This document shows, in pieces, positions 1 to 64,000 of a stretch of 64,000 bases of DNA. Position 1 is the stretch's first letter, and each line of letters begins with the position of its first letter. The position numbers and the translations under genes are program-made. The notes beneath the pieces are model-generated. The model was not told where the DNA came from and made no database searches. It was given only the letters and a program-made list of their open reading frames with translations. The stretch is from Pleodorina starrii (Eukaryota > Chlorophyta > Chlorophyceae > Chlamydomonadales > Volvocaceae): assembly GCA_030267565.1 (NCBI GenBank), contig BRXU01000009.1, positions 1,076,001 through 1,140,000 on the forward strand, in the 5' to 3' direction.

Positions 1-3000
1 GGGCTGCTCGGTGAGACAGAGCGGGACGAACCACAGCGCGCTGGAGTCTCCCCACCCACCCACCCATCCACCCACCCACCCGCCTCTCTCCTCGCCTTTT
101 CCTCCTCGCCTTCACCTCCTCCCTTTACCTCCTCGCCTTTTCCTCCTCGCCTTCACCTCCTCCCTTTACTTCCTCGCCTTTTCCTCCTCCCTTTACCTCC
201 TCCCTGGAGTGGCTGCGTTTGGTCCCTTTCCTTTCCTTCCTCCTGGGCCCCCACTCGCAGCACTTTCCTAGCGGCCAGCAAGTGCCGTAACTCGCCCCAC
301 CCCACCCCACCCCACCTCTCCCCTCCCTCCCCCCTACAAACACACCCACCCTAACCCCCGCAGGTCCTGCAGTCCCCCCGCCTACTCCCGGAGCTGTGTC
401 GGCTGCTGAAGCTGAACGAGGCCCAGCTGGTGAGGGCGGCACTGCCAGCCGCCATCGGACCGCTGTGCTGCGCTAACAAGCTGCCCGAGCTGAGGGTGAG
501 GTTGCGGGGTGCGAGGGTGGGGGAGGGCGGGGCGGGGGGCGGGGAGGGACGGGGAGGGGCGGGGAGGGAGGTGGTGTCAAGGATACCCGGGTGGCGCCCC
601 CCACCGCCCTACCGCCCACTTTCAAGTCCGTTTATCTATTAAACCCCCTCCTTCCCTTCCCAATCCTGTCCTGTCTTGTCCGCCTCTGTCTGTCAGGAGC
701 TGTCCCGGCTGCTGGACATGACCCCCTCGGAGCTCTTCACCCTGCACGCCCACCACGCCTATGCGTACGCGTTCTGGAAGGAGACCCAGAGCTTCGGTTC
801 GTTCATTGATGCGGTGGATGATCTGATGGAGGAGGCACACGGCCACCAGCGGGTGCTGGGGAATGTGGCCATGGCGAGGATTGTCACGAAGCAGGTGGGA
901 GCTGGGTCGGGGTGGGGGGTAAAGGAGAGGGGAGAGGGGAGAGGGAGGGTGGAGAAGGGGGGCGTGGGGGGTCTAGGGGGGGGCTGGAAGGGGCGGGTAA
1001 GGGTAAGGAGCCGGAGGGAAGTGTGTGTGTGCGCATGTGCGGGGAAGTGTGGCCGGGCAGGGTGGGGTTGAGTGGCGGTGGTGGTGGTAGTGGAGCCCTC
1101 CCCTCCCCTCCCCTCCCCTCCTTCCGTTCCATATTTATTTCCCATTCCCACCCATATCGGCACATCAGCTTTATTACCTTCCCCAAAACACTCTCGACCC
1201 CCCTCCCCTCCCTTCCCCTTCTCTCCCACACCCTCCCTCCCCCCCCCCACCCCTCCACCCGCCCCCCCCCTCAGACCATCATCATGGCGGGTGAGGCCTC
1301 CTCCGATTGGGCCTCCAGTCCCTCCCTGGAGCCACCTCCCTCCGCAGTGAGCCGCATACAGACATTCATGCAGGTGGTGGCGGGACAGGTGGCAGGTAGG
1401 GGTGGGGGGGGGTGGGGGGGGGTGGGGGGGTGGGGGGGGTGGGGTTGGTAGGGAGATGAGGGGGGGTGTGTGCAACAGGAAAGGGATGTGGTGCGTTTCC
1501 TCCCCTACCCTCACCTCTCACCCCATACCTCACCTCATACCTCACCTCATACCTCACCTCATACCTCACCCCATACCTCACCCCATACCTCACCCCAACC
1601 CTCACCTCATACATTACCCCATACGTCACCTCATACCTAACCCCATACCTCACCCCATACCTAACCCTATACCTCACCTCATTCCTCATGCCCCATACCT
1701 CACCTCACCTCTCACCTCATACCTCACCTCATACCTAACCCCATACCTCACCTCATACCTCACCCCATACCTCACCTTATACCTCACCTTATACCTGTTA
1801 TGACCGTCATCTTCTATTCATCCTCTTCCTTCTCCTTCCTCCCCAGACATGCAGAGTGACGACCCCGTTCAGGAGTTCTTGGTGGGGGAGCTCACAGCCA
1901 ACCTTTTCGAGCTGTTCGGAAGACAACTCGCCCTACCCGCATCCGCAACCGCCGCCGCCGCCGCAGCTTCAGCAGCTGGCGGCGGCGCCGGAGGCGCCTC
2001 GGGCGCTCGCGCTAGCGGAGGCAGCACGGCAGCCGCTGCCGCTGCCGCCGCCGGCGCTTCTCCGCCGCCTCGAGGCCACCGCCACGGGCACCACTGCCAG
2101 GGGCAGGGGCAGGGGCAGGGGCAGGCGGTGGCAGCACGGGCGTTTGGAGGGGGAGGTGGTGGTGGTGGTGGCGGGGCCGGCACTCATTGGCTGTTGTCGG
2201 TGGACAATGCGGATGCGGATGCGCTACAGGTACGACGGCGGGGGCGGTGGAGGCGGAGGGAGGGAGGGAGGGAAGGGGCGTGAGGGTCGATGGGATTGAA
2301 TGGGCGATGGGGGCCGTTTGACGCGACGGCTGATCCAGGTCCAAATCCAAATCCGGCCGCGTGCGCCCTGGCCCTGGCCCGGCCTGCTGTCTTGATCGCT
2401 GCTGTTGTCTGGCCGCCCTTACCTGAGAACCGCCAAACCAACCAACCAACCAGCCACCCAACCACACAGCAACTAACCCTGTCGGCCAATGGGCCTATTC
2501 GGGCTGTTTTCCTTTCACCCTCCCCCCTCCGCCCCGCCCCGCCCCGCCCCGTGCCGCCCTTCCCCCGTCTCGCTCTCACTCTCACCCTTCCCTTCCTCCC
2601 CACCCCGCCCACTCCTCTCCTTCTCCTCCCTCAGGCCCTCCGCTCCCTGTCTGTCCTGGTGGTGTTGCTGGGCAAGCACCTGCCGGGCCATGTGCCGCCC
2701 GTCATGGTGCTGCTCACGGCCGCGGTCAGCAGGGCCACGGCCACGGCGGCGGCGGCGGGTGGTGTGGCGGCGGGTGGTGTGGCGGCGGGGGCGTCGGAGG
2801 AGATGCAACTGCAGGTGCGTACAACATCCGCATTGTTCTCTTGTATACCCCCACCCCTGCCTGCCTGCCTGCCGGCCTGCCTGCTCTCGCCCCCGCCTCC
2901 CGCCACCCGCTCACTCTTTTCCCTTCCACCACCTACCTGGCTCAACCCTCCTCAGAGCCTGGCTGCCTGGAGGGTGTTTCTGCGCTGCCTGGCAGCAACC

Positions 3001-6000
3001 GCACCGGCACTGCTGGAGAGGGTGGCAGTGCAGGTGGGTGGGTGGGGGGCTGGGGTGGGTGGGTGGGTGGGTGGGTGGGTGGGTGGGTGGGGGGTGATTA
3101 GGTTGGTTGCAGGGGTGCAGGAGCGAATTGGGGAGACGCCCGCGGGAGGTTCGGGTCGGGTCGGGTCGGGTTGGGGTCCCTCCGCTGCCATCGCTCTCCC
3201 GTGCTGTCCTCGCTCTCGCACCTCTCCCGAACCAGAAGGTTGCAGGCCTGGCTGCCTGAGAGCCCCCTCCCCCTCCCCCTCCCCAAGCTTGTCATACTGC
3301 CACCTCCCTCCCCCCCTCCCTCCTCCCCTCCCCCACCTCCCCCCCTTGCAGGCCAGTGTGGTTCTGCTGCCGCTGCTCCAGAGCCCCCGCCCCCGGGTGA
3401 GTCTGGAGGCCGCGGGAGTGGTGACACTGCTGGTGGTGGATAACCGGGTGCACGTGAGGAGGTGAGGGGAGGGGAGTGGGAGGGGCCTGGGGAGGGGGGG
3501 GGAATGTCCGGATGGCCCAAGGGAGTGCCTGACCATACCATGCCAGGGGAAGGAAGGGAACGGAAGGGACCCGACAGCTGTTCATGTTTTTGTGTTCTTT
3601 GGGTTTACGGGTATGGGTATGGGTATGGGTATGAGCTCGGTCTCCGCTGCGGTATCTTCTTCTTACCCCTCAACACTCCCTCTTGTGTCAGCACTCAGCA
3701 CTCCCACGACTGACCGCCCCCACAAGCCCGGCCGGTGTGACACGGTTCGGTTCGGTGCCCTGGTCCACCCCCCCCCTACCCCCGCCCCCCCCCCGCCCCC
3801 CCTCTCAGGGCTCTGAGCCGCATGCCCCCCCTCCCCGCCGATGTGCCGGGTCTGGAGCGGGTGGCTGCCGTACTCCAGGAGGAGCTGCACACGGCAGATG
3901 GGCGGCGGAGGCTGAGGCAGCTCACGGACTCACTGCAGCACGAGAGCCTGGCGGTCAGGTGGGGGAGAGGGAGGGGGGGCTAGGTGGGGGTAGGAGTTGG
4001 GGGGGGCGACAGTAGTCTGCGTCTTCTACCGGCCGGCATGACGAAGGGGGAGGGTGGGTTGCCCTGTGAGCTTAGGCAACCCGCCAACCCCTCGTGTTTC
4101 CCAACCCTCACCTCCCCAACCGCTTCCGTCACCGCTCATCGATCTCCACACCACCTCATTAAGGGCTTTCCTTCACCCCCGAAACCCAAACTCCCCCCAG
4201 ATCCCCCCATCCCACCACCCCATCCCACCACCACCCCTCCCCCCTCCCCCTCCCTCCCTCCCTCCCCCCCCAGGCACGTGGCCCTGCGGGAGCTGCGCTG
4301 CTTCCTCTCCGGACAGCGAACCTTCGTGGCCGACCTCATGGCGCGAGCACTGAGCGGCAGGACAGCGGCGGCGGGGGCGGGAGGAGGGGGAGGAGGAGGT
4401 GGAGGGGGAGCAGGGGGCGCCAGCCAGAAACAGGGCTCCAAGAAGGGAGGCGGAAGCGCCGCCGCCGCTGCTGCCGCGGCTGCTGGCTCGTCTGGCTGTG
4501 GTTCCGGCTCGTCGGTCGACTCTGCGGTGGACTCTGAGTTGCTGTCCCGGCTGCTGAGTGCGCTGTTGAGGTGCTGCGAGAATGCGATGCGGACGACGTT
4601 GGGGAGGGACATCAGGGTCAGGTGAGGTGGGGGGTGGGGGTTGGGGGTGGGGTGGGGGTTTGTGGTTTGTGTGTCCGGGTGGGGTCTGCCGCCTCGAAAG
4701 ACCTTTCTGCGGGCGGGTTGTGGAGGCTGGAGGGAGGAGGGCACTGGTTTCTCTCGGCTCTCTACATGGTTTAAACAACCTTCCCCTCCCCTTTCTCCCC
4801 TCCCTCCCCTCCCTCTTCCTCCCCTCCCCCTCCTCCTCCCCCTCCTCCTCCTCCTCCTCCTCCCCACGGAAGGTGTGGCGAGTGTCTGGGCCTGCTGGGG
4901 GCTCTGGACCCCGCCCGGGTGGTTCCGGAGCGGAGGGCCCCTCCCGACCTCATGGATGCAGACTATGACGGAACCTCGGCACCGATATCGACATCAGTGG
5001 CAGCGGCGGGAGGGCAGAGGGCGGGGGGCCGGGGGGGTGAGCGGCAGCAGGGGCAGGTGCCGGGGCAGCCCTTGAGTCCGTATGCTCTGGAGGTGGCCAT
5101 TGTGGAACAACTGGTGAGGGGGGGTGAGGGGGAGGAGGGGGGAGGAGGGGAGAGTCGGGGAAGTGGGGGGGGGCAGGAGTGGGGAAGGGTGTGGGGGAGT
5201 GGGGGAGGGAATGGGGCGGAGGGAGATAGGTGGGCAAGGGGGAGAAGGAGGGAAGGAAGGTTATAACAGGCCAAAGAGGGCAAGCTGGAGGAGCATAGGG
5301 ATTTAGGGAAAGAGGGGGGAGGGGAAAGAAGGACACACATACTCACCGTTGCCCCTTCCCCGCCTCTCTTAATCCCCCCTCCCCGCCCCTCCCCCCCCCC
5401 CCCCAGGTCCGCATAATGGAGACCACGGGTGATCTGACCGTGTATCGCTGTACGTCGTACGCACTGCAGTGCCTGCTGCAACACTACAGCGGGGGGGGAG
5501 AGGGAGAGGGGGACGGCGGGGGGAGGGGGACAGGGCATGGCGGCCGCGGCGCGGCGTCGCCGGAGCCCGAGAGCGGTTTGTACGGCATGATCCGAGCGGA
5601 CATCCAACCGCTTGTCAAGCCGTACCTAACCACCAGGTGGGGGCGGAGGCGAGGGCGAACTTATTGGGTCGCAGGATTCGCTTTCCGGTCTGTATCCGGC
5701 AGTAGCAGTAGAGCTAGGAATGTTAGGGATTGTGGTCGTTGTGGTTGTTGTCGTTGTTGTCGTTGTTGCGGTTAGTTACGGGACAGCAGCATGACTCATG
5801 GGACAGACCCTTTCCGCGGAGGGGGGCCAGGGGGGGGACGCGCCTCTCTTTCCTTCCTTTCCCTCTCTTTGCCCCCTTTCCCTCCGTGCCCCCCCCCCCG
5901 GGTGTCAATGACCAATGCACTCCATAACGACCAGCGCATTCCACAATTTCCACTCTGAAAGCCCTCGTTGACTGTTTCTGGTTATGTTTGTGACTTGTTG

Positions 6001-7986
6001 GCGTTTCCTGTGTTGGCGGGTGGTGGGGGTGGTGGGGGTGGGGGTGGGGGTGTTGGCAGGTACACTTTGGAGAAGGACGTGGGCCGCGGCGGGCGCTCCG
6101 AAACCGATTCGTTCCTGTCGGGTCCCGCCATCTTTGCCGCCACCCCCCGGCCCAGCTACCGCCGGTGGCTCAATCTGTGGATACGGGCCATGCTGAGGTG
6201 GGGTTGTGTGTGTATGGGGGGGGGGGGTGGGGAGGGGGGAGGGAGGGAGGGGGGAGGAAGGGAGGAAGGTGGCGGCTTGGGTGGGGGGCCGGGAAGGAGA
6301 GAAGGAGGGGAGGGGAGGTAATATGGGGGGAAAGAGGAGGAGGGGAGGAAAGGAGAGCTGCATTGGGCCCTCGGGAGGGTGCAGTACAGAAGAGGAGAGG
6401 AGAGCCGCGTAACAGTGCCTTCCCACCCCCCCCTCCCCCTCCCTCCCACCCCCCCCCCAGGTACGCCGTTGGTCCCCACCAGGCCGCCTTCGCCGCCATG
6501 ACCCCCGTCATGAGACTGGACCTGCCCCTCATGACTTTCCTGTTGCCACAGGTGGGGAGGGGGGCTGGAGGGGGCGGGGGTGCAGTACGTGCGTACAGTA
6601 CGTGTGGGCATATGCGTGTGCCGGTGAGCCTGGTGCGTGATGGTGGGCGTGGGCGTGTGGGTGAGAGTGGAGGCAGTGGAGGCAGTGGGTGAGGGTTTGG
6701 AGCCGCCCCGCCCTGTCCTGTCCTGGCCTGTCCTGCATACAAGCAACTTGACCCTGTCAACATCTTCAGAACCCCTCCCTCCCCCTCCCCCCTCCCCCAG
6801 TACCAACTCCGCGCTGCACACATACAAGACCCCCCTCCCCGCTTAACCCCCTCCCCCCCTAATCCCTCCCCCCCCCAAAGGTGGTTCACGCCGTGTTGGT
6901 GAGCGGTCACTCGGGGGCGGTGGATGCGGTTCGTCGTGAGGTGGTGGCGGTGCTGCAGGCGGGGGCGGTGGGGCCCTCGGAGGCGGATGGACAGCTGGAG
7001 CTGTACTTGCAGGTAGGGGGGGACGGGGGAGGGGGAGTGTGTGTGTGGGGGGGGGGGGAGGGGGGGAGGGAGGGAGGGGCGGGAAAGTGTGTGTGGGGGG
7101 AGAAGATGGGATGGGATGGGGGGGTTTAGGGGGGGAAGGGTACCACTCTACCACAGCCTCCAAAGGCAATAGGCTGGTAAGCTGGAGGAGGGACGGAGGG
7201 GAGATGGAGGGGAATGTGGTGACGGTTGGTTGGTTGGGTGACGGCGGCAAGCACCAGCCATTATTAAACCAGTAGATGGAGGGCAAGGCAAGGCAAGGCA
7301 AGGCAAGGGAGGAAGAATGAGGGAGGGAGGGGAGGAAGAGTGAGGGAGCTCGGAACAACTCGCAAATCTCACGCCTTAACCCCGCCCCCTGCCCGCCGCC
7401 CCCCAACCCCCCCAACCCCCCCTCAGGCCCTGTTTGGGTTGTTGGATGTGTTGGGTCGGTGGGTCAAGGACGCCTGGCAGGCGGCGGCCAAGGAGGCGGC
7501 CGCGGTGTCGCAGGCGCAGGCGGTGGCGGCGGCGGCTGCAGGGGCCGACAAGGGCGGTGGCGGCGCGGGTGCTGCCGGGGGGGCTGGTGCTGGCGCTGGC
7601 GGTGACGGTGTTGGGGAGCTCCCCCCTCGCGCCCTGGCTGTGCAATCCTTCCTGGAGAGCATTCCCCGGGAGACACTGGCGAGGGCGGCGTCCAGGTGAG
7701 GGCGGGGGGGGTTGGGGGGGTGGGGGGGTCTGCACAACAACAACATTAACATCAACACACTCAATGTACTCCGCTCCACTCCGCCCTACTCCGCTGTGGT
7801 GTGCTGTGCTGTGCTGTGTTGTGCAGGTGCGGCGCGCACGCCCGCGCTGTTCAGACGTTTGAGGGTCACATGCGTCTGGAGGCCCAGCGGGCGTCGGCTC
7901 GGAACGGGCGGGGAGCCATCAGCAGCGGCGGACTGAACCCGGCGGCGGAGGTGACCCGGCCGCAGTACCCGGCTCTCAATGCGGAT
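1..7986 (+). other. ATR: ATR exons 1-17: HEAT-repeat part
   Basis: Exons: 1-10, 364-495, 697-894, 1275-1395, 1847-2229, 2635-2814, 2956-3033, 3352-3461, 3809-3958, 4274-4621, 4873-5113, 5407-5636, 6060-6197, 6461-6551, 6881-7012, 7427-7695, 7827-7986. They encode roughly residues 1-990 of the visible protein. Recognisable ATR-like stretches are [18 protein letters not shown] (3907-4309, across an intron), [16 protein letters not shown] (from 4874), [13 protein letters not shown] (near 6158-6195) and [12 protein letters not shown] (6516-6551). The rest is leucine-rich helical sequence as expected of HEAT repeats. Exons 5, 6, 10, 12 and 16 contain Gly/Ala-rich insertions; exon 5 also has a GQGQGQ run from a CAGGGG repeat (about 2098-2125). 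The exon 4 end (1395) was chosen over nearby GT sites because it keeps phase with [10 protein letters not shown] at 1849. Other exon edges follow GTGAGG/GTGGGG donors and CAG acceptors. Confidence 0.8.
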
Positions 7987-10900
7987 GTGAGTGGCGGGGG
8001 GAGGGGGGGAGAGGGGGGAGGGAAGGGGGTTGATGAGGGGGGAGGGGAGAGGGGGAAGGGGAGGGAGGGAGGGGAGAGGGGGGAGGGGAGGTTATGGCGG
8101 AGAGGACGGAGAAGGGGAATGACATTAATATTAAGATGATGATGAAACCGCAGCGATGGCACGGAGGGGCGACACGGATAGTGGGTGGGTGGGTGGGTCA
8201 ATCGGTGTGAGGCGCTGGCGACCTCCCATCTCCCCCCCCCCCGCCTACTCCGGGCCTGTGTGCCGCCATTAGTGAATGGGGTGTGTGGCTCTCCACCGGC
8301 CCCTCCCCTCCAGTGAGTGGGAGACCAGTGGGAGGTCCCTCGGGCCCCAGACCCAGCTGCGTGCATCTGCACCGCATTACATTCCCACACTCCCAATTGC
8401 CCTCCCTCCCCTCCACACACCCACTACACCCATTCCCACTCCCGCCCCCCCCCCCGCGCTGCAGGTTTCTTTCCTGTTGGAGGCTTACGGCCAGTTGGGG
8501 GAGCCCGATGGACTGGCGGGGCTGTGTGCGATGCGGCCGGGGGGGCTGAGCGAGGCGGATCAGGTCGGGGAGGGGAGGGGAGGGGGAGGGGGAGGGGGGG
8601 GGAGGGGGAGGGAGGGTTTGGGACGCCGGTGAGGGGCGCCGCCCGCCCGCCCTTCCGCCTGGGTGGGTGGGTGGGTGGGTGGGTGCGGAAAATCCGCCGA
8701 AGGCAGGTGGGGTTGAAGACGTCTCCGCTGCTTGCTTTTGATTGCGTCAGGCTGTTCGGACAGCTCGACACATGACATGACATGACATGTGTGTATGTAT
8801 GTGTGCTGACCGTATTACCCCCCACCCCCACCCCCTCCCCTGCGAAATTCTCTTTATACCCCCAACCCCTCACCCCCAACCCGCCACACACACCCACGCA
8901 CACCACTCCCTGGCAGGTGTTGGTGGCGGAGCGGGCGGGGCAGTGGAACGACGCGCTGGCGCTGTACGAGGCGGCTGTACGGCGAGAGGCGGCGACGGCG
9001 GAGGACGAAGGCCTCGCCTCTGCCGCCGCCGGCGGAGGCGGAGGCGGAGGCGGCCTGGCGGCACCTGCACTGGCGGCGCTCCGGGGAGGGGGAGGGGGAG
9101 ACGGAGGCGGCGGCCGCAGGGGGCGACTGGCGCGGAGCGGCTCGGGGGGTGGCGGCGGCGGCGGTGATGGTGGCGCTGGCAGCGGCGGCGGCGGCGGCTT
9201 CTGGCCGGGTTGTCTGACTCTGTCTCAAGCGGGCTCTGTTCGCTGCATGCTGGCCATGGGGCATTGGCAGGTGGGTGGGTGGGTGGGTGCGTGTGTGTGG
9301 GGGGGGGTAAGAAAGACGATACCGCAGCGGAGGGATGTGTGTGTGGCCGTGTGAGGGTGTGAGGGCGGGGGTGCGCGGCTGCCCCGCGCTACCATGCCCC
9401 GTCGTGCCATGGCCCCCCCTGCCAACCACCAACCACCAACCACCTAACCCCCTAACCCCCTCTCAAACGGTGACCCCCCTCCTCTCCCTCCCCTCCCCCT
9501 CAGGGTGTGCTCTCCTCGGTTGACGGTCTGCTGGCTCGCGGTGGTGGCGGACCCACGGGTCAGAAGCTGTTGGCGGCGCTGGGTGTGTCGGCCTCCTGGC
9601 GCCTGGGCCGCTGGTCTCTGCTGAGGGGTTACCTGAGGGCAGCGGAGGCGGCGGATGCGGCAGCCAGCGGCCGAGGGGGAAGGGAGAGGGGCCTGTCTCG
9701 GCTCGGATCCGGTCCTGGATCTGGATCTGGATCTGGATCTTGGGGCTCTTCGGGCCCTGCGCTGCACCCCGGAGACCAGTGGGAGCTGGACACCGGATAC
9801 TTGCTGGAAGCACTGCAGGTGGGGGGGAGGGCGGGTAGGGGGGTAGGGGGGAGGGGTGACTGGGTGTTGGCAGCTGGGGGGTGTAGCCCCACCGCGCCCC
9901 GCCCCGCCTCGGTTGCCTCGGGACGACACTATTGCGTAGGGTTATGAAAACGAATCGGCGGTGGAGCGGTGGAGCGGTGGAGCGGTGGAGCGGTGGAGCG
10001 GTGGGTCCCAGTCCGTGTCGTGTGGGGTTTGTGGGGTGCGCCACCCCCTCCGGCCTTTACCTAGATAACCCCCTCCCTCTCTCCTCCTCCCCCCCTCCCC
10101 CCCCTCAGCGCTGCGACTGGCCCCGCGCCCGCTCCCTGCTGGAGGGCTACCGGGAGGAGTCCATGGCTGTGCTTCCCGCCCTGGCCCTGGAGAGCTACGT
10201 GAGGGCCTACCCGCACATGGTGCGACTACACATGATGCAGGTGAGGGGGGGGGGTTTGCAGGGGAGGGGAGGGGAGGGGAGGGGAGGGGAGGGGAGGGGA
10301 GGGGAGGGGAGGGGCAGTTACAGGGTAGGATGGACGCTGGGTAGCGGCTGGGTGGGGTTCGTTATCGGTGCCTCTGAAGCCGCTGAAGCCCCAAGATTTG
10401 ATCCACATGCCCCCCCTTCCCGTCCCGCCCCCGTCCCGCCCCCGTCCCGCCCCCCCTTCCCGCCTCCCGCCCTGCCCCCCCTCAGGAGATGTCTGATGTG
10501 TTGACGCTGTTGGACCCCGGGTGTGGCTGGTCGGGTCTCAGTCTGGGGGCTTCGGAGCGAGCCAGGAGGCTGAGGTGGCCGGAGAGGATGGCGGCGACAC
10601 AGGTGGGGGTGGGGTGGAGGTGGTGGGGGGGTGGGGGGGGTGGGGGTGCTGTGTTGTGGATTACTCATTCCTGTAGGGCGGCGACGACGATGATACCCAC
10701 CTTTTCGTGCCTCCTATCCCCTCCCTCCCCCCCTCAGTCCTCCCTCCCCACCCAGGAGCCCCTCCTGGCTCTGAGGCGGCAGTTGTCCGCACTGATGGGC
10801 GACCGGGAGGCGGAGGCGGCGGCATGGCTGGCCACTGCCAAGCTGTGCAGGGCGAACGGTGAGGGGGAGGCAGGGGGAGTGGGGTGTGGGGTGAGGGGGT

Positions 10901-13900
10901 GTGGGGCATAAGAAAAACGATACCGCAGTGGAGGGACGTAGCCCCCACCCACTGATCCATATTACACTCCCTCCCTTCCCCTCCCCTTCCCTTCCCCTCC
11001 CTGCCCCTGCCCCCCTCCCTCCCCTCTCCCCGCCCCAAGGCCACCTGGATGCCGCCACCAGTGCGGTTCTCGAGGCGGCTGTCCGGGGGGTGGGGGGCGC
11101 CGCCGCCCTCGAGTCCGCCAAGCTGCTGAGGGCGAGGGAGCTGCCCCACCGGGCGGCGGCGGAGCTGCAGACCGCCATTGCGGAGTGAGTGGACGGTCCT
11201 GGGGGGGGGGGGGAGATCCGCGGATCGCTGCTTGGGTGGCCCACTTCCGACCCGCGCTGCCACGCATCCGGACCCCCTTCCCCCACCCTCACTTCCCTAC
11301 CCCTACCCCCACCCCACCCCCCTTCCCCTCCCGCTCCGCTGCTCCCCGTGCTGCGCTGCCCCCCGTGCTGTGCTGTGCTCCGTTGCGAAGGCTGGCCGGC
11401 TCCTTGACCCTCAGCGGCGGTGGCGGCGGCGGCGGTGGTGGTGGTGGCGGGGGTGGTGTCGGCTCCTCCGCCTCCTCCGCCTCCGAATCCCGGCGGCTGC
11501 TCGCCCGTCTGAAGCTGTGTGTGGCTCGCTGGTCGGCGGGGGAGGGCGGCTGTGTCCCCGCGGAGCTGCGGCGGCTGTTCGAGGAGGCTCTGGATGCGGA
11601 CAGGGCCTGGGACAAGCCGCACTTCCACTACGCGCGGTGGGGGGGAGGAAGGGGGTGGGAGGAAGGGAGGTGTGCAGCTGCTGCGTGTGTGGTTGCCTGA
11701 CAGGCAGGCAGGCAGGACAGGCAGGCAGGCAGGCGGGCAGCAGCGGGTGACCTCCATTGGCTCGGGGTGTGCGCCGGCCCTGACTGGGACTGGGACTGGG
11801 ACTGGGACTGGGACTGGGACTGGGACTGGGACTGGGACTGGGACTGGGACTGGGACTGGGACTGGGACTGGGACTGGGACTGGGACTGGGACTGGGACTG
11901 GGACTGGGACTGGGACTGGGACTGGGACTGGGACTGGGACTGGGACTGGGACTGGGACTGGGACTGGGACTGGGACTGGGACTGGGACTGGGACTGGGAC
12001 TGGGACTGGGACTGGGACTGGGACTGGGACTGGGACTGGGACTGGGACTGGGACTGGGACTGGGACTGGGACTGGGACTGGGACTGGGACTGGGACTGGG
12101 ACTGGGACTGGGACTGGGACTGGGAGGTGTGTGGGGCGCAGGTGGTCCCTCATTGATTGATGGATGGATGGCGGCTGCTCCCGCGCGCTGATCCGGTGGG
12201 TGTGTCCCCCCCCCTCCACCTCGCCACCTCTCCCCCTCCACCTCTCCCTCTCCTTGCCCCCCCCCGCCACTGCTCCCCCCTCCCCCCCCCTCTCTGCCCC
12301 AGCTACCTGGACGAGCTGTATCAGGACGCCAAGCGCCGCCAGACGGCCACCGGCAGCCGAATGCAGCAGCAGCCCAGCGCCGTGGGGGGGAGGGGGGTGG
12401 CCAACGACAGGTGGGCGGTTCGGGCTTTAGGTGGGTGGGCGACGACGAAAGGGAGGAGGGAGGAGGGGGGAGGGGAGCGAGAGGGCTTCCCCCAGCCCCC
12501 CCCCCCACCCAGGGGCGTGGGGTGGCCCGGCACCCACCCAGACCACCCCGCGCCTGGGTGGGTTGGTCTGGGAGGGTAATGCGCCCGGGTGGGTGGGGCG
12601 GGCGGGCGCTCGGACGCTCCAGTGGATTCGTTGGCAATGAAGCTCGGGGTGCTGGGCGGCAGCGGCGGCGGCAGCGCGTAAGGTTGAAAGCGGTGCCGCA
12701 GCTTTACCGCATGCTGCCCCGCTCCTCCCCCCCCCCGGGTGGCACGCCTCCCTAACCCTGACCCCTCCCCCCCTCCCCCCCAACCCCCATCCCCCCCCCT
12801 CCGCACAGGTTCGGTGGGCGGGCCCGTGTGGCCACCGGTGACGACAAGCAATACTTTGAGTACCTGCCCGATGTGATCCGCCACTACGGGGAGGCCATCA
12901 CCAAGGGACACAAACACGTCATGCAGGTACTGTACGACACGATACGGTGTACCGTACACGGTGTAAAATGCAGTACAGTACAGTACAGCGTCGGGGGCTT
13001 AGGGGCTGTAGGGGTGGGGGCTGGGCAGTATGGGTTGGGGTTCGAGGCATCTGTTGCCGGTTGCGCCCTCACTCGCCAACAATCCTCGTTGTGGCGACAT
13101 TGCACCGCCACCGCCCTTCCCTACCCTACCTCCCCATCTCCCCGGCCCACCGACCGACTAACAACCCCCCCCCACCCCCACTCCTTACCTGCTCCACTCC
13201 TCCCCTACCATCATCCTCCACTTTCCCACCCCTCCCCATATCTCCACCCGCTGCCAGCTTCCTCCCCACACACACCGCCCTCCCCCCCCTAAAACCCTAA
13301 AACCCCGCAACCCCCCGAACCCCCCCCACCCCCGCAGGCCCTCCCCCGCCTGCTGACTCTGTACTGCGAGCACGGCAGCGACCAGATTGCCCGCGGCAGC
13401 GCCGGAGGCGGCGGCGGCGGCGGCGGTATCCGCGGCGCCGCCGCCCCCCGCACCAGTCGCGAGGCTCGTGCCGCCACCGAGGTGCACAACACCATGAAGC
13501 AGCTGGCGGGCAGTGCGGTGGCGCCTCCCAAGTGGCTGCTGGCGCTGCCTCAGCTCATCTCCCGTATCACACACACGCACCAGGAGGTGGGTGGGTGGGG
13601 GTGGGGGGTGGGGGGGGGCGGGTGGGCGCTGTGTGTGTATTTCGTGAGTGGTTTGAATGGCGACTGTTGGTGCACCAACTCCCTGCCCCTCGGGGATACG
13701 CCGAGGCACACACACACTCCGGCTCGCTCCCTCCCCACTCCCCCCGCTTCACCCCCAGGTGGGGGACGTGATCCGTCTGGCTCTGGGTCGGCTGGCGGAG
13801 GCCTTCCCCCAGCAAGTGTTGTGGTCGGCCGCGGCGGTGTGTCGCAGCATCGTGCCGCGCAGGAGGGACCTGGCTAACGAGGTGTTCAAGACGGTGAGGG

Positions 13901-16900
13901 GGGGGGAAGGGGGTGAGGGGAGGGGGAAGGGGGGAGGAGGGGTGGGGGTGAGGGTGAGGGTGAGGGGGGAAAGGAAGAGGGTGAGGGGGGAGGGTGAGGA
14001 GGTGAGGGGGAGGGGGGGAGGGGGGGGCAGAGTGTCACATACACATTGGGGACCACGGCAGCGGGCACGAGAACCTCCTTACCGTACCCTCCTCCCGTCC
14101 TTTCCCCCCTTGCCTATTCAGGCTGCGAATCTTTTCCCCCTCCCCCCTCCCTTTGCAACCTTCCTTTGTTGGCCCCTGCTAAGCTGCCGTACTTGCTCAC
14201 TGCGCTACTCGGCTGGCCCACCGGCGCATCCAATCGAGTCTACGCATTACGAAGTGCTCGCCTCCACCCCCCCCCCGCTGTCTACCTCTCCTCCCCAACC
14301 CCAAACAACCCCTTATACCCCACCCACCCCCCCCTCCACCCCCCAGGTCACCCTCCAGGCCAAGCGAGCTGGCAACTACGGCCTCGTGGTGGGTTGGGGC
14401 CACCCGCCCGTGTGCCGCCGTGTTGGCTCACCTGGGGCGCTTGGGAGGGGGAGAGCGGTGGAGGGAGGGATGGGCGCCAGGGGGCGGATGGCGGGGCATG
14501 AAAGGGGCGCCGTTGTGTGTCGTACACGTTGCGTTGCTTTGGGACGTCTGTGATTGTGTGTGTGTGGGGGGGGGCGGGGCAGGTGGGCGGAGATGGTGGC
14601 TCGCTGCGTGTGTGAGGATTCCTCCCCTTGTCCACATAGTCCCCTTGCACCCTTGATGACTTATCCCCCCTCCTCCCCTGCCCCTCCCCCCCCTCCCTCC
14701 CCTCCCTCCCTGGACCTCAGAGCCTGTTGGAGCAGTTTTCCTCCCTGGCCGATAATCTGATTCGGGTGTGTCACTGGCAGCCCCCTGCCGTACGGTCCAA
14801 TCAGAAGGCCTTCAGCCAGGTGTCCGCACACTCGGAGTTCCCCAATCTGGTGCGACTGCTGCCCTGCGAGGTGAGGGGGGGAGGGAGGAGGGGTGGGGGG
14901 AGCGTGTGGCTGTGTATTGGGAGGGTGGAGCACTTGGCAAACGTTTGCTCCGGCATATGCCCAACCTCCCCCACCCCCCGCGATACAGGAGGCAACAGAC
15001 AGACAGTTGCGACCCCCGCCCGCTCGTTCCTTCGACGTCCTCCACACCCCCATCTTTATACACGCCCCTCCCCCCCCCCCACACACACCCTCCCTCCCTC
15101 CCCTTCAGGTCATGGTTCCCACTCAAGATCAGTTCCGGGCGCCGCTGCCCCCCGCCGCCCTGGGGATGGGGATGGGGATGGGCCGGGCCCTGCACCTGCA
15201 GGAGGGGGGACCCGGGGGGGTTGCGGGAGCGCACCCGGGATCTGGATCTGGATCCAGTGGCGGTCTGGTCAAGATTTCGGGCATACTGGACAAGGTGGAC
15301 ATCATGCAGAGCCTGATGGTGGGTTTGGGTTTGTGGGGGGGGGCGGAGGGCGGGGGGGGTTAAAAGGGGATGGGTTGTCCGGGTATTGAGGGAAGGAAAG
15401 CTCGCCGGGGTTGGGGGTGGGTGGGTGGGTGAGGGCGGCTGGGGGGGGCATTCCTGATCCCCCTCACACTTCGGCCCTTTTATCCACCTTTTCCCCGCCC
15501 CATTCCCCTCCCTGTCCTGTGTCCTCTGTCCTCTCTGTCCCCTGTCCTGCGTCCTCTGTCCTCGTGTCTGGTGTTGACAGAAGCCCAAGAAGCTGACCTT
15601 TATCGGCAGTGACGGGCGGCACTACTCCTTCCTGGCCAAACCAAAGGACGACCTCAGGAAGGACTACCGGTGCGTGCGTGTTGGGCCCATGGGGAGGGGA
15701 GGGGAGGGGGTTGGAGAGGCGGGCCGGGCCGACCCAAACACTGCCCTGCCCCTGCCAGCACACCGCCCCCCCCCCCGCCCCCAGATCTTACGCCCGGCCC
15801 CCGCTCCCCCCCACCCCCCCACCCCCATTCCCCGCCCGCCCCCAGCCTGATGGATTTTGCCGGCCTGCTGAACGCCCTGTTCTGCGGCCACTCCGCCTCC
15901 CGCCGCCGCTCCCTCCGTCTGCGCACCTATGCGGTGGTGGCCCTGACTGAGGACTGCGGTGTACTGCAGTGGGTGGAGGGGCTGCTGCCGCTCAAGGGCG
16001 CCATCGAGGACATTTACGTGTCGGAGCGGGTGTTCAACAGGAGGTGGGGGCCGCGTGGATGTGGTTGTGGATGTGGCTGTGGGGGCAGGGAGGAGGGGTT
16101 CTGGGTGGGGAGGCGGAGGGGGTCCAGGTAGGGGAGTGTGTGTGTATGTACCGTATATGTGTATGCCCGGCGGGTATGAGGTCCTTCCCTCGGCCCCCTT
16201 CCCTTCCCTACCCACGTTTTCTCCCCCCCCCTCCCCCCCCTCCCCAAGGGATTGGATGCATTTTATCCGCAAGCTGTGGGACACCTGGCCCGAGCCCTCC
16301 AACAAGTCCAAGCTGCTGAGCAAGGTGCTGGAGAAGCTGCCCCCCCGACTGCACCGCTGGTTCCTCACCAGGCACCCGGAGCCGGCGGCGTGGCTCAGCG
16401 CGCGGACCAACTTCACACGGTGTGTGTGTGTGTGTGGGGGGGTATCCACGTCTAGGGGGGAGTGAGCTGTGAGAGTGGGGGTAGGGGTGTGTGTGAGGTA
16501 TGAACCTCAGCGATGGGGTGGCGGCGACGTTGGGTGGGTGGACGTGGACGTGGAGGTGGTGGAGGTTGAGGGTTGAGGGTTTGGGGAGGGGGGGGTGTCG
16601 GGATGGGCGGATGCTGTGTGAGGGCCCTCACAGAGGGGTGTGACCATACCCATATACCCATACACCCATACACCCATACACCCATATACCCATATACCCA
16701 TATACCCATACACCCATATACCCATATACCCATATACCCATACACCCATATACCCATATACCCATACACCCATACACCCATATACCCATATACCCATACA
16801 CCCATATACCCATATACCCATATACCCATATACCCATATACCCATATACCCATATACCCATACACCCATATACCCATATACCCATATACCCATATACCCA

Positions 16901-19900
16901 TATACCCATATACCCATATACCCATATACCCATACACCCATACACCCATACACCCATATACCCATACACCCATATACCCATATACCCATATACCCATATA
17001 CCCATATACCCATATACCCATATACCCATATACCCATATACCCATACACCCATATACCCATACACCCATACACCCATACACCCATACACCCATACACCCA
17101 TATACCCATATACCCATACACCCATACACCCATACACCCATACACCCATATACCCATACACCCATACACCCATATACCCATATACCCATATACCCATACA
17201 CCCATATACCCATACACCCATACACCCATACACCCATATACCCATACACCCATACACCCATATACCCATATACCCATATACCCATACACCCATATACCCA
17301 TACACCCATACACCCATATACCCATATACCCATACACCCATATACCCATATACCCATACACCCATACACCCATACACCCATACACCCATATACCCATACA
17401 CCCATACACCCATACACCCATATACCCATATACCCATACACCCATATACCCATATACCCATACACCCATATACACATATACCCATACACCCATATACCCA
17501 TATACCCATACACCCATATACCCATACACCCATACACCCATATACCCATACACCCATATACCCATATACCCATATACACATATACCCATATACCCATACA
17601 CCCATACACCCATACACCCATATACCCATATACCCATACACCCATATACCCATATACACATATACACATATACCCATATACCCATACACCCATACACCCA
17701 TACACCCATACACCCATACACCCATACACCCATACACCCATACACCCATATACCCATACACCCATATACCCATATACCCATACACCCATATACCCATATA
17801 CCCATATATCCATACACCCATATACCCATATACCCATATACCCATATACCCATATACCCATATACCCATATACCCATACACCCATATACCCATATACCCA
17901 TATACCCATATACCCATATACCCATACACCCATATACCCATATACCCATACACCCATACACCCATATACCCATACACCCATACACCCATATACCCATACA
18001 CCCATACACCCATATACCCATATACCCATATACCCATATACCCATATACCCATATACCCATACACCCATATACCCATACCCATACCCATATTACCCATAC
18101 CCATACCCATATTACCCATACCCATACCCATACCCATATTACCCATATACCCATACCCATACCCATATACCCATATACCCATATACCCATACACCCATAT
18201 ACCCATATACCCATATACCCATATACCCATATACCCATATTACCCATACCCATACCCATATTACCCATACCCATACCCATATTACCCATACCCATACACC
18301 CATATACCCATATACCCATATACCCATATACCCATATACCCATATACCCATACACCCATATACCCATACACCCATATACCCATATACCCATACACCCATA
18401 CACCCATATACCCATACACCCATATACCCATACACCCATACACCCATATACCCATATACCCATATACCCATACACCCATATACCCATACCCATATACCCA
18501 TATACCCATACCCATATACCCATATACCCATATACCCAATACCCATATACCCATATACCCATACACCCATACTAACCCATACCAATACCCCATACCCATA
18601 TACCCATATACCCATACACCCATATACCCATATACCCATACCCATACCCATATAACCCATACCCATACCCATAATACCCATACACACATATACCCATATA
18701 CCCATACCCCCATATACCCATACCCATATACCTATATACCCATACCCATATACCCATACCCATACACCCAATACCCATACCATACCCATATTACCCATAC
18801 CCATACCCATATTACCCATACCCATAAACAAAATACCCATACCCATACACCCATAACCCATATACCCATACCCATATACCCATACCCAATATACCCATAC
18901 ACCCATACCCATACATCCCATTACCCATACCCATATTACCCATACCCATACCCATATTACCCATACCCATACCCATATTACTCATACCATACCCATATTA
19001 CCCATACCCATACCCATACACCCATACACCCATATACCCATACACCCATAAACCCATATACCCATATACCCATACACCCAAATACCCATACCCATATACC
19101 CATATACCCATACCCATATACCCATATACCCATACCCATACTACCCATATACCCATATACCCATACCCATATACCCATATACCCATATACCCATATACCC
19201 ATATACCCATACCCATATACCCATACCCATACCCATATACCCATATACCCATATACCCATACCCATATACCCATATACCCATACACCCATATTACCCATA
19301 CCCATATACCCATATACCCATACCCATACCCATATACCCATACCCATATACCCATATACCCATACACCCATATACCCATACCCATACCCATATACCCATA
19401 CCCATACCCATACACCTATATACACATATACCCATATACCCATATACCCATATACCCATACACCCATATACCCATACCCATACCCATATTACCCATACCC
19501 ATACCCATATTACCCATACCCATACCCATATTACCCATACCCATATACCCATATACCCATACCCATATACCCATATACCCATATACCCATATACCCATAC
19601 CCATATTACCCATAACCCATATACCCATACCCATACCCATACCCATATACCCATACCCATATACCCATATACCCATACCCATACCCATATACCCATACCC
19701 ATACCCATATTACCCATACCCATATACCCATATACCCATACCCATAACCATATTAACCAGACCCATACCCATATTACCCATAACCATACCCATATACACA
19801 TATACCCATACACCCATATACCCATATACCCATACACCCATATACCCATATACCCATATACCCATACCCATATACCCATATACCCATACCCATATACCCA

Positions 19901-22900
19901 TATACCCATACCCATACCCATACCCATATACCCATACACCCATACCCATATACCCATACTACCCATATACCCATACCCATATACCCATATACCCATACCC
20001 ATATTACCCATACCCATATTACCAATACCCATACCCATATGACCCATACCCATATTAACCATACCCATACCCATATTACCCATACCCATACCCATATTAC
20101 CCATACACCCATACACCCATACACCCATATACCCATACCCATATACCCATACCCATACCCATATTACCCATACCCATATACCCATATACCCATACCCATA
20201 TACCCATATACCCATACCCATATACCCATATACCCATATGACCCATACCCATATACCCATACACCCATACACCCATATACCCATACACCCATATACCCAT
20301 ATACCCATACACCCATACACCCATATACCCATACACCCATACACCCATATTACCCATACCCATACCCATATTACCCATACCCATACCCATATTACCCATA
20401 CACCCATATACCCATACACCCATACACCCATATACCCATATACCCATACACCCATATACCCATACACCCATATACCCATATACCCATATACCCATACCCA
20501 TATTACCCATACCCATACCCATATTACCCATACCCATACCCATATTACCCATAACCATACCCATATTACCCATACCCATACCCATACCCATATTACCCAT
20601 ACCCATACCCATATTACCCATACCCATACCCATATTACCCATACCCATAACCAAAATACCCATACCCATACCCATATTACCCATAACCATACCCATATTA
20701 CCCATACCCATACCCATATACCCATACACCCATACACCCATATACCCATATACCCATATACCCATACACCCATACACCCATATACCCATACACCCATACC
20801 CATATTAACCTACCCATACCCATATACCCATATACCCATATACCCATATACCCATACACCCATATACCCATACACCCATACACCCATATACCCATATACC
20901 CATACACCCATATACCCATATACCCATATACCCATACACCCATACACCCATATTACCCATACCCATACCCATATTACTCATACCCATACCCATATTACCC
21001 ATACCCATATTACCCATACCCATACCCATATACCCAACCCCATACCCATAATACCCTTATCCATATTACCCATAACCCATACCCATATTACCCATACCCA
21101 TACCCATATATACCCATACCCATATTACCCATACCCATACCCATATTACCACATACCCATAACCAATATTACCCAACTCATACCCATATTACCCATAGAC
21201 CCATATTACCCATACCCATGATTACCCATACCCATAAACCCATATTACTCATAACCCATATTAACCATACCCATACCCATATTACCCATACCCATACCCA
21301 TATTAACCATACCCATACCCATATTACCCATACCCATACCCATAATAACCCATACCCAATACCCATATTAATCATGACCCATGACCCATAGTACCCATAC
21401 CCATAGACCCCATACCCATATTACCCATTAACCATATTACCCATACCCATACCCCATATTACCCATACCCATATACCCATATACCCATACCCATATACCC
21501 ATAACCCATACCCATATACCCATACCCATATACCCATATACCCATACCCCATATACCCATACCCATACCCATATTACCCATACCCATATACCCATACCCA
21601 TATACCCATATACCCATACCCATACACCCATACTACCCATATACCCATACCCATATACCCATATACCCATACCCATATACCCATACACCCATACCCATAT
21701 TACCCATAACCCATATACCCATATACCCATACCCATACACCCATATTACCCATACCCCATACCCATATACCCATACCCATACCCATATACCCATACCCAT
21801 ATACCCATAACCCATACACCCATATACCCATACCCATACCCATATACCCATACACCCATAAACCCATATACCCATATACCCATATACCCATATACCCATA
21901 TACCCATACACCCATATACCCATATACCCATATACCCATATACCCATACCCATACCCATATTACCCATACCCATACCCATATTACCCATACCCATACCCA
22001 TATTACTCATACCCATATTACCCATACCCATACCCATATTACCCATACCCATTACCTTACCCTATACCCATACCCATACCCATATTACTCATACCCATAT
22101 ACCCATACCCATACCCATATTACCCATACCCATACCCATATTACCATACCATACCCATATTACCCATACCCATACCCATATACCCATACCCATACCCTTA
22201 TACCCATACCCATACCATATTACCCATACCCCATATTCATACCCATACCCATATTACTCATAGCCACCCATTTTACCCTATTCAAATTACCATACCTAAT
22301 TACCCATATTACTCATACCCATATTACCCATACCCTTTACCAATATTACCCATACCCATATCCCATATTACCCATACTCCATATTACTCTTATTACCCAT
22401 TACCCATACCCATACCCATATTACCCATACCCATACCCATATTACCCATACCCATACCCATATTACCCATACCCATACCCATATAACCCATACCCATAAC
22501 CAAAATACCCATACCCATATTACCCATACCCATATTACCCATACCCATACCCATATTACCCATACCCATATTACCCATACCCATACCCATATTACCCATA
22601 CCCATACCCATATTACCCATACCCATACCCATATTACCCATACCCATATTACCAATACCCATACCCATATGACCCATACCCATATGACCCATACCCATAT
22701 TAACCATACCCATACCCATATTACCCATACCCATACCCATATTACCCATACCCATACCCATATTACCCATACCCATACCCATATTACCCATACCCATACC
22801 CATATTACCCATACCCATATTACCCATACCCATACCCATATTACCCATACCCATATTACCCATACCCATACCCATATTACCCATATACCCATATACCCAT

Positions 22901-24353
22901 ACACCCATACCCATATTACCCATACCCATACCCATATTACCCATACCCATATACCCATACACCCATATACCCATACACCCATATACCCATATACCCATAC
23001 ACCCATATACCCATATACCCATATACCCCATACCCATACCCATATTACCCATACCCATACCCATATTACCCATACCCATATTACCCATATTACCCATACC
23101 CATACCCATATTACCCATACCCATACCCATATTACCCATACCCATACCCATATTACCCATACCCATACCCATATTACCCATACCCATACCCATATTACCC
23201 ATACCCATACCCATATTACCCATACCCATACCCATACCCATATACCCCATACCCATACCCATATTACCCATACCCATACCCATATTACCCATACCCATAC
23301 CCATATTACCCATACCCATACCCATATTACCCATACCCATACCCATATTACCCATACCCATACCCATATTACCCATACCCATATTACCCATATTACCCAT
23401 ACCCATATTACCCATATTACCCATATTACCCATACCCATACCCATACCCATATTACCCATACCCATACCCATATTACCCATACCCATACCCATATTACCC
23501 ATACCCATACCCATATTACCCATACCCATATTACCCATATTACCCATACCCATATTACCCATACCCATATTACCCATACCCATACCCATATTACCCATAC
23601 CCATACCCATATTACCCATACCCATATTACCCATATTACCCATACCCATACCCATATCACCCATACCCATACCCATATTACCCATACCCATACCCATATT
23701 ACCCATACCCATACCCATATTACCCATACCCATATTACCCATACCCATACCCATATTACCCATACCCATACCCATACCCATATTACCCATACCCATACAC
23801 CCATATACCCATATACCCATACACCCATATACCCATACACCCATACACCCATATACCCATACACCCATATACCCATACACCCATACACCCATATACCCAT
23901 ACACCCATATACCCATATACCCATATACCCATATACCCATACCCATATTACCCATACCCATACCCATATTACCCATACCCATACCCATATTACCCATACC
24001 CATACCCATATTACCCATACCCATATTACCCATATTACCCATACCCATATTACCCATACCCATATTACCCATACCCATATTACCCATACCCATACCCATA
24101 TTACCCATACCCATACCCATATTACCCATACCCATATTACCCATACCCATACCCATATTACCCATACCCATATTACCCATACCCATATTACCCATACCCA
24201 TATTACCCATACCCATACCCATATTACCCATACCCATACCCATATTACCCATACCCATACCCATATTACCCATACCCATATTACCCATATTACCCATACC
24301 CATACCCATATTACCCATACCCATACCCTTATTCCGCATACCCATACCCATAT

Positions 24354-24385
<32 letters not shown>

Positions 24386-27300
24386 TTACCCATACCCATA
24401 CCCATATTACCCATACCCATACCCATACCCATATTACCCATACCCATACCCATATTACCCATACCCATATACCCATACACCCATACACCCATATACCCAT
24501 ATTACCCATACCCATATTACCCATATTACCCATACCCATATTACCCATACCCATACCCATATTACCCATACCCATACCCATATTACCCATACCCATACCC
24601 ATATTACCCATATTACCCATACCCATATTACCCATACCCATACCCATATTACCCATACCCATACCCATACCCATATTACCCATACCCATACCCATATTAC
24701 CCATACCCATACCCATATTACCCATACCCATATTACCCATACCCATATTACCCATACCCATACCCATATTACCCATACCCATACCCATATTACCCATACC
24801 CATACCCATATACCCATATACCCATACACCCATATACCCATATACCCATACACCCATATACCCATACCCCAAATACCCATACCCATATTACCCATACCCA
24901 TATTACCCATACCCATACCCATATTACCCATACACCCATATACCCATATACCCATACACCCATATACCCATATACCCATACACCCATATACCCATACCCA
25001 TATTACCCATACCCATACCCATATTACCCATACCCATACCCATATTACCCATACCCATACCCATATTACCCATATACCCATACACCCATATACCCATATT
25101 ATCACAACCCATACCCATATTACCCATACCCACACCCATATTACCCATACCCATACCCATATTACCCATACACGTACCCATATTACCCATACACATACCC
25201 ATATTACCCATACCCATATTACCCATATTACCCATACCCATATTACCCATATTACCCATACCCATATTACCCATACCCATACCCATACCCATAATACCCA
25301 TACCCATACCCATATACCCCATACCCATACCCATATTACCCATACCCATACCCATAAACCCATACCCATATACCCATATACCCATACCCATATACCCATA
25401 TACCCATACCCATACCCATACCCATATACCCATACCCATACCCATATACCCATACCCATACCCATATTACCCATACCCATATACCCATACCCATATACCC
25501 ATACCCATACCCATATTACCCATACCCATAACCCATATACCCATACCCATACCCATATTACCCATACCCATACCCATACACCCATATACCCATATTACCC
25601 ATACCCATACCCATATTACCCATACCCATACCCATATAACCCATACCCATACCCATATTACCCATACCCATACCCATATTACCCATACACATAACCTTAT
25701 TACCCATACCCATACCCATATTACCCATACCCATACCCATATTACCCATACCCATACCCATATACCCATACACCCATATACCCATATACCCATACCCATA
25801 CCCATATTACCCATACCCATACCCATATTATCACAACCCATACCCATATACCCATACACCCATACACCCATATACACATACACCCATATACACATATACC
25901 CATATACCCATACACCCATATACCCATATACCCATATACCCATACACCCATATACCCATACACCCATATTACCCATACCCATACCCATATTACCCATACC
26001 CATACCCATATTACCCATACTCATACCCATATTACCCATACCCATATTACCCATACCCATACCCATATACCCATATACCCATATACCCATACACCCATAT
26101 ACCCATATACCCATATACCCATATTACCCATACCCATATTACCCATACCCATATTACCCATATTACCCATACCCATATTACCCATACCCATATTACCCAT
26201 ACCCATATACCCATATACCCATATACCCATACACCCATATACCCATACACCCATACACCCATACACCCATACACATACCCATATTACCCATACCCATACC
26301 CATATTACCCATACCCATACCCATATTACCCATACCCATATTACCCATACCCATACCCATATTACCCATACACGTACCCATATTACCCATACACATACCC
26401 ATATTACCCATACCCATACCCATATTACCCATACCCATACCAATATTACCCATACCCATACCCATATTACCCATACCCATACCCATATTACTCATACCCA
26501 TATTACCCATACCCATACCCATATTACCCATACCCATATTACCCATACCCATACCCATATTACCCATACCCATACCCATATTACCCATACCCATACCCAT
26601 ATTACCCATACCCATACCCATATTACCCATACCCATATTACCCAATACCCATACCCAAATTACCCATACCCAGATGACCCATATTACCCATACCCATTAC
26701 CCATATTACCATACCAATATTACCCATACCCATACCCATATTACCCATAGCCCATACCCATAGTACCCATACTCAGACCCATATTCCAACCCATATTACC
26801 CATACCCATATTACCCATATTCCCTTACCCATATTACCCTTACCCATACCCATATACCCATACCCATATACCCATATACCCATACCCATATTACCCATAC
26901 CCATAACCCATATTACCCATACCCATATACCCATATACCCATACACCCATACCCATATTACCCATACCCATACCCATATACCCATACCCATACCCATATT
27001 ACCCATACCCATACCCATATACCCATACCCATACCCATATTATCACAACCCATACCCATAAACCTATTACCCATACCCATACCCATATTACCCATATACC
27101 CATACCCATATTACCCATACCCATACCCATATACCCATACCCATAACCCATATTACCCATACCCATACCCATATTACCCATACCCATACCCATATACCCA
27201 TACCCATATACCCATATACCCATACCCATATTACCCATACCCATACCCATATACCCATACCCATATACCCATATACCCATACCCATATACCCATAACCCA

Positions 27301-27962
27301 TATCACCCATACCCATATTACCCATACCCATACCCATATTACCCATACCCATACCCATATTACCCATACCCATACCCATATTACCCATACCCATACCCAT
27401 ATACCCATATACCCATATACCCATACACCCATATACCCATATACCCATATACCCATATACCCATATACCCATACCCATATTACCCATACCCATACCCATA
27501 TTACCCATACCCATATTACCCATACCCATACCCATATTACTCATACCCATACCCATATTACCCATACACCCATATACCCATATACCCATATACCCATATA
27601 CCCATATACCCATACACCCATACACCCATATTACCCATACCCATACCCATATTACCCATACCCATACCCATATTACCCATACCCATACCCATATTACCCA
27701 TACCCATATTACCCATATTACCCATACCCATACACCCATATACCCATATTACCCATACCCATACCCATATGACCCATACCCATATGACCCATACCCATAT
27801 TAACCATACCCATACCCATATTACCCATACCCATACCCATATTACCCATACCCATATTACCCATACCCATACCCATATTACCCATACCCATAAAACAAAT
27901 ACCCATACCCATACCCATATTACCCATACCCATACCCTTATTCCACATACCCATACCCATAT

Positions 27963-27994
<32 letters not shown>

Positions 27995-30900
27995 TACCCC
28001 ATACCCATACCCATATTACCCATACACCCATATACCCATATACCCATACACCCATATACCCATACACCCATATATCCATACACCCATATACCCATATTAC
28101 CCATACCCATATTACCCATACCCATACCCATATTACCCATACCCATAATACCCATATTACCCATACCCATACCCATATTACCCATACCCATAACCATATT
28201 ACCCATACCCATACCCATATTACCCATACCCATACCCATATTACCCATACCCATACCCATATTACCCATACCCATACCCATATTACCCATACCCATACCC
28301 ATATTACCCATACCCATACCCATATTACCCATACCCATATTACCCATATTACCCATACCCATATTACCCATACCCATACCCATATTACCCATACCCATAC
28401 CCATATTACCCATACCCATACCCATATTACCCATACCCATATTACCCATATTACCCATACCCATACCCATATTACCCATACCCATATTACCCATACCCAT
28501 ACCCATATTACCCATACCCATATTACCCATATTACCCATACCCATATTACCCATACCCATACCCATATTACCCATACCCATATTACCCATATTACCCATA
28601 CCCATATTACCCATACCCATACCCATATTACCAATACCCATACCCATATTACCCATACCCATACCCATATTACCCATACCCATATTACCCATATTACCCA
28701 TACCCATACCCATATTACCCATACCCATATACCCATATACCCATATACCCATACACCCATATACCCATATACCCATACACCCATACACCCATATACCCAT
28801 ATACCCATACACCCATACACCCATATACCCATATTACCCATACCCATACCCATATTACCCATACCCATACCCATATTACCCATACACCCATATACCCATA
28901 TACCCATACACCCATACACCCATACACCCATATACACATATACCTATATACCCATATTACCCATACCCATACCCATATTACCCATACCCATACCCATATT
29001 ACCCATACCCATACCCATATTACCCATACACCCATACACCCATATACCCATACACCCATATACCCATATACCCATATACCCATATACCCATATACCCATA
29101 CACCCATATACCCATATACCCATACACCCATATACCCATATACCCATACCCATATTACCCATACCCATACCCATATACCCCATACCCATACCCATATTAC
29201 CCATACCCATACCCATATTACCCATACCCATACAACACATACCCATACCCATACCCATACACCCATATACCCATACACCCATATACCCATACCCATACCC
29301 ATATACCCATACCCATACCCATATTACCCATACCCATACCCATATTACCCATACCCATACCCATATTACCCATACCCATATTACCCATACCCATACCCAT
29401 ATTACCCATACACCCATATACCCATATACCCATACACCCATATACCCATATACCCATACACCCATATACCCATATACCCATATACACATATACACATATA
29501 CCCATACACCCATATACCCATATACCCATACACCCATATACCCATATACCCATATACCCATATACCCATATACCCATATACCCATATACCCATATACCCA
29601 TATACCCATATACCCATACACCCATATACCCATATTACCCATACCCATACCCATATTACCCATACCCATACCCATATTACCCATACCCATATACCCATAT
29701 ACCCATACACCCATATACCCATATACCCATACACCCATACACCCATATACCCATATACCCATACACCCATATACCCATATACCCATATTACCCATACCCA
29801 TATTACCCATACCCATACACCCATATACCCATATACCCATATACCCATAAACCCATAAACCCATATACCCATAAACCCATAAACCCATATACCCATAAAC
29901 CCATACCCATATACCCATACCCATACCCATATACCCATACCCATATACCCATATACCCATATACCCATACCCATATTACCCATACCCACACCCATATTAC
30001 CCATACCCATACCCATATACCCATATACCCATATACCCATACACCCATACACCCATATACCCATACACCCATATACCCATACACCCATATACCCATACAC
30101 CCATACCCATATTACCCATACCCATACCCATATTACCCATACCCATATTACCCATACCCATATACCCATATACCCATACACCCATATACCCATATACCCA
30201 TACACCCATATACCCATATACCCATACACCCATACACCCATATACCCATATACCCATACACCCATATACCCATATACCCATACACCCATATACCCATACA
30301 CCCATATACCCATATACCCATATACCCATATACCCATATACCCATACACCCATACACCCATATACCCATATACCCATACACCCATATACCCATATACACA
30401 TATACCCATATACCCATATACCCATACACCCATACACCCATACACCCATACACCCATATACCCATACACCCATATACCCATATACCCATATACCCATATA
30501 CCCATATACCCATACACCCATATACACATATACCCATATACCCATATACCCATACACCCATACACCCATATACCCATATACCCATATACCCATATACCCA
30601 TATACCCATATACCCATACACCCATATACCCATACACCCATACACCCATATACCCATACACCCATACACCCATATACCCATACACCCATATACCCATATA
30701 CCCATATACACATATACCCATATACACATATACCCATATACCCATATACCCATATACCCATATACCCATATACCCATATACCCATACACCCATACACCCA
30801 TATACACATATACCCATATACCCATATACCCATACACCCATACACCCATATACCCATATACCCATACACCCATACACCCATACACCCATACACCCATACA

Positions 30901-33900
30901 CCCATATACCCATATACCCATACACCCATACACCCATATACACATATACCCATATACCCATATACCCATACACCCATATACCCATATACCCATATACCCA
31001 TATACCCATACACCCATATACCCATACACCCATACACCCATATACCCATACACCCATACACCCATATACCCATACACCCATATACCCATATACCCATATA
31101 CACATATACCCATATACCCATACACCCATACACCCATATACCCATATACCCATACACCCATATACCCATACACCCATATACCCATACACCCATACACCCA
31201 TATACCCATACACCCATATACACATATACCCATATACCCATACACCCATACACCCATATACCCATATACCCATACACCCATATACCCATATACCCATATA
31301 CACATATACCCATATACCCATATACCCATATACCCATATACCCATATACCCATATACCCATATACCCATACACCCATATACCCATACACCCATACACCCA
31401 TATACCCATACACCCATACACCCATATACCCATATACCCATATACCCATATACACATATACCCATATACCCATATACCCATATACCCATATACCCATACA
31501 CCCATATACCCATATACCCATATACCCATACACCCATATACACATATACACATATACACATATACACATATACACATATACCCATATACCCATATACCCA
31601 TACACCCATACACCCATATACCCATACACCCATACACCCATATACCCATACACCCATACACCCATATACCCATATACCCATATACCCATATACACATATA
31701 CCCATATACCCATATACCCATATACCCATATACCCATACACCCATATACCCATATACCCATATACCCATACACCCATATACACATATACCCATACACCCA
31801 TATACCCATATACCCATACACCCATATACACATATACCCATATACCCATATACCCATACACCCATATACACATATACCCATACACCTATATACACATATA
31901 CCCATATACCCATATACCCATATACCCATACACCCATATACCCATACACCCATATACCCATACACCCATATACCCATACACCCATACACCCATACACCCA
32001 TATACCCATACACCCATATACCCATACACCCATACACCCATATACCCATACACCCATATACCCATATACCCATATACCCATATACCCATATACACATATA
32101 CCCATATACCCATATACCCATACACCCATATACCCATATACCCATACACCCATATACCCATATACCCATATACCCATATACCCATATACCCATATACCCA
32201 TATACCCATATACCCATACACCCATATACCCATATACCCATACACCCATATACACATATACCCATACACCCATATACCCATATACCCATACACCCATATA
32301 CACATATACCCATACACCCATATACACATATACCCATATACCCATATACCCATATACCCATGCCCATGACCCATAGGCCGAACCCATAGGCCGACCCATA
32401 GGCCGACCCATAGGCCGACCTGTAGGCCGACCCATAGGCCGACCCGTAGGCCGACCCATAGGCCGACCCATAGGCCGACCCATAGGCCGACCCGTAGGCC
32501 GACCCGTAGGCCGACCCACAGACTGACCCATAGGTCGACCCATAGGGCGACCCGTAGGCCGACCCATAGGCCGAACCCTAGGCCGACCCATAGGCCGACC
32601 CATAGGCCGATTCGTAGGCCGACCCATAGGCCGACCCGTAGGCCGACCCATAGGCCGACCCATAGGCCGAACCTTAGGCCGACCCAAGGGCCGACCCGTA
32701 GGCCGACCCGTAGGCCGGCCCATAGGCCGACCCGTAGGCCGACCCGTAGGCCGACCCATAGGCCGACCCGTAGGTCGACCCGTAGGCCGACCCATAGGCC
32801 GACCCGTAGGCCGACCCATAGGCCGACCCGTAGGCCGACCCATAGGCCGAACCCATAGGCCGACCCATAGGCCGACCCGTAGGCCGACCCATAGGCCGAA
32901 CCCTAGGCCGAACCCTAGGCCGACCCATAGGCCGACCCATAGGCCGACCCATAGGCCGACCCATAGGCCGACCCGTAGGCCGACCCGTAGGCCGACCCGT
33001 AGGCCGACCCGTAGGCCGACCCGTAGGCCGACCCATAGGCCGACCCGTAGGTCGACCCATAGGCCGACCCGTAGGTCGACCCATAGGCCGAACCCATAGG
33101 CCGACCCATAGGCCGAACCCATAGGCCGAACCCATAGGCCGACCCATAGGCCGACCCATAGGCCGACCCGTAGGCCGACCCGTAGGCCGACCCATAGGCC
33201 GACCCATAGGCCGACCCATAGGCCGACCCGTAGGCCGACCCATAGGCCGACCCATAGGCCGACCCGTAGGTCGACCCGTAGGCCGACCCATAGGCCGACC
33301 CGTAGGCCGACCCATAGGCCGACCCATAGGCCGATTCTTAGGCCGAACCCATAGGCCGACCCATAGGCCGACCCATAGGCCTACCCGTAGGCCGACCCAT
33401 AGGCCGACCCGTAGGCCGACCCATAGGCCGACCCATAGGCCGACCCGTAGGCCGACCCGCAGGCCGACCCACAGACTAACCCATAGGTCGACCCATAGGC
33501 CGACCCGTAGGCCGACCCATAGGCCGAACCCTAGGCCGAACCCTAGGCCGACCCGTAGGCCGACCCGTAGGCCGACCCATAGGCCGACCCATAGGCCGAC
33601 CCATAGGCCGACCCATAGGCCGAACCCTAGGCCGACCCATAGGCCGACCCATAGGCCGACCCATAGGCCGACCCATAGGCCGACCCATAGGCCGAACCCT
33701 AGGCCGACCCATAGGCGGGCCCATAGGCCGACCCATAGGCCGACCCATAGGCCGACCCGTAGGCCGACCCATAGGCCGACCCGTAGGCCGACCCGTAGGC
33801 CGACCCATAGGCCGACCCATAGGCCGACCCATAGGCCGACCCGTAGGCCGACCCATAGGCCGACCCATAGGCCGACCCATAGGCCGACCCGTAGGCCGAC

Positions 33901-35879
33901 CCATAGGCCGACTCATAGGCCGACCCATAGGCCGACCCATAGGCCGACCCATAGGCCGACCCGTAGGCCGACCCATAGGCCGACCCGTAGGCCGAACCAT
34001 AGGCCGAACCATAGGCCGACCTATAGGCCGACTCATAGGCTGACACATAGGCCGACTCATAGGCCGACACATAGGCCGACCCTGACCCTGACCCTGACCC
34101 TCCCCCCCACCCGCCAGCACCAACGCCGTGTGGTGTATGGTGGGTCACATGCTGGGTCTTGGCGACCGGCACGGAGAGAACATCATGCTTGACAGCACGT
34201 GTGGGGACACGGTGCACGTGGACTTCGGCTGCCTGTTCGACAAGGGACTGACGCTGGAGGTGGGCGAGGAGGGGGAGGAGAGGGTGTGAGGGGCTGAGGC
34301 AGAGGGGGGGGAGAAGGAGGAGGGGTAGGAGGGGGAGGGGATGGTGTTGTGCCGGGGAGTATGGGTGGGGGAGAGGGAGGGGAATGAGAGTAGGGTCGCA
34401 GTCAAGGAAGCGAAGTGGCGAACGGACACGGCAACACCTCGCAGCTGTATCTGGGATGGGGAGAGGGAAGGGAGGGGGAGAGGGGTTGCCGCGTGAAGGG
34501 GGATGTCTGACTGGCCTGCTGCGTTGATGCGCTGGGGGGAGGGGAGGGGGAGGGGAGGGCCCCGGGGAGGGAAGGAAAGGGGAGGGGAGGGAAGGGGAGG
34601 GGAGAAGGAGGCTCCATGATGTGCCTGAAAGTACCGCACTCGCCTCCTCCATCAGCCTCCTAATGGTCATGAGGCTCATGACTGACTGGTTTCATCCTTT
34701 CCCTCCATCCTGCCCATTCTCCTGCCCATTCTCCTGCCCATTCCTCTGCCCCTCCCCTCCCCTGCCCCTCCCCCCCTGCCCCTGTCCCTCCAGATTCCGG
34801 AGATGGTTCCCTTCCGGCTCACTCAGAACGTGGTGGATGGATTCGGTATCAACGGAGTGGAGGGCGTGTACCGCCGCTGCTGCGAAATAACGCTGCAGGT
34901 GGGGCCGAAGCGGGGGGCAGGGAGAGGGGGAGGGGGAGAGCGGGAGGTAGGCGTAGACAAAGGGGAAAACCCCAATTTTCTTTCAATCCACACTCTCATT
35001 TCCCCCTCCTCACGCCAATCCACTGCGGTCGGCCATACACTAAAACCCTAAAACCCTAAAACCCACTGGTGTGTTCCTTCAGGTCCTCCGACAGCACCGG
35101 GACACGCTGATGACGTGTGCGGAGACGTTCCTGCACGACCCGCTGGTGGAGTGGAGCAGCAGACCGCAGGGGGGGAAGGGGGCGCAGATGGTGCAGGTGG
35201 GGGGCAGTGTGTGTGGGGGGGGAGGGAGGGAGGGCGGGAGGGGCGGGCGTGTGTGGGTGTGTTGGTGGAGGGAGCGGGGGCGGTTGCCAAAAGGGGGGAG
35301 GAAGGGGAGCGGTAAGGGGGCAGTGAAAGCGACAGGGGCGGGAAGGGGGGCAGCCGGATTCGGGCAGGAGTTGGGGGAAACCGGGCGATGCTTTAACTTG
35401 GCGACCTGGATATTGGGAGGGCGGGGGGGGTGCGATGACCGACTCCCACACTTCCGCGTTTTTCCTTCGAACCGCAGTTCTAACTTTCCCCACGACACAC
35501 CACATATCTTCGGTGTCGTTTCGCCCAATCCCCTGCGTTCCTGACACTCCCCCTCCTTCGCCCTCCATTCCTCCCCTCTCACCCTCCCTCTCACCCTCCC
35601 ACCCACCCACTCATACACATACACACACACGTGCACCCCCTCCCCCCACCCCCTCCCCCTCCCCCTCTCTTTCAGGATGGCGGTCTGGAGGCCGAGAACC
35701 CCGCCGCCAAGGACGCCCTGGCCACCATTGAGGGGCGGCTCAGCGGCACCCTGCTGGGGGTGGCGGCGGTGCCTACCCTGCCGCTGTCGGCTGAGGGCCA
35801 GGCGGCGCGGTTGATCAGTGAGGCCACCGACAAAGAGAACCTGGGCCGCATGTACGTGTGGTGGATGCCCTGGTACTGA
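1..35879 (+). CDS. ATR: ATR serine/threonine checkpoint kinase (PIKK family), 5'-truncated by window edge
   Basis: ATR is the nuclear PI3K-like kinase that senses RPA-coated single-stranded DNA (with ATRIP) and activates the replication checkpoint. I assembled 39 exons in consistent phase, about 2,177 codons, ending at a TGA at 35877-35879; animal and plant ATR are roughly 2,600-2,700 residues, so the missing part is N-terminal. ATR rather than ATM or TOR is indicated by [10 protein letters not shown] in the N-lobe, [17 protein letters not shown] and ALPRLLTL in [15 protein letters not shown] and VHVDFGCLF in the catalytic region, [10 protein letters not shown], and a FATC end of the form MYVWWMPWY. 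The coding sequence carries Gly, Ala and Gln runs absent from other ATRs as I know them. Exon coordinates are in the four domain entries. The window starts inside or at the end of an exon (1-10), whose phase is uncertain. Family assignment is very secure; individual exon edges are less so. Confidence 0.93.
1511..1800 (+). repeat. 12-bp minisatellite in ATR intron 4
   Basis: Tandem, imperfect units of the form TCACCTCATACC, with TCACCCCATACC and TAACCCCATACC variants, fill most of the 3' half of intron 4 (1396-1846). The array sits just upstream of the acceptor and contributes to its pyrimidine-rich character. Confidence 0.85.
11782..12125 (+). repeat. Perfect hexanucleotide array (GGGACT) in ATR intron 25
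   Basis: About 57 uninterrupted copies of GACTGG/GGGACT without a visible mismatch over roughly 344 bp, in the intron between exons 11391-11636 and 12303-12410. Every unit has a GGG triplet on the transcribed (sense) strand. Stop-free frames through it (Asp-Trp, Gly-Thr, Pro-Val and Pro-Ser dipeptides) are by-products and not coding. Confidence 0.95.
13289..13312 (+). repeat. Short telomere-like CCCTAAAA motif in ATR intron 27
   Basis: Two adjacent CCCTAAAA units followed by a partial third. The complement is TTTTAGGG, the Chlamydomonas-type telomere repeat. Too short to be more than an interstitial motif. Confidence 0.45.
15109..16419 (+). other. ATR: ATR exons 32-35: kinase domain N-lobe and start of C-lobe
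   Basis: Exons: 15109-15318, 15581-15669, 15846-16043, 16249-16419 (visible residues about 1768-1990). Exon 33 encodes the glycine-rich loop region ([16 protein letters not shown]) and [10 protein letters not shown], whose first lysine is the expected ATP-binding residue. Exon 34 encodes [21 protein letters not shown], matching the beta-strand and hinge segment of ATR. Exon 35 encodes [20 protein letters not shown], the helical segment just ahead of the catalytic loop, and ends in phase 2 at TNFTR. Exon 32 has a GSGSGS insertion from GGATCT repeats, the same hexamer as in exon 20. The domain is then interrupted by the 17.7 kb satellite intron. Confidence 0.9.
16646..18075 (+). repeat. 8-bp satellite block A (ACCCATAT / ACCCATAC)
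   Basis: Nearly pure tandem 8-bp units that differ at one position, TACCCATA versus CACCCATA, with rare TACACATA units. Very long stop-free frames on both strands (Tyr-Thr-His-Ile-Pro or Met-Gly-Ile-Trp-Val-Tyr patterns) result from the 24-bp reading period and are not genes. Confidence 0.97.
18076..30150 (+). repeat. Mixed CCCATA satellite block B (6-, 15- and 21-bp units, with 8-bp islands)
   Basis: The core CCCATA is repeated two or three times and separated by TTA, giving 15-bp and 21-bp units, interspersed with islands of the 8-bp type (for example 19800-19860, 23800-23940, 28730-28820, 29400-29640). Degenerate stretches with many single-base changes lie at about 21030-22390 and 26640-27060. 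Rare variants recur far apart, showing internal kilobase-scale copying. No unrelated sequence of any length interrupts the block. Confidence 0.95.
30151..32365 (+). repeat. 8-bp satellite block C with a 240-bp higher-order repeat
   Basis: The 8-bp TACCCATA/CACCCATA units return, with more TACACATA variants than block A. The segment at about 31381-31545 recurs nearly unchanged at 31621-31785, a 240-bp offset equal to thirty 8-bp units. Confidence 0.95.
32366..34100 (+). repeat. 12-bp satellite block D (CCCATAGGCCGA), ATR intron copy
   Basis: Tandem 12-bp units, mostly CCCATAGGCCGA and CCCGTAGGCCGA, with occasional 13-bp units (extra A) and CCCTAGGCCGAA forms. The left edge grades into block C through ACCCATGCCCATGACCCATAGG. 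The right edge ends in several CCTGAC units directly before the exon 36 acceptor. Each unit has a GGCC palindrome. Confidence 0.96.
34118..35879 (+). other. ATR: ATR exons 36-39: catalytic loop, activation segment and FATC
   Basis: Exons: 34118-34259, 34794-34898, 35083-35196, 35676-35879 (visible residues about 1990-2177). Exon 36 opens with [19 protein letters not shown], containing the catalytic Asp, His and Asn (DRHGEN), and then the metal-binding VHVDFGCLF. It joins exon 35 in phase across intron 35, giving ...FTRTNAVW..., which is the proof that both halves belong to one gene. Exon 37 encodes [17 protein letters not shown], exon 38 [10 protein letters not shown], and exon 39 the regulatory linker and FATC ([20 protein letters not shown], ending in Trp-Met-Pro-Trp-Tyr). 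All catalytic residues I can check are present, so the gene appears functional if the long intron is spliced. Confidence 0.92.
35040..35064 (+). repeat. Short telomere-like CCCTAAAA motif in ATR intron 37
   Basis: Three near-perfect CCCTAAAA units about 20 bp upstream of the acceptor of exon 38. This is a second independent occurrence of the TTTTAGGG-type unit in the same gene. Confidence 0.5.
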
Positions 35880-38051
35880 GGGGCTGAGGGAGCGGAGAGA
35901 GAGAGGGGAGAGGAGGGAGAGCGGAGGGGATGGAGAGGGGTGGGGTGGAGGAACCAGCAGGTTTGGGGCTTGGGCGGCAAGAGCGAGTGGGCTACAGGCG
36001 GGCAGGCGGGCAGCATTGGTGTGGTTGGTCGTGCATGTCTGTTTCGTTTCAGTTTCGGTTTTGGTTTCGTTTCGGTTACGTTACCGGTACGCTGGAGGAG
36101 GCAGGGCAGGATGTCGCAGCGGTGCAGCCTCGCGGCTGCTTTTGGTGGAGTGCGCAAAGAAACGACCGTTCGGGTTGTGTGTGTGCGTGTGTGTAGTGGG
36201 GGGCTAATGTGTGGTGGGGCTAATGTGTGGTGGGCCTTATGATGCGCTGTGCTCCCATCATCATCATCATCGTCATCATCAGCGTGCGACCCTTCCTGTG
36301 AACGAAATTTGAAACTTCGGACAGCAGGCAGTGCCGTACGAGTCTGGCACAGCCGGCCCCAATGCGACTATCGTCTCCGTGCATCGAGCTCGAGCAGCTC
36401 CAGGGGGGGAGTTATTCAATCGCCTGTATCGCATCCCGGCGGAGGTCCTTCCTTGTCAACAGTCTGTGTCGGCAGTCCGTGGAACAGCGCTACAGTTCGA
36501 CATGCGGCTTCCTGTCCTGGTCGCTAGCTCCGAGCAAAGATGCCAAGCTGCCGGGCTGGGGGGAAGAGCGAGTCGCCGGGCCGGACGAGGCAAGAACCGG
36601 ACCGTGAATGCCGAGGCCTTACACAGCAGAGCGGAGCAGCAGAGCCGACAGACGGCAAGGCGGGGACCTGCTGTTAAGGCAGAGAGCACCGCGCCGGCGC
36701 CGCGCACCACCACAGCGACTCGAGGCGAACCCGCCAACCAGCAGGGGGCGCGCGCGGCGCCGACGCGGCCCAGCGGGCCCCCGCCCACCACAGAACCGAG
36801 CGCAGCAACACCGACACGCGGGGCGGAGCCAAAACCCGACACCAACCCCCCGGAACCCGCCAAAACGGAACGCTAAAAACCCACGAAACGACCTGCCAGC
36901 GGGCGAACCAGCCCTCCCAGAGCCCGGACCTCGCGGAACGGCCGGGCAACGCCTGACAGCCAGCACCCAGGCACGAGGCCACACCAGGCACGAAACCGAC
37001 CAGAACGACTACCGACCAAGGACAGCCCCTCTCGACGCCCACAGCCACCCTGCGCAAACTTCTAAGCCCCCCAGCAGGACGCGAACGGACTTGGACGGAG
37101 GAGTCCACGAGTAGCGCGGGCTGAGAACTTGGCCGCGGGGGTTCATGGTTCCTGCATGGTAGTGGGGGCGCACGCCGCCGAGCCAGCCGACCTGGGGATG
37201 GGTGGGTGGGGATAAGTAAGCGACAGAAATATACCTTCTGTCGGCAAAACTGCTCACGACTGTGAAGACAGGATGTCTGAACGAGTGAACAAAAGAGCTT
37301 AAATGCAAGTCGCTCGCGACTTGCCGTACAGGAAACCTTATTTCGAACCTAGCTTAGAGGCTCCGGTCGCTACGCTCTAACATAAAGCTTCACGCCGTCG
37401 CAACTAAGCTACAAAGGCCACAGAGGGGTTCAGCGCTACAGGGCTACACAGGTCCGAGCCCAGTACAAACACACACACACGCATTCGGTACCCTGGCGGG
37501 CTGCCACCTCCCGTGTCTCCCCGCAGAGGTGGGTGCGCGAGGACACACAAAGAAAGAAGAAGAAGAAGACGCGTCCCCTACGCGTCGGGGTCCACCGCGC
37601 GCCTATACCGTACCCTTCGTCTGTAGCCCCAACCCCCTTCCTCCCCCCGGTGGTGTACGGATGGTTTCAGAGCCTCGCGGCGAGCGGCTGTGGTTGGCTA
37701 CGTCGGTCTTGCGCAGCTAGGAGCTCGGGGGTCTGCTGCCATGAAGGGGTTGGCCTGAGCTCTGAAGACCTGTGGCTGCCGGTGATACATCTGCTTCGTG
37801 GGGTAGCACCGGTGGTGCGCAGGGGTGCGCCGCCCGGACCCTAGGCTGCCCTACCTGTACTTCTGACACCGGCACCCTTTCCCCTCTCCTGGTCGCGGGA
37901 TCTTCAATGGCCCAGGACAGGCACCACATGAAAAGCGGCAGCTGCGATTTGGGATTGATGAAAGGAAGGCAGCCGATTCCGCGGGGAGCCGGACGCCCTT
38001 TAGCGCCGACAGCCCCAATGCGCCCGACGTGCAGCTTTCGTAGGGAACGGC
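35880..38051. other. ATR 3' flank and intergenic spacer, no supported gene
   Basis: Follows the ATR stop codon. It includes a purine-rich stretch (35880-35960), a TTTCGG-rich stretch (36040-36080), a CAT trinucleotide run near 36256-36282, and a C/G-rich open stretch at 36331-37114 (Arg/Pro/Ala-rich in two overlapping + frames) that matches no family I recognise. I see no clear TGTAA polyadenylation signal close to the stop. A CA run lies at 37470-37482 and a GAA run at 37553-37571. Confidence 0.5.
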
Positions 38052-38560
38052 GCTGGCTTGCGTGCGGACTTGCAGCTGAACCGCTGCGGAGCGCGGGGCA
38101 GGAGGAGTGAAGCGATGCATGACAAATTCTTGTACGGCGTTGCAACGCGGGTTGTATCCGTTGTCGTGCAGCGCCCGTTGTCCCGCTGGCTCTATCTACT
38201 CGCCCGAGTGAACCTTTTGGGGGCTGGGAGCCCAAATTGCCAGTGCAACAACAAGACTTTGGATGCTCACCTTTGCTGCCCTGGCTCAAACTTCATAATC
38301 GTGATCTATGCCCGGGGATTTGTCTAAGCGATTGATAACGCAAAGGAGGCAAGCTCTGTCGCGTTACCTTTCACCTCCCCCGTCCGGGCGACCAATGGAC
38401 GGATGGGCGTATCGTCGCCCTCTAAACTTCGACTATCAAGTTATGAGAAGCTGAAGTGAAACACAAATACACCGTGCGAATTTGGTAGTCCTGAGCTCTT
38501 GCCGAGCGTGAGAAGCCCTCCTTACGAACGTTACGAGAAGTACCTGACTCATCTAAAACC
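38052..38560 (+). repeat. Upstream flank of glycosidase gene 1, paralogous to 48326-48840
   Basis: The stretch GCGGACTTGCAGCTGAACCG through CTCGCCCGAGTGAACCTT (to about 38215) is closely matched at 48332-48484. Further matches are the CCGGGCGACC patch near 38383 (48670) and TTACGAACGTTACGAGAAGTACCTGAC near 38522 (48810). The duplication therefore extends beyond the coding regions. A conserved open frame exists in both, but most differences in the best-matched part change the amino acid, so it is probably not a gene. Confidence 0.7.
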
Positions 38561-38874
38561 TGACTCAGAACATCGCAATCGAACTCCAGGACAACAAGCT
38601 TTTTGAGAAATTATGTCGCCTTGCCACATAAGTGCCTTTCTTGATTTGAGTAGCTTTAGTCACCCATTACGGGTGACGTTACCCGTCCCATTACGGGACG
38701 GGTACGGTCCACGGTGTGACGACGCCGATTCGACGAACACACTTCCGGCTAAGAAACTTAGTGTAAGCGTAAACAAACGTACGAACAGTATTGTTGGCTT
38801 GTAATACTTGGCCTTTGTTTCGTTTTCAGCTGCTCATATGCCACGCGCTGCATTCACAAATCTGTGGCAGCACA

Positions 38875-41800
38875 ATGGCTTTTTGCAGTTGGTTACAAAT
38901 TTTCCTTTTAGCAAGCCTAGCTATTGTACATACCAGAGCGCAGGCCACCGGTTCTTTGACTAGGAACGCCGCGGTCCTGCTGTCGTCTAACTCCAACAAC
39001 AACACGCAGCTGGCCATCCGAGATGGAAACGGTACGTGTTTTGGATTATCAACAACTAAGACATTAGAACATATCCTAGACGAACACTAAGCTACACTGG
39101 CCCGTCGTGCGACCTGCGACCTCACAACTTTGTGGCAAGCGTCTTCGCTGTGATGCCCGCTAAACTGTAAATTGATTCCAGGCTCATTCACATAGTTATC
39201 CCTCCGCCCAAATCGATCCTCGCGCCAACTCCTGCGATGTTACTCACACCCGTCCGTTTCGGTCACCTTCCGGCCATCCACCAGACACCACTATGTGGCA
39301 GAGCGACGCGTGCTTCCCCAACTCCTACATCACACGCCCGGAGATGAACGCCCTTTACTGGCGATGCAACACCACCGCCGCCTGCACCGCCTCGGCCGGG
39401 TCGTCTAACTTGTACGGCGCTACGGACGGCAGTACGGGCACCAGCTCGGCCTCCATAGCCCTCCCCGCCGGCACCGCTTCCGCCTGGTTCCGTGTCGCCC
39501 TGCCAGCCCCCACAAACGTTACCCGCCTCGGCATCCGCGGCTTGTTCAATTCGAAAGCTGCCAACACGTTGTTCGTTGAGCTGTCGTCCGGTGTACGGCT
39601 TCCCGTACTGTACAACGCAACCAGCTACCAAACCATTCCCGTGCTCGGCAACTGGACGGACGTGACCGCCCTTCTGATCAATTCCACCCTCTCCTTTTCG
39701 GTTTCGGAGATTGCCGCACAGTACGGCGGCTGCTACGAGAACGCCACCGTGGATCTGGGTGCCGTACAGACCCTTGGGTCAATCCGGTACGGCGGGCGAT
39801 GCGGGGAGCGATTGTGGAGTGGAGCCAAATGGTAGTGTGCACTCGAGCACCCAGATATGTCCCATTTGCTCTCGAGTTCTTCCATCAAGCCCGGTTCGCC
39901 CGCCCGCCCGCCCACCCGTCCCCCCGCCCGCCCGCCCGCCCTCCCCACAGCATCCGCTACTGGCCCGGGCCCGCCGGCCTGGCCTCCTGGCTCCTGGTTT
40001 CGGAGGATGGAGTCACGTACCGGGATGTGGTTTCGGAGGTTCTGGGTCGGCCGCCCCTCAATACCAGCCTGCTCAGCGCACTGACCCTCACCCTGCCCAC
40101 ACCGCTGAGGGTGAGATGGGGAGGTTTGTGTGTCCTCCTCCTCCTCCTCCTCTTCTGCGATGGCAGTCATCCCTCCCTCCAGCCCAAGGGGGAGCACACA
40201 CGTGGCTTCGCTTTCTTACACAGACCTGTATGTGTGGCTTCTCTTTCGGGTTGTAAATTGCCCCCAAGGACACAAATGAGGCCCCTGGCACGCTCTGCTC
40301 CCTCTCCCGGACCTCCTGGGGGCCATGTCCACCTTCCAACCCCGCTTTCCCCTTCGTCTCCGTCGCGTTCTGCCGTTTCCCAGGCTCGCTACCTCTCCGT
40401 GCGTCACAAGGTGGATGAGAGCGACTGGGCCAAGGTGTACGTGTGGGGCATTGACGCCTTCGCGCCGCCGCCGTCACCACCCTCGCCCGCACCCTCGCCG
40501 CCGCCCTTCCCTCCGCCCTCTCCGTCTCCGCCCGCTCCCCCTTCGCCGAATATCCCCTGGGACAACTTTGCGGGGACGGTCCGGGCGTACAGCTACCGAG
40601 GGTGAGGTCAGGGGTGAGGCCTGGGGGGAAGCTCGTTTGGTGCAGTAGTGGATGGCGGACGTTAGCAAAACAAATGGGAGTTTTTGTACTCCCCTGCACT
40701 GCCCGGTGACTTTCGCGGTGTTGTGGGGTCGCTCTTACTGTCACCAACATCGCTACCTCCCCTCCTCCTCGCAGCAAGGTCGCTGTCTCCACCAACCCCG
40801 ACCCAAAGGCCCTCCCCCAAATCGCCGACGGGGACGACAACACGATGTGGCAGAGCGACGCATGCCTGCCAACCGGATACACCGGCCGACCCGCCATGAA
40901 CCCCCTCATGCAACTCTGTGGCGGCACCGGCCCAGCTGGCGCACCCGCGTCGTACTGTACGGCATCTAATGGCTCAAAGGAACTGTCGAACGCTACAGAT
41001 CTGAACGTCTACACGGGCGCCATAATCGCCGTCGACCCCGTCCGCGCCGCCGCTGGTGTTGATGACGGCGCCGCGTTTTTCTCGGCGATGATTCCTGGAG
41101 ACCCGCGGGTCGTTACCCGCGTCAGCTACAAGGGCTTTTCCAGCTCCAAGGTCTTCGTGGTGTTGCTGATTCAGCCGCCGGGCAAGGATGTGAAGAGGGT
41201 ATCGGTGGGGCTGATCTACCCGGCGGTCAACTATCAGTGGCTGCATGCCGTGGGGAAGTGGCAGGTACGGCCTTGTTGGGGGCGGGGAGGTTTAAACAAG
41301 GGTTTAAATATGTTCTGCTAAAGGTAGACCGACGGCGCTTGCGACATAGCTATCGCTACTCTGGCGATGACCTTCTTTGCTTTCCGGCCCCGCCCTTCCC
41401 ATTGCTCGATCTGGAATGCCCTTCCCCGCCTGCCATATACCCCCACCCGCCCCCCCCCCACACACACACACCGCCCCCACGTGTCGATCAGAACGTGGTG
41501 GGTGTGCGTCTGGAGTCCAGCCGCTCGTTCACGCTGACTGAGGTGGCGGTGATGGCCGCGCCCTGCATTGAGTGGGCGACTGTGGATATGGGGGCCATTC
41601 GGGAGGTGGGAACACTCAGGTGGGTGAGGGGAGGCTGGGTGAGTCCCTCGTCTTGCGCTTAGCCCCCTCCCCCTGCGGTCAGCATTATTAGCTGCACTTC
41701 CGCGGTTCTGCTGCCACTGCTGACCTCCGCCTCCCTCATCTGCAGGTTCCGGTTTTGGTCCCCCGATGCGGAGTACACCAACATGTCTGTGTCGGCGGAT

Positions 41801-44800
41801 GGAGCCAACTGGACGAACATACGGGTGGGTGGCTGGGTGGGTACTTGGGGCTGGTTGATTCGCACATATTCCTCCGCCAACACCGCCCCCCTCCCCCTCC
41901 TCCCGCCCTCAGACCTTTATGAAATCCGACCAGTTGGACGCAGTGGAGCTCTTTCTGCCCTCCGTCATATATGTGAGTGAGGGAGTGAGTGAGTGAGTGA
42001 GCGAGTGAGCGAGTGGGCGAGTGAGTGAGAGAGTGAGCGAGCGAGCGAGCGAGTGAGGGAGTGAGCGAGTGAGTGAGTGTGTCTGTGCCTGTGCCTGTGT
42101 ATGTGTGTATAGTCTGTGTGTTGTGGTGGGCTGACCGGCGTCGTTAGAGGTTGTCGCCGCATGCCGGCTTTTGGCGTTCAGACACCTGCTAGCGAGCCCT
42201 GGACCCCCCGCCCAATCCCAACCTCGCCCCGCCTCGCCCTCTTCCCCCTCACTTTCCCATTATCGCCCCCCTCGCCCCTTCTCCTTTCTTCCTCCGCAGA
42301 TCCGCCACCTCCGCATCACCCACAAGGTCAAGGAGGACGCAGACTGGCGCAAGGTCGGTGGGTCGGTGGGTCGGTGGATCAGCGATCGTGAGGGAGGATT
42401 CGCGTCGGGGACTATGGAATCGGGCCCTGGGCCGTGTCGATGTGCTGCGCTGCTGCCTATCGGTGGGGCGGACGCAGAAACCAAGAGCCCTCCCCCGCTG
42501 CCCATCCGCCTAAACCCCCAAACCGCCAGGTGTACGTGTGGGGAATTGATGCGTACGACATTTACGGCCGCTGGGGCCCCCCGCCGGCGCCGGTTCCGCA
42601 CCCGCTGACCCTGCGCGGCATGATGGGGATCAACGGAATCTGGGGATGGGGCTTCAACGAATTCTCCAAGAATCTGCATAAGTAAGTGGCTGTGTGGATG
42701 AGTGATGTGATGGTTTTGTGCAGTTTTGCGGCGCCGCGCGAAAACTATTAGCCTGTCGGGGTTGGGACTGAAACGAAGTGGAGAGTTGTAAGGAGTGGAG
42801 TTGAGCGGGCCCGCTTCGAAGGAAGTCCATTTGGGGACTTGAGAGCGTTGGACGTCTGCTTGGGGATGTATCCATACGCTGCATGAACGGGCATACACGC
42901 ACATTAGCGCTGGCCCCGACCTCGCCCACTCGCCAGCACGCCTGCTGGTTTCCCGCTTCGAGGTTTTCGCCCTGCGGGACTCCCCTCCCCTCCCCTCCCC
43001 GCCCCTCACCACCCGTTAGTAGTATTTCCTGCCCTCCCCTTCTTCCCACTAGATTAATCTTGACGCCTTTCGCCACCGTCATCTCCCGCCCCCTCTTGCT
43101 ACTTACCCCGTCCTCTTCCTGCTCAGGGTCGGCAAGGGTCCGGACATGTACACCGCGATCGCCTCCCGGGGCCGCAACTACCACGGAATGAACTGGGACG
43201 TCCGCTGGCCCGACCGCGACCCAAAGTACGCGACCATGGCCAAGACAGGTGAGTGTATATGTGTCATATGGTATGGTGGGTGCTGATGCGTGCGCTGGTC
43301 CACCCCCAATCCCGCTGATTCTGCTTGCGGCCTCAATCCCCAGCCCGTCGCCATCCATCCATCACGCGTGGACACACGGCCGCACGCAGGCACGGATGCG
43401 ATGTGGTGGCTGAATTGGGACAACGAGTACGTGGGCTGGAAGGCAGCAGGGCTCAAGGTGGGAGGGTAGACGTGTGGGTGGGAGGGTGGGTGGGTGTGGG
43501 GATGGGGGAGCCGCTGTGGAGGTGGGGAAGGGCCGGGGTGGAATTTCGACGACAGGAACCGATGGGGCCCGAGCAGAACACAGCCCGACAGGTATGGACT
43601 AAATATAGTTTTTTGGGTTGAATCTCATAACGACGCGTGCATGTTCCACACGGTACGCTTCGACGCCCAACGATCGTGCCCTCTCCTGCCCACCCACCCA
43701 CACCCCTCCGGTTGGCCTGGCAGGTTGATGCCAGCTTCCAGTTTACGAGGGAGGTCTTCCCTCCCTCCACCTGGGGGTCTAATGTCACCGCCACCGCCTA
43801 CAAGCTGGGGTTTGCGTTCGGCTCCCACTTCGGCCCCGGCCACGCACCCCCCAATGTGAGCCTGGATGCGGTGGAGGTGGGCAACGAGCCGTGGATCGGA
43901 TACAACGCATCATTCTACTCGCAGGTGGGTGCGTGGGGAGGGGGAGGGAAGGGAGGAGGGCTGTGGCGTGCGTGGGTGGTTGAGGCTTGAGGGTGTGGAG
44001 TTGGGGCTTGATGGTAGACAGGAGGGCGTGTGTGGACCTACACACAGGGGAAGGGTGAACACCCTCATCTCCCTAATCGGGCCGTTCCCGCTTCTTCCTC
44101 CTCTTTCTCATTTTCTCAATTTCTTCGTCCTGTTGTTTGCTTCTGATACCTGCTCCTGACACGCCCCCTGCTGTCCGCCCTTGGGCCCCTGGTTCAGCAA
44201 AGGTCTATTCCCCTCCCACACGCCGTCCCTCCCTGCCCTCCCTCCCTGCCTCCCTGCCCTTCCCTCTCCTCTCCAGTTGCTCCGCGGCTTTGCCCGGGGT
44301 GTCAAGGACGCGGACCCCACCTTTCGACTGCTGCCGTGCGCGCTGCAGGTCAGGGGGCGGGGAGGGGGTGGGTGGGTGGATGGGTGGGTGAGGGGATGTG
44401 CGGGTGGGCATGAGGCGGCGTGTGACTTATGCGGACCCTACAGCCCTGTGGCGGTGAAGTCATGTGGGGCCCGGACGCACCCGGAGTTGCCTTGGAAGGA
44501 GGAGTGCTTTGTTACGGCCGTCAGCTGGGAACCTGGGATTGTCCTAGTCAGTCAAGAAAGGAGAGTGTCGGAACCCGACACCGACTGGCACGTGGCGTTG
44601 CGAGTCATCCACTATTATATTATTTATTATTTATTTATGTTTTAACATTATCATATTTTATATTGATATAAACATAAACATAAAACATATTATGATTACA
44701 TTTATATTTTATATATTATTTATTTAAATTTTGTTCGCCTGTGCACCCACACACACAGGCCGAGAATCCTTACGCTGAGGACAAGAACAACGGCAACTTC

Positions 44801-47163
44801 ATCGGTGCGGTGGTGTGTGACGTGAACAGCTGAACACTGGTCAGCCCTGTCCTCACAGCTCTGTACCCCCCGGGCGTGTCGATCTGTCGATCGCAAATCC
44901 TCCTGAGGCTTGCAGTGCGCGCACAGGTTTACCTCCATGCCGCAAAGCTTCTCACTACCGGCATCCTGTAAATGTCTGCTTAGTGCCTGCCACACACACC
45001 TGTCGACAGCCAACCCCTCCCCCACGCCCAGGTCCTGGGGATGAATGACTGTGCGAAGTAAACCGTCCCCACCCCACCTCACCCCTCTCATCTCTCAGGC
45101 GCCCGCATTCCCCCCGACGTATCCCTGCTGCTGGATGTGGTTAACCTGCACGTCTACTCCTGGTATCGACCCCCCGACCTCAACGGAACCCAGATCGGCG
45201 TGCACCCGGAACACCCCGGCAGCTCCATGAACGGTACGGCCGCTCCTCGCCTCCACTTACCCGGATACGCGCCCCAGCCTGAGTCCCCCATAGAGGAGCG
45301 CACGGCTTGCGTCAGGAAGACCGCCAGAATGAACTGCCAGTGAAATGAACTGTCCCCCTGTCCCCACCACTCTCCTCCCTCTACCCCACTACGGTATCCC
45401 CACACAGGCGTGAACAACATGCTTGCCTGGCGCAATTTCAACATGCCCGGCAAGCCGGTGTGGGTGACGGAGTGGGGCTGGGACGCGCACCTGCCGGGGG
45501 AGGTGTGTGACACCACACTCTGCGTCAGCCAGCACGCGCAGGTGGGGGCCGGGCTGGGTGGGAGGAGGGGTGGGGGCGGGGAGGGGGCGGGCAAGGGGGG
45601 AGGGCGTCATTGCCTGAGCGAGTTAATTCCTGAAATGTGTGGTTGTGTACTACTGTTGAAGCGGGGCTTGGCTAAGGTGCAAATCATCACCGCCTCCAGC
45701 ATGGTAGACTGACCCACCCACCGACCCGTGGGTCATTGAATCGCGGCTGGGGATGAAGGCATCGCAGCCCCCGGAAATCGAAACGCAGCTTCACCACCAA
45801 CTCTCCCATCTGAAAACCATTTCTATTACTAATCTGCCGTTTTTTTGCATGCTTGCTGTATCATTGCACTGCATTACAGGCCCTGTACGGCATTCGTGGC
45901 CTACTGATCCTGGCCCGCAAGGGTGTGGAGGTGGCTTATTGGTTCTTCTACGCCAATGGGGACGAGTGAGTGGGGGAGCGGGGAGCGGGGAATGCGGGGG
46001 CGACTGGGGACTCCGGCTTGCGAAACCTTCAGATATTTGACGGGGGGCAGAGGAGGTCGAGCAACGGCGCTCGTGGGGCGGTTTGAAGGTTTGAAGGAGG
46101 CGCACGTGGCGAGAGCCGGGGCTTGACGTCGCTGCGGTTGCGCTTGCGGCTTCCACAAACTTCACAAACTGACTACAGATAGGGTGACCACACACACATC
46201 CCTGCCGACTGGGGAGCAGCCGCCAACCTCTCTCGTCACCCGTGGCCGTTGGTGTCGCCGCCCTCTCCTACCCACCCCCACTCCACTCCGCAGGGGCTCT
46301 GGCGTGTTCACTCGCAGCGGCCTCCGCGGCAGCAACTCGACCAGCTTCCCCCGTCTGCCCGTGTACGACTCCTTCGCAGCGTTCATGCAGGTGGGTCGGG
46401 TGGGCAGTGGGATGCGGTGAGGCTGTGGGATACGGAGTTTTACCGCACATGCACCTCACCACACTTTGCAGGGATAGTGGCCAATGGACGTGCTTTGTCA
46501 ATACCCCGCTCCATCCTCCTCCCTTGCCTCCTGTCATCCTTCCCTCCCCTCTCCCCCTCCCCTCTCTCTGCCCTCCTATTCCCCCACCTCCCACCTCCTC
46601 CTCCCTGTCCTCAGCTCGTCGGCAACACCAGCTTCCTGGGTGTCGCCGCTGAACGCCCCGGGGAGCTGTACGCCTATCTGCTGGGACCCACCAATGCATC
46701 CACCGCCGCCGCATCGCACCTGGTGGCGTGGAGGCCGGTGGCGGCGGGGGAGGGACCGACGGAACCAATCGTGAAGGCATTGCTGTCCATGAGCTGGCTG
46801 GGAGGCAGGGCCCCCGTGCAGGTGGGTGGGTGGCTGGGTGGGTGGGTGGGTGGGTGGGTGGGTGGGTGGGTGGGTGGCATCAGTCCTCAAGTGAATCAGT
46901 TCCTTCCCGCACCGGCGCCCTTCCCCCTTATGTCTGCGTCCCTCCGCTGCATTACACTTTATGGCCCCTCTCAACCCCGCAACCCCCCTGTCATGCTCCT
47001 CCCCCTTCCCCGCCTGCCCGCTTTGGACCGTCAGGCCTGGACCGTTAGCGGTGCGGGTGCCACCCTCGTCCCCCTCAGCTCGGTGGTGAAGGTGGCGGCG
47101 GGGGGCACCTGGGCGGTTTGGGTGTCGGCAGTGCCGCTGGTGCTCAAACTGGCCGCCGCCTAG
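38875..47163 (+). CDS. Secreted discoidin/glycoside-hydrolase-like protein, copy 1
   Basis: 21 exons sum to 3,297 nt (1,098 residues): 38875-39031, 39285-39786, 39951-40110, 40384-40601, 40775-41264, 41492-41619, 41746-41824, 41913-41972, 42300-42353, 42530-42681, 43127-43248, 43390-43457, 43724-43924, 44277-44348, 44759-44804, 45099-45233, 45408-45541, 45880-45965, 46294-46390, 46615-46821, 47035-47163. Order: signal peptide (about 1-24, ending RAQA), discoidin-like module (DTTMWQSDACF, about 53-270), Pro/Ser linker (about 298-325), second discoidin-like module (DGDDNTMWQSDACLP, from about 346), then a catalytic-looking domain. Its EVGNEPW (Glu785) and VTEWGWDAH (Glu903) fit the acid/base and nucleophile of clan GH-A TIM barrels, with VVNLHVYSWY between them. 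Many N-glycosylation sequons suggest secretion. The GH family and substrate cannot be named; a polysaccharide-binding wall or matrix enzyme is inference. Confidence 0.85.
41534..41894 (+). other. 361-bp tract identical to copy 2 (53307-53667)
   Basis: From late exon 6 through intron 6, exon 7 and most of intron 7, I see no difference between the two paralogs, introns included. Introns on either side differ freely. Exon 8 and its donor are also identical. This pattern fits a recent gene-conversion or crossover tract. Confidence 0.75.
41973..42085 (+). repeat. GAGT/GAGC tetranucleotide repeat in intron 8 of copy 1
   Basis: Imperfect GAGT units with GAGC and GGGC variants directly follow the exon 8 donor. 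Copy 2 has only a few units at the same place (53750-53770), so the expansion is copy-specific. Confidence 0.85.
44611..44734. other. AT-rich insert in intron 14 of copy 1
   Basis: About 124 bp consisting almost only of A and T (TTATTTATTATTTATT-like, with ATAAACATAAACATAAAAC), inside a GC-rich intron. The corresponding intron of copy 2 (55958-56340) has nothing like it. An organelle-DNA insertion or an AT-rich microsatellite expansion are both possible. Confidence 0.8.
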
Positions 47164-48325
47164 CGGGACGCGGTTTAAAGGACGCGGCTGCGGATTGAAC
47201 GCGGGTCGCTCAGTCGACCGTGGCTTCCAGCTTTTGCGCTCGAGCCGATGCCGAACGTCCTCGGGGTGAATCATATTTACTGTCGCCGCGCCGGCAACAT
47301 GACGCCACCCTGCCTCTGCGTGCTTGAGTCTATGCGTCCTTTTGAGGTTTGCGAAAACACTGCTCAAGTTGTTATTGTAGAGCGAACGGTGCTGCTAACA
47401 GAAGAGCTTCAAAATCTTAACTTGCTTATATATGCCCCGTAAAGCTGTGCAGTACTGCGGCTTGGCTGCTTCCTGACGGGGATCCAAGTCGTTATTGATA
47501 AGCCGTAGGCCTTTACACAATTGGGTGGGGTCGTCACCGTTATCTCAGTTGGGTGGTACCCAACCACCGTTGTTGAGCGAGCCGTTGGTTGGGCTCTTGG
47601 GCACCCGCCTAGCCACCTTGCAGCACAGGGCGGCAGCCGCAAATAAGAGTCTCTGAGAATGAAACGATGGCTGCGGGACCCGTCCCGACCTTCAGAGGGA
47701 AGGGGCGCTGCTGCTGCTGCTGTGGTTGCGCATCGATAACTGTATTCATTACCTGCGATGCAAAATCTGAAATGCCATTCATCTGTAGATGGGTTAGCTT
47801 GCGGCCGACTATTGGTTTCACTCCTTGATGCAGAAGAGTGACGTGGCAAGTGCGCGATAAGGTTTATAACGACGGATGAAGAGCAGTGCTGACCTGCATA
47901 CCGGTAGGACGAGGGTGTCTGTGTGTGTGACGCTCACTCCGTGCAGACTTATTGGGTGTCGGCTGTCCAGCACTGCTCGAGCGAAGCGATTCATTCCTGC
48001 GTGCCCCGATGTCTCCTTACCTATACGACCGCCGCTTGGGCCGCTTTCATGTTTACGGACTGCAGGTTTGGTGGTCGTGCGTTGATGTGGACCTATGTGG
48101 CAGAACGATGTGGCAGAACGAAGAGCACACTAAAACATTCTCTGGGTTATAGAACATGTCGTGTACAAGTGCCGTAAAAAAAGTAGCATGTTGAACCCTA
48201 GCCTTCATTCCCGGATGGCACGGATGCCTGCCTGGGCTTGGGGGGGGAGGGTTCCGGCTGCATCCTTGCGCCCGCGTGCAGCAGAACCCCACAACTGGAG
48301 ATCAGGACATACAGGCTGGCCGCCC
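47164..48325. other. Spacer after glycosidase copy 1, no supported gene
   Basis: Less GC-rich than the genes. Contains a GCT/CTG run near 47707-47722. A patch at about 47740-47785 (GTATTCATTACCTGC, then GACATTCATC-like) resembles 59468-59515 downstream of copy 2, so the duplicated block may run this far. Open frames here are short and unrecognised. Confidence 0.4.
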
Positions 48326-48840
48326 GGCTTGCGGACTTGCAGCTGCACCGCTGCGGAGTGCGGGGCAGGAGGAATGAAGCGATGCGTGACAACCTCTTGC
48401 ACGGCGTTGCAACGCGGGTTGTATCCGTTGGCGTGCATGGCCCGTTGTCCCGCTGGCTCAATCTACTCGCCCGAGTGAACCTTCGGACGGCTGGTAGGCT
48501 GTCCATGCTAGCCCAACAACCGCGACAACAGCAGCAGATAGGGCGCTCCCTTCTGCGGCAATGGCTCAGAGCTTCACACGGTCATGGTCCACGGCCGGGG
48601 CCTACTACTGGATGTGGTTGGTATCGGGTATGCGGCACGTTCGCTCCGCCACCTTACACCTTCACCGCCCGGGCGACAGATGTATAAGTAAGCGCAGTTT
48701 ATGAAACTCCGAGGATTGGTAATGCAAAGGCGCAACAGAATGAGACACATTTTTGCTTTGTCTTAAGATCAATTCGTGAATGAACCCGTCTCGAGCGTAA
48801 GAAGTTTTTGTTACGAACGTTACAAGAAGCACCTGACCGA
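48326..48840 (+). repeat. Upstream flank of glycosidase gene 2, paralogous to 38052-38560
   Basis: Counterpart of the flank of copy 1. Here it lies about 1.5 kb from the start codon rather than about 0.3 kb, so roughly 1.2 kb (about 48850-50300) was gained in copy 2 or lost in copy 1. Confidence 0.7.
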
Positions 48841-50280
48841 GTTTGGAGCTGTTGTGCTCACAGGACGACTGGTTACGTGTCGAGCGGACACCAGGGAGGG
48901 GGGGTTTGCGTGCCATGAGGAATCCGATAGGGGAGCCGGAAAGGGAGGGGTGGGCTGCTGTTCAAGGCAATGCAAAGAGGTGCAAAGCGACGGCGAGCCT
49001 GAGCCAAACTGAGAGCCGAGTGATGTCCCGACCTCACCTATACCACCTCTCCTCGCTTCTCATCTATCTACTTGTGTAGCGGTCTTCTTCGGCAAAAAAA
49101 TGCCGGTTACCGGCATTTCGTTGTGAGGCACATGGCGCGTGTCCGCACGATCTACCGCTCCACCAATCCCCGACCAAAAGGAAATATGTGCGGCAGCACA
49201 GCGATCGAGGATCTGGAGACCACAGGCACGGCAGCACAGCACCACCTTCCGCGGTTTGGGCTTCGGCTGCGGCAGTGCCAGGTGTGCGGTTTGCACCGGT
49301 CGGTGATCCTTTCATTGGGTCCACTGTACAACGGTTCATTCGAGTGACACACCCTTTCAGATAAGCTGTATGTAAAACGGTTCACCCAACACAGTAACAG
49401 CGCACTCAGACTCAAATGGTTGTATTCGCCCACCCACACAGGCAGATCGTCTTATGGGCTCAGCTGCGCTGTAGCTTGTCGTGGCCCACTGAAAGCAGAG
49501 GGAACGGCCTGAGCTGCTGCTCCTAAGAGACCAGCATTGCCCGCGAATTAAGATGAGCACATAACAGGAGGATTTGCAAGTTTAGGAAGTTCCGCTAGAG
49601 AGGGCTAGAGTGAGGAAAATTGCGATGGCATGCGTTTACTAACAGCTTCCTTTACTTCGGCGTCTGCCAGGCTTATGTTCCTGAGTTGTAACGTAAATTA
49701 TGTCCTATTTCCAACGCATATGCATGCATTGGTCTCATTGGCCTGCCAAAACTGCAATCCTCTGCGATGCACGGCGGCGCTATGGGGCGGAAAAGGATCC
49801 TGAAACCATGCAGAAACCGATGGTCCTTCCTTCAATGACATAATTGTCACATTATGCTCCCGCGCCCTGGGGGCAAGAGTTAGATAAAGGTACGGACATC
49901 GCGGCATGCGCACAGCTCGCATGCTGCGCAACGGAACCCTACCGACCCTCGTCCGTGGGGCAAATCCGTTGTAACGAAACGTAACACAAGGGTCATAGCT
50001 AATGAAGTTGTCATTTCAAAACCGGAAGCTGTTTTGATCGTTACTTACGAAGGTAGCTGACTCAAGACCCTGGCTTCTTGATGGGACCTATATGTTCAGG
50101 CAGTCTGCAATAAAGTTTCTGAATGTAATTTACATTTAATTCTTTAAATTGAAACGGAAGCAGCAATGGCGACGCGGACAAGTCTATACGGTAGCCTTAC
50201 GACAGATTCAACACAGGTTCACCTTCCGACGCCATGCGCTTTAATCTTTATCCATAAATTGAGCAACTAGTGTAATGTAA
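48841..50280. other. Spacer upstream of glycosidase copy 2, no supported gene
   Basis: Moderately AT-rich compared with the rest of the window, most markedly at 50080-50300. Contains a near-perfect 21-bp palindrome at 49098-49118. A short frame at 49072-49347 has a Cys-X2-Cys pair (QCQVCGLH) but matches nothing I recognise. This stretch has no evident equivalent upstream of copy 1. Confidence 0.4.
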
Positions 50281-50283
50281 ATT

Positions 50284-50290
50284 TATATAA
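50284..50290 (+). promoter_or_regulatory. TATA-like element upstream of glycosidase copy 2
   Basis: TATATAA, ending 57 bp before the start codon at 50348, in a locally AT-rich stretch. No equally good element is seen before copy 1. Position is plausible but unproven. Confidence 0.22.
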
Positions 50291-50347
50291 TGCGTTAAGT
50301 TCTCACCGTTTCTGGCGTGATAAACTTTCTATGCATCGCGCTGCACA

Positions 50348-53300
50348 ATGTTTTCTAATAGCTGGTTTCGGGTTCTCCTCTTAGCAAGCCTAGCTATTGT
50401 ACATATCAGAGCGCAGGCCACTGGTTCTTTGACATGGAACGCCGCGGTCCTGCTGTCGTCTAACTCCAACAACAACACGCAACTGGCCATTCGAGATGGA
50501 AACGGTATGGGCTGCAGTATTGATATCATCAATAAATATGTAACTATTGGAAGTATTGGCGCCATAGTGCTCCTGGAAACCGGGGAGCCTCACCATCTCG
50601 TGGTTGAACGCCGTTTCCGCGACGTCCGCCATTGCGCAAATGGCGTCCATGTCAAATTCATATATAAATTACACAGAACCATTTGATGGTTTCCATCGCT
50701 AATGATAACCCCTGATGACTAATCAGCGACCGCACCCTTGACTGTCCCCTGTGTTCGGTTCGTTTCTCCCATTTTCACTTGCGGTTTTCCACCAGACACC
50801 ACTATGTGGCAGAGCGACGCGTGCTTCCCCAACTCCTACATCACACGCCCCGAGATGAACGCCGTTTACTGGCGCTGCAACAACACCGCCGCCTGCACCG
50901 CCTCGGCCGGGTCGTCCAACCTGTACGGCGCTACGGACGGCAGTACGGGCACCAGCTCGGCCTCCATAGCCCTCCCCGCCGGCACCGCTTCCGCCTGGTT
51001 CCGTATCGCACTGCCAGCTCCCACCAGCGTCACCCGCCTCGGCATCCGCGGCGTGTTCAATTCGAAAGCCGTCAACACGTTGTTCGTTGAGCTGTCGTCC
51101 GGTGTACGGCTTCCCGTACTGTACAACGCAACCAGCTACCAAACCATTCCCGTGCTCGGCAACTGGACGGACGTGGCGGCCCTTCTGATCAACTCCACCC
51201 TCTCCTTTTCGATTTCGGAGATTGCCGCACAGTACGGCGGCTGCTACGAGAACGCCACCGTGGATCTGGGTGCCGTACAGACCCTTGGGTCAATCCGGTA
51301 CGGCGGGCGACGCGGGAAGGGTTTGATATAGAACGTATCTCCGGGACCGCTCCGAGTAGGGTAGGGGTTTGTGAGGGCGATGGGATCCGGTACGTGCCTA
51401 GAGGAGCCAACGGGGGAGACAACGCCTTGGGTCAACGCCGGTCCGGGCTTACATTTGGTGTTTGTGCGTGTGTGTGCGCGCATGAGATAGTAATCAGCAA
51501 GGAAGGCAAGCAGGGACAGAGGGAGTGGGTCTTTGGACCAATCTACGCGGACAGTTACTTAACACGGACATGACTGTGCCTCCTCGCTCATCTACCGTCT
51601 CCGGTGCTCTTCGGCTACATTGCTGTGACTCCTCGCCCGCCCACCCGCCCCTCCGCCCGCCCGCCCCGCAGCACCCGCTACTGGCCCGGGTCCGACGGCG
51701 TGGCCTCCTGGATCCTGGTTTCGGAGGATGGAGTCACGTACCGGGATGTGGTTTCGGAGGTGCTGGGTCTGCCGCCCCTCAACACCAGCCTGCTGGGCGC
51801 ACTCACCCTCACCCTGCCCACGCCACTGCGGGTGAGATGGGGCTTACAGGTCCTGAACGGCCGATCAGCTGGTTTGTTTGGTTTACCTTTCGTAAACGAA
51901 AGCTAGCCTGAGGGCGCAACGTACACAAAGGCGGATGATTGAAGCTGGATGCAAGGCAGGACGTGCGCTGGGCAGCTGCGTGCGCGAATCGCTGGGGTCG
52001 CGGACGAAGCGGGGCGACCGATGCAGAATCCCTCCTCCGGGGTTTTCTGCCTCAAGGGAAGACAGCGGGAGGTCGCACTTGCCCGTACAGGGGGTGCTGT
52101 AACCACCAACTCATTGCCGTCGCGCTCTGCCGTTTCCCAGGCTCGCTACCTCACCGTGCGTCACAAGGTGGCTGAGAACGACTGGGCCAAGGTGTACGTG
52201 TGGGGCATTGACGCCTTCGCGCCGCCGCCGCCACCACCCTCGCCGCCGCCCTCGCCGCCGCCCTTCCCTCCGCCCTCTCCATCTCCGCCCTCTCCCCCTT
52301 CGCCGGATATCCCCTGGGACAACTTTGCAGGGACGGTCCGGGCGTACAGCTACCGAGGGTGAGGTCAGGGGTGAGGTCAGGGATGAGGCCAGGGGGAAAG
52401 CTCGTTTGGTACAGTAGTTGATGGCGGACGTTAGCAAAACAAATGAGGATTTTGTACTCCCCTGCACTGCCCGGTGACTTTCGCTGTGTTGTGGGGTCGG
52501 TCTCACTGTCACCCCGTTTCACCTTCATCGCTACCTCCCCTCCTCCTCGCAGCAAGGTCGCTGTCTCCACCAACCCCGACCCAAAGGCCCTCCCCCAAAT
52601 CGCCGACGGGGACGACAACACGATGTGGCAGAGCGACGCATGCCTGCCAACCGGATACTCTGTTCGCCCAACCATGAACCCCCTGATGGAACTCTGCGGC
52701 GGCGCCGGCCCCGCCGGCGCCCCAGCGTCGTACTGTACGGCATCCTCTGGCTCGTCCAACCTTGCGTCCGCCACAGACCACAACGTCTACACGGGGGCTG
52801 GCATCGCGGTTGACCCCGCGCGTGCCGCCGCTGGTGTTGATGACGGCGCCGCGTTCTTCTCGGCGGTGGTTCCTGGAGACCCACGGGTCGTTACCCGCGT
52901 CAGCTACAAGGGTTTTTCCAGCTCCAACGTCAGTGTGGTGCTGCTGATTCAGCCGCCGGGTCAGGCGGTGCAGCGAGTGGCTGTGGGGCTGATCTACCCG
53001 GCGGTCAACTACCAATGGCTGCATGCCGTGGGGGTGTGGCAGGTGAGTGTCTTGGGAGCCGTGGGGCTGAGTTTGATGGATGATGGTGGGTCCTATGAAG
53101 GAATGCACCACTGGCCGCCGCCAGATTGGGCTTTCTGTCAGCACTGCTCCGTTGGGTACCCCACAGCCCTTTCTGCCCCTGAAGGCTGTCGTTTCGGCCT
53201 AAGTCCCACAGTCTCCCCCATCCGCCTTCCCGCCCAAACCCTGACTGCCCTCAACCCCAACAAGGACGTGGTGGGTGTGCGTCTGGAGTCTAACGGCTCG

Positions 53301-56300
53301 TTCACCCTGACTGAGGTGGCGGTGATGGCCGCGCCCTGCATTGAGTGGGCGACTGTGGATATGGGGGCCATTCGGGAGGTGGGAACACTCAGGTGGGTGA
53401 GGGGAGGCTGGGTGAGTCCCTCGTCTTGCGCTTAGCCCCCTCCCCCTGCGGTCAGCATTATTAGCTGCACTTCCGCGGTTCTGCTGCCACTGCTGACCTC
53501 CGCCTCCCTCATCTGCAGGTTCCGGTTTTGGTCCCCCGATGCGGAGTACACCAACATGTCTGTGTCGGCGGATGGAGCCAACTGGACGAACATACGGGTG
53601 GGTGGCTGGGTGGGTACTTGGGGCTGGTTGATTCGCACATATTCCTCCGCCAACACCGCCCCCCTCCTCCCCCCTCGTCCCGCCCTCAGACCTTTATGAA
53701 ATCCGACCAGTTGGACGCAGTGGAGCTCTTTCTGCCCTCCGTCATATATGTGAGTGAGGGAGGGAGGGAGTGGCCGGGTGGGTGCGCTGTCAGTCGGTTT
53801 TGTGAGTGGGGGCGTCCCCAAACGAATGCCACACGAGCCCCGGAACCCCCGCCCAATCCCAATCCCGCGTTCCCGCCTCGCCCTCCTCCCCTTCACTTTC
53901 CCATTTTCGCCCTCCTCGCCCCTTCTCCTTTCTTCCTCCGAAGATCCGCCACCTCCGCATCACCCACAAGGTCAAGGAGGACGCAGACTGGCGCAAGGTC
54001 GGTGGGTCGGTGGGTCACGAGGGGGGACCCGGGTCGAATGGGATTAGGCGGAGGTAGAGGTTGATTGACAGTGTTTATGGGGTTGCTTAATTAAGCACTT
54101 GAAGTTCTTCGATGCTCGCAACGAAAAGGAGACGCGGCAATCATTGCCCAACCTCGGTTGGTCCCTTCCCCCTTCCCCTGGTATCTCCGCCCTCTTCCCC
54201 TCATTTGACGTGTCTCCACCCCCCGGTGGGCCCCGCCCCTTATGACCGCCTAAACCCCCCAACCGCCAGGTGTATGTGTGGGGCATTGATGCGTACGACA
54301 TTTACGGCCGCTGGGGTCCCCCGCCGGCGCCGGTTCCGCACCCGCTGACCCTGCGCGCCATGATGGGGGTCAACGGAATCTGGGGATGGGGCCTCCAACA
54401 ATTTTCCAAAGATTTGCACAAGTAAGTGGCTGTGATGGGTGCTGTGATGGTTTTGTGCAGTTTTGTGCGTTGAATCACCCGTCGAATTCCTCTGCCTTCC
54501 CCTCGCCTCTGGCGCAGCGTATTCACATACCTGTCGCCACCATCATCTTCCCCCGTCCTCTTCCTGCTTCCTCAGGGTTGGCAAGGGCCCGGACATGTAC
54601 ACCCCGGTTGCCTCCTGGGGCCGCAACTACCACGGCATGACCTGGGACGTCAGCTGGCCCAGCCATGACCCCAAGTACGCGACCATGTCCAAAACAGGTG
54701 CGAGCGCAAGAAGGGGTGAGGGTTGGGACCAGACCAGGAAAACCGAAGACGGAGAGAGCTCTCAGGCGTCATGGTAACGTGGTGGCCGCGCCAGTTGAGC
54801 AGCAGTAGATCTGGGGGAGCAACGACCGTGGCGCTTTCCATCTCTGAGCGGTGGAAGCACGGCCGGCTACACGCTCCCCACGGACCCCTCTTTTTGCTTT
54901 TGCTCTGTGGCCCCCGGGAATGCGTAACACACGCTAACAGGCACGGATGCGATGTGGTGGCTGGATTGGGACAGGGAGTACGTGGGCTGGAAGGCGGCCG
55001 GGATGAAGGTGGGTTGGTGACGGCGGCCGGGCTGGCTTAGCCGGGGGGGTGCGAGGGACGGCTGTCGATCCGGAGCGAGCTTTGATCATTGATATGGCCT
55101 GACATCCCGGAGGGGGAGGGCTCATCATTGTCTGTTCGCGTTCAGCGCTCCACCGCCCCGCTCCTCCCCCCGCTGCTCGCCCTCCTGCCCACCCACCCAC
55201 CCGCTCCGGGTGGCCTGGCAGGTCGACGCCAGCTTCCAGTTTACGAAGGAAGTCTTCCCTCCCTCCACCTGGGGGTCTAATGTCACCGCCACCGCCTACA
55301 AGCTGGGGTTTGCGTTCGGCTCCCACTTCGGCCCCGGCCACGCACCCCCCAATGTGAGCCTGGATGCGGTGGAGGTGGGCAACGAGCCGTGGATCGGATA
55401 CAACGCATCCTTCTACTCGCAGGTGGGTAGAAATCTAAAGAAGCAGAACTGCAGTGAACAAGTAAGCGTTGATGGGTGCAGCGGTCTGAGGCAGCGGTGA
55501 AGGAAAGATGGGGAGGGGCCGTGGAAATGGAGGTGGAAGTGGAAGTGGCAGTGGAAGTGGGGGAGAGGGCGGACGTGGCGGGCGCCTCGCGCCGTCCCAA
55601 GTTCCCTGCTGAAGCTGAATTTGGAGCTTTCCCGTCGGGCGCCTCCTGAGACGGCGCCTCCAAGCCCGGTCATCTCAATCCTGGCCCCGATTGGGCACAG
55701 AACACAAGCCTGACTGCCCCGCCCCCGCCGCCACCCCAGTCCCATTCCCCGCCGTCGACCCTCCACACGTGGGCAAGCAGCCTTCCTGCCACATCATTCG
55801 CCCCACCTCATCCGCCAACATCTTTCCTCCCTCCCTCCCTCCCTCCCCCCTTGCCCTGCCCTGCCCTCCCCTCTCCTCTCTCCAGCTGCTCCGCGGCTTC
55901 GCCCGGGGTGTCAAGGACGCGGACCCCACCTTCCGAGTTCTGCCGTGCGCGCTGCAGGTCAGGGAGGGAGGGGGTGGGTGGGTGGGTGGATCGGTAAGGG
56001 GCTGTGCGTGTGGGCGGGTGTGCATTCGAACTGGGGTTTTGAGGCACACCCCAGACGCCTCCCCCGTGCCTTAACACTCAATGACCTCGCGCGTATCCCC
56101 ACTTGGATGGCCCGGGATGAGGCTCGGTCAGCCGGGTAGTGGGCGCCGGCTGGAGAGAGCCTGAGGGGCTACGGGCTCCCTACTCGGCGTGCTTCGTCGG
56201 TCCGGATGGGGACTGCTCCCTGTTTGCCGGCGGGTGCCCCACCTCAAGGGACTCGCTCAAGGGACTCCCTCAAGGGGCTCTGAACACCGTGTTGTCAACT

Positions 56301-58694
56301 CTGCAGCTCTCCCGGCACCCCCCGTCCCTGCTCCCCGCAGGCCTCGAACCCGTACGCTGAGGATGACAACAACGGCAACTTTATCGGTGAGCGCGAGAGC
56401 CTCCGCCGTTCTGGACATCTCGGTTGAACCCACCCTATCCGGTCATAACTGCCTCCACCCTCCTCACCTCACCCTAACCCCCTCAGGCGCCCGCATTCCC
56501 CCCGACGTGTCTCTGCTGCTGGATGTGGTTAACCTGCACGTCTACTCCTGGTATCGACCCCCCGACCTCAACGGAACCCAAATCGGCGTGCACCCGGAGC
56601 ACCCCGGCAGCTCCATGAACGGTACGGCGGCAGTACATGGGTACGACACTATGTAAAAGTAGGCTTGTGCGTGGGTACGGCAAGCTGCTGGTAGCAAAAC
56701 GGTTGGGAGATACAGTCTTCACAGTTGTGTGGCTTGGAGCGTTTAATGTCCCTTCGGCACTGACCTGGCCCCTTCTGCACTCACGTCCCCATACCGGTAC
56801 CGGTACCTTCTCCCCAACAGAACGGCCCCCGGTCCCCACCACTCTCCTCCCTCTACCCCACTATCCACACTCAGGCGTGAACAACATGCTTGCCTGGCGC
56901 AACTTCAACATGCCCGGCAAGCCGGTGTGGGTCACGGAGTGGGGCTGGGACGCGCACCTGCCGGGGGAGGTTTGTGACACCACACTATGCGTCAGCCAGC
57001 ACGCGCAGGTGGGCGGGCGGGCTGGGTGGGGAGGGAGGGGGCGGGAAGGGGGCGGGAAGAATGGGTGGGCCGGTCGAAACTAGGGGGAAAATAGTGGGCA
57101 GGCGTGGCGGCGTTTGCGCGAGGCGCCTGACAGGCACGGTTTGCTGACCCACCCACCGACCCGTGGGTCAGCGGATTGCTGCTGGGGGGCGGCGGAGGCT
57201 TTTTACAGCAGTAAGCGCCGCATCTCTCACCTCCGTGGCAAAGCCCACGCACTCGCACTTCTTCACACGATTGCCGTATCCCTCCGGCCGTACAGGCTCT
57301 GTACGGCATTCGCGGGCTGTTGATCTTGGCCCGCAAGGGCGTGGAGGTGGCGGACTGGTTCTTTTACGCAAATGGAGACGAGTGAGTGCAGTGGGGGAGC
57401 GTGGACTGGGGGGCGGGGGGGCCGGGGGAGGGCCTGGAGAGTTGGGCCCGGAGGCTGGAAGATGGAAAGAGAAGCGGCGCCGGGAAAGAGGCTTGACCTT
57501 AGATGCTTAGTGGGAGGGAGCGGCTCCGGGTAATAGGCCTCTTGAGGCCTCTGTTGGCGGGGGAGGATGAGGGGGCGTAAAGCGGACACCGGTTCCAAAT
57601 TTGCAGATCTCTCTGAGTGGGAATGGGGTAATGGGGTGTGGGGCTGGAGGAGGAGGAGGAGGACTGCCCAACCGACATCGTCACTGCACAATGGTTTCGG
57701 AGGGACCAGGCCCCCCTACAACTGCCTCCTTACCTACCCTCCCGCACTCCCTGTTTCTCCTCTCCCACCCAACCCACCCCCACTCCCACTCCGCAGGGGC
57801 ACTGGCGTGTTCACTCGCAGCGGCCTCCGCGGCAGCAACTCGACCAACTTCCCCCGTCTGCCCGTATTTGACGCGTTCGCAGCTTTCATGCAGGTGGGTC
57901 GGGTGGGTCGGGTGGGCAGTGGGATGCGGTGAGGCTGTGGGATACGGAGTTTTACCGCACATGCACCTCACCACACTTTGCAGGGATAGTGGCCAATGGA
58001 CGTGCTTCATCAATACCCCGCTCCATCCTCCTCCCTTGTACAATGTCATCCTTCCCTCCCCTCTCCCCCTCTCCTCCCTTCCCCCCTCCCCTCTCCCCTC
58101 CCACCTCCCCCCCTCCCTCCTCCCTGTCCTCAGCTCGTTGGCAACACCAGCTTCCTGGGTGTCGCCGCTGAACGCCCCGGGGAGCTGTACGCCTATCTGC
58201 TGGGACCCACCAATGCATCCACCGCCGCCGCATCGCACCTGGTGGCGTGGAGGCCGGTGGCGGCGGGGGAGGGACCGACGGAACCAGCCGCCACCACAAC
58301 ACTGGATACCACCCGGCTGGGAGGCAGGGTGCCTGTGCAGGTGGGTGGGGGGGGTTCATGGGGGCTGTGAGACCGGACTATGACGCAGGGGGAAAAAGAT
58401 GCGACGCGTCCGTTAACAACAGAGAAGTGGAGAGCTAGAATTAATTGGTTTGAACCGGCGCTGCAGCAGCCACTGTAGCAAGTGCCACATCAAGCTCCTG
58501 CCCCCCTCCCGCACTGACGGGCCCCCTGATCCTTCTCCCCTTCCCCCTCTCCCTGGGGCCGTCAGGCCTGGACGGTCAGCGGTGCTGGTGCCGCCCCCGT
58601 CGCCCTCAGCTCGGTGGTTCAGGTGGAGGCCGGGGGCAGCTGGACGATGACGGTGTCGGCAGTGCCGCTGGTGCTCAAACTGGCTGCAGTCTGA
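50348..58694 (+). CDS. Secreted discoidin/glycoside-hydrolase-like protein, copy 2
   Basis: Tandem paralog of the gene at 38875-47163; all 21 exons have identical lengths (1,098 residues). Exons: 50348-50504, 50796-51297, 51672-51831, 52141-52358, 52553-53042, 53265-53392, 53519-53597, 53690-53749, 53944-53997, 54270-54421, 54576-54697, 54941-55008, 55222-55422, 55886-55957, 56341-56386, 56487-56621, 56875-57008, 57296-57381, 57797-57893, 58134-58340, 58566-58694. Signal peptide, both discoidin-like modules, Pro/Ser linker and both putative catalytic glutamates (GNEPW, VTEWGWDAH) are kept, so it looks intact. It differs from copy 1 in the signal peptide core, scattered substitutions, a 10-residue block in exon 20 and the last exon. 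The acceptor of exon 9 is AAG where copy 1 has CAG, and that of exon 6 is AAG. Function inferred as for copy 1. Confidence 0.85.
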
Positions 58695-60283
58695 TTGCGT
58701 GCTCTGGAAGAGGGGCCCCTCGGAGGCACCGGGGCTGTTACCGGTGTATGTGGGCGGTTGGATCAATTTTATGCGCTAACGCCATGTCCCACCAGTAAGC
58801 CCCAGGGAGGACGGCTGTGGGCCTGTGGCCCGACCGAGACGCCACGCAGCAACCCTTGCCCCAAGATAGCACGGGTTTCGCCGTCTGCTTTCAGATAGTT
58901 ATTCAGTTTTACGCTACCAAGCACAAAGCATGCACTGATTCTAATGGTTCTCAGTTGATTCGCCTGTGTTCATGCGGCTATTTGGGGGTATGCGAGCGGC
59001 AAGCGCTGCGGCGGTGGGTGGAACAACTTGTTTGGTCAGGGCTCCGGACCCGTTGCCATTGTCGAATTGTAGCATATGGATTTGCTAGGGTGTGCTGAGA
59101 GGTGTTGAAGCCGTTTGATGCTTCTAAGCCCAGGGTTAGAATGCAACCGCTTTCAGTCACATGAGCAATCTCTGTATGAGGTGGTGCACGTCTTGATAAT
59201 GTAGCACCGCAGCCAAGCTGCTGCTGCTCGCTTTTTTCTTATAAATGAATAAAAGGTTGGCCGGTAGGTGCGACACTGGCCGTTGCTGCCGTTTGGCCCC
59301 AACGACCTCTAGCCAGATCCTAGAGACCGCATTGGTGGACCAGGGCGGCGAACGTGAAGGGCTACAGATACAGGAGGGAGGGCAGGGGAGAAGGCCGTCT
59401 GTTGCCCCACCAGGCCCCACGAAGCCACGATACGGTAGCGTGGTGCCTCGGCGCGTTTTAGGCAGCCGTATTCATCACCTGCTGCACTGCTCAATTGACA
59501 TTCATCCATTGAAGGATTTCTGCGAACTTCGCACTTTCACTGTCATGCGTCTTCGTTGATCAGCAGAACGCTGATTTGAGCGTCAAGTAGCCAAGGGGGA
59601 TTGTCATGCGTAGCGTGCGAAACCATGGCGTGTTTGCAGAAGCGCTTGAAAGTTCAATCCGCCGGCATCCAATGTTTTGATAATTTGGGTTTGTTAATCA
59701 CGGGTTAATCATTTTCACGGTGTGTCTGTGTCCTGCTGAGGCGGTCTGGTGGCCGCATTTCGGCATCTGGGTGCGGTCCGGGGGGGCAGGTCCGTGACGG
59801 TGGATTCTGGATTGCCCTCGGTGACGGTCATGCGTGAAGGTACCGGTGGGGCGCCAGAGCGGGTAATGTGAGGTGGCAAAAGGGGGTGCAAGTGGCGAGA
59901 AAGGGTGGTGGCAACGCCGCCTCGCGGGTGCCATGCCATATGTCGCCAGCTCATCGGTGTCTCACCCAAACGCTTCCTCCCTCGCACGAGTGCACGGATG
60001 CAAGGGACCCTTCTTCGTACACCCCCCCGCCCCCCCCCGATTGTTTCTCTCGAGAGTCAACGGCTGCGCTCTCTGTGTGCTGCGTGCATACCGAAGCCAT
60101 TCCTGCCTGACTACAGAATGTTGCGCACATGTCAATTGGGGGCGCTAAATGGTATCGTACATGCGATACGGGGTTCGTCAAGCCGGTGGTCCGACCCACC
60201 GTCCACCCGTCGGACCCCCTGCAGCGGACACGAGCTTCGGGGGCCGTCCCGGAATGCGTTCGGGCGACACACCGGGGATCGGT
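58695..60283. other. Spacer after glycosidase copy 2, no supported gene
   Basis: Contains only short unrecognised open frames. A patch near 59468-59515 weakly resembles 47740-47785 downstream of copy 1. No tRNA-like or other RNA gene was recognised. Confidence 0.4.
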
Positions 60284-62945
60284 TATGGGTCGGTCTATGC
60301 GTCGGCCCTTGGGCCGACCCACAGGCCGACCCATAGGCCGACCTTTGGCCGTCCCATGGGCCAACCCATAGGCCGACCCCTAGGTCGACCCATAAACCGA
60401 CCCATGGATGCCGACCCTTAGGCCGACCCATCGGCCGACCCAGAGGCCGACCCAGAGGCCAACCCAGAGGCCGACCCATAGGCCGACCCTTAGGCCGACC
60501 CATCGGCTGACCCTTAGGCCGACCCAGAGGCCGACCCAGAGGCCGACCCATAGGCCGACCCATGGAGGCCGACCATTCGGCCGACCCATTGGCCGACCCA
60601 TGGGCCGACCCACAGGCCGACCCATGGGCCGACCCATAGGCCGACCCATAGGCCGACCCATAAACCGACCCATGGATGCCGACCCTTAGGCCGACCCATC
60701 GGCCGACCCAGAGGCCGACCCAGAGGCCAACCCATAGGCCGGCCCATAGGCCGACCCTTAGGCCGACCCAGAGGCTGACCCTTAGGCCGACCCAGAGGCC
60801 GACCCAGAGGCCGACCCATGGAGGCCGACCATTCGGCCGACCCATTGGCCGACCCATGGGCCGACCCACAGGCCGACCCACGGGCCGACCCATAGGCCGA
60901 CCCATAGGCCGACCCATAAACCGACCCATGGATGCCGACCCTTAGGCCGACCCATCGGCCGACCCAGAGGCCGACCCAGAGGCCAACCCATAGGCCGGCC
61001 CATAGGCCGACCCTTAGGCCGACCCATAGGCCGACCCAGAGGCCGACCCAGAGGCCGACCTTTGGCCGTCCCATGGGCCAACCCATAGGCCGACCCCTAG
61101 GTCGACCCATAAACCGACCCATGGATGCCGACCCTTAGGCCGACCCAGAGGCCGACACAGAGGCCGACCCAGAGGCCAACCCATATGCCGGCCCATAGGC
61201 CGACCCTTAGGCCGACCCATCGGCTGACCCTTAGGCCGACCCAGAGGCCGACCCAGAGGCCGACCCATAGGCCGACCCATGGAGGCCGACCATTCGGCCG
61301 ACCCATTGGCCGACCCATGGGCCGACCCACAGGCCGACCCATGGGCCGACCCATAGGCCGACCCATAGGCCGACCCATAAACCGACCCATGGATGCCGAC
61401 CCTTAGGCCGACCCATCGGCCGACCCAGAGGCCGACCCAGAGGCCAACCCATAGGCCGGCCCATAGGCCGACCCTTAGGCCGACCCAGAGGCTGACCCTT
61501 AGGCCGACCCAGAGGCCGACCCAGAGGCCGACCCATAGGCCGACCCATGGAGGCCGACCATTCGGCCGACCCATTGGCCGACCCATGGGCCGACCCACAG
61601 GCCGACCCATGGGCCGACCCATAGGCCGACCCATAGGCCGACCCATAAACCGACCCATGGATGCCGACCCTTAGGCCGACCCATCGGCCGACCCAGAGGC
61701 CGACCCAGAGGCCAACCCATAGGCCGGCCCATAGGCCGACCCTTAGGCCGACCCAGAGGCTGACCCTTAGGCCGACCCAGAGGCCGACCCAGAGGCCGAC
61801 CCATAGGCCGACCCATGGAGGCCGACCATTCGGCCGACCCATTGGCCGACCCATGGGCCGACCCACAGGCCGACCCATGGGCCGACCCATAGGCCGACCC
61901 ATAGGCCGACCCATAAACCGACCCATGGATGCCGACCCTTAGGCCGACCCATCGGCCGACCCAGAGGCCGACCCAGAGGCCAACCCATAGGCCGGCCCAT
62001 AGGCCGACCCTTAGGCCGACCCATCGGCTGACCCTTAGGCCGACCCAGAGGCCGACCCAGAGGCCGACCCATGGAGGCCGACCATTCGGCCGACCCATTG
62101 GCCGACCCATGAGCCGATCCACAGGCCGACCCACAGGCCGACCCATGGGCCGACCCATAGGCCGACCCCTAGGCCGACCCCTAGGCCGACCCATGGGCCG
62201 ACCCATAGGCCGGCCCATAGGCCGGCCCATAGGCCGACCCATAGGCCGACCCGCAGGCCGACCCATAGGCCGACCCAGAGGCCAACCCATAGGCCGGCCC
62301 ATAGGCCGACCCTTAGGCCGACCCATCGGCTGACCCTTAGGCCGACCCAGAGGCCGACCCAGAGGCCGACCCATGGAGGCCGACCATTCGGCCGACCCAT
62401 TGGCCGACCCATGAGCCGATCCACAGGCCGACCCCTAGGCCGACCCATCGGCTGACCCTTAGGCCGACCCATAGGCCGACCCATAAACCGACCCATAGGC
62501 CGACCCGTAGGCCGACCCATAGGCCGACCCAGAGGCCGACCCAGAGGCCGACCCATAGGCCGACCCATGGAGGCCGACCATTCGGCCGACCCATTGGCCG
62601 ACCCATGAGCCGATCCACAGGCCGACCCCTAGGCCGACCCATCGGCTGACCCTTAGGCCGACCCATAGGCCGACCCATAAACCGACCCATAGGCCGACCC
62701 GTAGGCCGACCCATAGGCCGACCCATCGGCCGACCCAGAGGCCGACCCATAGGCCGACCCATGGAGGCCGACCATTCGGCCGACCCATTGGCCGACCCAT
62801 GAGCCGACCCACAGGCCGACCCATGGGCCGACCCACAGGCCGACCCCTAGGCCGACCCATGGGCCGACCCATAGGCCGACCCGGGATGCCGGCCCATGGG
62901 CCGACCCATAGGCCGACCCATAGATCTACCCATAGGCCGAACCAG
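60284..62945 (+). repeat. 12-bp satellite block E (CCCATAGGCCGA family), intergenic copy
   Basis: Tandem 12-bp units with the same GGCCGACCC frame as the ATR-intron block, but a different variant set: CCCAGAGG, CCCTTAGG, CCCATCGG, CCCATGGG, CCCACAGG, CCCCTAGG. A higher-order unit marked by CATAAACCGACCCATGGATG recurs at 60391, 60659, 60914, 61108, 61376, 61644 and 61912 (268 bp for most intervals). The marker CATGGAGGCCGACCATTCGG recurs at 62372, 62566 and 62760 (194 bp). Stop-free Gly-Arg-Pro or Arg-Pro-Thr frames are by-products. Confidence 0.95.
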
Positions 62946-64000
62946 TTCGTCCCTTTCTTCTTTCTAAGCGTCACCGCTCACCGGTGGCCACCGGGGTCCC
63001 ATTTATATCTCTTTCCTTTGCCCCTTGATGCTAATGATGGAAACCCTTGCTGAGGTCCACACATCTACAGACCCACTTTTGCCTGCCTTCCGTCCTTGCG
63101 CCTTGCCTCTACCTGAGCAAAGCTCAAGGCGTTGGCTCAGGCCGCTGCTGCTACTGCTGCTGCTCCCCCGGGAGCCGCGCCATCTGCCACAGCGGACACA
63201 CAACAATGGGCTGCCGGCGCCCCGGGACTGGTGTGATGCGGCGTGAGGCTGACGCTGAGGATGACGTTAAGGCTGGGCAGCACAGCCAGGACACACACGG
63301 GGCCGCGAGGGACGTGGCCTCCTCTCGACAGCTACGGTACACAGAGCTTCCTCTTGTGTTACCTCATCTACGGTATCAAGCACACCGTATGCGGCGCTCC
63401 GCACGTCCACATCTTTGCCAACCCACGGTGCGGCGGGGCTGCTGACGCCTCAGTGCCAGCTCTCAACCCCACACGAGCACTTACCGTACCACGCGCAGCA
63501 GCACTCCTCGTGACGGCTTTGCCGCCACCACCGCAAGGCCGGCTGCAACGCCCCACACGCCCAAGAGCCGCCACCCAGCACCACCTGGGCCCACCCGGGC
63601 AAAAGTCGCCCCCCTATCTTCCAGCTCCATCGCTTTGCCCGTTCCTCCCGTGCTGCAACAGCACCTTGCGACGCAGCAGGTGCGGTAAGCTGGTAAGCTG
63701 GGGCTGCGCTTATCCGGTAGAAAGGGTCGAGTCGTAAGGCCCAGCGGCCACGGCAGCACAAGGGGCCGCCACCCCCCTCCCCCGGCCCACCCCATCAGCG
63801 AAGCGCTGCTGCTGCCCCGTCTCCAGCCAGGACCTCAAGCACGCCGCCGGGTTCGCCCACACACCAGCACCACGCACAAGCAGAGCCCACTCCACTCCTC
63901 GTCGCCCAAGGTGCGGAGGACTGATCCGAGCTCCCTTACTCAAACGCACAAAGACACAGGAACGCAGTGACCGGGTACTTCCTGACCGTTGACTATGTAC
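62946..64000. other. Right-hand unique sequence, no supported gene
   Basis: GC-rich unique sequence after the satellite. Open frames of up to about 160 codons (for example 63243-63737) have no recognisable domain, and no splice-consistent chain of exons was evident. A gene continuing past the window edge cannot be excluded. Confidence 0.35.

Follow-up and report, generated by a model that had tools for sequence, protein, structure and literature searches.

A 17.7-kb satellite-filled intron inside the kinase domain of ATR in the green alga Pleodorina starrii

The window analyzed here is the whole 64,000-nucleotide stretch between positions 1076001 and 1140000 of contig C9 of Pleodorina starrii, and positions are counted from its first letter unless a contig is named. 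The genome that was searched comprises 136,057,477 bases in 95 contigs. According to the gene model, an ATR gene on the plus strand begins upstream of the window and ends with a stop codon at 35879. In the upstream flank (C9:1056001-1076000, L025-L026) lies a further model, which resembles a cysteinyl-tRNA synthetase by its sequence. The ATR model was built by dynamic programming and its 3' end was corrected by hand; its introns are predictions. The features at its 3' end are as follows.

16249..16419, plus strand: ATR exon upstream of the array, ending in phase 2 (..NFT-CG|); gene model, matches human and green-algal ATR
16420..34117, plus strand: GT-AG intron of ATR, phase 2, 17,698 bp; gene model
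16420..16645, plus strand: 5' non-repeat part of the intron with the donor, 226 bp, G-rich
16646..32361, plus strand: 8-bp satellite array, unit ATACCCAT and variants (ATATACCC / ATACACCC), 15,716 nt
32362..34082 (32368-34082 by TRF), plus strand: 12-bp satellite array, unit GACCCATAGGCC, 1.7 kb
34083..34117, plus strand: 3' non-repeat end of the intron with the acceptor cgccag, 35 bp, C-rich
34118..34259, plus strand: ATR exon with the catalytic loop GDRHGEN and the DFG motif; gene model, P0121 starts at an internal Met here
34794..34898, plus strand: ATR exon; gene model
35083..35196, plus strand: ATR exon (VLRQHRD..); gene model
35676..35879, plus strand: last ATR exon with the FATC domain and the stop codon; gene model and Pfam

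The joined exons were analyzed for the identity of the encoded protein. The Pfam scan, which covered the C-terminal 460 amino acids, identified a PI3_PI4_kinase domain (PF00454, profile positions 2-241 of 241, E 9.8e-52) and, C-terminal to it, a FATC domain (PF02260, profile positions 1-32 of 32, E 4.1e-15). Among solved structures, human ATR matches the same 460 residues with 331 bits (E 1e-97), and the alignment is unbroken at the exon junction. The bit scores with other family members are 238 for Mec1, 207 for Tel1, 206 for SMG1, 198 for ATM, 190 for mTOR and 125 for DNA-PKcs. The gene is ATR, being nearer to ATR and Mec1 than to ATM, mTOR, SMG1 or DNA-PKcs. For a 541-residue region of the product, the closest proteins among the best 120 of 2,061 are those of Volvox reticuliferus (82% identity) and Chlamydomonas reinhardtii (72%). 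The search of the assembly found one locus for ATR; the remaining kinase matches are weaker, with 31-66% identity.

A sequence-only reading of this DNA had described a satellite-filled intron of 17.7 kb in ATR, with flanking exons that join in phase inside the kinase domain. Both statements were confirmed. The exons border the intron as ..CACACG|gtgtgt at 16419 and cgccag|CACC.. at 34118, and the split codon CG|C encodes an arginine. Tandem repeats make up 98.5% of positions 16420-34117, with the repeat span taken as 16646-34082, and the non-repetitive remainder amounts to 226 + 35 = 261 bp. The same reading had placed the intron "immediately before" the DRHGEN loop, which is fair wording because the catalytic aspartate is residue 16 of the downstream exon. 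Translation into a retained intron would add 15 residues before a stop codon, and the catalytic loop would be lost. The reading as one gene with one intron is supported, as is the claim that about 17 kb of repeat must be transcribed and spliced for ATR to be produced. In a position-weight model of the modelled splice sites of ATR itself, the donor ACG|GTGTGT is weak and ranks 39th of 43, a ranking biased against GTGTGT because G at +5 was favoured when the gene was modelled. The acceptor ranks 26th of 43.

All other ATR introns had been said to be shorter than about 0.7 kb. This is borne out only for the later part of the gene, where the 42 other modelled introns between 3.2 kb upstream of the window and the stop codon (38 of them starting in the window) measure 57-666 bp; towards the 5' end, where the model is less certain, gaps of 721 and 1,229 bp occur. 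The shortest intron, of 57 bp (1291-1347), is probably a model error, since relatives encode protein at this place (C. reinhardtii P0002). The median of all 43 modelled introns, the giant one included, is 290 bp. A G-rich first half combined with a C-rich second half occurs in 31 of the 42 others. Another ATR intron harbors 57 perfect copies of GACTGG over 344 bp (11782-12125), with neither GT nor AG on the sense strand and 57 of each on the antisense strand. ATR introns also carry two short tracts of CCCTAAAA, the Chlamydomonas-type telomere repeat, with two perfect copies each (13287-13302 and 35046-35061). An Rfam scan of the window gave no match at the gathering score, and a literature search on this ATR intron found no paper describing it.

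The two arrays of the intron differ in their distribution in the genome. The 8-bp array is nearly private to the ATR locus: an exact 24-mer of its main unit has 202 matches in the 136-Mb genome, 184 of them inside the ATR intron, and the remainder comprises six at one place on C1 among the matches listed and 12 others. A 24-mer of a variant unit has 42 matches, with 27 in the ATR intron, 11 on C4 and four on C6. The 12-bp array belongs to a satellite family that occurs throughout the genome. A 36-mer of this unit was found 321 times in forward and 812 times in reverse orientation, with 12 matches in the ATR intron, and the reversed control gave none. Among the matches listed, the 12-bp unit clusters on C11 near 0.90-0.93, 1.31 and 2.63-2.66 Mb.

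A second array of the same 12-bp family, 2.6 kb long, lies at 60312-62944 of the window. A coding-potential scan around it showed no segment within 6 kb to the left and minus-strand segments to the right. Elsewhere, C9:767001-777000 (L029) and C11:183001-193000 (L030) are 100% identical over at least 9,905 bp, including a 2.6-kb array of the 12-bp unit; either the segment was duplicated recently or the assembly contains it twice by error. Carriage of the 12-bp satellite by a transposon, considered on account of identical spacings on C9 and C11, was rejected for this pair, as the stretch of at least 9.9 kb is 100% identical throughout. The window also contains a tandem duplication (about 39277-47153 and 50788-58684; 13 aligned pieces at offsets of 11.4-11.8 kb, 83-98% identity), with one ORF per copy that matches the F5/8 type C domain below the Pfam cut-off.

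Within the 8-bp array, the flanks are pure 8-mers with a spacing of 8 nt, whereas the centre is mixed with 6-mers (ATACCC) and 9-mers (ATATTACCC), and over about 22.6-28.6 kb the spacings of 6 and 9 nt dominate. This centre is less regular than the clean flanks, and all 22 G residues of the RNA-like strand fall between 19760 and 27786. Both observations would fit an assembly in which the intron and its array are real and the length and the centre are wrong through collapse, expansion or garbling during long-read consensus, contig merging and gap filling. The array length rests on one assembly, taken as that of strain NIES-4479, for which quickmerge was used to combine the output of two assemblers and TGS-GapCloser and pilon were used to fill gaps, as described in PMC10256686. 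The contig of a public P. starrii protein from this locus (P0121, see below) is only 37.5 kb long and was perhaps broken at repeats, which is a guess. However, both ends of the array join one gene in phase, and the 95 contigs (136.1 Mb) of this bisexual strain are described as gap-free and the reads as high-fidelity (PMC10256686). The longest exact internal repeat of the array is 186 nt, so that long reads should be placeable. Some complex variant units recur, for instance ATATTATCACAACCC three times, as random read error would not produce. Misassembly of this kind, which would be compatible with an inflated intron, is rather unlikely in our judgment. It is likewise unlikely that the array joins two different loci, as its two flanks complement each other within the one ATR locus that was found.

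Protein fragments of relatives hint that an intron may be present at the same codon in other Chlamydomonadales. P0138, a fragment from Haematococcus and a partial model, has TNAVWC as its very first residues, and the NCBI protein P0214 reads ..LPPCS|TNAVWC.. and ..LTLE|VRGSR..PMQ|VPEM, which looks like read-through of both neighbouring introns. In P. starrii, the 181-residue protein PLESTF_001002500 (P0121), whose prefix is taken as that of the female strain, is 100% identical to the end of ATR over the residues common to both. Its first residue is a Met inside the exon behind the array, which counts against an intact, spliced ATR. The downstream part could then be a separate gene or dead, and no full ATR would be made. 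Such a split would also agree with the premature stop upon intron retention and with the protein searches, which admitted lengths of 0.55-1.75 times the query and, among the matches listed (120, 120 and 71 proteins), yielded neither an intact ATR named as P. starrii nor any other protein of that name. However, the splice borders and the phase are kept, the 541-residue region has retained its high identity to Volvox reticuliferus ATR, and a second ATR locus was not found in the assembly. Volvox reticuliferus and Chlamydomonas reinhardtii share the six residues TNAVWC that directly precede the Met of P0121, as expected if these residues are still spliced on. Funannotate uses a small maximum intron size, and a pipeline with such a setting would cut a gene like this one anyway. 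The starts of P0121 and of Haematococcus P0123, which both lie at the Met right after TNAVWC, are what automatic annotation would give once the upstream exon is lost. A broken ATR in P. starrii is therefore considered very improbable, and the conserved frame, splice sites and residues indicate that the ATR exons are probably spliced across the array. The annotated ATR of Chlamydomonas schloesseri (P0241, 2,947 residues) stops within the FAT region and lacks a precomputed kinase or FATC domain; other algal annotations may thus also contain a cut ATR.

The strands of the arrays differ strongly in composition. In the 15,716 nt of the 8-bp array the RNA-like strand contains 22 G, with four GT and nine AG dinucleotides, and the opposite orientation contains 2,437 GT and 37 AG. 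Pieces of 301 nt of the sense RNA have a predicted folding energy of 0.0 kcal/mol in three of three places, compared with -28 to -64 kcal/mol for the antisense. The sense strand of the 12-bp array harbors 48 GT and 142 AG (138 of them as TAG), its antisense strand harbors 145 GT, and a 301-nt sense piece is predicted to fold with -112 kcal/mol. UGUAA is a poly(A) signal, and its lack was considered as a strand-specific reason; this was rejected, as the motif is absent from both strands of the intron.

R-loops favour G-rich RNA and a positive GC skew. Over 18001-32000, the RNA-like strand has a GC skew of -0.98 to -1.0. This opposite, G-poor skew speaks against the R-loops that the sequence-only reading had invoked, as far as sense transcription is concerned. 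The same reading had called the array difficult to replicate. This is plausible only in terms of potential G-quadruplexes on the template strand, on which G3N1-7 motifs cover 14,343 of the 15,716 nt of the 8-bp array, against 0 on the coding strand. In the remainder of the window (46,302 nt), the corresponding values are 3,206 on the plus and 2,572 on the minus strand. Formation of G-quadruplexes on the template strand is possible on the basis of these motifs.

The orientation of tandem arrays relative to genes was also compared at other loci. The comparison covered the ATR region (L025, L026, the window and L027) and 14 further loci, all 14 chosen because they contain these satellites; L030 had been excluded beforehand as an identical copy of L029. 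Arrays were counted when coding segments of the same strand lay within 2.5 kb on both sides, with gene strands taken from a coding-potential scan, and the intron's own 12-bp array failed this filter. Tandem arrays between same-strand coding segments exist at other loci as well. Among 35 arrays of at least 80 bp, GT is rarer on the sense strand in 20, more frequent in 13 and equal in two; among the 16 of at least 200 bp it is rarer in 12 and more frequent in four. GC skew is unbiased, being negative in 17 and positive in 18 of the 35. Several arrays belong to one 12-bp family and are not independent, and one locus (L035) may be intergenic. A general rule of GT-poor sense strands is thus suggestive at best, since the arrays are dependent, the strands scan-based and the loci satellite-chosen, and GC skew is unbiased. 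In a bolder form, splicing would filter satellites by strand, and in this genome they would expand within introns only if their RNA lacks GU donors; in a stronger form still, the length of the array would set ATR output under replication stress. We regard this proposal as doubtful. If the strand filter were true, the ATR intron with its four GT in sense and 2,437 in antisense over 15.7 kb would be its extreme case, and introns could reach tens of kilobases at little cost.

As the likely explanation, we propose that an ordinary ATR intron of about 260 bp was inflated to 17.7 kb and is passively tolerated, probably still spliced and without a regulatory role. Published median intron lengths of six core-Reinhardtinia species are 198-343 bp (PMC8226300), and the 261 bp that are left without the arrays fit both these values and the modelled ATR median. 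The ancestral intron would have been of normal size, at a site probably common to other Chlamydomonadales. It may have grown by local tandem amplification, that is by slippage and unequal exchange of an 8-bp motif containing CCC, next to a short array of the common 12-bp satellite of this genome. The flanking exons would most likely still be spliced in the ordinary way to yield ATR mRNA. We propose that the near absence of G from the RNA strand makes the array tolerable: hardly any GU donors or AG acceptors would be there as competitors of the real sites, and no folding is predicted for the 8-bp part. The array itself would have no regulatory role. The 12-bp part, with its GT and AG dinucleotides and its predicted folding, is not silent, which counts against tolerance through a lack of decoy sites.

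Satellite-filled introns are a kind already known, of which the ATR intron is a new and striking member. In spinocerebellar ataxia type 10, intron 9 of human ATXN10 is reported to contain a G-free ATTCT repeat of up to 22.5 kb (PMC2883596). It resembles the ATR intron in having kilobases of a short repeat without G on the RNA strand inside an intron, but it is a human disease expansion, whereas the ATR array has the unit ATACCCAT and is known from the DNA of one assembly. The expanded ATXN10 intron is stated to be normally spliced, with reference to an earlier study by the same authors, and the cells shown there carried about 1,000-2,000 repeats (PMC2883596). The spliced-out repeat RNA is described as aggregating and being toxic to cells (PMC2883596); a G-free repeat therefore need not be harmless. 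In the Drosophila Y-linked genes kl-3 and kl-5, the exons of one gene are likewise parted by introns of nearly pure satellite (PMC6508621, PMC11207136). These introns are reported to be transcribed and spliced (PMC6508621, PMC11207136), whereas the ATR array is known from DNA. They extend over megabases, a scale that the 17.7 kb of ATR do not reach, and they belong to spermatocyte genes that have dedicated RNA-binding proteins, whereas ATR is a DNA-damage kinase of a haploid alga. Larger introns are described as harder to splice in Drosophila, and repeats as probably slowing polymerases (PMC11207136), which counts against easy tolerance of the ATR array. Compared with introns of its own lineage, the ATR intron falls within the core-Reinhardtinia medians when the arrays are removed and is about 50 to 90 times as long when they are included (PMC8226300).

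These precedents also bear on the sequence-only proposal that array length is coupled to ATR dosage, which is speculation. If the array were regulatory, its length or structure (R-loops or G-quadruplexes) would set the amount of full-length ATR and tie the state of the repeat to the replication-stress response. The dense G-quadruplex motifs of the template strand would agree with this, as would the loss of the catalytic loop upon intron retention and the report that perturbed splicing of giant-intron genes in Drosophila attenuates transcription (PMC11207136). However, the GC skew of the RNA strand opposes R-loops, and the reportedly normal splicing of the expanded G-free intron in ATXN10 (PMC2883596) weighs mildly against coupling of length and dosage. 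A regulatory array is accordingly rated as very improbable.

Passive inflation of an ordinary intron thus remains the reading we prefer. The finding also warns that genes of this kind may be split by annotation, so that ATR is hidden in gene lists. It offers a testable rule, namely that a G-poor strand in the RNA would decide which satellites can grow inside introns. The ATR intron would be a compact natural test of splicing against kilobases of pure satellite in an important gene, in a host that is a haploid, culturable alga with genomes assembled for three strains.
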